A stretch of DNA of 64,000 nucleotides, taken from positions 3,468,168-3,532,167 of the forward strand of contig LT827128.1 in NCBI GenBank assembly GCA_900170005.1, written 5' to 3'. This DNA is from Gordonibacter massiliensis (ex Traore et al. 2017). GTDB lineage: Bacteria; Actinomycetota; Coriobacteriia; Coriobacteriales; Eggerthellaceae. The notes under the pieces were generated by a model. That model saw only the letters and a list, made by a program, of their open reading frames with translations. It was not told where the DNA came from and ran no database searches. A program made the translations under genes and the position numbers. Positions 1 to 64,000 of this stretch are shown piece after piece (within the stretch, counting starts at the first letter, position 1; each line of letters starts with the position of its first letter).

Positions 1-15
1 AAGGAGGACAGTGAT

Positions 16-375
16 ATGTGCGATGAGTTTTACAGCCACCGGGCGCATACGCTCGACAGCCAAGAGGCTCGTGCCGTGGAGCGCTCGATCTTCGAACGCC
101 CAGCCTCCCGGAAGGGCAGGAAAAGCGAATTCGAGCGAAAGCCGGTTCTTGCCGCGCCGATCGACCTGTCGATCATCGAGGGCTACTTCAGCGAGAAGCA
201 AGCCGACCAGCCCGGTTCCAACGTTGCCGAGCAAGGTGCTTGCGGCGACGGGGAGAGCGGCCCGGAAACCCCGGCGAATCAGGCTCGGCGATCTGCGGGA
301 CAAGCGCCGGATGCGTTCGCCGCGGGGCACCCGACGCTTGGAGGCAAAGCCGACAGTAAGGAGCGGGGCGAATGA
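16..375 (+). CDS. Unrecognised 119-aa protein heading the AOR operon
   Basis: I do not recognise this protein. It starts with ATG after a near-perfect Shine-Dalgarno (AAGGAGG at 1-7) and ends by overlapping the next gene's start in an ATGA junction, so it is translationally coupled to the Tat ferredoxin and very likely real. It is hydrophilic, with no signal peptide or membrane segment. The first half is rich in Arg and Glu, a central part reads DLSIIEGYFSEKQ, and the Gly/Ala-rich tail looks disordered. Its position first in an operon of complex metalloenzymes suggests an accessory or assembly role, but that is inference. The upstream end of the operon lies outside the window, so more genes may precede it. 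Confidence 0.7.
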   Translation: MCDEFYSHRAHTLDSQEARAVERSIFERPASRKGRKSEFERKPVLAAPIDLSIIEGYFSEKQADQPGSNVAEQGACGDGESGPETPANQARRSAGQAPDAFAAGHPTLGGKADSKERGE

Positions 376-1172
376 CGAAAACAGGACAAAAGGCCCCTCG
401 GCCGCCCGAGGCCGCTGAGAAGGGCGGCGTTTCTCGCCGCCAGTTCCTCGCGGGCGTGGGCGGGTTGGGCGTCGGCGCCCTATTGGGCGGCTCGCTCGCG
501 GCCCTTGCGCTGCCCGACAGCGTGTACGCCGTTCCGGCGAGCCAGGGCTACCTGCTGGTGGACACCAAGAAGTGCGGCGGTTGCGAAAGCTGCATGCTCA
601 CCTGCTCGCTCGTGCACACCGGCAAGGAGAACCTCGCCTTGTCGCGTATCCAAGTGGCGAAAAGCGCGCTCGCCGGCTTTCCCCAGGACTCGGCGCAGTA
701 CCAGTGCCGCCAGTGCCCGTATCCCGAGTGCGTGGAGGCGTGCCCGACCGGCGCCATGCACGCCGACGAGGCCACCGGCGTGCGCACGGTGGACGAGGGC
801 AAGTGCATCGGATGCCAACGCTGCATCTCGGCCTGCCCCTTCACGCCGTCGCGCGTGCAGTGGAACTTCGAGGAGCGCCACGCCCAAAAGTGCGACCTGT
901 GCAAGAACACGCCGTATTGGAATCGCGAGGGCGGCCCCGGCGGCACGCAGGCGTGCGTGGCGGTGTGCCCCATGAAGGCCATCTCCTTCACCGCCGAGCT
1001 TCCCGTGCAATCCGACGAAGGCTACGAGGAGAACATGCGCAACATCCACTGGTCGAACCTGAGCTTTCCCATCGACGACGCGGGAAAGGTCTCGGCGGAA
1101 ACCTATATGCGCGCGAAGGCGGCGAAGCCCGCTGGCGAAGACGCCTCGACGGACTCCGGAAAAATGGCGTAG
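372..1172 (+). CDS. Tat-exported four-cluster ferredoxin subunit, copy 1
   Basis: A 266-aa iron-sulfur electron-transfer subunit of the DmsB/HycB type. A Tat signal lies near the N-terminus (SRRQFLAG at 21-28, then a Gly/Ala/Leu-rich hydrophobic stretch to about 48). Sixteen cysteines in four ferredoxin-like groups (68/71/74/78, 112/115/120/124, 145/148/151/155, 174/177/195/199) fit four [4Fe-4S] clusters. It lies 38 bp upstream of an AOR-family gene and the same pairing recurs at 3920-6794, so it is probably the electron-transfer partner of that enzyme. The AOR has no signal of its own, so the ferredoxin may carry it across the membrane folded, as Tat hitch-hiker complexes do; this is inference. 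It could alternatively be a soluble exported electron carrier. Confidence 0.88.
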   Translation: MTKTGQKAPRPPEAAEKGGVSRRQFLAGVGGLGVGALLGGSLAALALPDSVYAVPASQGYLLVDTKKCGGCESCMLTCSLVHTGKENLALSRIQVAKSALAGFPQDSAQYQCRQCPYPECVEACPTGAMHADEATGVRTVDEGKCIGCQRCISACPFTPSRVQWNFEERHAQKCDLCKNTPYWNREGGPGGTQACVAVCPMKAISFTAELPVQSDEGYEENMRNIHWSNLSFPIDDAGKVSAETYMRAKAAKPAGEDASTDSGKMA

Positions 1173-1210
1173 GCAGACGATGAACGCAACCGCGGACGAG
1201 GAGGCGCACG

Positions 1211-3271
1211 ATGGCCGATAGAGCATACGGCTACGCCGGGAAGATACTGGTGCTGAACCTGGAGGACGAATCCTACGAGACCGTCGACACCGATCCCTAT
1301 GTGGGGGAATGGGTGGGAGGCCACGGCCTGGCCTCGAGGCTGTTCTGGGAGTACTGCGAGGACAAGACCGTCGACGCGCTCGACGACCGGAACGTGATCG
1401 TCATCGCCTCGAACCCCTTCGCCGGAACCATCGTTCCCGCAGGCGGCGGGCGCGTGGAGGTCACCGGTCTCGGGCCCTTCTCCTACCCCGAATGGTACTC
1501 GCGCTCGAGCGTGGGCGGGCGTTTGGGCGGCTCCATGAAGAACGCGGGCTACGACGCGGTGGTGGTGCGCGGCACGGCACCGCGCCGCGTGTGGGTGAAC
1601 GTGGTGAACGGCGACGTGACGTACTGCGACGCCGAAGACCTCTGGGGCAAAGACTCCTGGGAGACGCAGGAGGCCATCTGGGACCGCGTGACGAACAACA
1701 CGCCGCTGGGAGAGTGGTTCGACCTTCCCGGCAACCGCGAAAGCGGCCGCTCGACCTCGCGTCCCGCCGTGTTCGCCATCGGGCAGGCGGGCGAGAACCT
1801 CGTGCGCAGCGCCACGATCACGCACGACGCGAGCCACGTGTCGGGGCAGAGCGGGTTCGGCGCGGTGTTCGGCGCCAAGAACCTCAAGGCCCTCAGCTTC
1901 ATGGGCACGAAGTCCATCGACATCGCCGATCCGGCGCGCCTCGTCGAGCTGCGCCTGGAAATCCAGGAGAAGCTGGGCTACAAGGTGGACGACCCGGTGA
2001 ACGAGGCTCCCGTTCCCCAGGCCGTGCCCCTGTACAGCTCGCTGCTGCACAACCCCGGCGGCGGCACCGTGGGCCAGACCATCGGGCGTCCCGACGGCTG
2101 CCAAGGATGCTACCGCAACTGCCGTGCCATCTACCGCGACCGCATGGGCAACCAGTCCACCTGCAACGCGGCCGCCTACTACACGGCCAGCGGCAAGCGC
2201 GAAGACCAGAAGAGGTGCAACTCCCTGTTGAACCAGCTGGGACTCGACGGCTACGAAACCGACATGCCCGTGTACCTGTACAACCTGTACAAGATGGGCG
2301 TTATGGGCAAAGGCAAGGAGATAGACACCGACCTTCCCTTCGAGAACTACAACAAGTACCAGTTCATCGACACGCTTCTGCATCGCATAGCCAACCGCGA
2401 GGAGATCGGCGAGGACCTGGCCGAGGGGCTCGTGCGCGCCACGATGAAGTGGGGGCGCTGGGACGAGGACAGCAAGGGACTGCTGCGCCGCCCGAACTGG
2501 GGCTACCCCGAGCACTACGATCCGCGCCTCGAGGTCGAGTGGAGCTACGGCTCCATCTTCACGGAGCGCGACATCAACGAGCACGGCATCAACTGGTGCG
2601 TGCACCACAGCGCGCTCGTTCCCATGATGTTCGGCCAAGAGCCCTTCCTCCCCGCCGACAAGCTCGTGGAGCAGGTGGCGAAGGGCACGGGGCTCGAAGA
2701 CCCGCTGTGCTTCGACTACTCAGAGAAGGGCATCTACTCCGACGAGAAGGTGCGCGCCGTGTCGTGGCACCGCCATTACGGGCGCTTCTGGATACAGTCG
2801 ATGGGCCTGTGCGATTGGATGTGGCCGAGCCTGGTCAACTTCACGAACATGACCGACACCGACTACGCCGGCGTTTCGCCCGCGTTCGAGGTGGAGCTGT
2901 TCAAGGCCGTGACCGGCCGTGACGACTTCACGTACGAGAAGAGCCTGGAGTTGGGCCACAAGCAGCTGCTGCTCGACCGTGCCATCTGGGTTTTGCAGGG
3001 GCGCGAGCCCGAGACCGAGCAGCTGGCCGACTACGTGTTCGAGCTGCCCACCGACACGCCTTACCAACTGCCCGTATACGAGAACGGCACGTGGTCGTAC
3101 TCCGACTGCCTCGGCCGCACGCTCGACCGCGGGAGGTTCAAAGACGTGCAGCAGCGTTTCTACGCGAGCGAGGGTTGGAACGAGCGCGGCTACCCGAAAC
3201 GCGAGGTGCTGGAGCAGTTCGGCCTGGCCGACGTGGCCGACGCGCTCGACGCGGCGGGCAAGGGAGCGTGA
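1211..3271 (+). CDS. AOR-family tungsten/molybdenum oxidoreductase, copy 1
   Basis: A 686-aa member of the aldehyde:ferredoxin oxidoreductase family, which uses a bis-pterin tungsten (or molybdenum) cofactor and one [4Fe-4S] cluster. The N-terminal part has the family pattern (YAGKILVLNL at 8-17, GGHGLASRLF at 36-45, SNPFAGT at 67-73). The cluster cysteines are visible as GCQGCYRNC (C297, C300, C304), with the distant fourth in MGLCDW (C534), so cofactor binding looks intact. There is no signal peptide or membrane helix. It is longer than the classical archaeal enzymes of about 605 aa. The substrate cannot be read from sequence: known relatives oxidise aldehydes, reduce acids or act on aromatic thioesters. 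The SD GAGGAGG precedes the ATG. Confidence 0.9.
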   Translation: MADRAYGYAGKILVLNLEDESYETVDTDPYVGEWVGGHGLASRLFWEYCEDKTVDALDDRNVIVIASNPFAGTIVPAGGGRVEVTGLGPFSYPEWYSRSSVGGRLGGSMKNAGYDAVVVRGTAPRRVWVNVVNGDVTYCDAEDLWGKDSWETQEAIWDRVTNNTPLGEWFDLPGNRESGRSTSRPAVFAIGQAGENLVRSATITHDASHVSGQSGFGAVFGAKNLKALSFMGTKSIDIADPARLVELRLEIQEKLGYKVDDPVNEAPVPQAVPLYSSLLHNPGGGTVGQTIGRPDGCQGCYRNCRAIYRDRMGNQSTCNAAAYYTASGKREDQKRCNSLLNQLGLDGYETDMPVYLYNLYKMGVMGKGKEIDTDLPFENYNKYQFIDTLLHRIANREEIGEDLAEGLVRATMKWGRWDEDSKGLLRRPNWGYPEHYDPRLEVEWSYGSIFTERDINEHGINWCVHHSALVPMMFGQEPFLPADKLVEQVAKGTGLEDPLCFDYSEKGIYSDEKVRAVSWHRHYGRFWIQSMGLCDWMWPSLVNFTNMTDTDYAGVSPAFEVELFKAVTGRDDFTYEKSLELGHKQLLLDRAIWVLQGREPETEQLADYVFELPTDTPYQLPVYENGTWSYSDCLGRTLDRGRFKDVQQRFYASEGWNERGYPKREVLEQFGLADVADALDAAGKGA

Positions 3272-3275
3272 TATC

Positions 3276-3905
3276 GTGGCAACCTCGTATGTTGACAAGC
3301 GCGACGCCGCCCGGCTGACGAAGGCCATCTTCAGCAAAAGCCCGGGCGAAAGCGACCCTGCGAATGGAAAAGACGTCTTGGGCACCGAGATTCCGGCGAT
3401 CGAAGCGGATGCGGCCCTGCCCGACGACTACGCCTCTCCCGAGGCGGATCGCCTGTTCCCGCGGCCGACGCCGGAGGAGGCCGAACACAACCTACGCGAC
3501 CTCACCTGGGGGGAGCATATCGTGGCCACCCGCATGGCGGCCGCGCGCGGCAACTCCACCGCCTATCTCTACAGCCTGCAGGAGGCCGCGATCTTCTTCT
3601 TGGACGGGAACTCGGGCGGGGTGACCTTGGGCTCGTCCGGCTCGTTCGCCTGGGTCGACCTCGACCGGTTCGTCGCGTGGATCCGCGACACGGTGGGCGA
3701 CGAGCCGTTCGCCGCCGTGCTGGAGGAGAAGCTGGGCGCCCTCGACGCTTACAACGACAAGATCGAAACGATGCGCCAGCTGCTCGACCTGCGCATGACG
3801 CAGTACATTCCCTACCTCCCCGCCGACGAGGAAGACGATGCGGGTGAAGACGGCGCGTCGGACGCCGACGAGGGTGCGGTCGCAGGCGAAAGCGCCCGCG
3901 AGTAA
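3276..3905 (+). CDS. Unrecognised 209-aa protein between the two AOR pairs
   Basis: I do not recognise a family. Translation probably starts at GTG 3276, four bases after the AOR stop, with GGGAG (3262-3266) inside the AOR 3' end as Shine-Dalgarno; the reading frame stays open upstream only as a shadow of the AOR gene. The protein is acidic and soluble. Residues of about 80-175 look like a folded helical domain (DLTWGEHIVATRM, then SLQEAAIFFLDG and FVAWIRDTVGDEPFA); the last 30 residues are mostly Asp, Glu, Ala and Gly. The size and operon position would suit an enzyme-specific chaperone of the TorD kind, but no TorD signature is visible. Only the first AOR pair is followed by such a gene. 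Confidence 0.8.
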   Translation: MATSYVDKRDAARLTKAIFSKSPGESDPANGKDVLGTEIPAIEADAALPDDYASPEADRLFPRPTPEEAEHNLRDLTWGEHIVATRMAAARGNSTAYLYSLQEAAIFFLDGNSGGVTLGSSGSFAWVDLDRFVAWIRDTVGDEPFAAVLEEKLGALDAYNDKIETMRQLLDLRMTQYIPYLPADEEDDAGEDGASDADEGAVAGESARE

Positions 3906-3919
3906 GGAGACCAGACGAA

Positions 3920-4708
3920 ATGACGAACTCAGGGCACGACGATTCCGCAGGCTCGGTTGCACCGCAGCCGCCAGCGCCCCAAAAGCAATCGGGCGGGATC
4001 TCCCGTCGACAGTTCCTCGCCGGCCTGGGAGGCCTCGGCATCGGCGCCCTCTTGGGCGCCGGCGTCGTGGGCATCGCGCTGCCCGACGGCGTGTACGCCA
4101 TCGAGGCGTCGGGCGGTTATCTGCTGGTGGACTCAAAGAAGTGCGCCGGCTGCCAGAGCTGCATGCTGGCCTGCACGCTCGTGCACAGCGGCAAGGAGAA
4201 TCTGGCGCTGTCGAGGATGCAGGTGCACAAGAACGCGCTGGCCAGCTTCCCCGAGGACATAAGCCAGCACCAATGCCGGCAGTGCCCCGAGCCGTCCTGC
4301 GTGAACGCCTGCCCGGTGGGCGCCATGCACTGCGACCCTGAAACCGGTGCGCGCCTCGTGGACGAGGACCGATGCGTCGGCTGCGAGCGTTGCGTGGAGG
4401 CGTGCCCGTTCACGCCATCGCGTGTGCAATGGAACTTCGAGGAACGGCACGCGCAGAAATGCGACTTGTGCAAGAACACCCCGTACTGGAACCACGAGGG
4501 CGGCCCGAAGGGCGAGCAGGCTTGCGTGTGCGTGTGCCCCATGCAGGCCATCGCGTTCACGAACGAGCTGCCGCAGCAAACCGACCAGGGCTACGACGTG
4601 AACCTGCGCAACGAGCACTTCGCGCGCATGGCGTTCCCCATCGACGACGACGCGGTCGTCCCCGCGCAGGTGTACCTCGACTCGGTCATGCCGAAGCCGA
4701 AGGCGTAA
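3920..4708 (+). CDS. Tat-exported four-cluster ferredoxin subunit, copy 2
   Basis: A 262-aa paralogue of the gene at 372-1172. The Tat motif is at 28-34 (SRRQFLA), followed by a Gly-rich hydrophobic stretch. The same sixteen cluster cysteines are present (75/78/81/85, 119/122/127/131, 152/155/158/162, 181/184/202/206), with additional cysteines at 138 and 204. The segment from about 165 to 190 is almost identical between the copies (CPFTPSRVQWNFEERHAQK shared), as expected for an interface both copies keep. The N-terminal 27 residues are unrelated and Pro/Ser-rich. The SD AAGGAGA precedes the ATG, and an AOR gene follows after 19 bp. The role is electron transfer to or from that AOR, probably on the outer face of the membrane (inference). 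Confidence 0.88.
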   Translation: MTNSGHDDSAGSVAPQPPAPQKQSGGISRRQFLAGLGGLGIGALLGAGVVGIALPDGVYAIEASGGYLLVDSKKCAGCQSCMLACTLVHSGKENLALSRMQVHKNALASFPEDISQHQCRQCPEPSCVNACPVGAMHCDPETGARLVDEDRCVGCERCVEACPFTPSRVQWNFEERHAQKCDLCKNTPYWNHEGGPKGEQACVCVCPMQAIAFTNELPQQTDQGYDVNLRNEHFARMAFPIDDDAVVPAQVYLDSVMPKPKA

Positions 4709-4727
4709 AGGAGAAGGAAGGACCACG

Positions 4728-6794
4728 ATGTCTGACACGAACTACGGCTACGCGGGGAGCATCCTTGTCCTCAACCTGACCGACGAGAGCTACGAGATCA
4801 TCGACAGCGCGCCCTACGTCGCCGAATGGATCGGCGGCCACGGGCTGGCATCGAAGCTGTTCTGGGATTACTGCGAGGACAAGAGCGTGCAGGCGTTCGA
4901 TCCGAAGAACGTCACCGTCGTCGCCGGCAACCCGTTCTCCGGCACGCTCGTGCCGTCGTCGGCCGCGCGCGTGGAGATAACGGGCCTGGGGCCGTTCTCG
5001 TATCCCGAGTGGTACACGCGCTCGAGCATCGGCGGCCGCATCGCCGGCATGATGAAGGCGGCCGGCTACGACGCCTGCGTCGTGCGCGGTCGAGCCGAGC
5101 GCCCCGTATGGGTGAGCGTGGAGAACGACGAGGTGACGTTCCACGAAGCCGACAGCCTGTGGGGAATGGGCACGTGGGACACGCAGGAGGCCGTGTGGAG
5201 CGAAGTGACGCACGGCACGCCCGACGGCGGGTGGTACGAGTTCACGCGCAGCCGTGACGGCGGCCGTTCGGCCGACCGTCCCGCCGTTCTGGCCATCGGG
5301 CCCGCCGGCGAGAACCTCGTGCGCACGGCCACCATCACGCACGACGCCAGCCATGTGGCCGGGCAAAGCGGGCTCGGCGCCGTTTGGGGAGCGAAGAACC
5401 TCAAGGCCCTCAGCTTCATCGGCTCGAAGAGCTTCGACATCGCCGATCCGGCGACGCTCGTCGACCTGCGCATCGAATTGCAGCGCGACTACGGCTTCCA
5501 TGTGGACAACCCCACCATCGAGCTGCAGAGCGTGGCGTACGCCCCCATGGGCGAGATCATCCGCCAGCCCGGCTTCAGCACGCTGTCGTGGAACCTGCGC
5601 GACACCACGGGCCGCCCCGAGGGGTGCCTCGGGTGCTACCGCAACTGCCGCGTGAACGTCAAAGGCCGCATCGGCAACGAGGCCACCTGCAACGCGAGCA
5701 CGTACTACACGGCCTCGGGCAAGCTGGAGGACCAGCTGACCACGAACACGATGCTGAACGACTTGGGGATAGACGGCTTCGAGGTGGACCTCATTCCCTA
5801 CCTGCGCAACCTCAACAAGATGGGCGTCATGGGACCCGGCAAGGACATCGACACCGACCTGCCCTTCGACCAGTACAACACCGTGGCCTTCCCCGAAACG
5901 CTGCTCAAGCGCATCGCCTACCGCGAGGAGATCGGCGACGATTTGGCCGAAGGCCTGGCGCGCGCCGCCATGAAGTGGGGACGCTGGGAAGAGGACACGG
6001 CCACGGGGCTCTTGCAGCGCCCGTACTGGGGCTACAGCATGCACTACGACCCGCGCGTCGAATCGGAATGGGGGTTCGCCACCATTCTGGGCGAGCGCGA
6101 CGTGAACGAGCACGGCCTGAACTGGATCATCCACTGGACGCCGCTCATCTGGACGCGCCTGGGCGACCCGTGGCTTTCCGCCGAGGACTTCGTCACGGAG
6201 ATCACCGAGCTCATGGGCCTGTCCGATCCGAAGTGCCTCGACTTCAGCGAAGAGGGCATGTACTCCGACAAGATGGTGGAAACCATCGAATGGTACCGCT
6301 ACCACGGCCGCTTCTGGATCCAGACCATGGGCATGTGCGACTGGGCCTGGCCGAACCTCGTCAACTTCGTGAACTTCGACCAGGATGACTACGGCGGCGC
6401 CTCGCCCCGCTTCGAGCTGGGCTTCTTCAAGGCCGTCACCGGGCGGGACCTCACCTACGAGGAAAGCCAGGACTACGGGCGCAAGTTCCTCTTGCTCGAC
6501 CGCGCCATATGGATCGAGCAGGGGCGCGAGCGCGAGGACGAGCAGTTCGCCGAGTACATCTACAGCGTGCCCACCGACACCCCCTATTACATGCCCGCCG
6601 TCGAGAACGGCGAGTGGGTGTACAGCCAGAACCTGGGGCGCACGCTCGATCGCGACAAGTTCGAAGCGGTGAAGTCGAAGCTCTACGAGCACGACGGCTT
6701 GAACGAAAAGGGTTATCCGAAGAAGGCCGAGCTGGAGAAGTACGGCTTGGATGACGTTGCGAGGCGGCTCGAGGAGCTGGGCAAGATAGGATAA
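4728..6794 (+). CDS. AOR-family tungsten/molybdenum oxidoreductase, copy 2
   Basis: A 688-aa paralogue of the AOR at 1211-3271, co-linear over its whole length and clearly diverged. Conserved landmarks are YAGSILVLNL at 8-17, GGHGLASKLF, the cluster motif GCLGCYRNC (C300, C303, C307) and MGMCDW (C537). Long substrate-side stretches differ between copies, notably around 255-290 and the region before C537, so the two enzymes may act on different substrates. There is no export signal; the adjacent Tat ferredoxin is the likely partner. The ATG follows a strong GGAGAAGGAAGG ribosome site. It is followed after 2 bp by a cysteine desulfurase, which suggests a sulfur requirement for the cofactor or clusters. 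Confidence 0.9.
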   Translation: MSDTNYGYAGSILVLNLTDESYEIIDSAPYVAEWIGGHGLASKLFWDYCEDKSVQAFDPKNVTVVAGNPFSGTLVPSSAARVEITGLGPFSYPEWYTRSSIGGRIAGMMKAAGYDACVVRGRAERPVWVSVENDEVTFHEADSLWGMGTWDTQEAVWSEVTHGTPDGGWYEFTRSRDGGRSADRPAVLAIGPAGENLVRTATITHDASHVAGQSGLGAVWGAKNLKALSFIGSKSFDIADPATLVDLRIELQRDYGFHVDNPTIELQSVAYAPMGEIIRQPGFSTLSWNLRDTTGRPEGCLGCYRNCRVNVKGRIGNEATCNASTYYTASGKLEDQLTTNTMLNDLGIDGFEVDLIPYLRNLNKMGVMGPGKDIDTDLPFDQYNTVAFPETLLKRIAYREEIGDDLAEGLARAAMKWGRWEEDTATGLLQRPYWGYSMHYDPRVESEWGFATILGERDVNEHGLNWIIHWTPLIWTRLGDPWLSAEDFVTEITELMGLSDPKCLDFSEEGMYSDKMVETIEWYRYHGRFWIQTMGMCDWAWPNLVNFVNFDQDDYGGASPRFELGFFKAVTGRDLTYEESQDYGRKFLLLDRAIWIEQGREREDEQFAEYIYSVPTDTPYYMPAVENGEWVYSQNLGRTLDRDKFEAVKSKLYEHDGLNEKGYPKKAELEKYGLDDVARRLEELGKIG

Positions 6795-6796
6795 CG

Positions 6797-8182
6797 ATGG
6801 GGTTTCCCACCAACCATAGCACCTTCGAGGCGAAGGGCCCGGCGGTGAGGCCGGCAGCGGGCGCGCCGCCGGCCGCCGGCCGCGGGACGGATGCGGGACA
6901 TACGCTCGACCTCGACGCCGTCCTCGCGCAATTCCCCTTGCTCGTGGCTGGTCGACGCGGGGAAAAGCCGCTCGTCTACCTCGACAACGCGGCCACCACG
7001 CACAAGCCGGAATGCGTGCTGTCGGCCCTCGAATACTATTACCGCTGCGCGAACGCGAACGCCGGCCGGGGCGTGTACCCGCTGGCCACGGCGTCGACGA
7101 AGCTGTACGAGGAGGCGCGGCGGACGGCGGCGCTTTTCGTAGGCGCGGCCGAAGACGAGATCGTGTTCACGTCGGGCGCCACCGCGGCGCTCAACCTGGT
7201 GGCGTACTCTTGGGGTATGGAGCACCTGCAGCCTGGCGACGAGGTGGTCCTCACGATGGCCGAGCACCATAGCAACCTGCTGCCGTGGCAGCAGGTTGCC
7301 CGGCTCAAGGGTGCGAAGCTCGTGTACCTGCTGCCCGACGCGCAGGGGCGCATTCCCGACGAGGAGATCGACGCGAAGATCGGGCCCCGCACGAAGATCG
7401 CGGCGGTGGCGCACGTGTCCAACGTGCTGGGAAGCGTGTTCCCCGTGCGGCGCGTTGCCGACGCCGTGCACGCCTACGGCGGCGTGCTGGTGGCCGACTG
7501 CGCGCAGAGCGTCGCGCACCTGCCCGTGGACGTGCGGGCGCTCGATGCCGACTTCCTGGCGTTTTCGGGTCACAAGATGTACGGTCCTATGGGTGTGGGC
7601 GTGCTGTACGGCCGGCGTGAGCTTTTGGCCGGCATGGAGCCTTTGCTGCGCGGGGGAGGCATGATCGAGAGCGTGTTCGAACAGCACGCCGCGTTCGCCG
7701 ACGCGCCTGCGCGGTTCGAGGCCGGCACGCCGAACGTCGCCGGTGCCGTCGGTTTGGCCGAAGCCATGCGGTTCTTGCTGGAGGTGGGATACGACGCCGT
7801 GCGCGCACGCGAGCGGCGCCTGGTCGAGCGCTTGCTGGCGGGGCTGGCGGCGCTTCCCGACGTGCGCGTGCACGGAGCGCCGCACGGGGAGGTTGGGGTT
7901 GCGGGCGGGGGAGCGCCCGAGCCGTCGCGTTGCGGCGCGGTGTCGTTCAACGTGCGCGGCGTGGACGCCAACGACGTGGCAGCGGCGCTTGCTCGCGACA
8001 ACGTGGCCGTGCGCGCGGGCGCCCATTGCGCGGAGCCCCTCGTCCGCTACCTGGGCGAGCGCGCCACGTGCCGCGCCAGCCTCGCCCTCTACAACACCGA
8101 AGAAGACGTCGACCGCTTCCTTTCATCGGTGGAGAACGCGAAGCGCAACGTCTCGCGCATGATCATGGCGAGCATGCACTGA
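6797..8182 (+). CDS. Cysteine desulfurase (SufS/CsdA type) of the AOR operon
   Basis: A PLP-dependent aminotransferase class V enzyme of 461 aa that releases sulfur from cysteine as a protein persulfide. Visible features are the N-terminal LDNAATTHKP, the PLP lysine in SGHKMYGP (K260), and the persulfide cysteine in RAGAHCAEP (C411). The first 45 residues form a Gly/Ala/Pro-rich extension absent from ordinary SufS (about 405-415 aa). The gene starts 2 bp after the AOR stop and belongs to that operon. Sulfuration of a Mo/W cofactor, as IscS does for formate dehydrogenase through FdhD, or cluster assembly for the eight ferredoxin clusters, are both reasonable roles (inference). A second SufS lies at 23174-24418, so this one is probably dedicated. 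Confidence 0.9.
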   Translation: MGFPTNHSTFEAKGPAVRPAAGAPPAAGRGTDAGHTLDLDAVLAQFPLLVAGRRGEKPLVYLDNAATTHKPECVLSALEYYYRCANANAGRGVYPLATASTKLYEEARRTAALFVGAAEDEIVFTSGATAALNLVAYSWGMEHLQPGDEVVLTMAEHHSNLLPWQQVARLKGAKLVYLLPDAQGRIPDEEIDAKIGPRTKIAAVAHVSNVLGSVFPVRRVADAVHAYGGVLVADCAQSVAHLPVDVRALDADFLAFSGHKMYGPMGVGVLYGRRELLAGMEPLLRGGGMIESVFEQHAAFADAPARFEAGTPNVAGAVGLAEAMRFLLEVGYDAVRARERRLVERLLAGLAALPDVRVHGAPHGEVGVAGGGAPEPSRCGAVSFNVRGVDANDVAAALARDNVAVRAGAHCAEPLVRYLGERATCRASLALYNTEEDVDRFLSSVENAKRNVSRMIMASMH

Positions 8183-8235
8183 AGGGGCGGCGCTGCGGAG
8201 GGAGCGCTGCCAGAACAGGTGATTTTCCGCGAGCA

Positions 8236-8319
8236 CCGTAGGGCAAGGGCTCTGCCCTTGCCGTCGACCTGCGAAAACGTGTCTTGTTGAGCGGCAAGGG
8301 CAGAGCCCTTGCCCTACGG
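8236..8319. repeat. Nested palindromic repeat (perfect 28-bp arms)
   Basis: Two perfect 28-bp inverted arms (8236-8263 and 8292-8319) are separated by 28 bp. Each arm is itself a hairpin, with GGCAAGGGC and GCCCTTGCC around a 3-nt TCT or AGA loop, so the DNA can fold either as one long stem or as two side-by-side hairpins. The spacer contains TCGACCTGCG, also found next to other repeats in this window. It lies between the convergent desulfurase and PadR genes and may act as a bidirectional terminator or be a REP/BIME-like element. Confidence 0.85.
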
Positions 8320-8364
8320 GGCGAACGACGAGATGCGCGCGTTTCGAAAGGTTTCGATGCGGCC

Positions 8365-8796
8365 TTAATGCGAGCACATGGGCGCGTCGGGAAGGTCGAT
8401 CTTCAGGGCGCCGGCAGCCAGGCCGCGCAGTTCCTCGAGCGTCAGCTCGTAGCACGCCAAGGCGTCGATCCAGCGGCGCAGGCAGCGGCGGCCCTTGTCG
8501 GTGAGCGTGAACAGGCGCTTGGCGGAACCTTCCTCCGGCGTGTCCCATACCGAGGTGACCAGCTCGGCCTCCTCCATGCGCTTGAGGGCGCGGTAGATGC
8601 CGGTGGCGTCGGGCTTCTTGCCGCCGAACATGGGAGACTCGGCTGCCTGCTGCACGATGACGTAGCCGTGCAGCGGTTTGTCGGAGCAGGCGAGCAGGGT
8701 GAGGATAGTGGGCTGCGACAGGCGGTTAAGCGATTTTCCGAGTTCGGCGCATTCCTTCATATCTTCGTCGGACTTGGGATGGCAGCTGCTCCACAT
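8365..8796 (-). CDS. PadR-family transcriptional regulator
   Basis: A 143-aa winged-helix regulator of the PadR family. The pattern LTLLACSDKPLHGYVIVQQ followed by TGIYRALKRMEEAELVTS is the PadR winged helix, and the C-terminal segment (RCLRRWIDALACYELTLEEL) is the dimerisation helix. PadR proteins usually repress genes for phenolic stress, efflux or reductases and are released by a small ligand. The gene converges with the AOR operon and is divergent from nothing nearby, so its target cannot be deduced. I prefer the start at 8796 because AGAGGG lies 8 nt upstream; the internal ATG at 8760 has no ribosome site. The N-terminus is Cys/His-bearing (WSSCHPK). Confidence 0.85.
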   Translation of the reverse strand: MWSSCHPKSDEDMKECAELGKSLNRLSQPTILTLLACSDKPLHGYVIVQQAAESPMFGGKKPDATGIYRALKRMEEAELVTSVWDTPEEGSAKRLFTLTDKGRRCLRRWIDALACYELTLEELRGLAAGALKIDLPDAPMCSH

Positions 8797-9024
8797 GGGC
8801 GGACCCTCTTTCTCGTTCTGATTTCGTCACCCCTTGCAGATCGACTGCGCGACGGGCGGGTGCGTTTTACCTCGTGAATTGACAAACACTATCATCTCAT
8901 AACTATTTGCAGATTGCTACTAGTCAATAAATGAAAATATTAGCTTTTTCGGTATAGGGTTGGGAATCGTCGTCGACATTCGCACGCTCGATTGGCTGCC
9001 GGCGATCAATGCCGTCCGGACAGG
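8797..9024. other. Intergenic region with probable padR promoter
   Basis: AT-rich compared with its surroundings. On the minus strand TTGACT (8926-8921) is followed 17 nt later by AGTTAT, a plausible sigma-70 promoter reading towards padR. The element ATAGT occurs twice within about 15 nt just downstream of it on that strand, a possible autoregulatory site. No gene is seen. Confidence 0.4.
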
Positions 9025-9051
9025 GCGAAGGCCCGGAAACCGGGCCTTCGC
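9025..9051. terminator. Hairpin downstream of the SLC13 transporter
   Basis: A perfect 12-bp stem (GCGAAGGCCCGG, AAA loop, CCGGGCCTTCGC) begins 36 bp past the transporter stop codon. There is no U-run, which seems common for terminator-like hairpins in this window. Confidence 0.65.
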
Positions 9052-9086
9052 AGCGATTCCAACCGCGTCACGCCGAAAGGGCGCGG

Positions 9087-10499
9087 TCAGATTCCCATGA
9101 CTCCCACGATGATCGGCACCCAGAATGTGATGAGGGCGATGAGCACCACGGCTGGCACGATGCCCGTTTTGAACATGTCGCCAAACGTGTAGTACCCTTC
9201 GCCGTACGTGAGCATGACGGTGGGGTTAACCGGCAAGAGCACGTTGCCTGCCACGACGATGGCGAGCGAGATGGTAGGCACGGCGGCGGAGACGCCGAAA
9301 CCTGCGCACAACGTGATGAAGATAGGGATGAAGATGGCGAGGATGGCCGCTCCGATGGGGCAGATGGTGTGCAGGATGTAAACGAGCGCCATGAGGATGG
9401 CGATGGACGCGAAGAAGCCCAGGCTCGTCACGCCGCTGCCCATGAACAGGTTGGCTAGGAACTCGGCACCTCCCGTGGCCTGCACGACGCCGCCGATGGT
9501 GAAGATGGTGCCGCACATGAGCACAATGCCCCACGGTACCGATTTCTGGAACTCTCCCCAGGTGAGCAGGTCGATACCCGGCAGGAACATGACGGTGAGG
9601 CCCACGAGGGCGACCACGGTGACGTTGAGCACGGGAATCCAGTTGCCGAGGATCCATAGCACCACGAGCAGCACGATCATGAGCAGCGCCTTGACGTCGT
9701 AGGCGCTCACCTTGGTCGATGCTGCCGCCTCGTCCCGGATGCCCTGCAGGCACGCGTCGGTGATGGGCTCCGGCTTGATGATCTTCGTGATGAAGAACCA
9801 GCAGATGGGCGTCATGATGATGGCGATGGGCAGGCCCACGATCATCCAATCGAAGAAGCTGATGGTCTGACCGGTGGTTTGCTGCAGTATCTGCATGGCT
9901 ACGACGTTGAACGAGCTGCCGGCCGGCGTCGCCACGCCGCCGGTGACGGCGGCCACAGGGACGGCGATCATGAGGTCTTTGCCGAGATTCGACTTGCCGG
10001 GCTCGGCTCCGGCGGCCTTCAAGATGGTGAGGGCGAAGCCGAGGAACAGCACGGTGGTGGGCACGTCGGACATGACGGTGGACACGAGCGTGGTGGCTAT
10101 CATGAAGCCTAGCACGAGTTTGCGCGAGTCAGAGCCCGTCCAGTTGAGCAGCTTCGCCATGAGGCGCACGCCCCACTTGGTCTTGCCCATGATGACCGGC
10201 AGCGAGAACACCGCGATGATGAAGAACAGCGGCGAACCGGCAAAGCCGGAGAACGCCTGCGACACGCTGTCCACGATGCCGAGCAGCGGCAGCATAATGA
10301 CCACGAATAGGGCAATGGCGCCGATAGGCAACGCCGAAGTCGCCCACATGGACGCGAGGGCGAGCAAGAGGCCAAGGGCCATGATGCCCTGATGGCTGAT
10401 GGCCTCTGAACCGGGAATGAGACACGAGCCGACGATGAACACGGCGGCGAGCGCGAGGCCGATGATGCGTTTGGTAAGAGGCACGGTGGTGCTTTCCAT
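9087..10499 (-). CDS. SLC13/DASS-family anion transporter
   Basis: A 470-aa integral membrane protein with about 11-12 hydrophobic helices, of the divalent anion:sodium symporter family (dicarboxylate, tricarboxylate or related anions). Family marks are the hairpin-loop motifs around 125-200 (SDVPTTVLFLGF and PAGSSFNVVAMQIL) and the second copy near 385-440 (CPIGAAILAIFIPI and LLPVNPTVMLTYG), matching the SNT/PTN substrate and sodium site pattern of the fold. The SD AAAAGGAGG precedes the ATG. It follows the transhydroxylase-like operon in the same orientation with a hairpin between, so it may import that enzyme's organic-acid substrate or export the product (inference). Confidence 0.88.
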   Translation of the reverse strand: MESTTVPLTKRIIGLALAAVFIVGSCLIPGSEAISHQGIMALGLLLALASMWATSALPIGAIALFVVIMLPLLGIVDSVSQAFSGFAGSPLFFIIAVFSLPVIMGKTKWGVRLMAKLLNWTGSDSRKLVLGFMIATTLVSTVMSDVPTTVLFLGFALTILKAAGAEPGKSNLGKDLMIAVPVAAVTGGVATPAGSSFNVVAMQILQQTTGQTISFFDWMIVGLPIAIIMTPICWFFITKIIKPEPITDACLQGIRDEAAASTKVSAYDVKALLMIVLLVVLWILGNWIPVLNVTVVALVGLTVMFLPGIDLLTWGEFQKSVPWGIVLMCGTIFTIGGVVQATGGAEFLANLFMGSGVTSLGFFASIAILMALVYILHTICPIGAAILAIFIPIFITLCAGFGVSAAVPTISLAIVVAGNVLLPVNPTVMLTYGEGYYTFGDMFKTGIVPAVVLIALITFWVPIIVGVMGI

Positions 10500-10563
10500 T
10501 GTTTCCTCCTTTTGATGCGATTGCTTTTACGTGCGAGACGCTAAGAGGCAATCACCCCCTTTT

Positions 10564-10586
10564 CCCGCCGTCGCGCGGACGGCGGG
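10564..10586. terminator. GC hairpin with TTTT in the transporter leader
   Basis: A 9-bp perfect stem (CCCGCCGTC, GACGGCGGG) is followed by TTTT on the plus strand. The flanking genes are all on the minus strand, so its role is unclear; it lies in the 5' leader of the transporter. Confidence 0.4.
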
Positions 10587-10632
10587 TTTTCGAGTATCGC
10601 ACGAAACGCGTCCCCTTACGCTCCGTGCTGAT

Positions 10633-10674
10633 ATCGGGTCGGCTCCGGCTGCGAACGGCCTGAGCCGACCCGAT
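10633..10674 (-). terminator. Hairpin after the molybdoenzyme operon
   Basis: A perfect 13-bp stem (ATCGGGTCGGCTC, GAGCCGACCCGAT) lies 5 bp past the stop codon of the beta subunit. It probably ends or attenuates the operon before the transporter gene. Confidence 0.6.
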
Positions 10675-10678
10675 CGTG

Positions 10679-11500
10679 TTACTCGGCGGCGAACAGCTCC
10701 ACGGGCCCCATGTTGCGGTCCTCGTCGACCGTCGAGGCCTCGAGCACGCGCGTGAGGTAGCCGTCGGCCTCGAAGTACACGCGCCAGCTCGCGGCGGGCA
10801 CCTGGTGGAACCAGAAGTCCCCGAACCCGTCGGACTCGGCCGCCAGGACCTCGCCCGTGTCCAGGTTCTCGGCCGTGACCTTGGCGCCGGCCACCACCTC
10901 GTCGGCCTCCAGGTCCACGACGACGCCGGCCAGGAAGCGCTTGGGCAGGTTCAGGTAGTGCACGCGCGGCCGGTCGGCCGCCGCGCGCTCGGGCACGAGC
11001 GCCTCCGCCGCCGCGATCTCGGCCGCGAAGTCCTCCTCGTCGCCGAAGCGCAGGGCGCCGTGCGGGCACACGTCCACGCAGTGCGGCGGCTCCCCGGCGT
11101 CCACGAGGTGGGCGCAGCCGGTGCACTTCTGCGGGATGGCGAGCTCCTCGTTCCAGAAGATCGCGCCGTAGGGGCACGCCTCCGCGAGCTCCCTCTTCCC
11201 CTTCGCCTTCTCCGGGTCCACGATGACCAGACCGTCGTCGCGGCGGTAGACCGCGTCGGGCGCGGCGGCCATGCAGGGCGCGTCCTCGCAGTGCTGGCAC
11301 ATGCGCACCGTGTAGCTGATCTTGACCTTCGGCACCTGGCCGCGCACCTTCTCGTCCACGCGGCACCAGAACTGGCCCGTGTCCGGCTGCGGCTTGGCCC
11401 AGGGGCTCCAGTCGTTGTCGACGTGCTCGTCCTTGCAGGCTATCTGGCAGTTGCGGCAGCCGCTGCACTTGGCCACGTCGATGATGAACGCCTTTCCCAT
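10679..11500 (-). CDS. Transhydroxylase/dehydroxylase-type FeS beta subunit
   Basis: A 273-aa electron-transfer subunit with two parts. Residues 1-150 hold twelve suitably placed cysteines (12/15/18/22, 68/71/76, 109, 126/129/141/145), enough for three [4Fe-4S] clusters; the usual fourth position of the second group is Ala80, so one cluster of the four-cluster DmsB pattern is missing. Residues of about 185-265 form a beta-sandwich of the carboxypeptidase-regulatory or prealbumin kind (AGVVVDLEADEVVAGAKV, then TGEVLAAESDGFGDFWF). Three clusters plus a C-terminal beta domain is the plan of the pyrogallol-phloroglucinol transhydroxylase beta subunit. The start at 11500 is set by GGAAGGAG; the frame upstream is spurious. 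The catalytic partner lies 4 bp upstream. Confidence 0.9.
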   Translation of the reverse strand: MGKAFIIDVAKCSGCRNCQIACKDEHVDNDWSPWAKPQPDTGQFWCRVDEKVRGQVPKVKISYTVRMCQHCEDAPCMAAAPDAVYRRDDGLVIVDPEKAKGKRELAEACPYGAIFWNEELAIPQKCTGCAHLVDAGEPPHCVDVCPHGALRFGDEEDFAAEIAAAEALVPERAAADRPRVHYLNLPKRFLAGVVVDLEADEVVAGAKVTAENLDTGEVLAAESDGFGDFWFHQVPAASWRVYFEADGYLTRVLEASTVDEDRNMGPVELFAAE

Positions 11501-11504
11501 GGCT

Positions 11505-14117
11505 TTACGCTCCTTCCACAATACGGGCGGTCGCGACGAGGCCGCAATCGGGCTCGTAGTCGCGGTTGAACGCCTCGGGGTACTCTTCGGCCAGCTGGAA
11601 CACGTCGACCTTCTCAACGTTGACCAAGAAGCCGCTCGTCACTTCGCCGACGGTGTTCTTGGACGTGGTGGCCGTGGGGGCGATGAGGTTGTTCGCACCG
11701 CCGCGATCCAGGCCGTGCTCGCCCAGCTTGATGGTGTCGCAGCGCGAACCGTGGTCCTGGTACACCGCGCCCGGCATGATGCGCTCGGTCACGCGCACGC
11801 CGCCGAGCACCGCCCCGCGCTCGTTGTATATCTTCGCCACGTCGCCCGTCTCCAGGCCCAGCTTGCCGGCGTCGACGGGATGGATCCACAACGGCTCGTA
11901 CTTGTAGCCGTCGGGGCCGGTGACTTTGCATTCCTCCATCTCGCGGAACCACGTGACGTCATCATGCTGCGCGTGCACGCGGAAGTGCGGATGGTTCGAC
12001 ACGAGCAAAAACGGGAACTTGCGCCCGCGCTCCGTAGCCTGGCGCTCCTGGTGCGAGGGGCTTGTGGCCACCCAGCGGGGAATGGGCCCGCGCTCGTTGT
12101 CGTCGGGGAAGTTCTGGGCGAGCGTGGTGGAGTAGTACTCGAGCTTGCCGGACGGCGTCTTGAGGGGGTGTCCCTCGGGATCCTCGTAGAACTGGCTCAA
12201 GCCGGCGGGCAGCTCCTTCCAGTCCTCGCGCGTGGGGAAGGGGTAGTACTGCTTCTCTTTGAACTCCTCGAACGTGAGCTCTTCGGGCACGCCGCAGGTT
12301 TCGAAGCCGAACTCGATCCATTCGTCATCGGTCTTGCCGCCCAGGTAGCGATCGAGCAGGTTCTCGTACGGGCCGCCGAACTGCTCAAGCTTTTTGGCGA
12401 CCTCCGCCACGACTTCCTTGTCGGACTTCGACTCGCCCACGGGCTTGATGGCCTGGTGCTCGTAGAACACGACGTTCCATTGCCCCGAGTCGGAGTCGGT
12501 GCCGATGTCCTCGGTCTCGAACTTCGTGTTCGAGGGCAGGATGATGTCGGCGAACATGGTGTCGTTCTCCATCCAGGGGTGCTGCACGACCACGCATTCG
12601 ATGGACTCGTGGCGCAGCGCGTCCTGCATATGGAAGCCGCCGTTCCAGCACGTCTCCCAGCACGGCGTGTCGGACCACACCATGTGGATGCGCTCCTTGC
12701 CTTCGAGCGGGAACTGGAACGGGCCTGTGAACTGGTCTTCGCGCGGCAAGCCCGCAGACACGTGGCCGTACCACTGCACGGGCGGGTTCATGATGGCCTC
12801 GGGGATCATGGTCTTCGGGATGAAGCTGGGCTGCGAGCCGTGCACCCAGCCGCGGTAGGCGGCACCCAGGTTCGGGATCTTCGTGGAGGGCGGCAGCGGC
12901 GTGACGGTGGGCATGCCGAACAGCGTCCACTCGATGAACTTGAACTGGTTGGCACCGGGCTTGCCCACGCCCTGCATGCCCAAGAGCGCCACCTCCAAGC
13001 GCGCCGGTTCGTGCGAGAACGTGGAGCGGATGTAGGATCCGCCGTTGCAGTGGCCGATGGACACGGCGTGGCTCGCCCAGTAGCGGGCGAGGGCCTTGAT
13101 GGTGTAACTGGGAACACCGCAGATAGCCTCGGCCCACTTCGGCGTTTTCGGCACGCCGTCCTCCCCGCCCATGACGTAGTACTTGAAGTTCTCGAAGCCC
13201 ACGGCGTGCGTGTCGAGGTAGGCCTGGTCGTAGGTGCCCTCCTTGATCCACGTGTAGGCTATCGCCAGCTGCAGGGCCGCATCGGTGTTGGGAAGCACGG
13301 GGATCCACTTGTCGGCGTGCACGGCGTTCGTGTAGTTCACGTCGGGCGAGATGTGGATCTGCTTCACGCCGAGCTCGGTGAACCAGTAGCACAGGCGGCT
13401 GGCCATGTAGCCGCCCCAGCCGAGCGGCGTGGTCTCGACGTCGCAGCCCCAGAAGAGCACGGCGTCGCCGTTCTCCGAGATGTCCTTGATGATGTTGTTC
13501 TGCAGCGACTGTTGGCCCAGCGGGTCCATGCCCCAGACGTGCTTGGCTCCCCAGTACCAGCCTTCCCAGCTGTCGGGGTTGCGGGCTTGCGACGTGAAGC
13601 CGCCGCACAGCTCGAGCATCTTCACCATGCAGCCATGGGACGCGTGGACGATCTTCGTCTCGCCGTGGCCGTCGTACTCGCACAGCACTGATTCGGGGCC
13701 GTATTCGTCGTGTACGCGCTTGATCTCGTCGGCTACGAGCTGCGCGGCCTCGTCCCAGCTGATGCGCACGTAGCCGCTCGTGCCGCGCGTCTCGGGATGG
13801 CGCTCGCCGTTCGGGTCCCAATCCACGCGCTTGAGCGGGTAGGGGATGCGGTTCTTCGAGTACACGCGCTTCTTGTAGCACAGCGACAGCGGCGAGATGA
13901 GCGTCTTGAAGCCCGGCTCGAACGTCTTGCCGCGCGCCTCGATCTTCCAAGCGTTCAGGTCCTCCGGCGTGTAGTGCTCGTCGAAGTGGAACGGCCTGAT
14001 GCGCAGGATCTTGTCGTTCTCCTCGTCGATGTCGACCGTGCACGCGTTCGTGCCGATGCCGAAGCTGTTGAAGCCCAGGCCCTTCACGATGGGCGTGCCT
14101 TTCACGTTGTCTGTCAT
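11505..14117 (-). CDS. Transhydroxylase/catechol-dehydroxylase-like catalytic subunit
   Basis: An 870-aa bis-molybdopterin enzyme of the DMSO reductase superfamily without an N-terminal FeS motif or Tat signal, as in the cytoplasmic pyrogallol-phloroglucinol transhydroxylase alpha subunit. Strong marks of that clade are NPDSWEGWYWG (D182, S183; the transhydroxylase has Asp and the Mo-ligand Ser here) and VADKW/HADKW with NTDAALQLAIAYTWIKEG after it. An upstream GHGE (H151) lies about where that enzyme has its active-site His. The C-terminal cofactor domain (HPHFRVHAQHDD and PTATTSKNTVGEV) is present. Gut Eggerthellaceae catechol dehydroxylases fall in the same clade, so a phenolic substrate is likely (inference). 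I set the start at 14117 after GGAGAGGAG. Confidence 0.88.
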   Translation of the reverse strand: MTDNVKGTPIVKGLGFNSFGIGTNACTVDIDEENDKILRIRPFHFDEHYTPEDLNAWKIEARGKTFEPGFKTLISPLSLCYKKRVYSKNRIPYPLKRVDWDPNGERHPETRGTSGYVRISWDEAAQLVADEIKRVHDEYGPESVLCEYDGHGETKIVHASHGCMVKMLELCGGFTSQARNPDSWEGWYWGAKHVWGMDPLGQQSLQNNIIKDISENGDAVLFWGCDVETTPLGWGGYMASRLCYWFTELGVKQIHISPDVNYTNAVHADKWIPVLPNTDAALQLAIAYTWIKEGTYDQAYLDTHAVGFENFKYYVMGGEDGVPKTPKWAEAICGVPSYTIKALARYWASHAVSIGHCNGGSYIRSTFSHEPARLEVALLGMQGVGKPGANQFKFIEWTLFGMPTVTPLPPSTKIPNLGAAYRGWVHGSQPSFIPKTMIPEAIMNPPVQWYGHVSAGLPREDQFTGPFQFPLEGKERIHMVWSDTPCWETCWNGGFHMQDALRHESIECVVVQHPWMENDTMFADIILPSNTKFETEDIGTDSDSGQWNVVFYEHQAIKPVGESKSDKEVVAEVAKKLEQFGGPYENLLDRYLGGKTDDEWIEFGFETCGVPEELTFEEFKEKQYYPFPTREDWKELPAGLSQFYEDPEGHPLKTPSGKLEYYSTTLAQNFPDDNERGPIPRWVATSPSHQERQATERGRKFPFLLVSNHPHFRVHAQHDDVTWFREMEECKVTGPDGYKYEPLWIHPVDAGKLGLETGDVAKIYNERGAVLGGVRVTERIMPGAVYQDHGSRCDTIKLGEHGLDRGGANNLIAPTATTSKNTVGEVTSGFLVNVEKVDVFQLAEEYPEAFNRDYEPDCGLVATARIVEGA

Positions 14118-14213
14118 GTAGGTCTCCTCTCCTGCTTTCTGCGCCCGGTTCGTCGGCCGGGCGCGTGGCATCCCGGCTTGCGCAGTGCAAGGCCGGGATG
14201 GTGGTCCCCTTGG

Positions 14214-14456
14214 TTACGCGGTAGGCGCGGGCGGCTTGGGGGCCGAAGGCGCCTTCGGCACGCTCGGCACTTTCGGAGCGCCGGGCACGCCCGGAACCGG
14301 CGGCGGGGTTGGCGCTCCCGGAGGTGCGGGGATGCCGGGCGACGGCGCGGCCTTGGCGCCGCAGTTGGGGCATTCGTCGGCTGTGGGGTCGACTTCGGCA
14401 CCGCACTGGGGGCATTTCACGGGACCGTTATCGACGGTAGGGGGTCTGAAGCACAT
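14214..14456 (-). CDS. Small zinc-ribbon protein with Pro/Ala-rich tail
   Basis: An 80-aa protein. The first 40 residues hold a zinc-ribbon pair, CPQC (around 15-18) and CPNC (around 29-32). The rest is a low-complexity tail of Pro, Ala, Gly, Val and Lys (PPGAPTPPPVPGVPG and PKAPSAPKPPAP). GGAA before the ATG supports the start at 14456; the longer open frame upstream overlaps the ferredoxin gene and is spurious. It lies between the small ferredoxin and the transhydroxylase-like enzyme, so it is co-transcribed with both. Its role is unknown; an enzyme-specific chaperone or scaffold is possible. Confidence 0.75.
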   Translation of the reverse strand: MCFRPPTVDNGPVKCPQCGAEVDPTADECPNCGAKAAPSPGIPAPPGAPTPPPVPGVPGAPKVPSVPKAPSAPKPPAPTA

Positions 14457-14544
14457 GGCTCTTCCTTTCTGCGGGCGCATCCCGCATGGTTCGGGTCGTT
14501 CGATGCATGCACGTCGGACTGCGCGAGCAGCCGACGGTTGCAGC

Positions 14545-14880
14545 CTAACGGGGACGGACGAGCAGTTGGCGGGGTTTTTCGTCGAGCTTGCGCGCCAGCT
14601 CTTCCACAGGGCCGTACGCGAGAACGGCGGCTTGGCAGTGGTGCACGCAGGTTGGAAGCTTGCCTGCTTCGGTACGTGCGGCGCACAGATCGCATTCGTC
14701 CGTGAAGTTCGGCACGAACGAGTGTTGCCAATGGTCGCCCTCGATCTGCCAAGGGCCCAGCTGGGCCACGACCACGCCGTAGCGGCCGACGGGCAGCTTA
14801 TGCTCCATCTGGCAGGCCACCTCGCAAGCACGGCAGCCTGAGCACCATTCGTAGTCGACGAGTATTCCGAAAGCGGTCAT
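14545..14880 (-). CDS. Small ferredoxin-like FeS subunit
   Basis: A 111-aa protein with two cysteine groups, CSGCRACEVAC near the N-terminus (C13, C16, C19, C23) and CDLC plus CVHHC further on, which fits two [4Fe-4S] clusters. It resembles a truncated DmsB-type subunit that keeps only half of the usual clusters. It starts 2 bp after the stop of the acetylene-hydratase-like enzyme, so it is probably that enzyme's electron-transfer partner. It has no signal peptide. Confidence 0.85.
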   Translation of the reverse strand: MTAFGILVDYEWCSGCRACEVACQMEHKLPVGRYGVVVAQLGPWQIEGDHWQHSFVPNFTDECDLCAARTEAGKLPTCVHHCQAAVLAYGPVEELARKLDEKPRQLLVRPR

Positions 14881-14882
14881 GG

Positions 14883-17132
14883 CTACTCTCCTTCCCGGAC
14901 CTTGTACACGCGGCAGAGCAGCGTCTTGTAGTTGCTTCCCAAGCCGCTCTTTCCGGGTGTCCAGGTGATGAGCTGGTTGATGTTCATGTTCCAGAGGTCG
15001 AACAGGCCGTCCTCAAGCGCGGCGGGCGCTTCGGGGCGCCACCAGGCGTGATCGGTGGAGCACACGCGGGGGTCGAGCGCGTTCGTGGTGCGCACGCGCC
15101 GTTTGGCGCGACCGCGCTCGTTTTCCACCCAAGCCCAGTCGCCGTCCTCCAGGCCGTAGCGCGCGGCCGTCGCCGGGTTCATCTCGATGACGGGGTCGGG
15201 GTGCATAGCGCGTAGGTGCGGCACCTGACGGTGCTCGGAGTGGAACAGGCCCAGTTGGCGCGCGCCGGTGGTCAGCACGAGCGGGTAGGTTTCATAGGCA
15301 TCGGGCGTGCTGATGGGACCGGGCATGGGCTCCTCGAAGTAGGGCAGCGGGTCCAGGCCCACCATGCTGTAGAGCGTCGACCATAGTTCGATGCGGCCCG
15401 TGCCGGTTTCGAAGCCGGGCTTCCCGTCGGCTCGGATCAGGCCCTTCTCGTGCTTCTTGTACGTGAAGGGCAGGTAGGCCGGGGCGTTTTCCTGCAGTTC
15501 GGGGAACGTCATGCCCGTGTCCTTCAAGATGAACGTGAACATGTCCTCGACGGTATCCCATGGCCAGGCGTCGGCGTTGAAGCGCTTGCCCATCTCCAGG
15601 TTTATCTCCATGTCGGATTTGCATTCGCCGATGGTCGTCACCTTGTTGATGGACTCTCCGCGCTGCACGCCGTCGCCCACGCGAATGCCGTCGCGCTCGG
15701 GGAACGTGCATGCTGGCAGCAGCACGTCGGCCAGCGCCATGGCGGTGGGGGTCATGAACAGGTCCACCACCACGATGAACTCCAGCGTGTCGAGGGCGGC
15801 CAACGTGCGTTTCGGGTCGGGACCCGTGCAGGCCAGCGGGTTCGTGGTCTGCAACCAGCCCGCGCGCAGCTTGTAGGGTTTGCCCGTTTCCAACGTGTTG
15901 ATGGTCTCGTCGGTGGAAGCCGGGCCCATAGCTGCCTTGAACAGCGGATAGACGTCGTTGCCGATCTTCTTCTGCTGGCGGATTTCCTCGGGGATGAGCT
16001 CGCGGCCCCAGCCGGCGGCATAGTAGAGGATGGACGGCGGGGCTATCATGCCACCGGGCACGTCTACGTTGCCGGTGATCTCGAACAGCGCGCTGATGGC
16101 CTGGCCGGCCGGCAACGTCTCCTTCGTCATGTCCACGGCTACGCCCCACTGGACGATAGCTCCGTCGGCCGCGGCGAACGCGCGGGCCGCGGCGCGGATC
16201 TTGTCGGCGGGAACCCAGGTGATGCTCTCCACCTTCTCGGGCGTGAACGCACTCACGCGCTCGGCCAGCTCGTCGAAGCCGTAGCACCAACAGTCAACGA
16301 AGTCCTTGTCGTAGATGCCCTCTTCTATCATGACGTTGAGCATGCCCATGGCCAGCGCCGCGTCGGTGCCGGGGCGCAGCTGCAGGAACACCTCGGATTT
16401 GCTTGCGAGCCACGTGCGCTTCGGATCCACCACGATGATCTTGCTGCCGCGCTTCATGCAGTCGGTGACCCAGTGTCCGTACAGACCGTCGGAATTGGAC
16501 ACGACGGGATTGTTGCCCCAGATGAGAATCATGCCCGGCACGTTCCATTCCGGGTTGTCGTAGCGATCGGCGAACTGCTGGGAGTAATCGCCCAGCCAAA
16601 ACGCTCCGCTCGACACGCGGCAGCCAGCGATGCGCGGTGCGTAGCATGCGGTTCCGGACAGCGCCACCGTGTAGTTGGGGCTACCGTACGACCAGGCCAA
16701 ACGCGTGATCCACGGTGCGATGTCGCGTCCGGTGCCCTGCCAGAACGTCACGCATTCGGGCCCGTACTGATCGCGCAGCGCCAGGAACGTATCGGCGATC
16801 AGGTCGAATGCCTCGTCCCATGAGATGCGCTCCCAGGCGTCTTTGCCGCGCATCTCGCGAGCGCGCTTCATCGGGTGCGTCAGACGGTTCTCATGGTTGA
16901 CCACTTCTGGCAGCGCCAGACACCGTGCGCACAGCCTGCCTTGGTTGAACGGGTTCTCGCGGTCGCCCTCGACCTTCACGAGCCGGCCGTCCTCGTCGGT
17001 GTACATGAGCACGCCGCAGCCCAGGTGGCACCCCGGCCCCGTCCAAGCGCTGCCGCGGGTGACGGTGAGGTCGCCCTCTTCGTAGCGCAGCGGCTTCTCG
17101 TGCTCGACGAACGTGTATCCTCGATCCTCCAT
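14883..17132 (-). CDS. Acetylene-hydratase-like molybdopterin oxidoreductase
   Basis: A 749-aa bis-molybdopterin (Mo or W) enzyme of the DMSO reductase superfamily. It aligns by eye with acetylene hydratase and related Eggerthella oxidoreductases (ERISWDEAFD at 101-110, GTDAALAMGMLNVMI and DVLLPACTFPERDG). The N-terminal cluster site is unusual: GPGCHLGCG (C35, C39) and CARC (C68, C71), with Gly32 where the first cysteine of the usual C-x2-C-x3-C motif would be. C163 in SGTACYAPR is a candidate metal ligand, but alignment with the acetylene hydratase ligand is off by a few residues. No Tat signal is seen after the start at 17132; earlier in-frame starts read like leader DNA. The substrate is unknown. 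Confidence 0.88.
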   Translation of the reverse strand: MEDRGYTFVEHEKPLRYEEGDLTVTRGSAWTGPGCHLGCGVLMYTDEDGRLVKVEGDRENPFNQGRLCARCLALPEVVNHENRLTHPMKRAREMRGKDAWERISWDEAFDLIADTFLALRDQYGPECVTFWQGTGRDIAPWITRLAWSYGSPNYTVALSGTACYAPRIAGCRVSSGAFWLGDYSQQFADRYDNPEWNVPGMILIWGNNPVVSNSDGLYGHWVTDCMKRGSKIIVVDPKRTWLASKSEVFLQLRPGTDAALAMGMLNVMIEEGIYDKDFVDCWCYGFDELAERVSAFTPEKVESITWVPADKIRAAARAFAAADGAIVQWGVAVDMTKETLPAGQAISALFEITGNVDVPGGMIAPPSILYYAAGWGRELIPEEIRQQKKIGNDVYPLFKAAMGPASTDETINTLETGKPYKLRAGWLQTTNPLACTGPDPKRTLAALDTLEFIVVVDLFMTPTAMALADVLLPACTFPERDGIRVGDGVQRGESINKVTTIGECKSDMEINLEMGKRFNADAWPWDTVEDMFTFILKDTGMTFPELQENAPAYLPFTYKKHEKGLIRADGKPGFETGTGRIELWSTLYSMVGLDPLPYFEEPMPGPISTPDAYETYPLVLTTGARQLGLFHSEHRQVPHLRAMHPDPVIEMNPATAARYGLEDGDWAWVENERGRAKRRVRTTNALDPRVCSTDHAWWRPEAPAALEDGLFDLWNMNINQLITWTPGKSGLGSNYKTLLCRVYKVREGE

Positions 17133-17397
17133 CGTGATACCCTGCCCCCTTCTCGTCTTCTGATGCGGGTTCGCCCGTGGTCGTCGCCGTTGCGCGGCGT
17201 TTGCGAGCGGACCTTTCGCGCCTCGGTTCGCAAGGTTCGCCAAGGCGTCTTCGCGCTCTGCGGCGAGTCCTCTCGTTTGGTCCGAGTTCGTGGGGCACAG
17301 TATTTTTCGTCTGGCCAAAATAATCTACAACTGCTAAGGTTGAAAAAGGGTTTTTCGGAATTTCAATGTCATACGCAAATGTTGAGGTGATGTATTT
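17133..17397. promoter_or_regulatory. Divergent control region, molybdoenzyme operon and LuxR
   Basis: 265 bp between divergent starts. The stretch 17305-17397 is much more AT-rich than its surroundings and precedes the LuxR start, whose SD is GAGGTGA. No convincing -35/-10 pair or strong palindrome was identified by eye. The LuxR protein most likely acts here. Confidence 0.4.
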
Positions 17398-18900
17398 ATG
17401 GGGGCTTCACCTGCGGTTTCTTGTCCTGAGCGCACGCATACGCCGGGAGACTTGCTTTCGACGTACATCTTGGCGGGACTCGGTTTCGCCTGCCTTATCG
17501 GGTGGGAGCTGTCGGCGGTGTTCGGCCCGTCGCTTGCTTTGCTGAGCTTTTGCGACATGCGCGAGGCGGCGGCGCTGCGCATCGTTTCGGTGCTCACACT
17601 GGCGGCTACGTTCGGGTTCTATGCTTGGAAGGCCGACTGGGTTTTCGAGCACCGCAACCGCTTCCTCACCGTCGGATCTTTGCTGGCCCTCGTGGCAGTG
17701 GCGAACACGGTGGCGAACCTTGCGTTTTCCGGAATACCGCTTGCGGTGTCGGTGGCGGCATGGGCTCTTTTCGGGTTTGCGCAGGGCAGCATCATGATGT
17801 ACTGGTGCGTGTTCTTCAGCCTCATTCCCACCCGGCGCACGGCGGTGTCCATCGGTTTGGGATCGGCGCTCGGCACGCTCATGTTCGTGTTCGCGAACGC
17901 GTCCGACGCGCTATGGATGAACTTGGCCGAGATCGCGTTGCTCATTATCGGGTCGGTGACGCTTGTAGCGTTTCTGTCCACGCGCATCCCTCCGGATCGC
18001 ATTCTGCCGGTAAGCGCGTTCCATCGCACGTCCGTCCTCACGGTACCGGCGTCGCTGTCGGTGGCGTGCCATGGGGCGGTCTACGGCTTCATGGCCATTG
18101 CACTGTGTTCCATGGGTCCCGTCGCCGCTCTCGTGGGCGGCGCCAGCGGCTTGGTGGGAGGCGGGTTCGCACTGCTGTGGGGATACCTAGGGCCGAAGGT
18201 GGATATAGACACCGGCGTGGTGCAACGCATATCCCTGCCGTTTCTTGTGGCGGGCGTGTTGCTGTTTCCCCTGTTCGAAGGGGTAGGGCGTATGGTGTGC
18301 GGCTGCCTGGTCATCACGGCGCTCGCACACGCCTCCATCATCGCTTGGTACTCCACGAGTATCGACAACTACGAGTTCCGTCTGCATCCGGTCGACCGCT
18401 TCGCGTTGCGCGAGGCGCCTAATTGGGTCGGTTTTTTGCTGGGGTCCATCATCGCATACGTGTTCATCTTCACGGTTCACATTGACGGGTGGGCGTACGA
18501 TCTGGCCATGGCGGTGTTCGCGCTCGTGGTGGTGGTGGCGTTCTCCGTTTACGGAGGCAACGAGTCGCAGACGAAGAAGAGGCTGAATGCGCTGTTGACG
18601 CCTGCTCCTGTGGAGGCGCTCGTGTCGGGCGGAGGAGTGCAGGGCGAGGATGCGCCGACGGCTCCGCCCCGCTCGTTCAAGCAGCGTTGCGAGCGCGCCT
18701 CCGAACAGTACGGTCTGACGCCGCGGGAGGACGAGGTGTTTTTCCTGTTGGCCAAGGGGCGCAACGCCGAGTACATCGCCGAGCAGCTGGTGGTGAGCCC
18801 GGCCACGGTGAAATCCCATATCTACCACATCTACCGCAAGCTCGGTATCAACTCGCAGCAGCACCTCATGAACATCGTCGACGATTGCGAAGAGGAGTAG
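17398..18900 (+). CDS. LuxR-type regulator with 12-helix membrane domain
   Basis: A 500-aa protein. About twelve hydrophobic helices fill residues 15-390 in an MFS-like arrangement, followed by a linker and a LuxR/GerE helix-turn-helix at about 435-500 (LTPREDEVFFLLAKGRNAEYI, then SPATVKSHIYHIYRKLGI). Such membrane-bound LuxR proteins are abundant in Eggerthella and lie beside reductase operons, where they are thought to sense the substrate and activate the operon. Here it is divergent from the acetylene-hydratase-like/transhydroxylase-like operon, so that operon is the expected target (inference). GAGGTGA lies 7 nt before the ATG. There is no phosphorylatable receiver domain. Confidence 0.92.
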   Translation: MGASPAVSCPERTHTPGDLLSTYILAGLGFACLIGWELSAVFGPSLALLSFCDMREAAALRIVSVLTLAATFGFYAWKADWVFEHRNRFLTVGSLLALVAVANTVANLAFSGIPLAVSVAAWALFGFAQGSIMMYWCVFFSLIPTRRTAVSIGLGSALGTLMFVFANASDALWMNLAEIALLIIGSVTLVAFLSTRIPPDRILPVSAFHRTSVLTVPASLSVACHGAVYGFMAIALCSMGPVAALVGGASGLVGGGFALLWGYLGPKVDIDTGVVQRISLPFLVAGVLLFPLFEGVGRMVCGCLVITALAHASIIAWYSTSIDNYEFRLHPVDRFALREAPNWVGFLLGSIIAYVFIFTVHIDGWAYDLAMAVFALVVVVAFSVYGGNESQTKKRLNALLTPAPVEALVSGGGVQGEDAPTAPPRSFKQRCERASEQYGLTPREDEVFFLLAKGRNAEYIAEQLVVSPATVKSHIYHIYRKLGINSQQHLMNIVDDCEEE

Positions 18901-18950
18901 ATGGGGAAGGGCTGTCCGGTAATCCCTCGATAGGCGTTCGCGGAGACGAC

Positions 18951-18982
18951 AACGGCCCGGCGAGAATCCTCGCCGGGCCGTT
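18951..18982. terminator. Bidirectional hairpin between luxR and a small gene
   Basis: A perfect 14-bp stem with AATC loop (arms 18951-18964 and 18969-18982) lies between convergent genes, about 50 bp after the luxR stop and 20 bp after the minus-strand gene's stop. Confidence 0.75.
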
Positions 18983-19002
18983 CGATGTTTCTCGATCGAT
19001 TT

Positions 19003-19290
19003 CTACAGCACGCCGTCGTATTTCGCGTGCACTTCGTTGTCGGGCTTCCAGCCGGCTTCGAAAGCGGCGTTGGCGAAGAAAATGCGGATGTCCGCACGGT
19101 TGTCGTTTCTCAGCCAGAATATTTTCACGGCATCGTCGGCTGCCGGATCTTCGAACCACAGGCCCTCGCCGGTGGCTTCTTCGGGAGTGGGCGTTTTGTA
19201 GACGATGAGGTCGGCGTCGAAGAACTGGTAGACCTGGCATGCCAAGATGTCGGCCGCTTCTTCGGTTTCAACGGTGCGGAATTTTGTCAT
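19003..19290 (-). CDS. Unrecognised 95-aa protein
   Basis: I do not recognise a family. A compact, acidic, cytoplasmic protein with no membrane segment and one cysteine (AADILACQVYQF). Aromatic and acidic residues alternate towards the end (AVKIFWLRNDNRADIRIFF), like a small alpha/beta domain. The start is supported by AAAGGAGG upstream. It is followed by a strong terminator and sits in the same orientation as the next unknown gene, 80 bp away. Its role is unknown. Confidence 0.65.
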   Translation of the reverse strand: MTKFRTVETEEAADILACQVYQFFDADLIVYKTPTPEEATGEGLWFEDPAADDAVKIFWLRNDNRADIRIFFANAAFEAGWKPDNEVHAKYDGVL

Positions 19291-19370
19291 GGTGAATCCT
19301 CCTTTGTCGATAGACGCGTTATGCGCCTAAGGGGCGCGAGGAGGTTCGACGTTGACTGGCTGGCGCCATC

Positions 19371-19781
19371 TTAGCAAGCTCGGGCGCGTTGCGCAAGCTG
19401 CCGTGTCACTTCCGCTGCCAACAGCGGCACGGTGTCGAGCGTGGCCGCCATGCGCGGCTCGATGGTGAGATCCAGGCTTTTTCGGAGTGCGATCAGCAGT
19501 AACGCGTACTTCGTCTCCACGGACGACGCGCCTGCGCAGTTCATGGACAGATCGCCCAGCCCGCCGCCGTCCTCGAGCGCCGCAAGGCGGAGCTCGATGC
19601 TGTGCTCGGCCAGCTGGTTCACGTCGTCGCTCCAGAACCCGTCGTCGATGAGGTAGCGCAGGCGGATGAACTCCTTGAGGCGCTCGTACACGCCCTCGTA
19701 AGTGGTGGGCTCGCTGCGCAGCTCTTCCAGCACGGCGTCGGAGCGCTCCTTCGCCCGCTTGATGTGTTCGATAGAGCCCAT
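19371..19781 (-). CDS. Unrecognised 136-aa helical protein
   Basis: No family is recognised with confidence. A mostly helical, cytoplasmic protein. The N-terminal half is charged (HIKRAKERSDAVLEEL, then YERLKEFIRLRYLID). In the second half GASSVETKYALLLIAL recalls the serine helix of acyl carrier proteins (GxDSL followed by a Leu-rich helix), but this is a weak resemblance and could be chance. GGAGAGGAG lies before the ATG. It may be co-transcribed with the 95-aa gene downstream; the gene upstream on the opposite strand is an OFA-type transporter. Confidence 0.65.
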   Translation of the reverse strand: MGSIEHIKRAKERSDAVLEELRSEPTTYEGVYERLKEFIRLRYLIDDGFWSDDVNQLAEHSIELRLAALEDGGGLGDLSMNCAGASSVETKYALLLIALRKSLDLTIEPRMAATLDTVPLLAAEVTRQLAQRARAC

Positions 19782-20160
19782 CTCCGCTCCTCTCCTTCGG
19801 TCGTATCCGTTCTTGGCGCGCGTCAGCGCCGCATAGCGGCATCCATTCTAGGATCGTTCGCGGACGGGGGCATCAACATGGCGAGCGGATTTGCCTTTGC
19901 GGAACCGTTTCAACCTTTGCGTATGAAGCCCGCGCGCGTTTCAACATGCGAAGTCGATGCGCAAGCGGCCCGGCGGCGCGAGGATTCGGCTATCGCAAAT
20001 AAGCGAGAAAGGGGGAGGTTCGACCGACTGGCTGGCTGTTCCGCGTGCAACGCGCGCATTGGAGGGCATCGACCGAGAGGGGGAATGCCGAAGACCGACG
20101 CCGTCCGTGCAGTGCAAGGGGCTTTGCACGGAGACCCATGACTACTTGGAGGAGAATTTA
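19782..20160. other. 379-bp gap before the OFA transporter
   Basis: No convincing gene: the open frames here are short and lack ribosome sites. GTGCAAGG and CTTTGCAC at 20114-20130 form a small stem shortly before the transporter start. A promoter for the plus-strand transporter operon must lie here, but no clear -35/-10 pair was found by eye. Confidence 0.35.
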
Positions 20161-21462
20161 ATGGAGCAAAAGAAATCGTTCTACGGTTGGAAGTTGGCCG
20201 TGGTGCTGGGCATTATCTACTTCTGCTCGAGCGCGTTCGTGCTCGCGGCTGCCCAGATCGTGAATCCCATGATGTTCAAGTCGGGCGAGATCCAGATGGA
20301 CGCCACGATGCTCGGCATGGGTTTCACGCTGTTCGTGCTGTGCCAGGGCATCCCCACACCGCTTCTGGGCCAGCTCATTGCGAAGAAAGGCGCCCGTTTC
20401 ACCATGATCATTGGCGGCTGCGTCATGCTGTTGGGCACGCTGGCCATGTCGTTCTTCGTGCATGAGGCGTGGTCGTACTTCCTGTTCTTCGGCGTGCTCA
20501 TGTCCATGGGCTCCATGGCGCTGGGGCAGCTGTCCACCCAGACGGTGGCCGGCAGCTGGTTCATCGCGAACCGCGGCAAGGCCATGACCATCGTCATGGT
20601 TATCGGCGGCGCGGGCTCCATCTTGGCCCCGCAGATCGTCAAGGCCGCCATCGACGCCGCCGGCGGCGCGTGGCAGGCCGGCTGGTACGCACTCATCGCC
20701 GCCGCCCTCATTGGCTTGGTGCTGGCCGTCTTCCTGGTGAAGAACACGCCTGCTTCCATCGGCCAGCTGCCTGACGGCGTTGCCGACAGCAAAGCCGTCG
20801 TCGCCGAGGCCAAAGAGTCGAAGGTGTACAAGAACGCTGACAGCATAACGTATAAAAAAGCCCTCAAAACGCCGGCCATGTGGCTTATCGCCCTTACGTT
20901 GGCTGGAGGCTACACCGCTTTCAGCTTGAACACCTCGCAGGGCGTCATGAACTTCACGCAGCTCGGTTTCGACAACGGCCTTATCGTCACTGCCGTGTCG
21001 GTTATGGGATTCGCCATGCTCACCGGCCGTTTGGTGGTGGGTGTCATATCCGACCGCTTCGAGCCCATCCGCCTCATGGGGCTGTGCGGCGTCATGCTGT
21101 TCGTCGCCATCCTGTTGGGGGCGTTTGCCACGCCGAGCGCGCCGGTCATGATGTTCGGCTACTACATTTTGCTGGGCTTTTTCTTCGGCGCCATCAACAC
21201 GGTCGGCCCCACGGCGCTGGCCAATTACTTCGGCGCGGGCCACTACTCGAAGATTCTCAGCACGGGCATCATGGTGACCACGATCGTGTCCGCTCCCATC
21301 GCAACCATCGTGGGCGCCACGTTCGACGCCACGGGGGCCTGCACGACGGGCTTTCTCATCAGCGCCGGCATCGTGGCCGTTTGCACGATCTGCTCGCTGT
21401 TCGTGCGCCTTCCCAAGAAGGGCTCAGCCGCCGCGGCCGATCAGGACGAGGTGCGCGCCTAG
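20161..21462 (+). CDS. OFA-type MFS transporter
   Basis: A 433-aa membrane protein with 12 hydrophobic helices of the major facilitator superfamily, oxalate/formate-antiporter (OFA) branch. Branch marks are the N-terminal YGWKLAVVLGIIYF and the long helix 4-6 region (AGSWFIANRGKAMTIVMVIG). The conserved inter-helix motif after helix 8-9 is GRLVVGVISDRFEP. The start at 20161 has GGAGG 8 nt upstream; the longer open frame is leader. Substrates of this branch are small carboxylates. It lies 27 bp upstream of a FucI/AraA-like gene and then a SufS gene on the same strand, so the three probably form an operon. Confidence 0.88.
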   Translation: MEQKKSFYGWKLAVVLGIIYFCSSAFVLAAAQIVNPMMFKSGEIQMDATMLGMGFTLFVLCQGIPTPLLGQLIAKKGARFTMIIGGCVMLLGTLAMSFFVHEAWSYFLFFGVLMSMGSMALGQLSTQTVAGSWFIANRGKAMTIVMVIGGAGSILAPQIVKAAIDAAGGAWQAGWYALIAAALIGLVLAVFLVKNTPASIGQLPDGVADSKAVVAEAKESKVYKNADSITYKKALKTPAMWLIALTLAGGYTAFSLNTSQGVMNFTQLGFDNGLIVTAVSVMGFAMLTGRLVVGVISDRFEPIRLMGLCGVMLFVAILLGAFATPSAPVMMFGYYILLGFFFGAINTVGPTALANYFGAGHYSKILSTGIMVTTIVSAPIATIVGATFDATGACTTGFLISAGIVAVCTICSLFVRLPKKGSAAAADQDEVRA

Positions 21463-21489
21463 CGCGCCTTGGCGATAGAGAGGAGAGAC

Positions 21490-23070
21490 ATGAAACTTGC
21501 TGACGAGTTCGAACTGCGCAACAACCGCGAAGTCACGCTCAACGTGCGTCCCATCGAGATAGGCCTGTACCACGACTACGTGTTCGAGGGGCCATGCCGC
21601 TTCGGGCGCGGCGACGAGCTCACGCGCGAGCACGACATGATGGTCATAGAGATGAAGAGCAAGAACGACGAGAAAATGCTGCACGACCTGTTCGACGGCA
21701 TCCCCGGCGTGAACGTCATGGACCAGATCGTCATCAAGCGCGACGAGACGTTCCCGCTGAACGATGCTATGCTCGAGGAGATGGCGACCGATCGCGACGA
21801 CGTGGATCTGTACGTGTTCAACTTCACCGTGTTCGGAGCCGACCTTGCTATCGCGTTCTCGCAGAAGTACGGCAAGCCGTCCATGATCCTGCCCACGCCG
21901 AACAACGACGCCCATATGTCGGCGGCTTATCGCGCACGCGGCCTTGAGATGCATAGCCCGGCAACGCTCGAAGAAGCCAAGAAGACGCTCGTGGCTCTGC
22001 GGGCCTGCAAGGTCATGGCGAACACGCGGGCACTCGTGGTGGTGCGCAACAACTCCGTGCATCCGGTGACGAACTACGATTCGTTCCTCGACCATTTCGA
22101 GGTGACGAAGAAGCTGGGCACGTCGTTCACCTACTACAACCTGCACGAGTTCCTGGACCAGCTGCACAACGTCGCTCCCGACACGAATCCCACGCTGCCG
22201 GGCCGCGTGGCCGACAACATCAACGACGAGGACGAGAAGGTCGTCGCGGCGATGGTGGACGAGTTCATGACGGGCGCAACGGTCTGCGACATGGACCGAG
22301 ACAAGATCGTGCCCTCCATGCGCGCGCACTACTTGGTGAACAAGCTGTTGAAGAAGCTGGACTGCAATGCGTTCGCGGCACCCTGCCCCGATATGTGCGC
22401 CACCCGCCGTCTGAACCATGAGCAGACCACGCTTTGCCTGAACCATACGCTCAACAACGAGAACGGCGTGTGCTCCGCCTGCGAGCAGGACGTGTCGGCG
22501 CTTTTGTCCATGGTGGCCCTGTCCGCCGTGTCGCAGAGCGCACCCTACATGGGCAACACGGTGCCGGTGAAGTTGGACGCCGATGACGAGCTGCGCATCA
22601 AGACGCGCATCATGTTCCGCCCGTATTCGTGCGACGAGGAGACGCCGCGTCTCGAGGAACAGCATGCCGATGCCATCATGTCCATCTATCATGCGGTGCC
22701 GAACCGCCAGTTCAAGGGTTACGATGCCGAGCAGGCTCCCTACGATGTCCGACCGTTCGCCATGGACGGGCGTTGGGGCGCCACCGTGCGCTACGACTTC
22801 AAGCGCGACATCGGCGAGCCCATCACGCTGGCCAAGTTCGATCCCACGTGCTCGAAGCTGCTCGTGGCTCGCGGTACGATCGTGGGCGGCATAGGCGCCT
22901 TGGACGAGAACTGCAGCGAGGGCGTGTTCTTCAGCGTGTCCGACGGCCGCGCGTTCCGCGAGGCCACCATGTGGACGGGCAACCACACGGCGCTCGTGTA
23001 CGGAGATTGGTTCGACGAGATGGTGCTGTTCGCCGAGAGCGTGGGCTTGGAGCCGTTGGCGGTTGGCTAA
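21490..23070 (+). CDS. FucI/AraA-fold sugar-isomerase-like protein
   Basis: A 526-aa protein resembling the L-fucose/L-arabinose isomerase superfamily. The best mark is ACEQDVSALLSMVAL (about 340-355), comparable with the ACEGDxxGALTM metal-site motif of FucI-like proteins, plus a C-terminal beta-rich domain. A cysteine-rich stretch just before it (APCPDMCATRRL, then LCLNHTLNNENGVCSAC) is unusual for an isomerase and might bind metal. The SD AGAGGAGAGAC sets the start at 21490 rather than the ATG 21 bp earlier. Because the surroundings show no sugar pathway and the neighbours are an OFA carboxylate transporter and SufS, I would not assume fucose or arabinose as substrate. Confidence 0.7.
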   Translation: MKLADEFELRNNREVTLNVRPIEIGLYHDYVFEGPCRFGRGDELTREHDMMVIEMKSKNDEKMLHDLFDGIPGVNVMDQIVIKRDETFPLNDAMLEEMATDRDDVDLYVFNFTVFGADLAIAFSQKYGKPSMILPTPNNDAHMSAAYRARGLEMHSPATLEEAKKTLVALRACKVMANTRALVVVRNNSVHPVTNYDSFLDHFEVTKKLGTSFTYYNLHEFLDQLHNVAPDTNPTLPGRVADNINDEDEKVVAAMVDEFMTGATVCDMDRDKIVPSMRAHYLVNKLLKKLDCNAFAAPCPDMCATRRLNHEQTTLCLNHTLNNENGVCSACEQDVSALLSMVALSAVSQSAPYMGNTVPVKLDADDELRIKTRIMFRPYSCDEETPRLEEQHADAIMSIYHAVPNRQFKGYDAEQAPYDVRPFAMDGRWGATVRYDFKRDIGEPITLAKFDPTCSKLLVARGTIVGGIGALDENCSEGVFFSVSDGRAFREATMWTGNHTALVYGDWFDEMVLFAESVGLEPLAVG

Positions 23071-23173
23071 AGCCAACGGTTTGCGGTTTGCCTGTTGGTC
23101 GGGTGCGGGCGCTCTCCGATGGGGGGGCGTCCGCCCTGTTATCATGGGCGCATCCGGTTATGAGGAGGCAGGT

Positions 23174-24418
23174 ATGAACGCCGATACGGCACTCGATTGC
23201 GCGCGCATTCGGGCGGACTTTCCCATTTTGTCCCAAGAGGTGAACGGGCGGGCGCTCGTGTATTTGGATAACGCCGCTACCACGCAGATGCCCGAATTCG
23301 TGCTCGACGCCATCGTTGCCCACTATCATGCCGACAACGCGAACGTGCACCGCGGCATACATACGCTGAGCGAGCGTTCAACGGCGAAGCTCGAAGCGGC
23401 GCGGGAGGCCGTGCGAAGGTTCCTGAATGCGGCCTCGGCGGACGAGATCGTGTTCACGTCCGGCACGACGGCCTCGGTGAACACGGTGGCGCGCGCTTGG
23501 GAAGCCCGGCTCGCGCCGGGGTCGTGCGTGATCGTCACGGCATTGGAGCATCATGCGAACTTCGTGCCATGGCAGCAGGCGTGCGCGCGCTCTGGTGCCG
23601 AGTTCTTCGTGTGCCCGCTTACGGGGACGGGCGACGTTGACCTGGGCGCGTTGGAGGCGCGGCTCGCGAAGGGCGGCGTGTCGATGGTATGCGTGGCGCA
23701 CGTGTCCAACGTGCTGGGATGCGTGGTGCCGGTGGACGTGGTGGCGCGCCTCGCGCACGCGCACGGGGCGGCCGTGCTGGTGGACGCGGCGCAGAGCGTG
23801 CGGCACGAGCGCGTCGACGTGCGGGAGATAGACTGCGACTTTTTGTGCTTCTCGGGGCACAAGGTGCTGGGACCTACGGGTATCGGCGTGCTGTACGGCA
23901 AGAAGGAGCTGCTGGATCGGATGGAGCCTGCCTGGTACGGCGGCGAGATGGTGGCGCAGGTTGCGACCGCGCTCACGACGTTCGAGGAGCCTCCGCTGCG
24001 TTTCGAACCCGGTACGCCAAACTACGTGGGCGCCATCGGTTTGGCTGCGGCGCTCGAATACCTCGAGGGATTGGGACGCGATGCCGTGGCCGCGCGCGAA
24101 GCCGATCTCGTGGCGAACGCCGAGGAGCGCCTGCGTGGCGTGGTCGGCGTCCAGGTAGTGGGAGCGCCCGCGCGGCGAGCTGGCTGCGTGTCGTTCACGG
24201 TGGAGGGCGCGCAACCGTTCGATGTAGCCATGCTCATGGATAAGCTGGGCGTGGCCGTGCGCTCGGGCTCGCAGTGCGCGCAGCCGCTGTTGGATGAGAC
24301 GCTGGGCATTTCCAAGGTGGTGCGGGTATCGCCGGCGTTCTACAACACGCATGCAGAGATCGACGCCTGCATCGAGGCGCTCGAGCGTGTCGTGCCGCTG
24401 GTGAGCAGGGGTCGGTAG
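23174..24418 (+). CDS. sufS: Cysteine desulfurase SufS
   Basis: A 414-aa group II cysteine desulfurase of normal length. LDNAATTQMPEFV is near the N-terminus, the PLP lysine is in SGHKVLGPTG (K230), and the persulfide cysteine is in RSGSQCAQP (C368). GAGGAGG precedes the ATG by 7 nt. It delivers sulfane sulfur for FeS clusters, normally through SufE, and a SufE gene lies 130 bp away on the opposite strand, facing this one. No sufBCD is in the window. It differs clearly from the desulfurase at 6797-8182, which has an N-terminal extension and a different cysteine loop. Confidence 0.92.
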   Translation: MNADTALDCARIRADFPILSQEVNGRALVYLDNAATTQMPEFVLDAIVAHYHADNANVHRGIHTLSERSTAKLEAAREAVRRFLNAASADEIVFTSGTTASVNTVARAWEARLAPGSCVIVTALEHHANFVPWQQACARSGAEFFVCPLTGTGDVDLGALEARLAKGGVSMVCVAHVSNVLGCVVPVDVVARLAHAHGAAVLVDAAQSVRHERVDVREIDCDFLCFSGHKVLGPTGIGVLYGKKELLDRMEPAWYGGEMVAQVATALTTFEEPPLRFEPGTPNYVGAIGLAAALEYLEGLGRDAVAAREADLVANAEERLRGVVGVQVVGAPARRAGCVSFTVEGAQPFDVAMLMDKLGVAVRSGSQCAQPLLDETLGISKVVRVSPAFYNTHAEIDACIEALERVVPLVSRGR

Positions 24419-24439
24419 GAGGGTGTCGACCTGCGGGAC

Positions 24440-24518
24440 GGGCGGGCGGGGAGGCCGCACGGAACTCCTCGGACACTTCGCGAAACCTCGTCGTCCCGTG
24501 CGGCCTCCCCGCCCGCCC
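24440..24518. repeat. Long hairpin between sufS and sufE (perfect 23-bp arms)
   Basis: Perfect inverted arms 24440-24462 and 24496-24518 around a 33-nt loop that contains GGAACTC. CGACCTGCG lies 5 bp before the left arm, as at other hairpins of this family in the window. It is located 21 bp past the sufS stop and 31 bp past the sufE stop, so it may end both transcripts. Confidence 0.85.
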
Positions 24519-24548
24519 CGCTGCTGAGGCTCCTTCCAGTGCCGTGCG

Positions 24549-24965
24549 CTAGCGGGCGCGCTCGGCTTGGGTGAAGATGGCGGACGCGATGGCGCGCATG
24601 CCGTTGCGGCGTTGGGTTTCGAACAGGTCGTCGAGGCCGGCGCGTGCGGGCAGGTTGAAGGGGCAATTCAGAATGTCGGCGGGCGTGCGCTCGGAAAAGA
24701 CGATCTGCATGACGCGCAGGACGCCGCGCACGATGAGCGTGTCGCTCTCGAACGCGAACGAAAGCGTGCCGTCGTCGTTTCGCTCGACGATCATCCACAC
24801 GCTGGACTGGCAACCCTCCACTTTCGCTGCTCGCTTCTTGTCCTTTTCGGACATGACGGGCAGCTCCGCCGCCAATCCCAGCAAATACTCGTAGCGGAAA
24901 AAGGGGTCGTCGAGCTCCTCGAAGTCGGCGACGAGCGCGTCCTGCGCCTCGCATGCTGGGTTCAT
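24549..24965 (-). CDS. sufE: SufE-type sulfur acceptor
   Basis: A 138-aa SufE family protein that takes persulfide sulfur from SufS and passes it to the FeS scaffold. The acceptor cysteine is in KVEGCQSSVW (C52), and the family pattern continues with ADILNCPFNLPAR and GLDDLFETQRRNGMRAI. GAGGAGA lies before the ATG at 24965; an earlier in-frame ATG at 25016 has no ribosome site. It is convergent with sufS across a long hairpin, so the two are not in one transcript despite being functional partners. Confidence 0.92.
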   Translation of the reverse strand: MNPACEAQDALVADFEELDDPFFRYEYLLGLAAELPVMSEKDKKRAAKVEGCQSSVWMIVERNDDGTLSFAFESDTLIVRGVLRVMQIVFSERTPADILNCPFNLPARAGLDDLFETQRRNGMRAIASAIFTQAERAR

Positions 24966-25078
24966 GGGCGTCTCCTCGATGGACTCTGGGACGCCGTTCG
25001 ACGTCCCAGAGTCCATTATATCGTAGGATGATCAAAGCGAGGAAAGCATCCGTTTCGACCCATGCTCCCACGGAACTC

Positions 25079-25813
25079 CTAGTTGTCCCGCGCGAGGCGC
25101 CGATAGAGCAGGGCGAAGGCCACGGCGGCCACCGCCACCCAGGCGAGCGTGACGGCAAGCGGCACGAGCGCGTCGGACGTGAACAGGTCGCCCTGGGCCA
25201 GCAGAAGCCCCAGCTCGTTCATGCCACCGGTGGGCAGGAAGGGGGCCACTTCCGAGAAGCCGTCTACCATCTGGGCGAACACGGGGGCTAAGCCCAAGAT
25301 GAGGACGGGCATGCTCAACACACCGGCCGACATCTGGTCGCGCGCCACCAGCCCCAGCAGCAGCGACAGCAGCACGAGGGGCACCGAACCCACGACGCCG
25401 ATGGCGACGAACGCCGGCAAGCCCTCAAGCGGCTGGCCGATAACCAGGTAACAGGCCCCGTCGACCACGGCGATGGCCGCGAGCGCCACCAAGCCGCGGG
25501 AAGCGAGCATCTGCTCGGCGCTCACGTTCGCCAGCATGAGCGTGCGCAGCGTGTGCTTCTCCTTCTCCTCGGCTATGGTGGTGAGCGTTGCCATGGAGGC
25601 CACCATGGTGGAGGTGAACAGCAACGAAAACGATACGAGCAGCAAGGAGAACGCCTCGGCGGCCTCGCCTTCCATGCCGCCGCCTATGGCGTTTTCGTAG
25701 AACAGCATGAACCCGACGGGCAGCAGACAGCACACGAGCATGGTGGGGTTGCGCGCCACGTCCTTGAGGTCCTTGCCCAGAAGCGCCCCGGTTTTGCGCA
25801 GCGTGGCTTCCAT
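25079..25813 (-). CDS. ABC-2 type permease, copy 1
   Basis: A 244-aa membrane protein with about six hydrophobic helices and a cytoplasmic loop ATIAEEKEKHTLRTLMLANVS, the pattern of NatB/ABC-2 permeases. It pairs with the ATPase gene immediately upstream (0 bp between stop and start). A second permease of the same length lies at 26894-27622, so the exporter is probably a heterodimeric permease with a shared ATPase. The substrate is unknown; this family moves sodium, drugs, peptides or lantibiotics. The LytTR gene in the same operon suggests a peptide or envelope signal (inference). Confidence 0.85.
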   Translation of the reverse strand: MEATLRKTGALLGKDLKDVARNPTMLVCCLLPVGFMLFYENAIGGGMEGEAAEAFSLLLVSFSLLFTSTMVASMATLTTIAEEKEKHTLRTLMLANVSAEQMLASRGLVALAAIAVVDGACYLVIGQPLEGLPAFVAIGVVGSVPLVLLSLLLGLVARDQMSAGVLSMPVLILGLAPVFAQMVDGFSEVAPFLPTGGMNELGLLLAQGDLFTSDALVPLAVTLAWVAVAAVAFALLYRRLARDN

Positions 25814-26656
25814 TTAAAACTCCCTTCCCGTCAGCTCGAGAAACACTTCTTCCAGGTTCGGCTCCACCGAGTGGATGGACAGGCACCCGCCCGAGGCTAG
25901 CGCCTCGGCCACGGCGGGCGCTCCCGCCGCGTCCTTCGACGTGCGCACGACGCGCCCGTCGGCCAGGCGCATGAGCACCTCGTTCTTGGCGAAGCGCAGC
26001 CGCAGCGCCTCGGGGGCGTCGCAGGCGACGAGCCGGCCCTCGTCCAAGATGCCCACGCGCCGGCACAGGTCCTCGGCCTCGGCCATGTCGTGGGTGGTGA
26101 GGAACACGGTGGTGCCGGCGTCGTTCAGCTCGCGCAGCATCTTGTGCACTTCGGCGCGCGCCGCCGGGTCGAGGCCGCTCGTGGGCTCGTCGAGGAACAA
26201 GAGCTCGGGGCCGTGCACGAGCGCCGCCAACAGCGCCGCGCGCTGACGCATGCCCTTCGAGCAGTTCTTGATGAGCGTCTTGCGGTCGTCGGCCAGGTTC
26301 ATGCGCTCCAGCAGCGTGGGCAGGTTGTTGCCGGTCACGCCGCGGATCTTGGCGTAGAAGCGCAGGTTGTCCTCGATGCTCATGCGCTCGTACAGGGCGC
26401 TCGTGTCGGACAGGATGCCGATGCGCTCGTAGTCGGCGTTCGACGCGTGCTCGATGGGCCGCCCGAACAGCGTGATACGGCCGGAGTCCTTCACCAGCTG
26501 CCGTGTGAGCAGCTTGATGGTGGTGGTTTTGCCGGCGCCCGAGGGGCCGAGGAAGCCGAAGCACTCGCCGCGCTCCACCTGGAACGCCAGATGGTCGAGC
26601 ACGCGCTTCGCCTTGAAGCTCAAAGACACGTCCTCCATGGACAGCAGGGGGTTCAT
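25814..26656 (-). CDS. ABC exporter ATP-binding protein
   Basis: A 280-aa ATPase with Walker A GPSGAGKT (about 35-42), signature CSKGMRQR and Walker B LLFLDEPTSGLD, then the switch His in TTHDMAEAE. It has the C-terminal extension seen in NatA/CcmA-type exporters. The start codon at 26656 overlaps the stop of a 28-codon upstream reading frame in an ATGA junction, and GGAAGGAT lies before it, so translation is probably coupled. It energises the two ABC-2 permeases of this operon. Confidence 0.9.
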   Translation of the reverse strand: MNPLLSMEDVSLSFKAKRVLDHLAFQVERGECFGFLGPSGAGKTTTIKLLTRQLVKDSGRITLFGRPIEHASNADYERIGILSDTSALYERMSIEDNLRFYAKIRGVTGNNLPTLLERMNLADDRKTLIKNCSKGMRQRAALLAALVHGPELLFLDEPTSGLDPAARAEVHKMLRELNDAGTTVFLTTHDMAEAEDLCRRVGILDEGRLVACDAPEALRLRFAKNEVLMRLADGRVVRTSKDAAGAPAVAEALASGGCLSIHSVEPNLEEVFLELTGREF

Positions 26657-26739
26657 GAGCGATCCTTCCATGCGTTGCCGACGCGCTCGGCAGCGGCGAG
26701 GGCCAACCCGATGACGCAGGCGGCGAGAGTGATTTCCAT
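26653..26739 (-). CDS. 28-aa hydrophobic peptide coupled to the ABC ATPase
   Basis: A small reading frame that begins with ATG at 26739, has AAAGGA 6 nt upstream, and ends in an ATGA overlap with the ATPase start. The predicted peptide begins MEITLAACVIGLALAAA, a short hydrophobic helix, and ends with charged residues (WKDRS). It may be a translational coupler or a tiny membrane subunit. The evidence is the ribosome site and the overlap only. Confidence 0.5.
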   Translation of the reverse strand: MEITLAACVIGLALAAAERVGNAWKDRS

Positions 26740-26893
26740 GCTGATTCCTTTCACGTGGTGGTCTGCTTTGCACAAGCGACAGCTTTCCATGACGTGCAAG
26801 GTCGAACAAGGGAGACGCGACGCTGGGAGCAGCCTTCGCGACGACAGGAGCGCAGGAGGGTACGAAAGGAGCAGGGCGAGGGCGTTGTTCCCC

Positions 26894-27622
26894 TCACACG
26901 TCGCGCGGGGCGCGCCGCAGCGTGGCGGCCAAGGCGATGGCGGCGACGGCGATCCACGCGACGGTCAGCACGGCGGGGAGCACGGCCTCCGCAGAGAAGA
27001 GGGCATCCTGCGCGAGCAGCTGGGCGAGCGCGAACATGCCGCCGGTGGGCAGGAAGGCGGTGAACGGGATGAGCGCCTCGCTGTACTGGAAGAACATCGG
27101 GGCGAGCCCTACGAACAGGATGGGCACGCTGTACAGGCTGGAGTCCGTCTGGTTGCGGGCGAACACGGCGGGCACCAGCGAGAGCAGCGTGATGACGGTC
27201 GCGCCGGCAGCGCCGAGCGCGACGAGCGGAAGCAGCCGATGCAGCGGCTCGCCGGCGCAGAGGAAGCACGCAGCGGTGACGGCGGCGGTGAAGAGGACCG
27301 ACGCGATGCCACGCGCGAGCAGAAGCCGCTTCAGGCTGACGCCGGCCAAAAGCAGCGTGCGCAATGCGCCCTTCTCGCGGTCGAGCGCCGTGGTGTAGAG
27401 CGCGATGGTGGGCGGGGCCATGGTGGTGGCGAACGTGAGCATGGTGGGGAACACGAACCAGCTCATAACATGCCGGGCATCTTCCGCTCCGCCCAACACG
27501 GCCTGGTACAGAACGGTGAACCCGACAGGCAGGATGCAGATGACGAGCAGGCCGAGGTTCTTCACGGTGTCCTCGAGGCACTTCGCCACCAGCGCGCCGG
27601 TCGTGCGCAGCGTTCCTTGCAT
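26894..27622 (-). CDS. ABC-2 type permease, copy 2
   Basis: A 242-aa paralogue of the permease at 25079-25813, aligning over its whole length (LRTTGALVAKCLEDTVKN at the N-terminus, ALDREKGALRTLLLAGVSLK in the coupling loop, FLPTGGMFALAQLLAQDALF near the end). Six hydrophobic helices are visible. GGAGGAG precedes the ATG. It lies upstream of the ATPase with a 154-bp gap that holds the small peptide, and 33 bp after the LytTR gene on the same strand. Sequence divergence between the permeases suggests an obligate heterodimer. Confidence 0.85.
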   Translation of the reverse strand: MQGTLRTTGALVAKCLEDTVKNLGLLVICILPVGFTVLYQAVLGGAEDARHVMSWFVFPTMLTFATTMAPPTIALYTTALDREKGALRTLLLAGVSLKRLLLARGIASVLFTAAVTAACFLCAGEPLHRLLPLVALGAAGATVITLLSLVPAVFARNQTDSSLYSVPILFVGLAPMFFQYSEALIPFTAFLPTGGMFALAQLLAQDALFSAEAVLPAVLTVAWIAVAAIALAATLRRAPRDV

Positions 27623-27655
27623 CGTCTCGTCTCCTCCGTCTTCTCGGTGCGGCCT

Positions 27656-28579
27656 CTAGAAGCCGTATCTCTCGCGCATTTCGTCCGCGCGCCCTTTGGC
27701 GAGCGGCACGGACGTCTTCGCGGCGTCGTTCAAAGTGAGGTTGAAGCTGTTGCGCGTGTAGCGCTCCACCTTCGCCACCCGCTGCACGTTCACCACGAAC
27801 GAGCGGTGGCAGCGGAAGAACCCGAAGCGGCCCAGCTGGGCTTCCAGCTCGTCCATGGTGAGCGGGGTGGGGTAGAGCGTTCCGTGCACCGAGACGTAGT
27901 TCGCCTTGTTCATGCTCTCGGCGAAGTCGATGTCGCGCGGGTCGAACAGCAGCGTGGCCGTGTCGGTTTTGGCGGGGATCTTGCACACGCTCACCTCGTC
28001 GCCGGCGAACGCCGGGCCGTCCTCGTCGGCGCCGCTCTCGCTCCCGTCGTCCTGCTCGACCTCGATGAAGCGGCCGTCCTCGTGCCAGAACACGCTTCCG
28101 GGCATGAGCAGCGCCTCGCGCATGGGCTCCAAGGTGGTGAAGAAGCGGCACCCGTGCTCGGTGCGCTCGGCTATCCAGGACAGCGCCGCCTTGCGCCCCT
28201 CGGCGTCGAGGTCGGCGAGGGGTCGCTCCAGAAAGCACACCTCCGGCTCGAACAGGCTCGCGCGGGCCAGGTTCACCAGCGCCATCTGGGCGGGAGAGGC
28301 GTCGCGCAGGCGCAGCTTGGCCACGTCGCGCAGGCCGAAGTGGGCGATGGCGTCCTCGTGGTGCACGCCGCCGGCCAGGCGGCTGTACAGGCGCAAATGT
28401 GAGGTCACCGTTTCCACCGCGCTGCCGCGATCGGTCTCCACCGCGAAGGCGAGCCGCCGCGTGCGGAAGCGTGCGCGCACCACGGCCAGCAGGGCGGTGG
28501 ACGCGTCGCGCCCGCATTCGACGTGAACGCTGCCCTGCTCGGAGTCGACGAGCTCTTCGGGCGAGGCGTACTCGGCCAT
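27656..28579 (-). CDS. LytTR regulator fused to a degenerate ABC domain
   Basis: A 307-aa protein with two parts. Residues of about 205-307 are a LytTR DNA-binding domain (LEAQLGRFGFFRCHRSFVVN, then VAKVERYTRNSF). The N-terminal part looks like the second half of an ABC ATPase: DASPAQMALVNLARASLFEP aligns with the signature helix, EVCFLERPLADLD with Walker B and the D-loop. No Walker A is seen, and the catalytic Asp-Glu of Walker B is altered, so ATP hydrolysis is unlikely. It precedes the permease and ATPase genes. A dead ABC half that docks on the exporter and reports its state to DNA is an attractive but untested idea. Confidence 0.82.
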   Translation of the reverse strand: MAEYASPEELVDSEQGSVHVECGRDASTALLAVVRARFRTRRLAFAVETDRGSAVETVTSHLRLYSRLAGGVHHEDAIAHFGLRDVAKLRLRDASPAQMALVNLARASLFEPEVCFLERPLADLDAEGRKAALSWIAERTEHGCRFFTTLEPMREALLMPGSVFWHEDGRFIEVEQDDGSESGADEDGPAFAGDEVSVCKIPAKTDTATLLFDPRDIDFAESMNKANYVSVHGTLYPTPLTMDELEAQLGRFGFFRCHRSFVVNVQRVAKVERYTRNSFNLTLNDAAKTSVPLAKGRADEMRERYGF

Positions 28580-28582
28580 GCG

Positions 28583-28960
28583 CTACTCCGCGCGATCCGC
28601 CGGCAGGATCTCGAGCCAGCAGCCGTCGGGATCCTGGATGAAGTAAATGCCCATGCGCTCGTTCACGAAGCACACGCAGCCCATCTCGTCGTGCAAAGCG
28701 CGGGCGGCGTCCAGGTCGTCCACCTCGAAGGCCAGGTGCGTGTCGCGCCCGCCGTTGTCGTAGGGCTCCGTGCGCCCGCGGTTCCACGTGAGCTCCAGCT
28801 GGAATGGGGCCTCGTCGTTGCCGATGAACACGTTCTCCCACGATCCGTCGTCGGGCCCCATGCGCCGCTGCACGGTCAGGCCGAACGCGCGCTCGTAGAA
28901 CGCGAGGGACGCCTCCAGGTCGAGCACGTGGATGCATTCGTGGACCATCTTCGCTTTCAT
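28583..28960 (-). CDS. Glyoxalase I family protein
   Basis: A 125-aa VOC-fold protein of the lactoylglutathione lyase (GloA) type. The metal positions are present: His11 (ECIHVLDLE), Glu in LELTWNRG, His in DTHLAFEVDDL and Glu in CWLEILP. Glyoxalase I isomerises the methylglyoxal hemithioacetal. The start at 28960 has AAGGAG upstream. It is 3 bp upstream of the LytTR gene and heads that operon, although no functional link to the exporter is apparent. Confidence 0.85.
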   Translation of the reverse strand: MKAKMVHECIHVLDLEASLAFYERAFGLTVQRRMGPDDGSWENVFIGNDEAPFQLELTWNRGRTEPYDNGGRDTHLAFEVDDLDAARALHDEMGCVCFVNERMGIYFIQDPDGCWLEILPADRAE

Positions 28961-29223
28961 GGGCGCTCCTTCGTTTTTCCGGCCGCCCGCAGGCGCGGCC
29001 GTTGTCGTGTTCGTGCAGCGCCGGTAGCGGTTCGGCGACGCTGCGTGATTCCACAGTATAAAGCAAGCATGCCTGCCGCGCGGTCGATCGACGCTTGTCC
29101 TCACCCTTCGCGCGGCGTCGTTTGCCGTCGAGCGTTTCCGTGCTTGTGTGCCGACGGGCATCTTCGCACCCTGCTCCGCCTTCGCCGTTTGTGGCGATCG
29201 GGAAGCGTTCGTGCGGGGGAGGC

Positions 29224-29279
29224 TTGCGTGCTTCGTGGATGGTGCTATACTGGCGCAGAAAATAAACTGACTAGTCAGT
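29224..29279 (+). promoter_or_regulatory. Promoter with 14-bp palindromic operator for the YhgE operon
   Basis: TTGCGT (29224-29229), a 16-nt spacer and TATACT (29246-29251) form a promoter. A perfect 14-bp palindrome, ACTGACTAGTCAGT, at 29266-29279 falls near the expected transcript start. TetR family proteins bind such palindromes, and a TetR gene ends this operon, so autoregulation is likely. The rest of the 362-bp gap (28961-29223) holds nothing I can name. Confidence 0.65.
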
Positions 29280-29322
29280 CAAAAATGATACGACTGACAT
29301 AGCGAGGGAAGGATGTGAAGGC

Positions 29323-30096
29323 ATGCAGGAGACGCAACAGCCGACGGCGCGGCTCGCGCCGAACGCGCCGATCGGGGCTCGAACGGCGTCGGGCGAGCAA
29401 GCGCAAGGCCGCCCCGAATCGGGCACGTTCGTGCGCGAGGGCGTCGAACTCGTGGGCGAGCCGTACATTTCCGCGCGCGGCTTGGGGTTGAAGACGTTTG
29501 CGGGGTATGCGTACCACGACGTGGACGTCGACGTGCACAAGGGCGAGCTCGTGGCCGTGCGCGGGCGCAACGGCAGCGGCAAGACGGCGCTGCTGCTCAC
29601 GCTGGCCGGCCGCATGAAGCAATCCGAGGGCACGCTGACCGTGGGCGGCTTCGAGCTTCCGCGCCAGCGCGCGAAGGTTGCCCGGCACGTGGGATTGAGC
29701 CTGTTCAAGGGCGTCAACGACCTGCAAGACAGTTTGACGGCGGCATCCGCCGCAGGCGCCGAGCTCGAGCTGTACGGCCGCAAGGCGCGCCACGACGCGG
29801 TGCTCGACTACCTGCGCGCATGGGGCCTCGCCGACGTCGCGACCATCCGCGTGAAGGACCTCACGTCCGAGAAGCTCACGCAGCTGGGCATCGCGCTCGC
29901 GTTCGCGGGGGAGCCCGATGCCGTGGTGGTCGACGACGTGGAGGACCAGCTGACCATGACGCAGTCGGAGGGTCTTGTGAGCCTGCTGCTCGACGCGGCG
30001 CGCACGCGCGGCGCCGCCATCGTCATGGGCGTGGTCGAGCGCGATCTGGCCGCCATGGCCGACGCGTGCGTGTACCTGTCGAAGGAAGGTGAGTGA
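29323..30096 (+). CDS. ABC-type ATPase partner of the YhgE/Pip protein
   Basis: A 257-aa ATPase-like protein. Walker A is intact (RGRNGSGKTALLLTLAG, about 83-99), and Walker B reads AVVVDDVEDQL, with Asp-Asp in place of the usual Asp-Glu. The signature region (DLTSEKLTQLGIALA) departs from LSGGQ, and the switch His is replaced (MGVVERDLA), so hydrolysis may be weak or absent. The first 45 residues are a Gly/Ala/Gln-rich extension. It lies 3 bp upstream of the YhgE/Pip gene, whose start uses a ribosome site inside this gene, so the two are coupled. Confidence 0.8.
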   Translation: MQETQQPTARLAPNAPIGARTASGEQAQGRPESGTFVREGVELVGEPYISARGLGLKTFAGYAYHDVDVDVHKGELVAVRGRNGSGKTALLLTLAGRMKQSEGTLTVGGFELPRQRAKVARHVGLSLFKGVNDLQDSLTAASAAGAELELYGRKARHDAVLDYLRAWGLADVATIRVKDLTSEKLTQLGIALAFAGEPDAVVVDDVEDQLTMTQSEGLVSLLLDAARTRGAAIVMGVVERDLAAMADACVYLSKEGE

Positions 30097-30099
30097 ACC

Positions 30100-32739
30100 A
30101 TGGCGTTCAAGGGCTTGCGCTTCGCCGGACTGGAATGGAAGAACATCACGGCCTCGAAGGTCATGTGGGTGGTCATAGCCGCCATCGCCATCATGCCGCT
30201 TCTGTACGGCGCGCTGTACCTGGCCGCGTTCCAGGACCCTTACGCGCGGTTGAACACGGTGCCGGTGGCCGTGGTGAACGAGGACGAAGGCGCCGTCATC
30301 GCAGGCGAGAGCCGCAACCTGGGCGACGACGTGGTGGACGAGCTCAAGGGGACCGACGACGGTCTGGGTTGGAACTTCGTCTCGGCCGACGAGGCGCAAA
30401 AGGGCTTGGAGGACGGCGCGTACTTCATGACGTGCACCATCCCGGCCGACTTTTCGAAGAGCGTCTCGTCGGTCGATACGAGCGCGCCCGAGAAGGCGCA
30501 ACTGAACATCGAGTACAACCAAAGCGAGAACATGCTGGCCTCGCAGATCGGCGAGACGGTATGGAAAGAGGTGCGCCAGCGCGTGAGCGATTCGGTGGCC
30601 ACCGAATATTGGACCACGGTGCTCGACCGCGTGGCCGATTCCGGCAAGGACATCCAGACGGCGGCCGACGGTGCCGGCACGCTCAAGGACGGCCTGGTGA
30701 CGGCCCAAGACGGCAGCCGCACCATCACGACGAACCTCGGCACGCTGGCCGACGGCGCCGCGGCGCTCGACAGCGGCTTGGGCGCTTTGGAGAGCGGCGC
30801 GTTCACGCTCAGGCAGGGCACGCTCTCCCTCGTGTCGGGCGCGAACCAGCTGAAGGGCGGCGCGGGCCAGGTGGCGAGCGGCGCGGGCAGCGTGGCCTCC
30901 GGAGCGGCGCAGCTGAAGTCCGAGGGCACGAGCGTTTTGGCCGCAGGCGCGGGCGAGCTGGCGAACAGGACGTCCGGCCTGCCCGACGAGCAGAAGGTGC
31001 AGGAAGCCGAGAAGGGCTCGGCGCAGATATCCGGCGGCATAGCCGGGCTGCAAGCCGCGGCGGGCAAGCTTGCTGCGGGCGCGGGGCAGGTGAAAGCCGG
31101 CATCGGGGCGCCGTCCGATGTTGACCCCTCGAACCCCACCGTCTATTTCGGGCTGAATGCCCTTTCGGCTGGTATAGGAGCGCAGGGCGACATGTCCGAT
31201 ACCACGCTCTACGGTGGTTTGAACCTGCTTTCTGCGGGTGTGAACAGCGCGGCAACAGCCATTGGCGGTGCGGACGATACGGACACCTCGACGCTTACGG
31301 GAACGCTCGCCGCCCAAGACGAGGCGCTGCAGACCGCCTTGGCGGCAGTCGGCGACAACGGAGAGGCCCAAGACGCGATCAAGCGGGCCATGGGATTGAA
31401 CGGCGGCGCAAGTCAATACGTGAGCGCTTTGCGCGCTGGCACGGCCGATATGACGAACGGTGTTGCCTCGCTCCAAGGCGCTGCCGGACAACTGGCTACC
31501 GGCGTTGATCGAGTGAAGACTGGCATCGGCGCGCCGTCCGACGTCGATCCTGCAAATCCCACCGTCTATTACGGGTTGAACGCCCTTTCGGCCGGCATCG
31601 GCGCGTCACAGGACGCGTCGACCGCCACGCTCTACGGCGGCCTCAACAACCTCGCCGCCGGCTACGGCAGCCTTTCCTCGCAGCTGCTCCCGCTCGTTCA
31701 GCAGTCGCCCGCTTTGCGCGAGGCCGTCCTTCGAATCGACGCCGGCGCCAACCAGGTGAACGGCAAGATGTCCGAGCTCGCCTCCGGCGCTTCGCAGGTG
31801 GCCGACGGCGCGTCGCAGGTCGACGCGGGCGCCTCCTCGGCCGTCTCGGGCGCGAACCAGCTGAACGACGGCGCCGCGCAGCTGGTTTCGGGCGCGGCGA
31901 GCGCCAAGGACGGCTCCGCGCAGATCGCGTCCGGCGCGGGCCAGCTCAAGGACGGCAGCGCCACGCTCACGTCGGGGCTGACCGACGCCGTGGACGGTTC
32001 GGGCGAGCTTTCCGCCAAGCTTGCCGAAGGCGCGCGTACGGCGGCCGACCAGACCTCGAACATCGCAGGCAAGTCCGAGGTCATGAGCGACCCTGTCGAG
32101 CTCGTGAACGAGTACTACACCACCGTGAAGAACTACGGCACGGGCTTCGCCCCGTACTTCATGGCGCTGGGCCTGTGGGTGGGCGGCCTGGTGGCGGGCT
32201 TCGTGTTCAAGCCGCTCAACAACCGCCTTATCATGTCGGGTGGAAGCCCCCTCACGGTGGCGTTCGCCAACTACCTGCCGGTGGCGTTCTTCTCGCTCAT
32301 CCAGGCGACGCTGCTCATGGTGGTGCTCCAGTTCGGCTTGCAGCTGCAGATCGACAACGTGCCCGCGTTCTACGCCATGGGGTACCTCACGGCGCTTGTG
32401 TTCGCGGCCATCATGCAGATGCTCATGGCGGCCTTCGGTTTCCCCGGCAAGTTCGTGGCCATCATCCTGCTCATGCTGCAGCTCACGGCCTGCGCCGGCA
32501 CGTTCCCCATCCAAACGACGCCGGACTTCTTCCAAGCCATCAACCCGTACATGCCCATGACGTACGTGGTGTCCGGCATGCGCCAGATCATGACCGGCCT
32601 TGATTACCGCATCGTGGGCTTCGACTGCCTCGTGCTGTTCGCCATCGGGGCGGTGTGCTTCGCGCTCACGTGCCTCGTGGCTTGGCGCAAGCGCACGGTG
32701 CGCATGGACGATCTGCATCCGGTGCTGCAACTGGGTTGA
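30100..32739 (+). CDS. YhgE/Pip-family membrane protein with heptad repeats
   Basis: An 879-aa protein with the YhgE/Pip plan: one N-terminal helix (about 18-42), a large extracytoplasmic region, and about five C-terminal helices from about 685 (ABC-2-like). The extracytoplasmic part holds many X-X-X-Leu-X-X-Gly heptads (GAGQLKDGSATL, ASGASQVADGASQV). A block of about 52 residues beginning GIGAPSDVDP occurs twice (from 334 and from 475). Relatives include the lactococcal phage-infection protein and type VII-associated or export proteins, but function is poorly known. It is encoded between an ABC-like ATPase and TetR, so an export role under ligand control is likely. Confidence 0.88.
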   Translation: MAFKGLRFAGLEWKNITASKVMWVVIAAIAIMPLLYGALYLAAFQDPYARLNTVPVAVVNEDEGAVIAGESRNLGDDVVDELKGTDDGLGWNFVSADEAQKGLEDGAYFMTCTIPADFSKSVSSVDTSAPEKAQLNIEYNQSENMLASQIGETVWKEVRQRVSDSVATEYWTTVLDRVADSGKDIQTAADGAGTLKDGLVTAQDGSRTITTNLGTLADGAAALDSGLGALESGAFTLRQGTLSLVSGANQLKGGAGQVASGAGSVASGAAQLKSEGTSVLAAGAGELANRTSGLPDEQKVQEAEKGSAQISGGIAGLQAAAGKLAAGAGQVKAGIGAPSDVDPSNPTVYFGLNALSAGIGAQGDMSDTTLYGGLNLLSAGVNSAATAIGGADDTDTSTLTGTLAAQDEALQTALAAVGDNGEAQDAIKRAMGLNGGASQYVSALRAGTADMTNGVASLQGAAGQLATGVDRVKTGIGAPSDVDPANPTVYYGLNALSAGIGASQDASTATLYGGLNNLAAGYGSLSSQLLPLVQQSPALREAVLRIDAGANQVNGKMSELASGASQVADGASQVDAGASSAVSGANQLNDGAAQLVSGAASAKDGSAQIASGAGQLKDGSATLTSGLTDAVDGSGELSAKLAEGARTAADQTSNIAGKSEVMSDPVELVNEYYTTVKNYGTGFAPYFMALGLWVGGLVAGFVFKPLNNRLIMSGGSPLTVAFANYLPVAFFSLIQATLLMVVLQFGLQLQIDNVPAFYAMGYLTALVFAAIMQMLMAAFGFPGKFVAIILLMLQLTACAGTFPIQTTPDFFQAINPYMPMTYVVSGMRQIMTGLDYRIVGFDCLVLFAIGAVCFALTCLVAWRKRTVRMDDLHPVLQLG

Positions 32740-32767
32740 CGCGCGCGAGGTGCCGGTAACGTATAAT
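32736..32767 (+). promoter_or_regulatory. Possible tetR promoter
   Basis: TTGACG at 32736-32741 overlaps the stop codon of the YhgE gene; TATAAT lies at 32762-32767. The 20-nt spacer is longer than ideal, so the -10 match is the main support. Confidence 0.4.
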
Positions 32768-32812
32768 GGAGCGGCTCGACGCGCGATGCGCCGGGCCGCG
32801 GAGGTGATGATC

Positions 32813-33703
32813 ATGGGGAAGAAGCAGGCGGGTGCGGGATCTGCGGCAAGGGTCGCGAAGGCGGAATCGCCGACGGGTCGCGCGCGCGACGATGAAACGG
32901 CGTTGAGCGCGGCGCGTGCGGGAAAGCCGTCCAAGCGCGGCGGCAAGGCGGACGCGACGCGGAAGCTGCTGCTCGAGGCGGCGCTGGGCATCATCGGCGA
33001 GAAGGGGTACTCGGCCGCCACGGTCGACGAGATCGTGGAGGCGGCCGGCGTGTCGAAGGGTGTGGCGTACTACCACTTCAAGAGCAAGGCCGCCATGGCC
33101 GAGAGCATCTTGGAAGAGGGCATCAACGAGCTCATCGAGGATTTCGAGGCCATCGCAGCCGAGGCTCCCAACGCCCCCGAGGCGCTCACGGGCATGATCG
33201 AGCGGTTCGCCACGCGCATCTTCGAGAACAAGGCGTTCGGGCGCTTCTTCGTGTCGGAGCTGTGGCGCGAGGGGCGTGCCTGGTCCGACGCCATGCGCGG
33301 TTTCGAGGACCGGTTGCTGCACTTGCTGGAAGGCCAGTTGAAGCGCGGCCAGGACGAGGGTTTCATCCGCCTTGAGATCGACCCGGCGTTCGAGGCCGTG
33401 GCGCTGGTGGGACTCGTGCTCACCACCGCGCTGTACTATCTGGGCGGCTCGATGGGCGGGGCGCTTGCCGCCGAAGGGTCCGGGACGGTGCAGGGCTTCG
33501 CCATCGGCGGTGCGCACGAGGCGGCGGGATCCGACCCGGCCGCCTTCCCCGCGAACGCGTCGGGCGCCCACGGCGAGGGCGAGCCGTGTTCGGTGGCCGA
33601 GGCCTTCTCCCACGCCGATCAACAGCGCGCCAAAGATGCGTTTATTGAGCGAATTTGCGACTTCGTCCGCCATGCGAACGCCCGTCCGGGGCTGTTGCCT
33701 TAA
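32813..33703 (+). CDS. TetR-family regulator
   Basis: A 296-aa regulator. After a basic, disordered 45-residue N-terminus comes the TetR helix-turn-helix (AATVDEIVEAAGVSKGVAYYHF at about 62-83), then a helical ligand domain. The C-terminal 60 residues contain a Gly/Ala-rich insertion (around 225-265) before a final helix. GGAGG lies 8 nt before the ATG chosen; an ATG 6 nt earlier is possible. It probably represses the ATPase-YhgE operon through the palindrome at 29266-29279. Confidence 0.88.
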   Translation: MGKKQAGAGSAARVAKAESPTGRARDDETALSAARAGKPSKRGGKADATRKLLLEAALGIIGEKGYSAATVDEIVEAAGVSKGVAYYHFKSKAAMAESILEEGINELIEDFEAIAAEAPNAPEALTGMIERFATRIFENKAFGRFFVSELWREGRAWSDAMRGFEDRLLHLLEGQLKRGQDEGFIRLEIDPAFEAVALVGLVLTTALYYLGGSMGGALAAEGSGTVQGFAIGGAHEAAGSDPAAFPANASGAHGEGEPCSVAEAFSHADQQRAKDAFIERICDFVRHANARPGLLP

Positions 33704-33783
33704 AATTTTGGCGAAAGCAACCCCGGTCGCTCCGGTTCTTCGTGCCGCGCGACGCGGCGGCAAAGCGGAGAAGGAGCGATCGT

Positions 33784-35610
<1,827 letters not shown>

Positions 35611-35672
35611 CGCTTCGACCTGCGAGACCGCGCAAGACGTCGGCGGCGTTCGGGCGAGCGACCTGCGAGACC

Positions 35673-35759
35673 GCGAAAGGGGCCGGCGGCGTCCAGTCGC
35701 TCAGACAGTCCTCGCTGCACTGCGGAACTCGCTTGGTGAACGCCGCCGGCCCCTTTCGC
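35673..35759. repeat. Long hairpin downstream of glmS (perfect 20-bp arms)
   Basis: Perfect 20-bp arms at 35673-35692 and 35740-35759. The interior carries the family core CCAGTCGCTC...CAGTCCT and GCGGAACTCGCTTGGTG. It shares the core with the elements at 46598, 49891 and 53550, but the arm sequence is its own. ACCTGCGAGACCGCG occurs twice just upstream (about 35619-35633 and 35661-35675). Confidence 0.85.
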
Positions 35760-35870
35760 TCCAAGGTGGAAGCAGGCGACGGTGAATCCGGTCGGTTCGA
35801 GGCGGGTCGAGGCGTGGCTGTCGGGCTGGGGCAGCCAGGTTTCGGTGAGGAGAGAAGAGAAGGTCAACCT

Positions 35871-36782
35871 GTGAGTGAAAATATTGCTGGGACGGAAAGC
35901 GCTTCACCTGTCATCTCGGGCGGCGTGGAAAGCGCCCCCCCTGTCATCCTGAGCGGAGCGCGTAGCGCGGAGTCGAAGGATCTCGGACCCGGGTCAGACG
36001 TGCAAGCAGGAACTGCGGAAGCCGCACAGCCGCAGGTCTCCGTGCGGCGCGCGAGCGCGCAGGCGTCCGCGGCCGACAAGGTCGTCGGCACGTTCGGCGA
36101 TGTTCTTGAAGGTCAGGTGGGGCTGGGCGTGGACATCGTGGAGATCGCGCGTATGAAGGCCATTCTCGCGCGCACGCCCAGCTTCGCGACGCGGGTGTTC
36201 TCCGACGAGGAGCGGGCGTACTGCGAGGGCACGGCGTCGCCCGAGGTGCATTTCGCCACGCGCTTCGCGGCGAAGGAGGCCGTGGTGAAGGCGCTCGGCA
36301 CCGGGTTCTCGCGCGGGATCGGGGTGCGCGACATCGAGGTGCGGCGCAACGCCAAGGGGCGGCCTTACGTGGTGCTGTCGGGGCGCGCGAAGGAGATCGC
36401 CCACGAGCAGGGCGTGCGCGAGCTGCCGATTTCCCTGTCGTTCACGCATGCGGAGGCCGTGGCCTGCGCCATGGCCATCACCGAAGACTCCCTGCGCGCC
36501 GCCGAGAAGCGCGTCGACCCCATGGAAGAGCTGTCGAAGCAGTTCAAGGAGGCCCGCAGCATGCTCGACGAAATCGGCGAGCCGCCTGCTCCTTCCGCCG
36601 CGAAGACCCCTGGGTCGTCGCTCGACGCATCGGCGTCCTCTGCAGCCGGGCCGTTCGTGCCTTCTGCTGCCGAGGTTTCCGAACCTGTCGGCGCTGCAGC
36701 GCTTTCCGCAACAGAAGCGCCCGAGCCCTCCACCGAGTCGGCCGCGAAGAGCCCCTCCGATGAAGCGCCTGCCACGAGCTGA
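35871..36782 (+). CDS. acpS: Holo-ACP synthase with repeat-derived N-terminus
   Basis: The AcpS core transfers phosphopantetheine from CoA to acyl carrier protein. It begins VGLGVDIVEIARMK and includes FATRFAAKEAVVKALG (the metal-binding Glu and Lys) and SLSFTHAEAVACAMAI. From GTG 35871 (AGAAGG upstream) the protein has 303 aa, far above the usual 120-130, with a 82-residue N-terminal extension and an Ala/Pro/Ser-rich C-terminal tail of about 95. The N-terminal extension includes a translated interspersed repeat. GTG 36117 sits exactly at the start of the core and has GAAGG 4 nt upstream; a start there (221 aa) would leave the repeat in the leader. I cannot decide between them. Confidence 0.88.
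   Translation: MSENIAGTESASPVISGGVESAPPVILSGARSAESKDLGPGSDVQAGTAEAAQPQVSVRRASAQASAADKVVGTFGDVLEGQVGLGVDIVEIARMKAILARTPSFATRVFSDEERAYCEGTASPEVHFATRFAAKEAVVKALGTGFSRGIGVRDIEVRRNAKGRPYVVLSGRAKEIAHEQGVRELPISLSFTHAEAVACAMAITEDSLRAAEKRVDPMEELSKQFKEARSMLDEIGEPPAPSAAKTPGSSLDASASSAAGPFVPSAAEVSEPVGAAALSATEAPEPSTESAAKSPSDEAPATS
35918..35984. repeat. Interspersed repeat inside the 5' part of acpS
   Basis: A full copy of the TGTCATCCTGAGCGGAGCG...GTCGAAGGATC repeat lies at 35941-35984, with a partial copy (CTGTCATCTCGGG) from 35918. Further copies occur at 53736-53917 and, inverted, at about 57038-57064. It is in frame with acpS if GTG 35871 is used. Confidence 0.8.
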
Positions 36783-36835
36783 CGCTTGCGGGCTCTCGGC
36801 GGAGCCCTCGTCTTGGTATCGCCGCTTGCGGCGAT

Positions 36836-36881
36836 CCGGGCCTTCCGGTTGCCTGAGCTTGCGACGAATTGGAAGGCCCGG
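36836..36881. terminator. Hairpin downstream of acpS
   Basis: Perfect 11-bp arms (CCGGGCCTTCC, GGAAGGCCCGG) around a 24-nt loop, 54 bp past the acpS stop. A smaller stem (ATCGCCGC, TTG, CGGCGAT) lies just before it. Confidence 0.45.
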
Positions 36882-37022
36882 CGGCTCGGCCTCCGAGCTT
36901 CCTTTCGGCGTCTCCGGTTGACCGTTTCTTTCGGTAAATTAACGCGAATCATTGAACTCTGCGCCCGAACCGTCTAAGTTGGATTGAAGCATGACGCACG
37001 GCGAGAGGCGAGGAGGCGCACG

Positions 37023-38618
37023 ATGACGCCAGAACACGATACGCGCGGCGAGCACGGATCCCATCGGGCCGCGCCGCATCCGGAGCGCCCGACAAGTTCC
37101 GTCGATCCTGCGCCTTCCGACGGCTACGCATCGTTCGTGCCGGCCGCTCAGAGGGCGCGCCACGGGCATGTCGACCAGCGAGCTTTGGCACCTCAGAAGC
37201 CGAAGCTGCCGCCGAAGAGGGCGGCCCTCGTGTTCGGCGGAGCCCTCGTTGCCGTGCTTTTGATCGTTTACGTGGCGGGCGCGGTCGTGTTCATGGACCG
37301 CTTCATGCCCAACACCACCGTCATGGGCAAAGACGTGTCGCTCAAAACGTCCGCCGAGGTGCAGGACATGCTGGTGGATGTGGCCAAGAGCTACACGCTC
37401 GACGTGTCCGGCCAAGGTTTTTCGCTGAAGCTTACGGCTGCGGACATGGGCACGGGGGTTAACAGCGAAAGCGTGACGGACGCCATGCACGCCGACATGA
37501 ATCCATGGGCCTGGCCGGTTGAAGTGTTCGGCACCCACGACGAAACCGACAAGTTCGCCACTTCGAACGGCAAGCTCGACGACGCCGTGCGCAAAGCGGT
37601 GGAGGCGTTCAACGAGACCGCCGAGCCGCCGCGCAATGCCGGACTCGATTACGACGAGGGCGGCAAGAAATTCGTGGTGCGCACCGAAACCGTCGGGCAG
37701 GCGCTCGACGCCGACCGCGTGGCCGAGGCGGTGAACGCGTCCGTCGCCAAGCTGGAACCCTCCGCAACGCTTACCGAAGACGCGCTGCAAAAGCCCACCT
37801 TGCTTTCTAACGACGAGCGTTTGGCGAAGGCGGCGACCGATGCGAACGCGTTGCTCAAGGCCGACTTCTCCCTGAAACTGGCCGATGCGACCGTCGCCCA
37901 GGTGAACGCCGACCAAATAGCTAGCTGGATGCGCCTGAAAGAGGACGTGTCGGTGGGCGTCGACGACGATCTACTGGCGGCTTGGGTTCAGGACATCGCC
38001 TCCCAATGCAACACGTACCAAGCACGGCGCACCTTCACGCGCGCCGACGGCAAGGAGGTTACCGTGTCGGGCGGCGTGTACGGCTGGATCGTCGACAAGG
38101 ACAAGCTGAAGGAAACGGTGGCCAGCGGCGTGCAGTCGGCCCAGACCGGCGACGTGCCCATCCCCTGCGAGCAGAAGGCCGGCGCCTTCAACGGCTTGCA
38201 CGGCCGCGATTGGGGCAACCGCTACATCGACATCGACCTGACCGAGCAGCACGCGCGCTTCTACGACGATGCCGGCAATCTGGCATGGGAGTCGGACGTG
38301 GTCACGGGCAAACCCGACGGCGAGCACGACACGCCCGAGGGCGTCTACGTCATCAACAGCAAAGAGAGCCCGTCCAAACTGATCGGCCAGATGGAGCCCG
38401 AGACGGGCAAGCCGGCGTACGAGACGGAGGTGAAGACGTGGATGCCGTTCGTGGAGAACTACATCGGCCTGCACGACGCCGAATGGCAGCCGGCCTTCGG
38501 TGGCTCTCGGTACTCGTCGGGCTACGGTAGCCATGGCTGCGTGAACTTGCCGGTGGACAAGGCGACGGCGCTGTACGACCTCATCGCAACCGGCGACGTG
38601 GTGGTGTGCCACTGGTAG
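37023..38618 (+). CDS. L,D-transpeptidase (YkuD) with PG-binding domain
   Basis: A 531-aa membrane-anchored cell-wall enzyme. A single N-terminal helix (about 68-92) follows a cytoplasmic tail; residues 100-370 contain repeats of the putative peptidoglycan-binding fold seen in Gram-positive YkuD proteins. The C-terminal YkuD domain (about 400-531) has the catalytic SHGCVNLP (C506) and the upstream GLHDAEW histidine. Such enzymes make 3-3 crosslinks or attach proteins to peptidoglycan. GAGGAGG precedes the ATG at 37023; a start 13 codons earlier has no better site. Confidence 0.92.
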   Translation: MTPEHDTRGEHGSHRAAPHPERPTSSVDPAPSDGYASFVPAAQRARHGHVDQRALAPQKPKLPPKRAALVFGGALVAVLLIVYVAGAVVFMDRFMPNTTVMGKDVSLKTSAEVQDMLVDVAKSYTLDVSGQGFSLKLTAADMGTGVNSESVTDAMHADMNPWAWPVEVFGTHDETDKFATSNGKLDDAVRKAVEAFNETAEPPRNAGLDYDEGGKKFVVRTETVGQALDADRVAEAVNASVAKLEPSATLTEDALQKPTLLSNDERLAKAATDANALLKADFSLKLADATVAQVNADQIASWMRLKEDVSVGVDDDLLAAWVQDIASQCNTYQARRTFTRADGKEVTVSGGVYGWIVDKDKLKETVASGVQSAQTGDVPIPCEQKAGAFNGLHGRDWGNRYIDIDLTEQHARFYDDAGNLAWESDVVTGKPDGEHDTPEGVYVINSKESPSKLIGQMEPETGKPAYETEVKTWMPFVENYIGLHDAEWQPAFGGSRYSSGYGSHGCVNLPVDKATALYDLIATGDVVVCHW

Positions 38619-38919
38619 CTGGCTCCTATGCCGACCACGGCGACCAATATCGCGGGGGTCGATGCGATGGTGCTCCATTGGCGGGCGCCGCAACTGCGCA
38701 GGGTCGAAACCCCTGCGTCTGGCGCCTCCGCGTGCGGCATCGCGACAGGTGGGCGGCGAACTCCTGCTGAGGGCGTGTGCTGGCAACTCGTGAAGAATGG
38801 CGCAACGCCGTGCTTTACGCCATGTGCAGAGAGGCTAGGCTCGTTCTACGGCCCCCGACGGTCGTGGTGTTTGCAGCAGAATTCAGGCATGCAAAGCGAA
38901 TGCGTGTTCAAGGTCGTTC

Positions 38920-39086
38920 TCTGGACGAAAATGAGGGTAGGGCACCGCTTTTCGGGTTTGTGAGCGCCTTCAAGACCCCTTCGTCCCCCACGACTCTTAT
39001 CGCGAAAAAGCGCGTACAGGGAAAACATCTTCCAGTAGCTCGGGCATCGAAGCCTTGGCGGTGCCCTACCCTCATTTTCGTCCAGA
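38920..39086. repeat. MITE-like element with perfect 29-bp terminal inverted repeats
   Basis: Arms 38920-38948 and 39058-39086 are perfect inverted copies (each containing GACGAAAATGAGGGTAGGGC or its complement) around 109 bp without a convincing gene. The right arm ends 2 bp before the stop codon of the minus-strand gene at 39089. The remaining intergenic DNA (38619-38919) shows no gene or promoter that I can support. Confidence 0.8.
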
Positions 39087-39088
39087 AA

Positions 39089-40123
39089 TCATGGATCAAT
39101 TTGCACTGCGCCGTTTGCATCGGTTATAGGTTGGGCCGATCCCACGGATCGAGTGGAGGATGCGCGTAGGGGTCGTTCGAGCTTTGTCAGCAAGATAGAG
39201 CGCAGCGCGAGCTGCTGTGTCGCGAAGCCCTCGTTGCGCGGCCGAATGCGCTCGCCAAGACGCTTTGCCATCGTTCGCGCCACTTTGTTGAACTCTTGGA
39301 AGTTGAACAGCTGGCCTGCCGTGACGGTGACCACGGTCACGCCCAGTTCTAAAAGCTCGTCTCGGCGCTTCGAGTCGCGTGCGATCCTTTCGGCGCCCGT
39401 GTGGCAGAGATTACTGTCGTACTCGACGGCTAGGTTGGCCTTATCCCAGAAAAGGTCGCATCGGTAATAGTTTTGGCTCACGTTCTTTCGGGCGTGCTTT
39501 CCGGGGTCGATACGATAGTTGAGCTGCGGATAGGACAGAGAGCATCCTCCTTGCTGGTACGGCAAGGTGAGCAGCATCGAAAGGGCCGTCTCCGCAGGGG
39601 AAGCCGAATCCGGCAGTACGTGCCGGAGTGCCCTCCTTGCCTGGGCGACGCCGCGCATAGTGCCGGCTTTCTCAACGTAGGAGCTCAGCTTTGCCGGGGT
39701 TGTTTGGGGAATCTGGTCGAAATCCCTGCCCGAGGGCGTTTTCGAGGGCGTATACGTTCCGCATAGCTCGTATCCCGCGTCGACAAGTTCCACGAATCCT
39801 TCGTTGGCGGCTTTTTGCAGGAAAGCAAGATCGGGCGAAACTACGAAAAGCCCGTCGTCGATCATGGCGATAGAGCCCTGCGGCAGAAGCTCGTCGCGCG
39901 CGTGGTAGACGACGTCGGGCGTGCGGAACCTCCGCTCGCTTTTGGAAACCAGCAGATGGAGAGGGAGGCTCAAAGCGTGAGCTCGGCACAGCGCGAGAAC
40001 CTCGGTGCCGGCGATGCGGCCGCCTGGCGTGCGGGCGCGCGTGGGCTTGGGGCGGGGTAGGCGAAGCGTGCCGACCGACCGCCAATATTCCAAGGCGCTC
40101 CTATGGCTGAGAACGAGTTTCAT
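39089..40123 (-). CDS. Unrecognised protein with a nuclease-like C-terminal domain
   Basis: A 344-aa protein. The N-terminus (MKLVLSHRSALEYWR) and the following part recall the AbiEi-like or DUF559-related proteins of Actinobacteria. Residues of about 215-285 look like a PD-(D/E)XK or VSR-type nuclease core: YRCDLFWDKANLAVEYDSN has Asp and Glu at the spacing expected, followed by RDSKRRDELLELGVTVVTV. This suggests a DNA-acting or defence-related role, which I infer only from the fold. The gene looks less GC-biased than its neighbours and sits between two repeat-rich gaps, so it may be acquired. No partner gene is adjacent. Confidence 0.75.
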   Translation of the reverse strand: MKLVLSHRSALEYWRSVGTLRLPRPKPTRARTPGGRIAGTEVLALCRAHALSLPLHLLVSKSERRFRTPDVVYHARDELLPQGSIAMIDDGLFVVSPDLAFLQKAANEGFVELVDAGYELCGTYTPSKTPSGRDFDQIPQTTPAKLSSYVEKAGTMRGVAQARRALRHVLPDSASPAETALSMLLTLPYQQGGCSLSYPQLNYRIDPGKHARKNVSQNYYRCDLFWDKANLAVEYDSNLCHTGAERIARDSKRRDELLELGVTVVTVTAGQLFNFQEFNKVARTMAKRLGERIRPRNEGFATQQLALRSILLTKLERPLRASSTRSVGSAQPITDANGAVQIDP

Positions 40124-40222
40124 GCGGGGAGTTTACCATGTGCCTGAACAGGTTAAACGCAGAATTTTTCGGCGTTGGATCCGTGCAAGTTTCAGGCGGT
40201 TTCCGCACGGTTTTGCGACGGC

Positions 40223-40354
40223 GCTCCCGCAAGGTTCACACGACGTTCCTGCAAGATCCGCGCCGCGTTCGTGCAAGGTTCGCACGGCGCTCCCGCAAGG
40301 TTCTTGCGGCGATTGTGCAGGTTCTCCGCGGTGCTTCCGCGTGTCTGCCGACAT
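40223..40354. repeat. Tandem array of six 22-bp degenerate repeats
   Basis: Six consecutive 22-nt units begin at 40223, 40245, 40267, 40289, 40311 and 40333, starting GCTCCCGCAAGGTTC, GTTCCTGCAAGATCC, GTTCGTGCAAGGTTC, GCTCCCGCAAGGTTC and so on. Weaker units may lie upstream. A 22-nt period is not a codon multiple, so this is unlikely to be coding. TATAAT at 40466-40471 downstream may be the promoter of the NAD(P)HX dehydratase. Nothing else is seen in 40124-40593. Confidence 0.8.
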
Positions 40355-40593
40355 TCCTTCCCGGCTCCTCTTCGGCTCGTGCCGGAACCGTTTCGTGGCG
40401 TGACCGCTTTCGCGACGCGTTGCGCTTAACACGGCGCGCTGCGACGCGCACGGTGCAGACGACGCTATAATGGATGCGGAAACTACCTGTCCGCGACTCC
40501 GGCTTGGGCGATGCGCTTCGGTGTGGCGAAGCGGCACGCCGCGCAGCCGGTCGAGCGGGCGCGTTTCGGCATCGACGGGAAGAAGGTGCGGTT

Positions 40594-41469
40594 ATGGATG
40601 TTCGCGAATACACGGCCGACGAGCTGGTGGCTTTGCTGCCGCTTCCCGACGATGATGCGAACAAGTACACGCGCGGCACGTTCGTGCTGGTGGCGGGCAG
40701 CGCCCGCTATCCCGGCGCCGCGTGCTTGGCGGCGGCTGCGAGCCAGCGCATGGGTGCGGGGTACACCGAGGTCGTCTGCGCGCCCGACGCCGTGCCGCTC
40801 GTACGCGGCTTCCGCCCCTCGCTCGTCGTGCGGGCATGGGAGGGGTTCCAAAGCTCCGATATCGCGCCCGCGCGTCCAGGCAAGCCGGTCGCCTACGCGG
40901 TGGGCTCGGGCTTCGATGCCGACGACGCCGCGTCGGCGCGTCTCGTCCATTTGGTGCTGAAGCACGCGCAGGTTCCCGTGCTCGTGGACGGCGGAGGCCT
41001 GGCGGCGCTCGCTTCGAAGAAGGGGCAGCGCCTGCTCAAGCGCCGATTCATCCATGGATGGCCCACGGTCGTCACGCCGCACGGCGGCGAGGCGGCGCGC
41101 CTCGCGCGCGCTTTCGAGCTTGAAGAGGAGGATCCGGCGCGTTTGTCGCAGCTGCTGGCGCAGGCGTACGGCGTGACGGTGGTGCTCAAGGGCCCCGACA
41201 CGTTCGTGTCCGACGGCGACGGGGTCGTGCGCATGGCCGAGGGCACGGCGGCGCTCGCCAAGGCCGGCACGGGCGACGTGCTTGCCGGCATGGTGGGCGC
41301 GCTGCTGGCCCAGGGCATGGAGCCGATGGGCGCCGCCGTGCTCGGAGCGACCTTGCACGCGCGCGCCGGCGCGGCCGCGGCGGCGCGCCTCACGTCCATC
41401 TCCGTGGCGGCCGAGGACGTGGTCGACGCCATCCCCCTTGCCATCGCGTCGCTGGCGGCGGAAGCCTAG
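40594..41469 (+). CDS. nnrD: ADP-dependent NAD(P)H-hydrate dehydratase
   Basis: A 291-aa carbohydrate-kinase-fold protein that repairs hydrated NAD(P)H using ADP. Family marks are HKYTRG-like NKYTRGTFVLVAGS near the N-terminus, PVLVDGGGL, VVTPHGGEAARL, VVLKGPDT and the catalytic GTGDVLAGM near the C-terminus. In many bacteria this domain is fused to the epimerase NnrE; here it is alone. The start at 40594 has AGAAGGTG 6 nt upstream, and the longer open frame upstream runs through non-coding DNA. Confidence 0.9.
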   Translation: MDVREYTADELVALLPLPDDDANKYTRGTFVLVAGSARYPGAACLAAAASQRMGAGYTEVVCAPDAVPLVRGFRPSLVVRAWEGFQSSDIAPARPGKPVAYAVGSGFDADDAASARLVHLVLKHAQVPVLVDGGGLAALASKKGQRLLKRRFIHGWPTVVTPHGGEAARLARAFELEEEDPARLSQLLAQAYGVTVVLKGPDTFVSDGDGVVRMAEGTAALAKAGTGDVLAGMVGALLAQGMEPMGAAVLGATLHARAGAAAAARLTSISVAAEDVVDAIPLAIASLAAEA

Positions 41470-41884
41470 CGCGGCGGTGCCGAAACGGAAGGCTGTTGCG
41501 CATCGCGAGGGCCGGTGCCGCCGCGCGGCGCCCCCTTCGAGGCCGGCCGCGAGTGCGGTGGAGCCGAGTGGCGAAGAGCCGCAGCTTCGCAGGGGTCGGC
41601 GCCGACTCGCGGGGATCGTCGCTTCGCCCAGCTCGGTGCCGGTCCCACTTCGGCCGGTGCCCCGCTTCCGCCGATCGCGAGCGCGGGACCGGCTCGTCTG
41701 CCGAGGCCGCGCCGGCCGAAAGCCTTTTGGCACGAAAGGCCCGTAACCAAGCGTAAACGGATCAGGGAACGGCTCGACGCGGGCGCTCGGTACGCTAGAA
41801 TATCAGGTAACCATGACGGCGTCGCGCACCCCTTCTTGTTCGAGGATGCGGCGGGGCTGTCCAACCGATCGAGGAGCGTGAAGC
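41470..41884 (+). other. 415-bp GC-rich gap with a probable promoter at its end
   Basis: GC-rich with many short GGTGCCG and CCGGTGC words but no ribosome site or convincing gene. TAGAAT at 41796-41801 with CTCGAC 17 nt upstream is a plausible promoter for the HdeD-like gene that starts at 41885. Confidence 0.4.
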
Positions 41885-44726
<2,842 letters not shown>

Positions 44727-44856
44727 TTGGGGTCAGGCTCCTTTTAGGACATTTCTCGTTTAGATGTCGAACGTCTTCTTCGCCCTCTCGCCGGTGCCGT
44801 TCGCCGATGGAGTTACGAAAAATATCATCGTAACATCCTTTGCGCCTTCCCTCTGC

Positions 44857-44889
44857 TATAGTGTGTTACGTAATTTACGTACGTAACAC
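44857..44889 (+). promoter_or_regulatory. NikR-like operator at the nickel importer promoter
   Basis: GTGTTAC (44863-44869) and GTAACAC (44883-44889) form a perfect 7-bp inverted repeat with a 13-nt spacer; the symmetry extends inwards to GTGTTACGT and ACGTAACAC. GTGTTAC-N13/14-GTAACAC is, from memory, the NikR site described in Desulfovibrio. TATAGT (44857-44862) directly before it is the likely -10 element, so bound NikR would block transcription when nickel is plentiful. No nikR gene is in the window. Confidence 0.75.
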
Positions 44890-44933
44890 CAACGGTGGCA
44901 ACGAGGCCGGGTGCGAGGGAAGGGATCAACGGT

Positions 44934-46580
44934 ATGACGGTATTGACGCGTCGCGATTTCGCGAAACTGACGGGAGCGACGGCCGCCACGCTGTCGCTGG
45001 GCGGTCTGCTGGCGGGCTGCGCGAGCGGCGAGGCGAGCAAGCCCGCCGAAGATGCGACGAAGGGGAGCGAAGCGGCTCCCGCGCAGGTCGTCGTGTCCAT
45101 GACGACGGGCTCCGAGCCGGCGGCCGGCTTCGACCCGATGGTGTCGTGGGGCTGCGGCGAGCACGTGCACGAGCCGCTCATCCAATCCACGCTCATCACG
45201 ACCACGACCGAGCTCGAGTTCGCGAACGACCTGGCCACGTCGTACGAATGCTCCGACGACGGCATGACGTGGACGTTCACCGTTCGCGACGACGTCAAGT
45301 TCACCGACGGCGAGCCCCTCACGGCGCGCGACGTGGCGTTCACCATCAACGGCATCTTGAACTCCGAGGCGTCCGAGTGCGACATGTCCATGGTGAAGGA
45401 GGCCGTGGCCACCGACGATACCACGGTGGTCGTGCACATGGAGAAGCCGTTCAACGCGCTGCTGTACACGCTGGCCGTGGTGGGCATCGTGCCCGAGCAC
45501 GCCTACGGCGACGCGTACGGCGACAACCCCATCGGCTCGGGGCGCTATATGCTGGAGCAGTGGGACAAGGGGCAGCAGGTCATCCTCAAGGCCAACCCCG
45601 ACTACTACGGCCCCGCCCCGAAGATCGAGCGCGTGGTGGTGGTGTTCATGGAAGAGGACGCGTCCCTCGCGGCGGCGCAATCCGGCCAGGTGGACGTCGC
45701 CTACACCTCCGCGACGTTCGCCGACAAGCTTCCGGGCGGCTACGACCTGCTGAACTGCGCCTCCGTTGACTCGCGCGGCATCTCGCTGCCGGTCATCCCG
45801 TCGGGTGCCACGAAGACCGACGAGAAGGGCGAGGCGGCCGCCGGCAACGACGTCACTTGCGACTTGGCCGTGCGCCAGGCCATCAACTACGGCGTCGACC
45901 GCGACAAGATGATCGACAACGTGCTGAACGGCTACGGCACCGTGGCCTACAGCGTGGGCGACGGCATGCCGTGGTCCTCGCCCGACATGAAGTGCTCGAC
46001 CGACGTCGAGAAGGCGAAGAAGCTGCTGGACGACGGCGGCTGGGCGGTCGGTTCCGACGGCATCCGCGAGAAGGACGGCACGCGCGCCGCGTTCAACCTG
46101 TACTACTCGGCCAGCGACACGGTGCGCCAGGCCATCGCATCCGAATTCGCCAACCAGATGAAGGAGCTCGGCATCGACGTGTCCATCAAGGGCGCCAGCT
46201 GGGACGACCTGTACCCGCACCAGTTCACCGACCCGGTGGTGTGGGGCTGGGGCACGAACGCGCCCACCGAGACGTACAACCTGTTCTACTCCAAGGGCAC
46301 GGGCAACTACGCTTGCTACGAGAACGCGACGACCGACGCGTACCTGGACGAGGCGCTGGCCCAGCCCAAGGTGGAAGACTCCTTCGAGCTGTGGCAGAAG
46401 GCCCAGTGGGACGGCCAGACCGGCATCGCCCCGCAGGGCGCGGCGCCGTGGGTGTGGTTCGCGAACATCGACCACCTGTACTTCGCGAAAGAGAACCTGA
46501 AGGTCGCGGAGCAGAAGCCGCATCCGCACGGGCACGGCTGGTCGCTCGTGAACAACGTCGACCAGTGGAGCTGGGCTTAG
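44934..46580 (+). CDS. nikA: Nickel/peptide-type ABC substrate-binding lipoprotein
   Basis: A 548-aa SBP_bac_5 family protein. The N-terminus combines a twin arginine (LTRRDFAKLTG) with a lipobox (LLAGCAS), so it is probably a Tat-exported lipoprotein. Family features include FTVRDDVKFTDGEPLTARDV and IPEHAYGDAYGDNPIGSGRY. The C-terminus contains HPHGHGW, possible metal-binding histidines. The family binds nickel complexes, peptides or opines; the NikR-like operator and the His-rich ATPase of the operon favour nickel. GGAAGGG lies before the ATG at 44934. It is first of a five-gene transporter operon that is interrupted by repeats. Confidence 0.85.
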   Translation: MTVLTRRDFAKLTGATAATLSLGGLLAGCASGEASKPAEDATKGSEAAPAQVVVSMTTGSEPAAGFDPMVSWGCGEHVHEPLIQSTLITTTTELEFANDLATSYECSDDGMTWTFTVRDDVKFTDGEPLTARDVAFTINGILNSEASECDMSMVKEAVATDDTTVVVHMEKPFNALLYTLAVVGIVPEHAYGDAYGDNPIGSGRYMLEQWDKGQQVILKANPDYYGPAPKIERVVVVFMEEDASLAAAQSGQVDVAYTSATFADKLPGGYDLLNCASVDSRGISLPVIPSGATKTDEKGEAAAGNDVTCDLAVRQAINYGVDRDKMIDNVLNGYGTVAYSVGDGMPWSSPDMKCSTDVEKAKKLLDDGGWAVGSDGIREKDGTRAAFNLYYSASDTVRQAIASEFANQMKELGIDVSIKGASWDDLYPHQFTDPVVWGWGTNAPTETYNLFYSKGTGNYACYENATTDAYLDEALAQPKVEDSFELWQKAQWDGQTGIAPQGAAPWVWFANIDHLYFAKENLKVAEQKPHPHGHGWSLVNNVDQWSWA

Positions 46581-46597
46581 TCTGACGTTGCCGACGC

Positions 46598-46800
46598 GGA
46601 AGGGGCGGGCCGTGCCCAGTCGCTCGACTGCTCGACCTGTCCGGCGGGGTCTCGGAGGGGGCCTGCTGCTCGGGCAGTCCTGGGCTCGCGCGAACAGCCC
46701 GCTGGGCTGTTCGGCTCGTGCGGAACTCGCAGCAGGCCCCCTCCGAGACCCCGCCTGCATTCGTGCGGAACTCGCTTGGTGGGCACAGCCCGCCCCTTCC
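46598..46800. repeat. Long hairpin nested inside another after nikA
   Basis: The outer arms (46598-46617 and 46781-46800; 20 bp, one mismatch) carry the core halves GCCCAGTCGCTC and CGGAACTCGCTTGGTGGGC. Inserted between them is a second element with perfect 27-bp arms (46643-46669 and 46729-46755) and its own core (CGGGCAGTCCTGGGCTCGC and GGAACTCGC). The outer element thus looks interrupted by the inner one. It begins 18 bp after the nikA stop. Confidence 0.88.
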
Positions 46801-46888
46801 GCTGTCCGTCACGGGAACGCGGCGTAACTGGTCGACGTTTTCCCTCGTTGGGGAGAAGAGCGGGGCGCTGGCGGGTTGTGTTTTGTAG

Positions 46889-46908
46889 GGGCGATCTCCT
46901 GATCGCCC
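46889..46908. repeat. Short palindromic repeat, copy 1
   Basis: GGGCGAT, CTCCTG loop, ATCGCCC, preceded by TGTAGG. A second copy lies at 56312-56331 (loop CTCCAG, preceded by CGTAGG). This is a REP-like unit in the leader of nikB. A small stem, ATCCGGC-TTC-GCCGGAT, lies further downstream near 46950. Confidence 0.7.
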
Positions 46909-46999
46909 GTTCGCGCGGAGCGCGAAAACTTGAATTCTGGTAGAGTTATCCGGCTTCGCCGGATTGGGCGATGGACGGGACGGCGGTCGAGGAAACAGG

Positions 47000-47983
47000 G
47001 TGGGAAACTTCATCCTTCGGAACATAGCGAAGTTCGTGCTGCTCATGATCGCCGTGAGCATGGTGACGTTCGTGCTGGTGAGCATCTCGCCGGTCGACCC
47101 GGTGCAGGCCAACGTGGGGCAGACGGCCTATATCAACATGAGCGAGGCGAAGCGCGCGCAGCTGGCCGAGTACTGGGGCGTGAACACTCCTTTGTGGGAA
47201 CGCTACGCCAACTGGTTCGGCGACCTGCTGCACGGGGACTTGGGCACGTCGCTGCGGTTCAACGCGCCGGTGGCCGACGTCATCGCCACGCGGGCGGTGA
47301 ACTCGCTCGCGCTCATGGCCACGGCTTGGGTGGTGAGCGGCGTTCTGGGCTTCGCGCTGGGCGTTCTGGCGGGGGCGAACCGGGGCAGGATCGTCGACCG
47401 CGTGGTGAAGGGGTACTGCTTCCTTCTAGCTTCCGTTCCCACGTTCTGGTTGGGACTCGTGTTCCTTATCGTGTTCTCGGTTTGGCTGGGGTGGTTCCCC
47501 TTCGGCTTCTCGGTGCCCATCGGGGTGTCGGCGGCCGACGTGACGCTGGCCGACGCGCTGCACCATCTGGCGCTGCCGGCGCTCACGTTGTCGGTGGTGG
47601 GCGTTGCCAACATCGCGTTGCACACGCGCGAGAAGACCATCGACGTGCTGGAGAGCGATTACGTGCGGTTCGCCCGCGCCCGCGGGCTCTCCACCTGGGG
47701 CGCGCTGCGTCATCATGGGCTGCGGAACCTGGCGCTGCCAGCGCTCACGCTGCAGTTCGCGTCCATTTCGGAGATATTCGGCGGATCGGTGCTGGTGGAG
47801 CAGGTGTTCTCGTATCCCGGCCTGGGACAGGCGGCCGTCACGGCGGGCCTGGGCGGCGACGTGGCCCTTCTGGCCGGCATCGCCCTGTTCTCGGCGGCGT
47901 TCGTGTTCGGCGGCAACCTGATTGCGAACATGTTGTACGGCGTCGTGGACCCGCGCATTCGGAAGGGGGAGGCCCATGCCTGA
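47000..47983 (+). CDS. nikB: Nickel-type ABC permease NikB
   Basis: A 327-aa permease of the DppB/NikB family with six hydrophobic helices. The N-terminal family pattern (FILRNIAKFVLLMIAVSMVTF, then YWGVNTPLWERY and DLLHGDLGTSLRF) and the cytoplasmic coupling loop (YVRFARARGLSTWGALRHHG) are clear. Probable start is GTG 47000, with GAGGAA just upstream; a TTG at 46964 would add 12 unconvincing residues. It overlaps nikC by 8 bp. Confidence 0.88.
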   Translation: MGNFILRNIAKFVLLMIAVSMVTFVLVSISPVDPVQANVGQTAYINMSEAKRAQLAEYWGVNTPLWERYANWFGDLLHGDLGTSLRFNAPVADVIATRAVNSLALMATAWVVSGVLGFALGVLAGANRGRIVDRVVKGYCFLLASVPTFWLGLVFLIVFSVWLGWFPFGFSVPIGVSAADVTLADALHHLALPALTLSVVGVANIALHTREKTIDVLESDYVRFARARGLSTWGALRHHGLRNLALPALTLQFASISEIFGGSVLVEQVFSYPGLGQAAVTAGLGGDVALLAGIALFSAAFVFGGNLIANMLYGVVDPRIRKGEAHA

Positions 47984-48899
47984 GGACGCGAAGAGCGCGA
48001 ATGCCCTAAAGGGGGGCAGCTCCCTTTTAGGACATTTTGCGGGCGATCTCGCTCCCGTGCTGTACCGCCCGCGCAAGGCGCGCGTGGCGAACCGCAAGCT
48101 GACGCTCGCGGCGTTCGTCGTGGCCGTGGCCGCGCTGGCGGCCGTGGTGGTGGCCGGCGTTGCCGTGACCGACGCCGCCACGGCCACCGACTTCTCCATC
48201 AAGAACCTCGCTCCCAGCTTGCAGCACCCGTTCGGCACCGACTGGATGGGCCGCGACATGCTGCTGCGCACGTTGGCGGGCTTGTCCACCAGCGTGCTCG
48301 TGGGGCTGCTGGCCGCCGGCGTTTCGTCGGTCATCGCCCTTATCATGGGCGCGGTGGCCGCGCTCGGCGGCAAAAAGGCCGATGCGGTGGTCACGTGGCT
48401 CATCGACCTCATGATGGGCGTGCCGCACATCGTGCTGCTCATCCTCATCTCGTTTGCTTTGGGGAAGGGCTTTTGGGGCGTGACCATCGGCGTGGCGGTG
48501 ACGCACTGGCCGAGCCTCGCCCGCGTCGTGCGCGCCGAGATCCTGCAGTGCAAGCAGTCCGCGTTCGTGGCGGCCGCGCGCAAGCTGGGCCAGGGGCCCG
48601 CGAGCATCGCCGCGAAGCACATGATGCCCTACGTGCTGCCGCAGTTCCTCGTGGGCCTCATCCTGCTGTTCCCGCACGCCATCCTGCACGAGGCCGCCGT
48701 CACGTTTTTGGGATTCGGCCTGCCGCCCGAGCAGCCGGCGATCGGCGTCATCCTGAGCGAGTCGATGGGCTACCTGTCGGCCGGCATGTGGTGGCTCGCC
48801 GTGTTTCCCGGCTTGGCGCTCATCGCCACGGTGCTGCTGTTCGACGCGGCGGGTTCGAACCTGCGCAAGCTCATCGACCCCCACAGCTCGCAGGAGTAG
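47976..48899 (+). CDS. nikC: Nickel-type ABC permease NikC
   Basis: A 307-aa permease of the DppC/NikC family with five or six helices (TDWMGRDMLLRTLAGLSTS, coupling loop FVAAARKLGQGPASIAAKHM, FLGFGLPPEQPAIGVIL). The start at 47976 overlaps nikB and has GGGGGAGG upstream. Residues of about 10-20 (LKGGSSLLGHF) are encoded by a short repeated sequence (48004-48038) that also occurs right after ligA, so the N-terminus appears to have gained a repeat before the first helix. Confidence 0.88.
   Translation: MPEDAKSANALKGGSSLLGHFAGDLAPVLYRPRKARVANRKLTLAAFVVAVAALAAVVVAGVAVTDAATATDFSIKNLAPSLQHPFGTDWMGRDMLLRTLAGLSTSVLVGLLAAGVSSVIALIMGAVAALGGKKADAVVTWLIDLMMGVPHIVLLILISFALGKGFWGVTIGVAVTHWPSLARVVRAEILQCKQSAFVAAARKLGQGPASIAAKHMMPYVLPQFLVGLILLFPHAILHEAAVTFLGFGLPPEQPAIGVILSESMGYLSAGMWWLAVFPGLALIATVLLFDAAGSNLRKLIDPHSSQE
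48004..48038. repeat. Short hairpin repeat inside nikC
   Basis: CCTAAAGGG and CCCTTTTAGG form a stem around GGGCAGCT. GCTCC(C)TTTTAGGACATTT is shared with 44737-44754 just after ligA. In nikC it is in frame. Confidence 0.6.
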
Positions 48900-48907
48900 G
48901 GGCTCTC

Positions 48908-49933
48908 ATGGAGGATCGCACCAGGATGCAAGACGAATCGCAGGCACTTCGCGCAGCCGAGCTCGATGCGGTGTCGGAGGCGCTGCTCGCCGCGCACGAC
49001 CACGAGCGCACGAGCCACGCCGACGCCCAGAAGCACCACCATCACACGCACGCTCCGGTGTCGCACCACGAGCACGGGCATCATCTGCTGCAGGTGGAGG
49101 ACTTGAGCGTGGGTTTCCGCATGTACGAAGAGGACGCGCCGTTTTTCCGTGCGCGACAGCGCGTGGTGGAGGTCATCCACCGTCTGAGCATCTCGGTGCA
49201 CGTGGGCGAGATCGTGGCCGTGGTGGGAGCGTCGGGTTCGGGCAAGACGCTTCTGGCCGACGCCATCCTGGGGCTGTTCGAGCCGAACGCCACCGCGTGT
49301 GGCCGCATCTGGTACGACGGAGAGCTCCAAGACGCCGCGTCGCTCGCGGAGCGCCGCGGCAACGGCATCTCGCTCGTGCCCCAGAGCGTGAACCATCTGG
49401 ACCCGCTCATGAAGGTGGGCCGGCAGGTGGAGGGCTTCGCGCGCGCGGACGTCCCGCACGCCGAGCGCGCACGGCATCGCGAGAGGCTGTTCGCGCGCTA
49501 CGGGCTTTCGGAGGATGCGGCGGACCTCTATCCCCATCAACTGTCGGGCGGCATGGCCCGTCGCGTGCTGCTGTGTTGCGCGCTCATGGACGACCCGCGG
49601 CTCATCATCGCCGACGAGCCCACGCCGGGCCTCGACCTCGATCTGGCCGTGCGCGCGCTCGGCGATTTTCGCGACTTCGCGGACGCGGGCGGCGGCGTGC
49701 TGCTCATCACGCACGACATCGAGCTGGCCTTGCGCGTGGCCGATCGCGTGGCGGTGTTCAAGGACGGCACCGTAGTGGAGGAGACCGCCGTGGCGAACTT
49801 CGCGTCGCCGGACACGCTGGAGCATCCGTTCTCGCGTGAGCTGTGGCATGCGTTGCCGGAGCACGACTTCGCCGTTCCACCTGCGAGTCCGTGCGAAGGG
49901 GACGGCGGTGCCCAGTCGCTCGGGCAGTCCTGA
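48908..49933 (+). CDS. nikD: Nickel-type ABC ATPase NikD with His-rich N-terminus
   Basis: A 341-aa ATPase. Walker A is GASGSGKT, the signature is LSGGMARRV, Walker B LIIADEPTPGLD and the switch His is in ITHDIELAL. Before the ATPase domain, residues 30-59 contain 13 histidines (KHHHHTH and SHHEHGHH), a probable nickel-binding or storage segment unusual on a NikD-type protein. The last 15 or so residues and the stop codon lie inside the hairpin element 49891-50008, so the natural C-terminus has been replaced or extended by repeat sequence. The start at 48908 is 8 bp after the nikC stop, with AGGGG upstream. Confidence 0.88.
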   Translation: MEDRTRMQDESQALRAAELDAVSEALLAAHDHERTSHADAQKHHHHTHAPVSHHEHGHHLLQVEDLSVGFRMYEEDAPFFRARQRVVEVIHRLSISVHVGEIVAVVGASGSGKTLLADAILGLFEPNATACGRIWYDGELQDAASLAERRGNGISLVPQSVNHLDPLMKVGRQVEGFARADVPHAERARHRERLFARYGLSEDAADLYPHQLSGGMARRVLLCCALMDDPRLIIADEPTPGLDLDLAVRALGDFRDFADAGGGVLLITHDIELALRVADRVAVFKDGTVVEETAVANFASPDTLEHPFSRELWHALPEHDFAVPPASPCEGDGGAQSLGQS

Positions 49934-50008
49934 GCTCGCGCGAACAGCCCACAGGGCTGTTCGGCTCGTGCGGAACTCGCTTGGTGGGCACCGCCGCCCC
50001 CTTCGCAC
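49891..50008. repeat. Long hairpin overlapping the end of nikD
   Basis: 23-bp arms at 49891-49913 and 49986-50008 with one mismatch. The core contains CGAACAGCCC, ACA and GGGCTGTTCG (a perfect inner hairpin), then GTGCGGAACTCGCTTGGTGGG. Its core is nearly identical to that at 53550-53656 while its arms differ. Confidence 0.88.
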
Positions 50009-50132
50009 TCCAGGCGAGTTCGGGCGTGTAGCGTCCAAAACCGAGTGATCTGGCGGAAACCTTGAACCTACGCGTGAGAGGTGCGAGGTTCGCGTCGAGG
50101 CTGATGGAGAGAAAAGAAGGTGAGGAGAAGTC

Positions 50133-50759
50133 GTGCTTGAGGCTTGTGATATAACCTATGCCCATCCGGGGGCTGCGCCGTTGTACCGGGGGTTCAGCTT
50201 GTCGGTGGCGCCTGACGAGCGGGTGGCTATCAGCGCGCCCTCGGGGTTCGGGAAGACGACGCTGTGCCGGTTGCTGGCCGGATACGAGCGGCCGCAGAAG
50301 GGCGAGGTGCTCGTGGACGGGGAGCCTCTGCCGAAGCGCGGTGTGTGCCCGGTGCAGATGATATGGCAGCATCCCGAGACGGCCGTCGACCCGCGCATGC
50401 GCATGGCTAACACGCTGGCCGAGGCGGGGGAGGTGCCCGACCGGCTGCTCGACGACCTGGGCATTCGGCGCACGTGGCTCTCCCGCTACCCGCACGAGCT
50501 TTCCGGCGGCGAACTGCAGCGCTTCTGCATCGCCCGCGCGCTGGCCGTGCGCCCGCGCTACCTCGTGGCCGACGAGATATCGACCATGCTCGACGCCGTC
50601 ACCCAGGCCCAGATATGGCGCTTCCTGGTGGCGGAAACCGAGCGGCGGGGCATCGGACTGGTGCTCGTGTCCCACTCCCCGGCGCTCGCTGAGCGCGTGG
50701 CAACCCGCGTGGTAAGGCTCGACGCGGAGGAAGCTGCGTTTCCGCCGTCCCTTTCGTAG
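50133..50759 (+). CDS. nikE: Nickel-type ABC ATPase NikE
   Basis: A 208-aa ATPase of the NikE/DppF type, shorter than usual (about 250-270). Walker A is APSGFGKTT, the Q-loop QMIWQHPE, the signature LSGGELQRF, Walker B YLVADEISTMLD, and the switch His is in VSHSPALAE. The start is GTG with GGTGAGGAG upstream. It is separated from nikD by the hairpin element and about 125 bp. It probably ends the nickel operon, with NikD as the other ATPase of the heterodimer. Confidence 0.88.
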   Translation: MLEACDITYAHPGAAPLYRGFSLSVAPDERVAISAPSGFGKTTLCRLLAGYERPQKGEVLVDGEPLPKRGVCPVQMIWQHPETAVDPRMRMANTLAEAGEVPDRLLDDLGIRRTWLSRYPHELSGGELQRFCIARALAVRPRYLVADEISTMLDAVTQAQIWRFLVAETERRGIGLVLVSHSPALAERVATRVVRLDAEEAAFPPSLS

Positions 50760-50874
50760 GCCGGGCTCTTCTTTCGACGGTTTCGCCTTCTCGGCGAAAG
50801 GCGTGCGCCGCCGAATTCCCCGTTCCAGCACCGGTTCTTTTGCGCCCTTTCTGCTCTCATGACGATATTTGTGT

Positions 50875-50904
50875 TTGACTATATACTAAAAAATGAATAG
50901 TATA
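50875..50904 (+). promoter_or_regulatory. modA promoter with overlapping palindromic operator
   Basis: TTGACT (50875-50880), a 17-nt spacer and TAGTAT (50898-50903) form a good sigma-70 promoter. A palindrome TATACTA (50882-50888), 9 nt, TAGTATA (50898-50904) has its right half on the -10 element, so a bound repressor would shut the promoter. The layout resembles a ModE-type or other molybdate/tungstate repressor site (inference). Confidence 0.7.
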
Positions 50905-50996
50905 GGTATATCCGAGCATGGATCGGCCGAGTTCAGGGGGCTGGTCGATCGGTGCCGTTGGGACGATGTCAGGAAAAGAACCAGGGAAGGGAACCT

Positions 50997-51926
50997 ATGA
51001 AGAAGCACATTCGCATTGCGGTGGCGGCGGCTTGCGCGTTCGCCATGGTGGGCGCGTTCGCGCTGTTCGGCTGCTCATCCAACGAGCAGAAGGCCGACGA
51101 GCCCAAGGCCGACGAGCCCAAGACCGAGCAGCACGAGGCCGTGGAGCTGCAGCTGTTCGCGGCCAACTCGCTGTCGAAGGCCATGGACGCCGTGCAGGAG
51201 CTCTACACGCAGGATCACGATTGGGTCACGTTCAAGGACACGCAGTACCTGTCCTCGGGCGAGCTCAACGAGCAGTTGGCCGGCGGCGCGTACGCCGACG
51301 TGCTGATCTCCGCGTCGAAGGGCAAGATGGACGATGCCGTGAGCGCGGGCTACGTCGACGAGGCCACGCGCTTCGACATGTTCAAGAACGACCTGGTCAT
51401 GGTCACGGGCGAGAGCTCCGAGCTGGCTACCAAGTACGGTGTCGACCAGAGCTTCACGCTCGAGGACGTGGCTTCCGGCGACTACGCCGTGGCCGTGGGC
51501 GACGACTCCGTGCCCGCCGGCAACTACGCCAACCAGGCGCTCTCCACGGTGAACTGCTTCGTCGATCCCGACGGCAAGACCGGTTCCGACAGCGCCGGCA
51601 AGGCCAACGGCACCGACGCCTACGCGGGCACCCCGCTCGCCGGCAAGGTGAACGCCCAGACCTCCGTGGGCAACGTGTGCAAGCAGGCCGAGTCGGGCGC
51701 CGTGGACGTGGCGTTCGTGTACAGCTCTGACGTGTTCCGCTTCGGCGGCGTGAAGGTTATCGGCGTCGTGCCGAGCGACACGCACAAGAAGATCATCTAC
51801 CCGGCCGCCATCTGCAAGGATTCCAAGCAGGCCGAGGCCGCCCAGGAGTTCCTCGACTGGGCCACCACCAACGCCGATGCCAAGAAGCTGTGGCAGGAGT
51901 GGGGCTTCGAGCTCGTTACCGAGTAA
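50997..51926 (+). CDS. modA: Molybdate/tungstate-binding lipoprotein ModA
   Basis: A 309-aa extracytoplasmic oxyanion-binding protein. A signal peptide with lipobox-like FALFGCSS (C at about 26) is followed by a KADEPKADEPK spacer. ModA features are ELQLFAANSLSKAMD, DVLISASKGKMDDA, VPAGNYANQAL and SGAVDVAFVYSSD. It delivers molybdate or tungstate to ModB/ModC for the pterin enzymes of this window. GGGAAGGG lies before the ATG. A perfect 14-bp hairpin between modA and modB could keep modA expression higher than the rest. Confidence 0.93.
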   Translation: MKKHIRIAVAAACAFAMVGAFALFGCSSNEQKADEPKADEPKTEQHEAVELQLFAANSLSKAMDAVQELYTQDHDWVTFKDTQYLSSGELNEQLAGGAYADVLISASKGKMDDAVSAGYVDEATRFDMFKNDLVMVTGESSELATKYGVDQSFTLEDVASGDYAVAVGDDSVPAGNYANQALSTVNCFVDPDGKTGSDSAGKANGTDAYAGTPLAGKVNAQTSVGNVCKQAESGAVDVAFVYSSDVFRFGGVKVIGVVPSDTHKKIIYPAAICKDSKQAEAAQEFLDWATTNADAKKLWQEWGFELVTE

Positions 51927-51955
51927 CGATTCCCGCACATACGGTATCATGACCA

Positions 51956-51986
51956 GGAGAGGATGGGCGAAGCGCCCATCCTCTCC
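51956..51986 (+). terminator. Hairpin between modA and modB
   Basis: A perfect 14-bp stem (GGAGAGGATGGGCG, AAG loop, CGCCCATCCTCTCC) 29 bp after modA, without a U-run. It may protect the modA mRNA end or attenuate read-through into modB. Confidence 0.6.
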
Positions 51987-52003
51987 GTGCGATAAGGAAA
52001 GCC

Positions 52004-53533
52004 ATGAGAATCTTCCAGACAGACGCTGCTGCGGGCGGACGGGACAGGCTGGCTCGCGAAGCGAGGGACGCCGCGCGCCCGGGTGCGGCCGCGTCAACGG
52101 CCGCGCAGGATAAGACGAAGCGGGCTGCGGCCCTCCTCCTTGCGCTCGCCCTCGCATGCATGCTCGCCCTTGTTCCCGGCCTCGCCTTCGCGGGCGCCGA
52201 CGACGAGGGCGACTTGGACGCGCCGAATCCGGCTGCGGGGACGAACGCCGACGCCGCGCAGAGCGCCACGGCGGCCGACGACGCCGTGAGCCTTTCCGCC
52301 GACGGCGCGTCCGCCTCCCTCGACGGAAGCCCCTTCGCGCTCAAGGACTTCTCGCGCTCCCAGGTGGGCAGCAACAGCGACATCGGCGGCGCGTACGCGG
52401 GCTACCGCTACTTCGTGTCGGACGAACCCGGCAGCCTGGTGGTCATCGCCGTCGAGGGCCTCACCGTGGTGTACGTGCCCGCCGACACGGCGCAGCGGGT
52501 GGGCTTCGACGCCGGCTCGTCCGAAAGCCGCTCGTACCTCAAGCGCTTGCTGGTCGCCTTGGACGCCCAGAACTCGAAGGGCGGCGCCACGCTGTCCGTG
52601 GAGGGGGAATGGCTGTTCACGGGCGCGACCGAGCTTGAGCAGGACGGTGTGGCGTACAGGTTCGACCAGGAGCTCAAACCGGGAGAGTACTACGCCTGCG
52701 TCGTCGGAGCGGACGGCTCGGACGTCACCGAGGCATCGAATCCCGCCCATGTGCGACTCACGCACGCCGACTTCGCGACGCTCGCCCCGGCGGGCGACGT
52801 CGAAGTGGTGGGCGCGGCCACCGGCCTGGCCGCGCTTGCGGAGTTCCTGGGCGGCATCGATTTGAGCCCCCTGTGGGTGACGCTCAAGACCACGCTCACG
52901 GCCATCGTGTTCATCTTCGTGCTGGGCCTGGCGGCCGCGTACTTCAGCCTGCGCATCCCCGCCCGGGCGCAGGACATCGCCGACTCCATCTTCACCATTC
53001 CCATGGTGCTGCCGCCCACGGTGTGCGGCTTTCTGCTGCTGCTGGCGTTCGGCAAGAACACGGCGGTGGGGCAGTGGTTCATCGACATCGGCTTCCCGCT
53101 CATCTTCAGCTGGCAGGCGACCGTCATCGCCGCCGTGGTGGTGGCGTTCCCCCTCATGTACCGCAACGCGCGCGGCGCGTTCGAGAACCTCGATCCGAAC
53201 ATGCTCGACGCGGCCCGCACGCTGGGCTGGAGCAACGCGAAGATATTCTTCAAGCTCATGCTGCCGCTGTCGTGGTCGTCCATCGCGGCTGGCACGGTGC
53301 TGTCGTTCGCGCGCGCCCTGGGCGAGTTCGGCGCCACGCTGTTTTTGGCCGGCAACTACCTGGGCATCACGCGCACCATCCCCATCGCCATCTACTTCGA
53401 GTGGATGAACGGCAACACCGACGTGGCCATCTTCTGGACCATCGTCATCATGATATTCAGCTTCATCGTCATCCTGTTCATCAACCTGTGGAGCAGGCGC
53501 ACGACGAAGTACCGCAGAAAGGCCGAAGCATGA
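52004..53533 (+). CDS. modB: ModB permease with a large extracytoplasmic N-terminal domain
   Basis: A 509-aa protein; ordinary ModB has about 225-230. The last 225 residues are a normal ModB: helices from about 288, coupling motif ENLDPNMLDAARTLGWS, and FARALGEFGATLFLAGNY. The first 285 are extra: a short charged tail, one signal-like helix (about 41-62, ending AFAGA), then about 220 residues that should be outside the cell, acidic at first and then beta-rich (GAYAGYRYFVSDEPGSLVVI, TVVYVPADTAQRVGF). No family is recognised for that part. It might help capture the oxyanion from ModA or sense it. The start is ATG 52004, with AAGGAAA upstream. Confidence 0.88.
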   Translation: MRIFQTDAAAGGRDRLAREARDAARPGAAASTAAQDKTKRAAALLLALALACMLALVPGLAFAGADDEGDLDAPNPAAGTNADAAQSATAADDAVSLSADGASASLDGSPFALKDFSRSQVGSNSDIGGAYAGYRYFVSDEPGSLVVIAVEGLTVVYVPADTAQRVGFDAGSSESRSYLKRLLVALDAQNSKGGATLSVEGEWLFTGATELEQDGVAYRFDQELKPGEYYACVVGADGSDVTEASNPAHVRLTHADFATLAPAGDVEVVGAATGLAALAEFLGGIDLSPLWVTLKTTLTAIVFIFVLGLAAAYFSLRIPARAQDIADSIFTIPMVLPPTVCGFLLLLAFGKNTAVGQWFIDIGFPLIFSWQATVIAAVVVAFPLMYRNARGAFENLDPNMLDAARTLGWSNAKIFFKLMLPLSWSSIAAGTVLSFARALGEFGATLFLAGNYLGITRTIPIAIYFEWMNGNTDVAIFWTIVIMIFSFIVILFINLWSRRTTKYRRKAEA

Positions 53534-53549
53534 TGGGGACCTTTGTGGC

Positions 53550-53656
53550 GGGAGGTCGGCCGATGCCCAGTCGCTCGGCAGTCCTGCTCGCACGAACAGC
53601 CCACTGGGCTGTTCGGCTCGTGCGGAACTCGCTTGGTGGGCATCGGCCGACCTCCC
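53550..53656. repeat. Long hairpin between modB and modC (perfect 19-bp arms)
   Basis: Perfect arms 53550-53568 and 53638-53656. The core reads CCCAGTCGCTCGGCAGTCCTG, abbreviated here, and contains CGAACAGCCC-ACT-GGGCTGTTCG. It begins 17 bp past the modB stop. Confidence 0.88.
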
Positions 53657-53735
53657 TTCGCGCGATTCCGTTTGCTGAAGACCTGCGGAATCGTCGGCTG
53701 GATGAGGGGTTCGACCTGCGAGGTTTGCCGTGGGT

Positions 53736-53917
53736 TGTCATCCTGAGCATGCGACAGCCCAGCGGACCGTCGCGCTCCCGAACATGCGAAGCGAGCGCAG
53801 GAAGGCGTCGCGAAGCGATGACGTATTGCGTACCGCCCTCTGTCATCCAGAGCGGAGCGCGCAGCGCGCCACCCTCTGTCATCCTGAGCGGAGCGCGTAG
53901 CGCGAAGTCGAAGGATC
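53736..53917. repeat. Cluster of three TGTCATCC-type interspersed repeats
   Basis: Three copies in direct order begin TGTCATCCTGAGCATG (53736), TGTCATCCAGAGCGGAGCG (53841) and TGTCATCCTGAGCGGAGCG (53877), the last ending GTCGAAGGATC. The same unit occurs at the start of acpS. It fills the gap before modC; no gene is seen in 53657-53963. Confidence 0.8.
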
Positions 53918-53963
53918 CCGTGCGGCGTCAGCCGAAAACCTTTGGGAAGGAGCCGATGCCGGC

Positions 53964-55076
53964 ATGAGCCTTGAAGTCAACATCAAGAAGCGGTTCTCGT
54001 CGTTCACGCTGGACGTGGCGTTCGAGGCGGGGGACGAGACGCTGGGGTTCCTCGGCGCGTCGGGGTGCGGCAAGAGCCTCACCATGCGTTGCATCGCCGG
54101 TATCGAGACGCCCGACGAAGGGCGCATCGTGGTGAACGGGCAGGTGTTCTTCGACTCCGCGCGGAAGGTCAACCTGAAGCCGCAGCAGCGCAAGACGGCG
54201 CTGCTGTTCCAAAGCTACATGCTGTTCCCGAACCTGACCGTGGCCGAGAACGTGGGCGCGGGCATCGGGCGCGACGTGCCGAAGGCCGAGCGAGCCGCCA
54301 TCGTGGCGGCCGAGCTCAAGCGGTTCGGCCTGGAAGGCTTCGACAAGCGCTACCCGGCGCAGCTTTCGGGTGGCCAGCAGCAGCGCGTGGCGCTCGCCCG
54401 CATGCTGGCGGCGCGTCCCGGCATCCTCATGCTGGACGAGCCGTTCTCGGCACTCGATTCGCACTTGAAGAGCGTGCTCGAGCAGAACCTGGTGAGCCTG
54501 TTCGACGCGTTCCACGGCACGGTGCTGTACGTGAGCCACGACATCGACGAGGCGCTGCGCTTCTGCGACCGCATCGCCGTGGTGGAAGCCGGGCGCATCA
54601 TGGAGACGGGCACGGGCGACGATCTGGTGAACAATCCCCAGTCGCTCGCGGGCATCAAGCTGTCGGGTTGCAAGAACGCCACGCCGGCCGAGCGCCGCGG
54701 CGATCATCTGGTGCGCCTGCCCAAGTGGGGCGTGGAGGTGGCCACGGAGGCGTTCGTGGCCGAGGACGTGAAGCACCTGGGCGTGCGCGCCTTCTTCCTC
54801 GAGCGTGCCGACGGGCCCGGCGAAAACGTCTACCGCGTGCGCGTGGACCGCGTGAGCGATTCGCGCTTCGAGCGCACGGTGCTCTTGGGCTTCCTCGATC
54901 GCGACGAGACGGAAGTGCCCACGGTCGAGCGCACGGAAGACGAGATGAAGTACCTGCACCAGCACCTGTTCTGGCGCATCGACAAACTCTCGACGCCTGC
55001 GGACCGCCTGCCCTACGAAGGCGAAGAGCTGTGGATCCGCATCCCGCCCGACAAGGTGTACCTGGTGTCGCGATAG
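53964..55076 (+). CDS. modC: Molybdate ABC ATPase ModC
   Basis: A 370-aa ATPase of the ModC/CysA type. Walker A is GASGCGKS (about 31-38), the Q-loop LLFQSYMLFPN, the signature LSGGQQQRVALARML, Walker B ILMLDEPFSALD and the switch His in VSHDIDEAL. The C-terminal 130 residues form the regulatory/TOBE part. Although 430 bp of repeats separate it from modB, the content and orientation put it in the mod operon. GGAAGGAG upstream of the ATG supports the start. Confidence 0.93.
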   Translation: MSLEVNIKKRFSSFTLDVAFEAGDETLGFLGASGCGKSLTMRCIAGIETPDEGRIVVNGQVFFDSARKVNLKPQQRKTALLFQSYMLFPNLTVAENVGAGIGRDVPKAERAAIVAAELKRFGLEGFDKRYPAQLSGGQQQRVALARMLAARPGILMLDEPFSALDSHLKSVLEQNLVSLFDAFHGTVLYVSHDIDEALRFCDRIAVVEAGRIMETGTGDDLVNNPQSLAGIKLSGCKNATPAERRGDHLVRLPKWGVEVATEAFVAEDVKHLGVRAFFLERADGPGENVYRVRVDRVSDSRFERTVLLGFLDRDETEVPTVERTEDEMKYLHQHLFWRIDKLSTPADRLPYEGEELWIRIPPDKVYLVSR

Positions 55077-55133
55077 TCCGGCCGCGCGAATGGCGGGCCT
55101 TTTGCCTGTTCGGCCAGATTGCGCCTCGCGAGC

Positions 55134-55153
55134 ATAGGATCATGTCCTATAAT
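55134..55153 (+). promoter_or_regulatory. moaA -10 element with overlapping inverted repeat
   Basis: TATAAT at 55148-55153 lies 28 bp before the moaA start. ATAGGA (55134-55139), TCATG, TCCTAT (55145-55150) is an inverted repeat that overlaps it. No good -35 is seen, which would suit an activator-dependent or repressed promoter. Confidence 0.45.
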
Positions 55154-55181
55154 ATTCTCCCATGAGAAGGGAAGGGGCCCT

Positions 55182-56183
55182 ATGAAAGACAGCCATGGTC
55201 GTACCATCGACTATTTAAGGATATCGCTTACCGACCGCTGCAACTTCCGGTGCATCTACTGCATGCCGGAAGAAGGCGTGGAGTCGCTTGCCCACGAGGA
55301 CATCCTGAGCCTCGAGGAGATGGAGGAGGCGGTGCGCGTCGCCGCCGGCATGGGCATCCGCAGCATTCGCCTGACGGGCGGCGAGCCGCTAGTGCGCTTG
55401 GGCGTGGTTGACTTGGTGCGCGCCATCGCGCACACGCCCGGCATCGAGAACGTGTCCATGACCACGAACGGCGTGCTGCTGCCGAAGATGGCGAACGACC
55501 TCAAGCAGGCCGGCCTGTCGCGCGTGAACATCTCGCTCGACACGCTCGATCCCGAGCAGTTCAAGTACATCACCCGCCGCGGCGAGCTGCAGCAGACGCT
55601 CGACGGGATCGACGCCGCGCTCGAGGCGGGCTTCAACCCCGTCAAGATCAACGCCGTGGCCGTGCGCAGCCTGAACCAGGACTACCTGGCGTTCGCGAAG
55701 CTGTCCATCGACCGACCGCTGCACGTGCGCTTCATCGAGTACATGCCCGTGGGCGAGAGCTCCGGCAGCCACGGCTGCGGCTGGGGCAAGGAGGACGTCG
55801 TGCCCAGCGAAGAGCTGCACGACATCATCAACGAGCGCGCCCGCGAGGCCGGCATGGACGAGCTGGTGCCTGCCGGCGACGACAAGCCGCTCGGCTGGGG
55901 TCCGGCGCGCTACTTCGAGTTCCCGAACGCGCAGGGCACGGTGGGTTTCATCTCGCCGCTGTCGCGCCACTTCTGCAGCGAGTGCAACCGCCTGCGCCTC
56001 ACGGCCGACGGCAAGCTGCGCCCGTGCCTGTTCTCGGACGATGAGTACGACCTGCGAAGCGCGCTGCGCGCCGGCGACGCGCAAGCGGCCCGCGCCGTGT
56101 TCGCCGAGGCTTTGGGCGCCAAGCCCGACGAGCACCACGACAAGGTGGGGACCGAGCGCGGGATGAGCCAAATAGGAGGATAG
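55182..56183 (+). CDS. moaA: GTP 3',8-cyclase MoaA
   Basis: A 333-aa radical SAM enzyme for the first step of molybdenum cofactor synthesis. The radical SAM motif is DRCNFRCIYC (C20, C24, C27); the C-terminal cluster is CSECNRLRLTADGKLRPC; and the conserved terminal Gly-Gly is present (SQIGG). LTGGEPLVR and SLDTLDPEQF are also typical. AAGGGAAGG precedes the ATG. Downstream, moaC completes the step to cyclic pyranopterin. The location beside the mod operon indicates shared control of metal uptake and cofactor synthesis. Confidence 0.96.
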   Translation: MKDSHGRTIDYLRISLTDRCNFRCIYCMPEEGVESLAHEDILSLEEMEEAVRVAAGMGIRSIRLTGGEPLVRLGVVDLVRAIAHTPGIENVSMTTNGVLLPKMANDLKQAGLSRVNISLDTLDPEQFKYITRRGELQQTLDGIDAALEAGFNPVKINAVAVRSLNQDYLAFAKLSIDRPLHVRFIEYMPVGESSGSHGCGWGKEDVVPSEELHDIINERAREAGMDELVPAGDDKPLGWGPARYFEFPNAQGTVGFISPLSRHFCSECNRLRLTADGKLRPCLFSDDEYDLRSALRAGDAQAARAVFAEALGAKPDEHHDKVGTERGMSQIGG

Positions 56184-56311
56184 GGAGCAGTTTCCGCTGC
56201 TCGCCGCGACGTGCATGCGGGCGGCGGGCCCCGCGCCGGGCGGCCAGCAGGCCGCCCCGACGGAGGCTTCCATTGTCCGGACGTGCGTCGCGAGCGGCGA
56301 AATCCCCGTAG

Positions 56312-56331
56312 GGGCGATCTCCAGATCGCCC
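56312..56331. repeat. Short palindromic repeat, copy 2
   Basis: GGGCGAT, CTCCAG loop, ATCGCCC in the moaA-moaC gap, matching the unit at 46889-46908. Another stem (GGGCGGCC-AGCA-GGCCGCCC) lies at about 56238-56257. Confidence 0.7.
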
Positions 56332-56394
56332 GGCGCGTGCGAGCGCAACAGCAAGAAGAATGCGGCGAGCAGCCGTGAGAGCTAAGGAGAACCC

Positions 56395-56892
56395 ATGACC
56401 GAACAGCAACTCACCCATATCGACGAGCACGGCGACGTGCGCATGGTGGACGTGTCGCAGAAGGCCGACACCGAGCGCGTGGCGGTGGCCGAGGGTTTCA
56501 TCAGCATGAAGCCGGAAACGCTCGCGCTCATCGTGGAGGGCAAGGCCGCCAAGGGAGACGTGCTGGCCTGCGCGCGCGTGGCGGGCGTCATGGCGTCGAA
56601 GCGCACGAGCGACCTCATTCCCATGTGCCACCCGCTGAACATCACGAAGGCCAAGGTGGAGTGCGCTCCGGTGGAGGCCGGAGAGCGCGAGGACGGCCTC
56701 GTGGGCATCCATGTGACCACCACCTGCGGCGTCACCGGCAAGACCGGCATCGAGATGGAGGCGCTCACCGCCGCCAGCGTGGCGTGCCTCACCGTGTACG
56801 ACATGTGCAAGGCCGTCGACCGCGGCATGGAGATCATGGACGTGCGCCTGCTGAAGAAGGACGGCGGCAAGACGGGCCTCTGGGAGCGCTAG
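56395..56892 (+). CDS. moaC: Cyclic pyranopterin monophosphate synthase MoaC
   Basis: A 165-aa MoaC of normal length. Family motifs are [18 protein letters not shown] near the start, [20 protein letters not shown] (the catalytic region with CHPL), and [24 protein letters not shown] with the conserved Lys and Asp near the end. It converts the MoaA product to cyclic pyranopterin monophosphate. AAGGAG lies before the ATG. A 211-bp gap with repeats separates it from moaA. Confidence 0.96.
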
Positions 56893-57012
56893 GGTCCTTC
56901 CGCCTCTCAAACCGCCGAAGCCTCGCAGCCGCGTCGCCTCGGGGCTTTCCGGCTCGGACGATCCGCCCGCTCGTCGGCGCACATGAGCGTGGCCGCATTC
57001 GAGGCCGTATCC

Positions 57013-57644
57013 GCGCAATCCGCTGTTAAACCGGCATTGACATTCCGCTCGCTCAGGATGACAACCCGGCCGGGCGCGTGTCGATGGCGGTTTAACGGCG
57101 GATCGATCGGTTTCTGCGCAAAAATCACCGACGCCCCCCTTGGCGCGAGCCCGAAAAGCCCCCTCGGCTACGCGCCCTGCGCACAGCCGCGGCGTTTCCC
57201 CAGCTCGCGGAATCCAACTTGGGCGCGACGACCGCGCTGAGAGTCGAAGCAACGGGGGCGTCGGTGATTTTCGCACCGCAAACCCAGCCTCCGCCGTTGA
57301 ACCACCATTGACACGTAGCCGTACCCTTCTCCGACGGTCCACCTGTTGACGCAGCTGTAAAAAGAGCGCGCTTCGAGGCGGGTCGGGGCCCGCGTGCAGA
57401 CGCGGCGCCCCCCCCTGCCTCGTGGTCGAACGGGAGCCCCCTGCGGTCCCGCGCCCCGTTGCGGAACCGCTCGCGTCGGCGAGCTCGCGCTTCTCCGCGA
57501 GGGCCATGCCCTTGATTCGGTCCATGATCCGGTCCGCAGGCCCTCCTCGATGCTTCGCCGACGGCTGCATCGCAGGCCAAGGACCCCCTTTCGACCGTCC
57601 CGAAAAGGGGGCTGTGCCAATATTGGTTTAACAGCGGACCGCGC
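57013..57644. repeat. Composite inverted-repeat element of 632 bp
   Basis: The outer arms 57013-57032 and 57625-57644 match at 18 of 20 positions as an inverted repeat. Inside lies a second imperfect pair of 62-bp arms (57077-57138 and 57254-57315) with a perfect 18-bp core. A motif close to CCGCTGTTAAACC followed by CATTGACA occurs four times in alternating orientation. A TGTCATCCTGAGCG-type repeat lies inverted at about 57038-57064. No gene is supported in the 843-bp gap 56893-57735; short open frames here look like translated repeat. Confidence 0.75.
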
Positions 57645-57735
57645 AAAAGAGAACCGCCGTCCGGGGAGGGGTTGGACGGCGGTTCGGGAAGGAATGCGGG
57701 CACCCGTTGGAAGGCGGTGCCCGCAAGGGGTGTGC

Positions 57736-59556
57736 TTAGATGTCGAGGCTGGGTATCTTCGTCTCGGCGTCGCCACCGGCGGCGTTGATGCCGGCGATGC
57801 GTCCGAAGGTGACGCAGCGGCCGTGGCCGATGCCCGGCACGTACGTGGGATAGTCGCCCGCGCCGAAGAACTCGCCGGCGGCCGAGCCGCACACGTACAG
57901 GCCCTCGATCGGCTGGTCCTCGGCATCGAGCACCTGGCAATCGGTGTTTGTGCGCAGGCCGCCGCACATGGTGAGCAGGCTGGCCACCAGCTTGCCCGCG
58001 TAGAAGGGCGGATCCTGCACCTTGCCCATGACTTCGGGGCGCTTGCCGTAGTCGAGGTCCTTGCCCAAATCGCACAGCTCGTTGTAGCGATCGACCGTGG
58101 CCTTGAGGTTCGCGGCCGGCACGCCCATCTTCTCGGCGAGCTCATCCAGAGAGTCGGCCTTCACCGTCTGGCCCTTTTCGATCTCGCCCTCGAGCACGAG
58201 CTTCTGGGCTTCCAGGTTGTACTCGCCGCCCACGGGCTGCGTGAGCTGGCCCCACTGCAAACCGCCGCCGAGGCCGGCGTCCATCTGCGCCTTCACCTGC
58301 TCCAGGCCATGGGAGTCGTAGATGGTCCAAGCGTCCTTCTGCGTCTGCAGCGCCTTCGTGACGCTCTTCGACTGGGTGTTCACGTCCTCGTTCTTGAAGC
58401 GCTTGCCGTCCCAGTTCACGTGCAGGAAGCCGTAGCTGGCCGCGCCGAAGTCGAGGTGCATGACGGCCGCGTGCGGCTCGGACTTCTGCATGGCCGCGCC
58501 GGCCCAGATGGCCTGCTTGTGCATGTCGCCGGTGTCGCAGTCGGGCGGGTTGTAGAAGCGGCCGTCCATGGCGTAGGCGGTCATGGGCGAGTAGTACTGG
58601 AACATCTCGTTGTCGGCCGCGTAGTCGCCCGAGGCGATGATGACCGATTTAGCGTTGATCTGCGTGTACTCGTCCTTGCCGGTGGACACGATGGCACCGG
58701 TAACCGGGCCGTCGCCATCGCGGACGAGGCGCTCGCTCTTCGTTTCCCAGCGAATCTCGCCGCCCTTGTCGGCGATGGTCTCGTACAACGCCGGCACGAG
58801 CACCGCGTTGCCGTACACGTCGCCCACGCCCGAGCCCTCGTAGAACGTGAAGTTGATAGTCTCCTCGTACTTGTCGGCCTTGTAGAAGATGTGCGTGACC
58901 GGGTACTCGGTGTAGTCGGGGCCCTTGTAGTAGCCGTCCCACAAAAGCGCTTCGAGGCCCTTCTTGGTGGCCAGGTCGTACAGCCAGTCGAAGCACGCGC
59001 CGCTCTTGTGCGCGAACTCCCACAGCAGCGGCTCCTTCACGCGGCCCTGCGCCCAGTTGATCCAGCGGCGCACGACGTTGTTGTAGTTCGGCTCTTCGAC
59101 GAGCCCCTTGTCCACGAGGCCCTGCTGCACCTTCGTGTGGAAGCCGGCGATGTGCACGCCGCGCGCGACCACCGTTTCGGGGTTCTTGTCGATGGTGATG
59201 ACCTTCTTCGCGCCCTCTTCGAGCGCGGCGATGGTGGCGCAGCAGCCGCCCAGGCCCGCGCCGATGACGAGCACGTCGCAGTCTTCGGTTTTGGCGATCT
59301 TGCCGCCTTCGATGGCCTCGGGCGCAATCTCCCAGCTGTGCATGCCGGCCACGTCGGGACCGGCCGAGGCGCCGCTTTTGGCCACGGGGACACCGTCCGC
59401 GGCGCCGGATCCGCTCGCCCCCGACGACTTGCCCGCGTCGCTGCTGCTCTGCGGAGCGCACCCCGCCAGTCCGGCAACCGCCGCGCCCGCAAGCGCGGTG
59501 CCGCCCAAGCCCAAGAACGCTCGACGCGATAGATCCCGCTTCTTCTCTTCCTTCAT
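57736..59556 (-). CDS. Tat-exported flavoprotein reductase (FAD_binding_2)
   Basis: A 606-aa flavin-dependent reductase of the fumarate reductase/flavocytochrome c type. The N-terminus has a Tat motif (LSRRAFLGLGG, R11-R12) and a lipobox-like LAGCA (C33), so it is exported and probably membrane-anchored, followed by a Ser/Gly/Ala linker. The FAD motif is VIGAGLGGCCA (about 97-107). In the C-terminal part LLTMCGGLRTN replaces the HHTMGG motif that binds fumarate, so the acceptor is probably not fumarate. No FMN-binding or haem domain is fused, and no partner cytochrome is adjacent. Eggerthella uses many such enzymes to respire drugs and diet-derived molecules. Confidence 0.9.
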   Translation of the reverse strand: MKEEKKRDLSRRAFLGLGGTALAGAAVAGLAGCAPQSSSDAGKSSGASGSGAADGVPVAKSGASAGPDVAGMHSWEIAPEAIEGGKIAKTEDCDVLVIGAGLGGCCATIAALEEGAKKVITIDKNPETVVARGVHIAGFHTKVQQGLVDKGLVEEPNYNNVVRRWINWAQGRVKEPLLWEFAHKSGACFDWLYDLATKKGLEALLWDGYYKGPDYTEYPVTHIFYKADKYEETINFTFYEGSGVGDVYGNAVLVPALYETIADKGGEIRWETKSERLVRDGDGPVTGAIVSTGKDEYTQINAKSVIIASGDYAADNEMFQYYSPMTAYAMDGRFYNPPDCDTGDMHKQAIWAGAAMQKSEPHAAVMHLDFGAASYGFLHVNWDGKRFKNEDVNTQSKSVTKALQTQKDAWTIYDSHGLEQVKAQMDAGLGGGLQWGQLTQPVGGEYNLEAQKLVLEGEIEKGQTVKADSLDELAEKMGVPAANLKATVDRYNELCDLGKDLDYGKRPEVMGKVQDPPFYAGKLVASLLTMCGGLRTNTDCQVLDAEDQPIEGLYVCGSAAGEFFGAGDYPTYVPGIGHGRCVTFGRIAGINAAGGDAETKIPSLDI

Positions 59557-59680
59557 ACGCGATTCCCTCCTCTGTTGCCAAAGCTCGCGGCCCCTTACCG
59601 CCGCATTGCCCCGACCATACGCTTGGCCCTGCGCGCCATCATCCCGTCGGACGGGGGAACTTTGGCTTCAGGCGTGATTT

Positions 59681-59745
59681 CCCCCTACCTGGGGGAGGCT
59701 ATTTGCACGGGCGCCTCCGAAAAATATAAGCCCTTCGCGTATAAT
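59681..59745. promoter_or_regulatory. Divergent promoter region, flavoprotein and LuxR
   Basis: CCCCC-TACCT-GGGGG (59681-59695) is a perfect short palindrome, and TATAAT (59740-59745) is a plausible -10 for the plus-strand LuxR gene. On the minus strand TTATAT sits at about 59728-59723. A regulator site for the divergent pair is likely here. Confidence 0.5.
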
Positions 59746-59827
59746 CTTGCGCGGGGATAGCTGCCGGATTCGCTCGCGCGCCGCAGGGCGCAGCGCGGGC
59801 TTCCGCCGCACGCAAGGGGAGGGATGC

Positions 59828-61294
59828 ATGACACCATCGTTGCGGAAAGAGCTGTGGCGCACGCCCGACGTGCTCGGCTTCGCGGCGCACTGGACGTGGA
59901 TCTGGTGCGTGTTTTGGAGCTCGCTGTTCTATGCCGAAGGAACGCTGCTCGACTCGTCGGCTCCGGTCGGCGCCGCGACGGGCTTCGCGGCCATCGCGCT
60001 GGAACCTCTGTGGGTGACCTCGTTGCTGGCGAACGTGGTGACCATCGCGTTTCTGCTGCTGCTCTCCTATGCAAGGAACCCGCTGTCCGACGTGAGGTGC
60101 CTTCCCGTCCTTGCCGCCGCGTTCACCGCGCTGGGCACGCTGGCCATCTCCCACCCCTCGCTCGCTTTGACGGGAGGCGGCGCCTGGGCGGTCTATCTGG
60201 CCGGCTCGCTGCTCACCGGCGTGGGCAGCGGCATCGTCGTGGTGCTGTGGGCCGAGCTGCTGGCGTCTTTGGGGTCGCAGCGCACGGTGAACTACAGCGT
60301 GGTGTCGCTGCTGCTCGCCGCCGTGGCGTACCTGGTTATCAGCCTGCTGCCCATCGACGCGGCCCAGCTGACGGTGGCCCTGCTGCCCCTCGTCAGCATG
60401 GGGTGCTTCGTCCATTTCAAGCGCAGCGTGCCGCGGCCGCCCCGGGCGATGCGCAACGTGCGCGTGCGCGAGAAGCCGCCCGTGCGCATGATGGTGATAG
60501 CCGTGTTCTTCGGCGTGTCGTTCGGCGCTATGAAAGGACTCATCGCCCCGGTGGACAGCGAATGGATAGGTGTGCGCGACCAGCTGAACATCATCGCCAT
60601 CGCTGGCGGCGCGCTGACCGCGTTCGTCACCATGAGCGTGTACAAAATGGACTTCGACTACCTGACGTACCAGATCGCGCTGCCGCTCATGGCGGCGGGG
60701 TTCTTGTTCCTGCCGCTGCACGAGCCGTGGAACGTCATCGGCACCGCCGTACATCAGTTCGGATACCAGTACTTCTACATCGTGCTGTGGGCGCTGTGGC
60801 CCGTGCTGGCCGCGCGGGGGAGGGTGCCCACCGGCTGGGTCGTGGGATGGGGGATGCTGTCCATCCAGCTGGGCCAGTTCGTCGGCTCGATCGCCGCTTC
60901 GAGCGCCCTCGTGTTCATCAACGACGACTTGGGACTGGCCATGCTGTCGGCCGGCATCGTGTTCGTGGTCCTGCTCATCGCGCTGTTCGCCATGGGAAGC
61001 GGCTCTGCCAGCACGGGATGGGGCTTCGTGAAGCCCATGGAGGAGGCCGACGCCGCATCCGATTTCGAGAAGGCCGGCACGCGCCTGGCGCGGCGCTGCC
61101 ATCTTTCGCCGCGCGAGATCGAGGTGTTCTTCCTGTTGGCGAAGGGACGCAACCGGGCCTACATCCACGAGGAGCTGGTCATCGGCGACGAGACCGTGAA
61201 AAGCCACATCAAGAGCATCTACCGGAAAACCGACGTGCATTCCCAGCAAGAGCTGATCGATCTGCTGGAACGCGAAAGCGACGTCGAGGAATAG
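59828..61294 (+). CDS. LuxR-type regulator with 12-helix membrane domain
   Basis: A 488-aa protein of the same plan as the one at 17398-18900. About twelve hydrophobic helices (15-405) are followed by a LuxR helix-turn-helix (LSPREIEVFFLLAKGRNRAYI, abbreviated as the domain from about 425, then GDETVKSHIKSIYRK). It is divergent from the flavoprotein reductase, so it probably activates that gene in response to the substrate (inference). GGGGAGGG precedes the ATG at 59828; the frame is open upstream but lacks a ribosome site. Confidence 0.92.
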   Translation: MTPSLRKELWRTPDVLGFAAHWTWIWCVFWSSLFYAEGTLLDSSAPVGAATGFAAIALEPLWVTSLLANVVTIAFLLLLSYARNPLSDVRCLPVLAAAFTALGTLAISHPSLALTGGGAWAVYLAGSLLTGVGSGIVVVLWAELLASLGSQRTVNYSVVSLLLAAVAYLVISLLPIDAAQLTVALLPLVSMGCFVHFKRSVPRPPRAMRNVRVREKPPVRMMVIAVFFGVSFGAMKGLIAPVDSEWIGVRDQLNIIAIAGGALTAFVTMSVYKMDFDYLTYQIALPLMAAGFLFLPLHEPWNVIGTAVHQFGYQYFYIVLWALWPVLAARGRVPTGWVVGWGMLSIQLGQFVGSIAASSALVFINDDLGLAMLSAGIVFVVLLIALFAMGSGSASTGWGFVKPMEEADAASDFEKAGTRLARRCHLSPREIEVFFLLAKGRNRAYIHEELVIGDETVKSHIKSIYRKTDVHSQQELIDLLERESDVEE

Positions 61295-63933
61295 CTCGCC
61301 GCCAATTCCCTTTCGGGCTGGCGGGTGCACGGTTGGAGGGCCTGCCGCGCGAGAAGGCCCCCGCGTTGCCCGCTTGGCGCGCGACGCGGGCGCACCAAGC
61401 GGGGTCGACGACGGCGGCCGCCACCGGCAGGGCCAGGGAGGCCTGCGAATAGCCCGCGCGGTAGGTTACCAGGTAATCGCCCTCGTCGGCGGGAACGAAG
61501 GAGTACAGCCTGGAGGCTCCCGCGGCGGCTGCGGCGGCGAGCGCCTGGGCGCCCTCGGGCACCGAGGTGATGGAGAGGCCCACGGGGTTGCCGGCGGGGT
61601 CCGTGACGCTCGGCACGGCCTCGAGGGCCGCGCCGTTCGACGCCGTGGCGGTCGCGGGGGCGATGACGCACGCCGTTCCCGCCGTGGGCGAGCCGAACTC
61701 CTCGACGGCGGGAAGCTCGATGGCGGCGGGGGCGCTTGCCAGGTAGTTCGCCGCGACGTCTTCGGCGGTCGCCACGGTGCCGTGCGTCAGTTTGGCGAAG
61801 GCCACCTTCGCGGCGCTGAACGCCTGCGGTTTGCCGGAACCGTCGACGTCGGCGCCGATGAACCAGCGATAGGGCGACGAGCTCGGCGGGGCGATGGGGC
61901 CCGAGGCCGCCGTCTCGCCGACCAGCGCGCCATCCTGGTACATCTTGATGGCGGCGCCGTCGTACGTGGCGGTGATATGGGTCCACGTGCCGGGCTCCAC
62001 CGGGGCCGACACGTTGGTCGAGCCGTCGGTGAAGTAGTAGTGCAGGCGCCCGTCGGGATAGTATTCGAGCCACTGGCCGCCGCCCTGCCCGCACGAGAAG
62101 ACGTCGGTGTAGCCCGAGCCGGGTTTCCGGGTGAACTGCAGCAGTATCTCGGCGGTGGTGGAGGTGGCCAGCTTGGCGAAGTCCTCGGTCGCGAAGTCGT
62201 ACCCGAACGCGTCGGAGGATCCGTCGAACACGGCGACCTGTTTGCCGAAGTCCTCCACCAGCTCGAATCCGGGGTTGCCGAAGGCGGTGACGGCGTGGGG
62301 CGCGTCGGACGCGTCTTCGGCCGAACCCGTCGAGAAGTCGACCGACAGAAGCGGCGTGGCCGGCACGACCTCCTGGCCCGCGGTGGTGAAGACGACCTCG
62401 CCCACGAGCGTCTCCTTCTCCCAAGGATTGCGGGCGTAGGCCTTCAGGCTGTAGGCGCTTTCGGGGGCGAGCTTCGCGCCGAACAGGGGCCGGGTGAACT
62501 CGGCGGGCTGGTTCACGGGGGCCTTGTAGTAATCGGACATATAGCAGGCGTTGTACACTTCGGTGCCCTGCGCGTCCACCACGACGATGCGGTAGGCCAT
62601 CACCACGTCGTCGGCCAGACCCGAGGCATCGGGCTTCACCTTGTCGGCGGTGATGGTGAACGATGCGCCGGTCTGCGTGACGGAGTCGGCCGCAATGCGC
62701 ACGGCGGCGCCTTGCTCCAGCACGGGCGGCTTGCTGGCGGCTCCCATGGCCTCGTGCGTGTAGACCCAGGTGGACTTGTCGGACACCTTGAACGTCCAAG
62801 GGCGGCCGAGGTAGGTTCCGCGCCGGAAGTCCATGCGGCGGATGGTGACCTCGTGCCCGTTGGCCGGGTCGACCTCCACGAGAAGGCACTGGCTCGCGTC
62901 GTAGCCGCTGTTCGGGTGCCCACCGGCAGAGCCGTTCTCGTCGTAGCCGTCGGCGTTCGCGCCGCCGCGCATCCAGAAGTTGTTCCCGAACGTCGCGGTC
63001 TGCACGAGCGTGAATCCGTCGAGGTCTTGGAAGATGGAGCGGGGGTCCTCCTCGGGAATGTGCGTGTGCCCCGAGAAATGCACGAGCTGCGGGTACGCGG
63101 CTTTGAGCTCGTTGTAGAACGCCTTGGAGTTGCGGTCGCCATCGGGGCCGAAATCGCCTATCCAGCCGGCGCTGAACGGGGTGGGGGAATACCACACGGT
63201 GTCGGGGAAGGTGCGTCATGAAGAAGATGGGCTTGGTGCCCGTGGGGTCGTCGGCCGCCGCGGCGGCTATCTCGCGCCTCATCCAGTCGAGGCGCGATAT
63301 CTGGGTGGTTCCATCGTCGTCGTACATGGCGTCGCCGTACCAGTAGCCGTGCCCGCAGCTGGCGGCGATCACGTGGTAGCCGCCGACGGTCGTGTGCACG
63401 TTGAGCCTGCCCTCGGCGACCCCGCCCGGCTTCTGGAGGGCTCCCTCGCAGGTCAGCTGCGATAGGAAGGAGCCGAAGTTCGCCACCGCGTTGCCGCCGA
63501 GCGCCGTGCCGCCCACGCCGAACTCGTGGTTGCCCATGACGAACAGCGCCGGCTTCTTGATGCTGGCGTTCGCGCCGGCGAGCAGCGCGGCGTACTCGCT
63601 GGCGGTGCCCGTGTTCACCGAGTCGCCGTCGAACACGTGGGCGGCGCAGTCGGGCACGGCCCGGTAGATGGCGTCGAAAGCGTAGGGAAGCTTCTGCTCG
63701 ACGTCGCAGCCGGTGTAGTGCGTGTCGCTGTGCACCGTGAAGCGCACCTTGCTGCCTGAGAGCGCGGGCCATTGCGGTTCGGAGGGTTGCGTGAACGCGG
63801 CGTCCGCCTCCTGGTCGGGGAACACGAGCATGCCGCCCGCCACGCTCACGCCCGCCACGGCGGCCAGTTTGAGGAACGTGCGGCGCGTCACGCCGAACGT
63901 TCCCTTGTCGTACGCGGTTTCAAGGGGTTCCAT
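61209..63933 (-). pseudogene. Frameshifted Tat metallophosphoesterase with LamG domain
   Basis: Two overlapping frames together make one protein of about 900 aa. The N-terminal frame starts at 63933 (AAAGGA upstream) with a Tat signal (VTRRTFLKLAA) and calcineurin-like motifs (HSDTHYTG, DGDSVN, MGNHEFG), ending coherently at FFMTHLP. The second frame continues with DTVWYSPTPF and has SGHTHIPEEDP, then a linker and a LamG/concanavalin-like domain (GTWTHITATYDGAAIKMYQDG). The switch falls in a run of four C (63204-63207, read as G on the plus strand), consistent with one extra base. The 3' end overlaps the LuxR gene by 86 bp, so the true C-terminus is uncertain. It may be a sequencing error rather than a real pseudogene. 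Confidence 0.8.
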
Positions 63934-64000
63934 GATGTCCTTTCGGTCGATTGCGCGCCTATCGTATGCGTGCAAGGTAAAGGACGGGCAAGGCGGAGGT

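Follow-up and report, generated by a model that had tools for sequence, protein, structure and literature searches.

A tandem Tat-ferredoxin–AOR operon of Gordonibacter suggests a cysteine-ligated, predicted-exported branch of the AOR/WOR family with helper genes of its own

The operon at the beginning of the 64-kb window analysed here (G000:C1:3468168-3532167, from the single-contig, 3.95-Mb genome of Gordonibacter massiliensis) probably encodes an outward-facing, membrane-anchored redox complex that exists in two catalytic versions, uses cysteine-ligated enzymes of the AOR/WOR family and is matured by an orphan protein, W, together with a SufS-type cysteine desulfurase. The operon marks a separate branch of the family, predicted to be exported, that occurs in gut Eggerthellaceae, Campylobacterota, spirochaetes and one archaeon. 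About ninety AOR/WOR clades are known, only a handful of them with a function, and to the Tat-linked enzymes (class V) no reaction has been assigned (PMC13328260). Tat-linked class V WORs are already known; the branch accompanied by W and SufS was previously undescribed, and its conserved gene module reveals helper genes that travel with an exported-type AOR.

The operon runs on the forward strand in the order cytb–119-aa protein–TatFd1–AOR1–W–TatFd2–AOR2–SufS and is adjoined after SufS by a PadR gene on the opposite strand. Its 5' start lies outside the window. The first gene, cytb, encodes a b-type cytochrome of 286 aa (PF01292) and is represented in the window by its 3' end (1–14, with the stop codon at base 14); the full gene spans G000:C1:3467321-3468181 (9322-10182 of locus L005). 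The cytochrome matches Ni_hydr_CYTB with E=1.2e-20, contains approximately five hydrophobic segments and resembles YdhU weakly. One nucleotide separates cytb from a gene for a 119-aa soluble protein with no assigned function (16–375), whose ATG is preceded by an RBS-like AGGAGG. This protein is confined to the tandem operon of the window species. Two other Gordonibacter genomes, in which the corresponding locus is empty, have relatives (35–37%) next to PadR there. The first ferredoxin–AOR pair consists of TatFd1 (372–1172), a Tat-signal ferredoxin predicted to be the AOR1 small subunit, and AOR1 (1211–3271; 686 aa), an AOR-family catalytic subunit without a signal peptide. W (3276–3905; 209 aa, GTG start) separates it from the second pair, TatFd2 (3920–4708), a Tat-signal ferredoxin predicted to be the AOR2 small subunit and 67% identical to TatFd1, and AOR2 (4728–6794; 688 aa), a catalytic subunit of the same family that is 61% identical to AOR1 and shares its Cys ligands. 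The SufS gene (6797–8182) is the last of the operon. A first-pass annotation had named two Tat four-cluster ferredoxins, two signal-less AORs, two unrecognised proteins and a desulfurase, all of which are present at their given positions, and had described tight junctions, which measure as a 4-nt overlap and then 38, 4, 14, 19 and 2 nt from the 119-aa gene onward. Its reading of the operon as containing two copies of a Tat ferredoxin plus AOR holds; the operon begins further upstream, with the membrane cytochrome b. The layout is that of a single cytb, W and SufS common to two ferredoxin–AOR pairs, rather than two full copies.

The module is not restricted to this locus. The same genome contains a second operon (L006) with the order cytb–TatFd–AOR3–W–SufS. 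Its AOR3 shares 59% identity with AOR1, and over 122 residues its W shares 48% with the W of the window. The AOR type of the window is found in 14 of the 138 family genomes, representing 8 of 48 genera; among 296 genomes sampled evenly across the phylum of the window species, only two, both Eggerthellaceae, have it. Seventeen Eggerthellaceae modules were found in the 14 genomes. W is present in 16 of the 17, and the remaining module, from G. pamelaeae, seems to be interrupted at that position by an assembly gap. SufS is also found in 16 modules, partial in G. pamelaeae and absent beside L045, and cytb and the Tat signal occur together in the same 15. Because one module recurs at 17 loci in 14 family genomes, a chance grouping of these genes is excluded. 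The tandem two-pair form exists in another genus as well (G020/L046), with an AOR1 that is 90% identical, and single-pair modules are ordered Fd–AOR–W–SufS or W–Fd–AOR–SufS. The ferredoxin–AOR pairing is strict at every locus, and the pair is duplicated as a unit. Outside the family, homologues of the pair were found in a Syntrophaceae bacterium, a spirochaete, two Campylobacterota, a Chromatiales bacterium and the archaeon Methanohalarchaeum; the two Campylobacterota contigs carry cytb–Fd–AOR–W without SufS.

The catalytic subunits belong to the AOR/WOR family, with AFOR_N (PF02730) and AFOR_C (PF01314) domains above the curated cut-offs and the AOR fold. An AF2 model of AOR1 (pLDDT 81) matches 9mqx_D with a VIA Z of 34.6 and a deviation of 2.7 Å over 544 residues. 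The active-site loops of the model have pLDDT values under 50, and the cysteine ligation is therefore read from alignment. A tree was built that included YdhV, BamB and four further AOR/FOR proteins of solved structure, the PDB references being entered as their N-terminal 411–426 residues; in it, 25 window-type AORs form one clade with 100/100 support. YdhV and a YdhV-like protein encoded elsewhere in the window genome (L007) group with each other at 100/100, apart from the window clade, and BamB lies outside that clade on a long branch on the reference side. The window AORs thus do not group with YdhV, and they possess the equivalent of YdhV C336. AOR1 Cys318 is invariant in 14/14 aligned diverse members, including YdhV (C336), and is predicted to be a metal ligand. 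BamB C322 occupies the Cys318 column in the HMMER profile alignment, from which this match is taken (in the MAFFT alignment, the loop of BamB is a few columns out of register), and aldehyde AORs have GPEYE there. Four other cysteines of AOR1 are invariant (297, 300, 304 and 534) and fit a 4Fe-4S cluster. The position of PfAOR E313 is occupied by Ala, Thr and other residues in the window AORs. They are likewise distinct from class II benzoyl-CoA reductases, given that they do not group with BamB and that the operon encodes no Bam partner subunits. According to a review, a cysteine metal ligand is limited to the YdhV (Cys336) and BamB (Cys322) clades, which are without the second-shell residues of aldehyde AORs, and the characterised AORs without this ligand oxidise aldehydes (PMC12096430). 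The sequence comparison suggests that the window AORs constitute a separate Cys-ligated AOR/WOR branch with an active site nearer to those of YdhV and BamB, for which the name AOR is misleading. Aldehyde oxidation appears unlikely, and a reductase or another non-aldehyde redox enzyme is more likely than an aldehyde oxidase because Cys318 is kept and the glutamate of aldehyde AORs is absent. A Cys ligand in YdhV and BamB alone is no proof of a reductase.

The ferredoxins point to a location outside the cytoplasm. TatFd1 and TatFd2 each start with an SRRQFL signal, followed by one hydrophobic stretch, a likely VYA cleavage site and 16 cluster cysteines in four 4Fe-4S motifs. A TatFd profile matched only 8c0z_C, 6x6u_B, 6x1o_B and 9mqx_E in the PDB at E<=1e-15. 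All are AOR-type small subunits, from the Aromatoleum AOR, Pyrococcus WOR5 and a bifurcating AOR, and each is bound to an AOR large subunit; contact between AOR and ferredoxin therefore has structural precedent. Every AOR begins directly with its N-terminal domain and lacks a signal, and an RR signal is present on the ferredoxin at all loci except the sister pair L048/L054. With the signal on one subunit, a signal-less partner and TatC encoded in the window genome, the system has the features of Tat hitch-hiking, by which the AOR is predicted to be exported together with TatFd. The L048 and L054 modules, which are sisters with 100/100 support, have neither the Tat signal nor the cytochrome, and the other family modules examined have both; the joint absence is probably a single evolutionary event. 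A membrane protein near these two modules has no Pfam, NCBIfam or PDB match, and its identification as a SatP/acetate transporter was dropped as a clue to the substrate (31% over 55 residues, E=0.056, single comparison). At the spirochaete locus L017, the TatFd–AOR pair immediately follows the genes for the large subunit of a NiFe hydrogenase and for a small subunit with a Tat signal; downstream of the pair are a molybdopterin-binding protein and a ModABC-like transporter. This arrangement would couple H2 and the AOR at the outer face. Export of the complex as a whole is supported by the joint absence in L048/L054 and by the hydrogenase adjoining the pair at L017. An earlier proposal of exported Mo or tungsten enzymes in a respiratory chain thus gains ground in its outward-facing, respiratory-type part, which is predicted from the ferredoxin homology, cytochrome b, joint absence and TatC, and is revised in that the enzymes are not ordinary AORs.

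The direction and place of the reaction admit other readings. With an AOR fold that gives a VIA Z of about 34 to aldehyde AORs, and with aldehydes being common in the gut, the complex could be an outward aldehyde dehydrogenase that sends aldehyde electrons through the cytochrome b to menaquinone, like formate dehydrogenase-N. PF01292 cytochromes are the quinone-side subunits of FdnI-type dehydrogenases, which also speaks for such a role. Its likelihood is nevertheless low, since the metal-ligand Cys is present, the E313 equivalent is absent and the window clade stands apart from all aldehyde AORs in the tree; moreover, 0/46 aldehydes were oxidised by the class V relative CsWOR41L, assayed as a partly purified large subunit only (PMC13328260). 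The absence of the ferredoxin, and possibly of the W–SufS pair, may explain why large subunits of this general type were purified inactive. It is still less probable that the AOR stays in the cytoplasm with a soluble ferredoxin and that the exported Tat ferredoxin serves another partner. TatFd falls in the AOR small-subunit group, its gene is paired with an AOR gene at every locus and duplicated with it, and the Tat signal is absent jointly with the cytochrome, all of which weigh more heavily than the missing AOR signal peptide and the apparently wholly cytoplasmic L048/L054 modules.

W and SufS are the helper genes of the module. Of the 138 genomes, 13 encode W, and each of these also carries the module; in the one remaining carrier, the position of W falls in a sequence gap (Fisher p=2e-17 for co-occurrence with the module, ignoring phylogeny). 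W matched no Pfam or NCBIfam family. Its predicted structure contains blocks with pLDDT 90–98 at residues 61–110 and 131–180, and comparison with PDB folds gave no significant match (best Z 4.2, E above 2), including none to a TorD/NarJ-type chaperone. W has no signal, transmembrane segment, cofactor motif or conserved Cys and no detectable similarity to YdhW, and a function as sulfur carrier is ruled out because the W encoded here (W1) has zero cysteines. The SufS protein scores above the TIGR01979 cut-off and has an active-site Cys loop with an intact RAGAHC motif. With this one, the genome encodes at least five SufS-like proteins. Nine SufS proteins of Gordonibacter/Eggerthella-type modules, including those of Enteroscipio rubneri and of G020, form one clade (99/98) separate from the three other genome SufS proteins included in the tree; monophyly of all module SufS proteins is neither established nor rejected by the tree (p-AU 0.23). 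The module SufS is, by its phylogeny, a distinct paralogue in most lineages, and the initial suggestion of a desulfurase dedicated to the AOR operon is supported. Not every locus depends on SufS, which is missing next to L045 and from the loci outside the Eggerthellaceae. A SufB/SufD identity of window region 19957–23070 was dismissed in favour of an MFS transporter and an unknown protein.

W and SufS are proposed to form a dedicated maturation pair that would act on the cofactor or clusters before export, by analogy with xanthine dehydrogenase and formate dehydrogenase, which use a dedicated factor plus a desulfurase for cofactor sulfuration (XdhC/NifS4 and FdhD/IscS; PMC10609526). No chaperone is known for YdhV (PMC9103625). 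A published preparation of the large subunit of a class V WOR contained co-purified IscS, which its authors called unrelated (PMC13328260); its presence may not have been an accident, and the operon makes the remark testable and is a reason to re-examine it. The proposal competes with a simpler role of SufS as an extra general desulfurase for Fe-S clusters only, which is a real possibility even if not the favoured one. Each ferredoxin–AOR pair holds five clusters and needs about 20 inorganic sulfides, the module SufS adds one copy to others in the genome, and the operon encodes no SufE/SufU partner, but the distinct clade, the last operon position of SufS in 16/17 modules, the co-purified IscS and the two sulfuration precedents favour a part in AOR cofactor maturation. 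Instead of a chaperone, W could also be a structural subunit of the complex, be it exported or in the membrane, as its presence in every ungapped Eggerthellaceae module, steadier than that of SufS, and in the Campylobacterota loci would allow. This is rather doubtful for a protein with none of the sequence features listed above that was not found in the Syntrophaceae, Methanohalarchaeum and Spirochaetes loci by a profile whose scores for distant matches are already as low as 19–39 bits. A terminal sulfido ligand on the metal is found in formate dehydrogenase and in the periplasmic nitrate reductase, each with its own pterin. As a speculation that is unlikely to hold in full, the Cys-ligated AORs might have a terminal sulfido on Mo or tungsten that is set by W–SufS before Tat export, which would make them a third independent lineage of sulfurated molybdoenzymes and W a new kind of cofactor chaperone.

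The preferred reading, an outward complex matured by W and SufS, can be laid out as a sequence of steps. The AOR would fold in the cytoplasm with its bis-pterin Mo or tungsten cofactor and cluster, W and the SufS paralogue presumably feeding sulfur to the metal cofactor, the clusters or both before export. It would then dock on its own four-cluster Tat ferredoxin, and the pair would leave through Tat, the AOR as hitch-hiker. Outside, the ferredoxin may link the AOR to the shared b-type cytochrome and thereby to the menaquinone pool. The Cys-ligated catalytic subunit would more likely be a reductase or non-aldehyde enzyme, with electron flow putatively in the reductive direction, and the two ferredoxin–AOR pairs would be alternative catalytic versions of one membrane complex. 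ModA-, permease-, ModC-, MoaA- and MoaC-like genes are located at 50952–56892 of the window; ModA is confirmed by TIGR01256 and the permease by PF00528, and ModC, MoaA and MoaC are read from sequence only. A PF12849 search for TupA as a sign of tungsten returned a PstS-like protein only. Because ModA was found and TupA was not, Mo is somewhat more likely than tungsten as the metal.

Several known systems share parts of this arrangement. The glucocorticoid 21-dehydroxylase cluster Elen_2451-2454, a possible likeness to which had been raised in the first-pass annotation, is a molybdopterin enzyme and ferredoxin cluster of Eggerthellaceae, but it is a different system: its genes encode FdhD, a ferredoxin, a molybdopterin oxidoreductase and an SPFH protein (PMC11835702), and AOR, cytochrome b, W and SufS are all missing from it. 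The proposed complex resembles formate dehydrogenase-N and the NiFe hydrogenases of the periplasm in the Tat hitch-hiker, outer-face location, Fe-S subunit and PF01292 cytochrome b, whereas the catalytic subunits are unrelated. The XdhC/NifS4 and FdhD/IscS systems parallel the proposed W–SufS pair in combining a dedicated maturation protein with a cysteine desulfurase; W, with its proposed role, is unrelated in sequence to all families of the searched libraries. A large subunit paired with a small one of four clusters is also found in Aromatoleum AorAB(C) and Pyrococcus WOR5, and TatFd has its best PDB matches in AorA and in the small subunit of WOR5, but these enzymes are cytoplasmic and aldehyde-oxidising, without a Tat signal or Cys ligand. 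BamB(C) of class II benzoyl-CoA reductase shares the Cys ligand (C322, aligned), the lack of the aldehyde-AOR Glu and a ferredoxin-type partner, and differs in its position outside the window clade, in its bifurcating Bam subunits, which are not in the operon, and in the Tat signal and cytochrome b of the window operon. The YdhYVWXUT system of E. coli, or class V WOR (clade 41; PMC13328260), has a Cys-ligand large subunit (YdhV C336), a Tat-type ferredoxin and a b-type cytochrome like the operon; the window AORs differ in forming their own 100/100 clade with 28% identity to YdhV, and no homologues of YdhW, YdhX or YdhT were found with the module, in which W and SufS take their place. In Coriobacteria, class V loci are described as encoding a transmembrane subunit together with a pyranopterin subunit of unknown kind (PMC13328260); this gene content fits L007 of the same genome, with its YdhV-like AOR, YdhY-like ferredoxin and PhsA-, NrfC- and NrfD-like proteins, rather than the cytb–Fd–AOR–W–SufS module. 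Class V small subunits are marked by a Tat signal and/or a transmembrane domain with an extra membrane subunit, features that the operon also displays; with its Tat small subunit and membrane partner, it comes closest to the class V WOR among the kinds described so far.

The tandem AOR operon of the window includes the gene for a 119-aa protein (positions 16-375), and relatives of this protein are encoded in two other Gordonibacter genomes (L075, 5656-6036; L076, 5564-5944), where they adjoin the same PadR gene. These two loci match the locus of the window and lack the tandem AOR operon. The site of the operon therefore looks like a site of insertion or loss.

The second AOR module of the genome (L006, 5570-14186; G000:C1:3917.6-3926.2 kb, on contig LT827128.1) is located inside a division/cell-wall cluster, where it is flanked by an ftsQ-like gene and ftsZ and lies in the opposite orientation. 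Gordonibacter and two genomes of the Eggerthella group retain this position within the division cluster. In two sister modules from other Eggerthellaceae, which lack the Tat signal and the cytochrome, a gene for a membrane protein of ~200 residues is found nearby (L048, 11023-11703; L054, 4882-5490). The two membrane proteins share 56% identity and belong to no known family, and a MerR-like regulator is also encoded close to each module.

The window contains a further SufS gene (23063-24418) and a SufE gene (24549-25016), which are located on opposite strands and face each other. The active-site loop of this SufS reads RSGSQC. The pair lies behind two genes, one for an MFS transporter and the other for an uncharacterised protein of 533 aa that weakly matches sulfoquinovose isomerase. 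Elsewhere, a PstS-like phosphate-binding protein (L070, 901-1854) is circularly permuted, with its two halves in swapped order, and its gene is followed downstream by a PstC-like gene.

On a spirochaete contig (L017, 5953-15518), the Tat-signal ferredoxin and AOR genes are positioned directly downstream of those for a NiFe hydrogenase large subunit and a Tat-signal small subunit, and genes for a molybdopterin-binding protein and a ModABC-like transporter follow on the 3' side. The genome that contains the window also carries a class V WOR locus of the genuine YdhV type (L007, 3148-10880; G000:C1:2215.6-2223.4 kb), which consists of a gene for a YdhV-like AOR and a divergent operon encoding a YdhY-like Tat ferredoxin, a PhsA-like molybdopterin subunit, an NrfC-like ferredoxin and an NrfD-like protein.

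Follow-up and report, generated by a model that had tools for sequence, protein, structure and literature searches.

Plant polyphenols are converted by Gordonibacter and related bacteria into metabolites of relevance to health, and most molybdoenzymes of these bacteria have, to our knowledge, no known substrate. In a published tree, the gut catechol dehydroxylases group with acetylene hydratase, at a distance from pyrogallol hydroxytransferase (PMC7028382), and an adjacent gene for a 4Fe-4S protein is a described feature of the Gordonibacter-type dehydroxylases (PMC12771579). Dehydroxylases of Eggerthella lenta are switched on by DadR, HcdR, and CadR, which are LuxR regulators with 10-12 transmembrane segments (PMC9734109). 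As for the pyrogallol-phloroglucinol transhydroxylase AthL, the characterized Ser-ligated enzymes related to the locus described here, namely the transhydroxylase and resorcinol hydroxylase, introduce hydroxyl groups into phenols (PMC10100899), and the phloroglucinol pathway has been described including its triacetate-cleaving step (PMC10470551). No paper on a transhydroxylase-like enzyme of Coriobacteriia was found among the open-access papers searched. Here, we describe a locus of Gordonibacter massiliensis in which homologues of both enzyme types stand side by side; the window, that is, the whole 64-kb stretch of DNA analysed, is part of one complete 3.95-Mb chromosome.

Results

Two distinct molybdoenzymes stand in one conserved cluster

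The whole locus, including its LuxR regulator and SLC13 carrier, spans 9087-18900 of the window, and an MFS carrier lies beyond it. Longest-ORF gene calling was unreliable on the high-GC flanks and was left unused. The features are as follows.

20161-21462, plus strand: MFS carrier beyond LuxR whose gene accompanies the locus; the open frame extends from 19957 and the start is likely at about 20161
17398-18900, plus strand: divergent LuxR regulator with a hydrophobic, putatively multi-transmembrane N-terminal region and a C-terminal GerE domain
17317-17344, minus strand: conserved block TTCAACCTTAGCAGTTGTAGATTATTTT between LuxR and CDH, common to the loci of relatives; candidate operator or promoter
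14883-17132, minus strand: CDH, Gordonibacter-type catechol-dehydroxylase homologue, putative bis-MGD catalytic subunit of 749 aa (tree, GPGCHxGCG signature, Cys163, Pfam)
14545-14880, minus strand: Fd, 8-Cys ferredoxin of 111 aa that travels with CDH; presumed to serve CDH as small subunit or electron donor
14214-14456, minus strand: ZnR, MCFRPP zinc-ribbon protein of 80 aa with a Pro/Ala-rich tail (PF13240 above cut-off); candidate maturation factor
11505-14117, minus strand: THa, transhydroxylase-like bis-MGD alpha subunit of 870 aa (PF21423, AthL match); Ser183 the predicted Mo ligand by alignment
10679-11500, minus strand: THb, beta subunit of 273 aa with three predicted [4Fe-4S] sites and a C-terminal beta-sandwich (PF13620)
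10633-10674, minus strand: 17-nt inverted repeat after THb and before SLC13, 94% complementary and lacking a T run; may act as a terminator or attenuator
9087-10499, minus strand: SLC13/DASS anion carrier (PF00939 above cut-off); presumed importer

From CDH through Fd, ZnR, and THa to THb, the intergenic gaps are 2, 88, 96, and 4 bp, respectively. The gap between THb and SLC13 measures 179 bp and contains the 17-nt inverted repeat, so that co-transcription of the carrier gene is less certain. The first-pass annotation of this DNA had described one operon with two distinct bis-pterin enzymes, one of them transhydroxylase-like, and gene content, Pfam profiles, and solved relatives agree on two distinct bis-MGD enzymes of this kind in one regulated cluster. 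The zinc-ribbon protein, small ferredoxin, SLC13 carrier, and divergent membrane LuxR that it listed are all present, the last two lying outside the segment 10679-17132 to which it had assigned them. A congener locus (L185) carries the same genes in the same order, with identities of 93% for CDH, 96% for the alpha subunit, and 83% for LuxR; given this shared order, the arrangement is more than chance.

Using Pfam profiles, CDH matched PF00384, PF01568, and PF04879, all above cut-off. Its closest solved structure is acetylene hydratase (2e7z, E=6e-89), at 32% identity, and no catechol dehydroxylase was named among the solved structures that it matched. In a 75-row tree, CDH fell inside the Gordonibacter-type catechol-dehydroxylase family, within a 28-row subclade with a support of 99, and acetylene hydratase and FdhF fell outside this clade. 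The catalytic Asp13 of acetylene hydratase is replaced by His in 69 of the 69 family members aligned (His36 in the window CDH). The nearest putatively identified characterized enzymes, placed as (+)-Eldh1/2 and Eadh1-3, are 46-48% identical to CDH, these tree anchors being placed by genome position and not by accession: the Eldh anchor is formed by two neighboring genes at 2.586-2.591 Mb in G. pamelaeae 7-10-1-b, a position that fits the tags GPA_25800/25810 (PMC11887054), and the Eadh anchor consists of two conserved dehydroxylases that flank an amidohydrolase at 717-737 kb of the genome to which the window belongs, like the eam cluster (PMC12771579). No twin-arginine motif was seen by eye in the CDH N-terminus (MEDRGYTFVEHEKPL), and the adjoining ferredoxin gene encodes 8 Cys, corresponding to two [4Fe-4S] sites. 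We infer that CDH is a member of the Gordonibacter-type catechol dehydroxylases, and predict from the family that it dehydroxylates catechols at the para position. The description of the first enzyme as acetylene-hydratase-like is thus right as to the nearest solved structure only, its family being that of the catechol dehydroxylases. The accompanying statement that places gut catechol dehydroxylases in the transhydroxylase clade disagrees with both the published tree (PMC7028382) and our own; CDH is the dehydroxylase-type enzyme of the two.

The second enzyme, THab, showed all the transhydroxylase hallmarks attributed to it. THa carries the NPDSWEGW motif and, above cut-off, PF21423, which is domain 1 of the AthL large subunit; THb has 12 cluster cysteines plus one extra, in addition to the beta-sandwich. 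The best solved relatives are AthL itself for THa (4v4c_A, E=5.5e-125) and the AthL small subunit for THb (E=4.3e-53). THa matched AthL by fold as well, in an AlphaFold model of moderate quality (mean pLDDT of 64.5, active-site loops below 50) that served this fold-level match only. In a 51-row tree, THa fell in a 46-member clade (100/99) sister to the clade of AthL and proteobacterial plasmid enzymes (100/100), and a position of THab inside the AthL clade is rejected on this topology. The plasmid collection had yielded these AthL-like proteobacterial enzymes of unknown function together with S/N-oxide reductases.

In AthL, we take Ser175 to be the Mo ligand and Tyr152, Arg153, Trp354, and Tyr404 to form the substrate pocket. 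By AthL numbering, His144, Asp174, Ser175, and Glu177 are invariant in the THa clade (46/46), and Trp176 is nearly so. In the alignment, Tyr152, Arg153, and Trp354 are not kept in this clade, SHHMW is replaced by DGHGE, and Tyr404 is probably lost, its position being uncertain beside a 12-residue gap where it aligns with Trp or Pro; most of the pocket is retained by the proteobacterial plasmid enzymes. By sequence, THa and THb are members of the transhydroxylase family broadly defined, as the sister clade of AthL; the kinship proposed for them thus holds for the wide family, with AthL as the closest solved relative, and not for the AthL clade. Because the Mo-site residues are kept and the AthL pocket residues lost, phenol hydroxyl chemistry by THab on a substrate other than pyrogallol is plausible, and pyrogallol transhydroxylation is unsupported. 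PF05853, the triacetate-cleaving enzyme family and the single phloroglucinol-pathway marker searched for by profile, is absent from the genome, which leaves phloroglucinol catabolism of the Pelobacter type unsupported.

The LuxR regulator carries PF00196 above cut-off at residues 440-492, preceded by an N-terminal region of ~390 residues whose hydropathy profile has hydrophobic stretches over residues 17-391, the number of helices not being reliable. The 28-nt block at 17317-17344 occupies the same place in L185, L188/L069, and L296, and is a candidate operator or promoter; a sigma-70 promoter scan found nothing. Joint variation of LuxR and CDH was seen in locus types A and B, and its being a constant rule is rejected by L296, where LuxR is 68% and CDH 49% identical. 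The SLC13 carrier matched PF00939 with 129 bits against a cut-off of 27 and TIGR00785 (NCBIfam) with 186.8 bits, just below the cut-off of 198.6, and 22 of 79 TH loci have such a carrier gene next to TH. The substrates for which this family is mainly known are di- and tricarboxylates and sulfate rather than phenolic acids. The linkage suggests an anionic substrate, whether phenolic or otherwise.

The two enzyme types are coupled across genomes

Among 99 Eggerthellaceae genomes, TH and CDH occurred together in 35, TH alone in 3, CDH alone in 4, and neither in 57, and after collapsing to 48 genera the corresponding table was 17/1/2/28 (P=7e-10), figures that are inflated by shared ancestry. The TH clade, present in 38 of the 99 genomes, also occurs in some Bacillota and Chloroflexota. 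A CDH gene lay ≤6 kb from TH in 17 of 79 TH loci, many of which are on short contigs; such pairs recur in Coriobacteriia (L002, L003, L004, L017, and L036), with swapped order in a member of the Anaerolineales (Chloroflexota; L028), and elsewhere. In two complete genomes, TH was near CDH beyond random placement that kept the clustering of CDH genes, with 3 of 6 TH genes at ≤3 kb (P=0.008) and 3 of 5 at ≤7 kb (P=0.009); each genome was assessed at three cut-offs, of which the weakest gave P=0.25.

Independent of the co-occurrence counts that ancestry inflates is the re-pairing of TH with different CDHs. The orthologue group of the window TH (~80% identity) is paired with CDH subtypes ~93%, 65%, and 49% identical to the window CDH, so that a single TH group has no fewer than three dehydroxylase subtypes as partners. 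Relative to TH, the CDH gene is 5′ in the window, L003, and L187, 3′ in L296, and on the opposite strand in L297 and L302. TH does not need an adjacent CDH, since several TH loci (L298-L301) have none nearby. A PadR gene marks a site that holds different TH cassettes. Co-occurrence, proximity statistics, and recurrent re-pairing together support the proposed functional link between the two enzymes, and the TH and CDH enzyme types are coupled.

A zinc-ribbon family accompanies both enzyme types

Members of the ZnR family start with MCFRP(P/A) and contain two pairs of the CxxC type, and many have a tail rich in Pro and Ala. In Pfam, ZnR matched only the generic zinc ribbon PF13240, and neither the MCFRP motif string nor a description of the family was found in the relevant literature retrieved. 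The DNA signature of MCFRP occurs 14 times in the genome, against 0 for the reversed pattern, and 13 of the 14 lie ≤4 kb from a molybdoenzyme, compared with a mean of 2.5 and a maximum of 9 upon random placement (n=20,000). MCFRP genes are neighbors of TH-type as well as CDH-type genes, and Sporomusa and Moorella are among the bacteria in which this is seen. In the 99 Eggerthellaceae genomes, MCFRP and either enzyme gave a presence table of 39/1/3/56, the family being present in 39 of the 42 genomes that have TH or CDH. Three genomes that have neither cytoplasmic-type CDH nor TH, among them a probable Eggerthella lenta genome, also lack MCFRP(P/A) genes. The protein may help such cytoplasmic enzymes to mature or assemble; its identity with the published DadhE is unlikely, as the motif is absent from genomes resembling Eggerthella.

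Discussion

TH and CDH probably act together on a plant phenolic. The reading that we favor, and hold tentatively, is a substrate-induced cytoplasmic module of two enzymes that rearranges the hydroxyls of a phenolic compound taken up from outside and probably carrying a carboxyl group. On the model of DadR, HcdR, and CadR, the membrane LuxR would sense the compound and turn the cluster on, and the SLC13 carrier, the neighboring MFS carrier, or both would import it. CDH with its two-cluster ferredoxin would reductively remove the para hydroxyl from a catechol, as predicted from its family, and a further hydroxyl step, on either substrate or product, would fall to the Ser-ligated THab; this step would most likely hydroxylate the ring or transfer a hydroxyl, the three THb clusters carrying electrons. 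The MCFRPP protein would mature or assemble such enzymes. Addition or transfer of a hydroxyl by THab is favored because the characterized Ser-ligated relatives do so (PMC10100899). Weighed against a two-enzyme module were the TH loci devoid of CDH, the ancestry-inflated co-occurrence, the substrate habits of SLC13 carriers, and the lost AthL residues.

A scheme in which the two enzymes reductively dehydroxylate the same polyphenol one after the other, the THab clade attacking a position that CDH cannot, is unlikely but a serious rival, since two reductive steps in series have a precedent in this genus: Eadh1 and Eadh2 act on urolithin M5 and M6 from one induced cluster (PMC12771579). The changed THab pocket would leave room for a changed reaction, but the hydroxyl additions and transfers of the Ser-ligated relatives argue the other way, and dehydroxylation is not known for any enzyme of the THab clade. 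Clearly less probable is that the two enzymes have unrelated substrates and are neighbors owing to hot spots in which cassettes for dehydroxylases and carriers accumulate. The clustering of CDH genes in these genomes, the TH loci without CDH, and the PadR-marked site of different cassettes are consistent with this, whereas random placement that preserves the CDH clustering gives far fewer neighbors, the two enzymes are jointly present across genera, and the pairing persists though CDH has been replaced and moved around TH, and occurs in Chloroflexota (L028).

Improbable as well is a split transhydroxylation, in which THab would add a water-derived hydroxyl and pass electrons on, CDH would spend these on removing a different, para hydroxyl, and a dedicated MCFRPP factor would serve both; if true, the pair would shift a hydroxyl from one position of an aromatic ring to another in a reaction that is redox-neutral overall. 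A Pelobacter-type gallate or pyrogallol route, in which THab would supply phloroglucinol to be cleaved at the ring and used for growth, shares the alpha/beta architecture and core motif of AthL but is very improbable, with PF05853 missing, the AthL pocket lost, THa outside the AthL clade, and CDH left with no role. An acetylene hydratase as first enzyme, to which the closest solved structure points, is ruled out in practice by the His at position 13, the tree position, and the identity of 32%.

The favored two-enzyme module fits the phenolic or organic-acid theme proposed in the first-pass annotation, which was supported as a theme; overall, the observation made there is confirmed, and its interpretation is partly supported, with one factual error on clade membership. 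The locus points to a large uncharacterized clade beside the transhydroxylase that is tied to catechol dehydroxylases, and to a small accessory family common to both types, a possible maturation factor that might ease heterologous expression.

Compared with known systems, THab shares with AthL of Pelobacter acidigallici (4v4c) the alpha/beta architecture, PF21423, a three-cluster beta subunit with a beta-sandwich, and, in THa, the Mo-ligand Ser, His144, and Asp174. It differs in its sister-clade position, in the loss of Tyr152, Arg153, Trp354, and probably Tyr404, and in DGHGE for SHHMW, and its genome differs from the AthL pathway in the absence of the marker PF05853. The resorcinol hydroxylase RhL is described as a Ser-ligated phenol hydroxylase of the same superfamily branch (cited in PMC10100899). 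Going by their description (PMC9734109), DadR, HcdR, and CadR resemble the window LuxR in a hydrophobic N-terminus, a C-terminal LuxR-type domain, and a place beside a molybdoenzyme. DadhE-type accessory genes (PMC11887054) are, like the MCFRP genes, small and kept beside dehydroxylase genes, but absence of MCFRP(P/A) from the probable Eggerthella lenta genome makes a common family unlikely. Lastly, the Gordonibacter-type dehydroxylases (+)-Eldh1/2, Eadh1/2/3, and (-)-Eddh/Cldh (PMC11887054, PMC12771579) are, like CDH, bis-MGD enzymes with a GPGCHxGCG-type start, an adjacent 4Fe-4S protein, and LuxR and MFS genes nearby, and are of the cytoplasmic type, as CDH is predicted to be; CDH differs from those placed in its identity of 46-48% and its own 28-row subclade, and its cluster in holding a transhydroxylase-like enzyme and an SLC13 carrier.

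A conserved PadR-type gene adjoins different transhydroxylase-like cassettes

A PadR-type regulator gene is encoded beside the transhydroxylase-like (TH) cassettes, in the window and at other loci:

8365-8796 (-), PadR-type regulator, window
L296:2717-3145; L298:16103-16528; L013:12751; L011:12539; L053:5718, PadR-type regulator, other loci

This gene is 85-100% conserved and adjoins differing TH cassettes in several genomes; the position that it marks suggests a fixed chromosomal site at which TH cassettes vary. Directly 3′ of the membrane LuxR regulator gene, a GC-rich hairpin of 14 pairs with a T-rich tail is a likely terminator:

18951-18982 (+), hairpin, window

Molybdoenzyme genes of the host chromosome and their zinc-ribbon neighbours

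The host chromosome carries a very large molybdoenzyme set, with >100 matching segments for each of two queries, and at least 34 dehydroxylase-type and six TH-type genes. Small zinc-ribbon proteins starting with MCFRP(P/A) (window 14214-14456) are encoded genome-wide in G000 (the host)-G006, G047, G105, and G106, with 10-24 copies per genome in the richest, and almost always adjoin a TH- or catechol-dehydroxylase-type gene. The following loci were also found on the chromosome:

717575-737230, amidohydrolase between two dehydroxylases
2143664-2146066 and 2760085-2762490, pair of dehydroxylase-type genes (L168/L169)

The first is probably an ellagic-acid (eam) cluster, and the host is therefore probably a urolithin producer. 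The paired genes, near-identical and ~0.6 Mb apart, look like a recent duplication; a TAG lies within the C-terminal part of one of them.

Plasmid-borne alpha subunits resembling AthL

AthL-like alpha subunits are plasmid-borne in Burkholderia, Ensifer, and Salipiger:

L290:3617-6595, L291:3617-6610, L292:3572-6553

They have an additional N-terminal region of >100 residues and CoA-ligase, VOC or short-chain-dehydrogenase gene neighbours. Compared with AthL, the pyrogallol-phloroglucinol transhydroxylase large subunit, these alphas retain most of its substrate-pocket residues.
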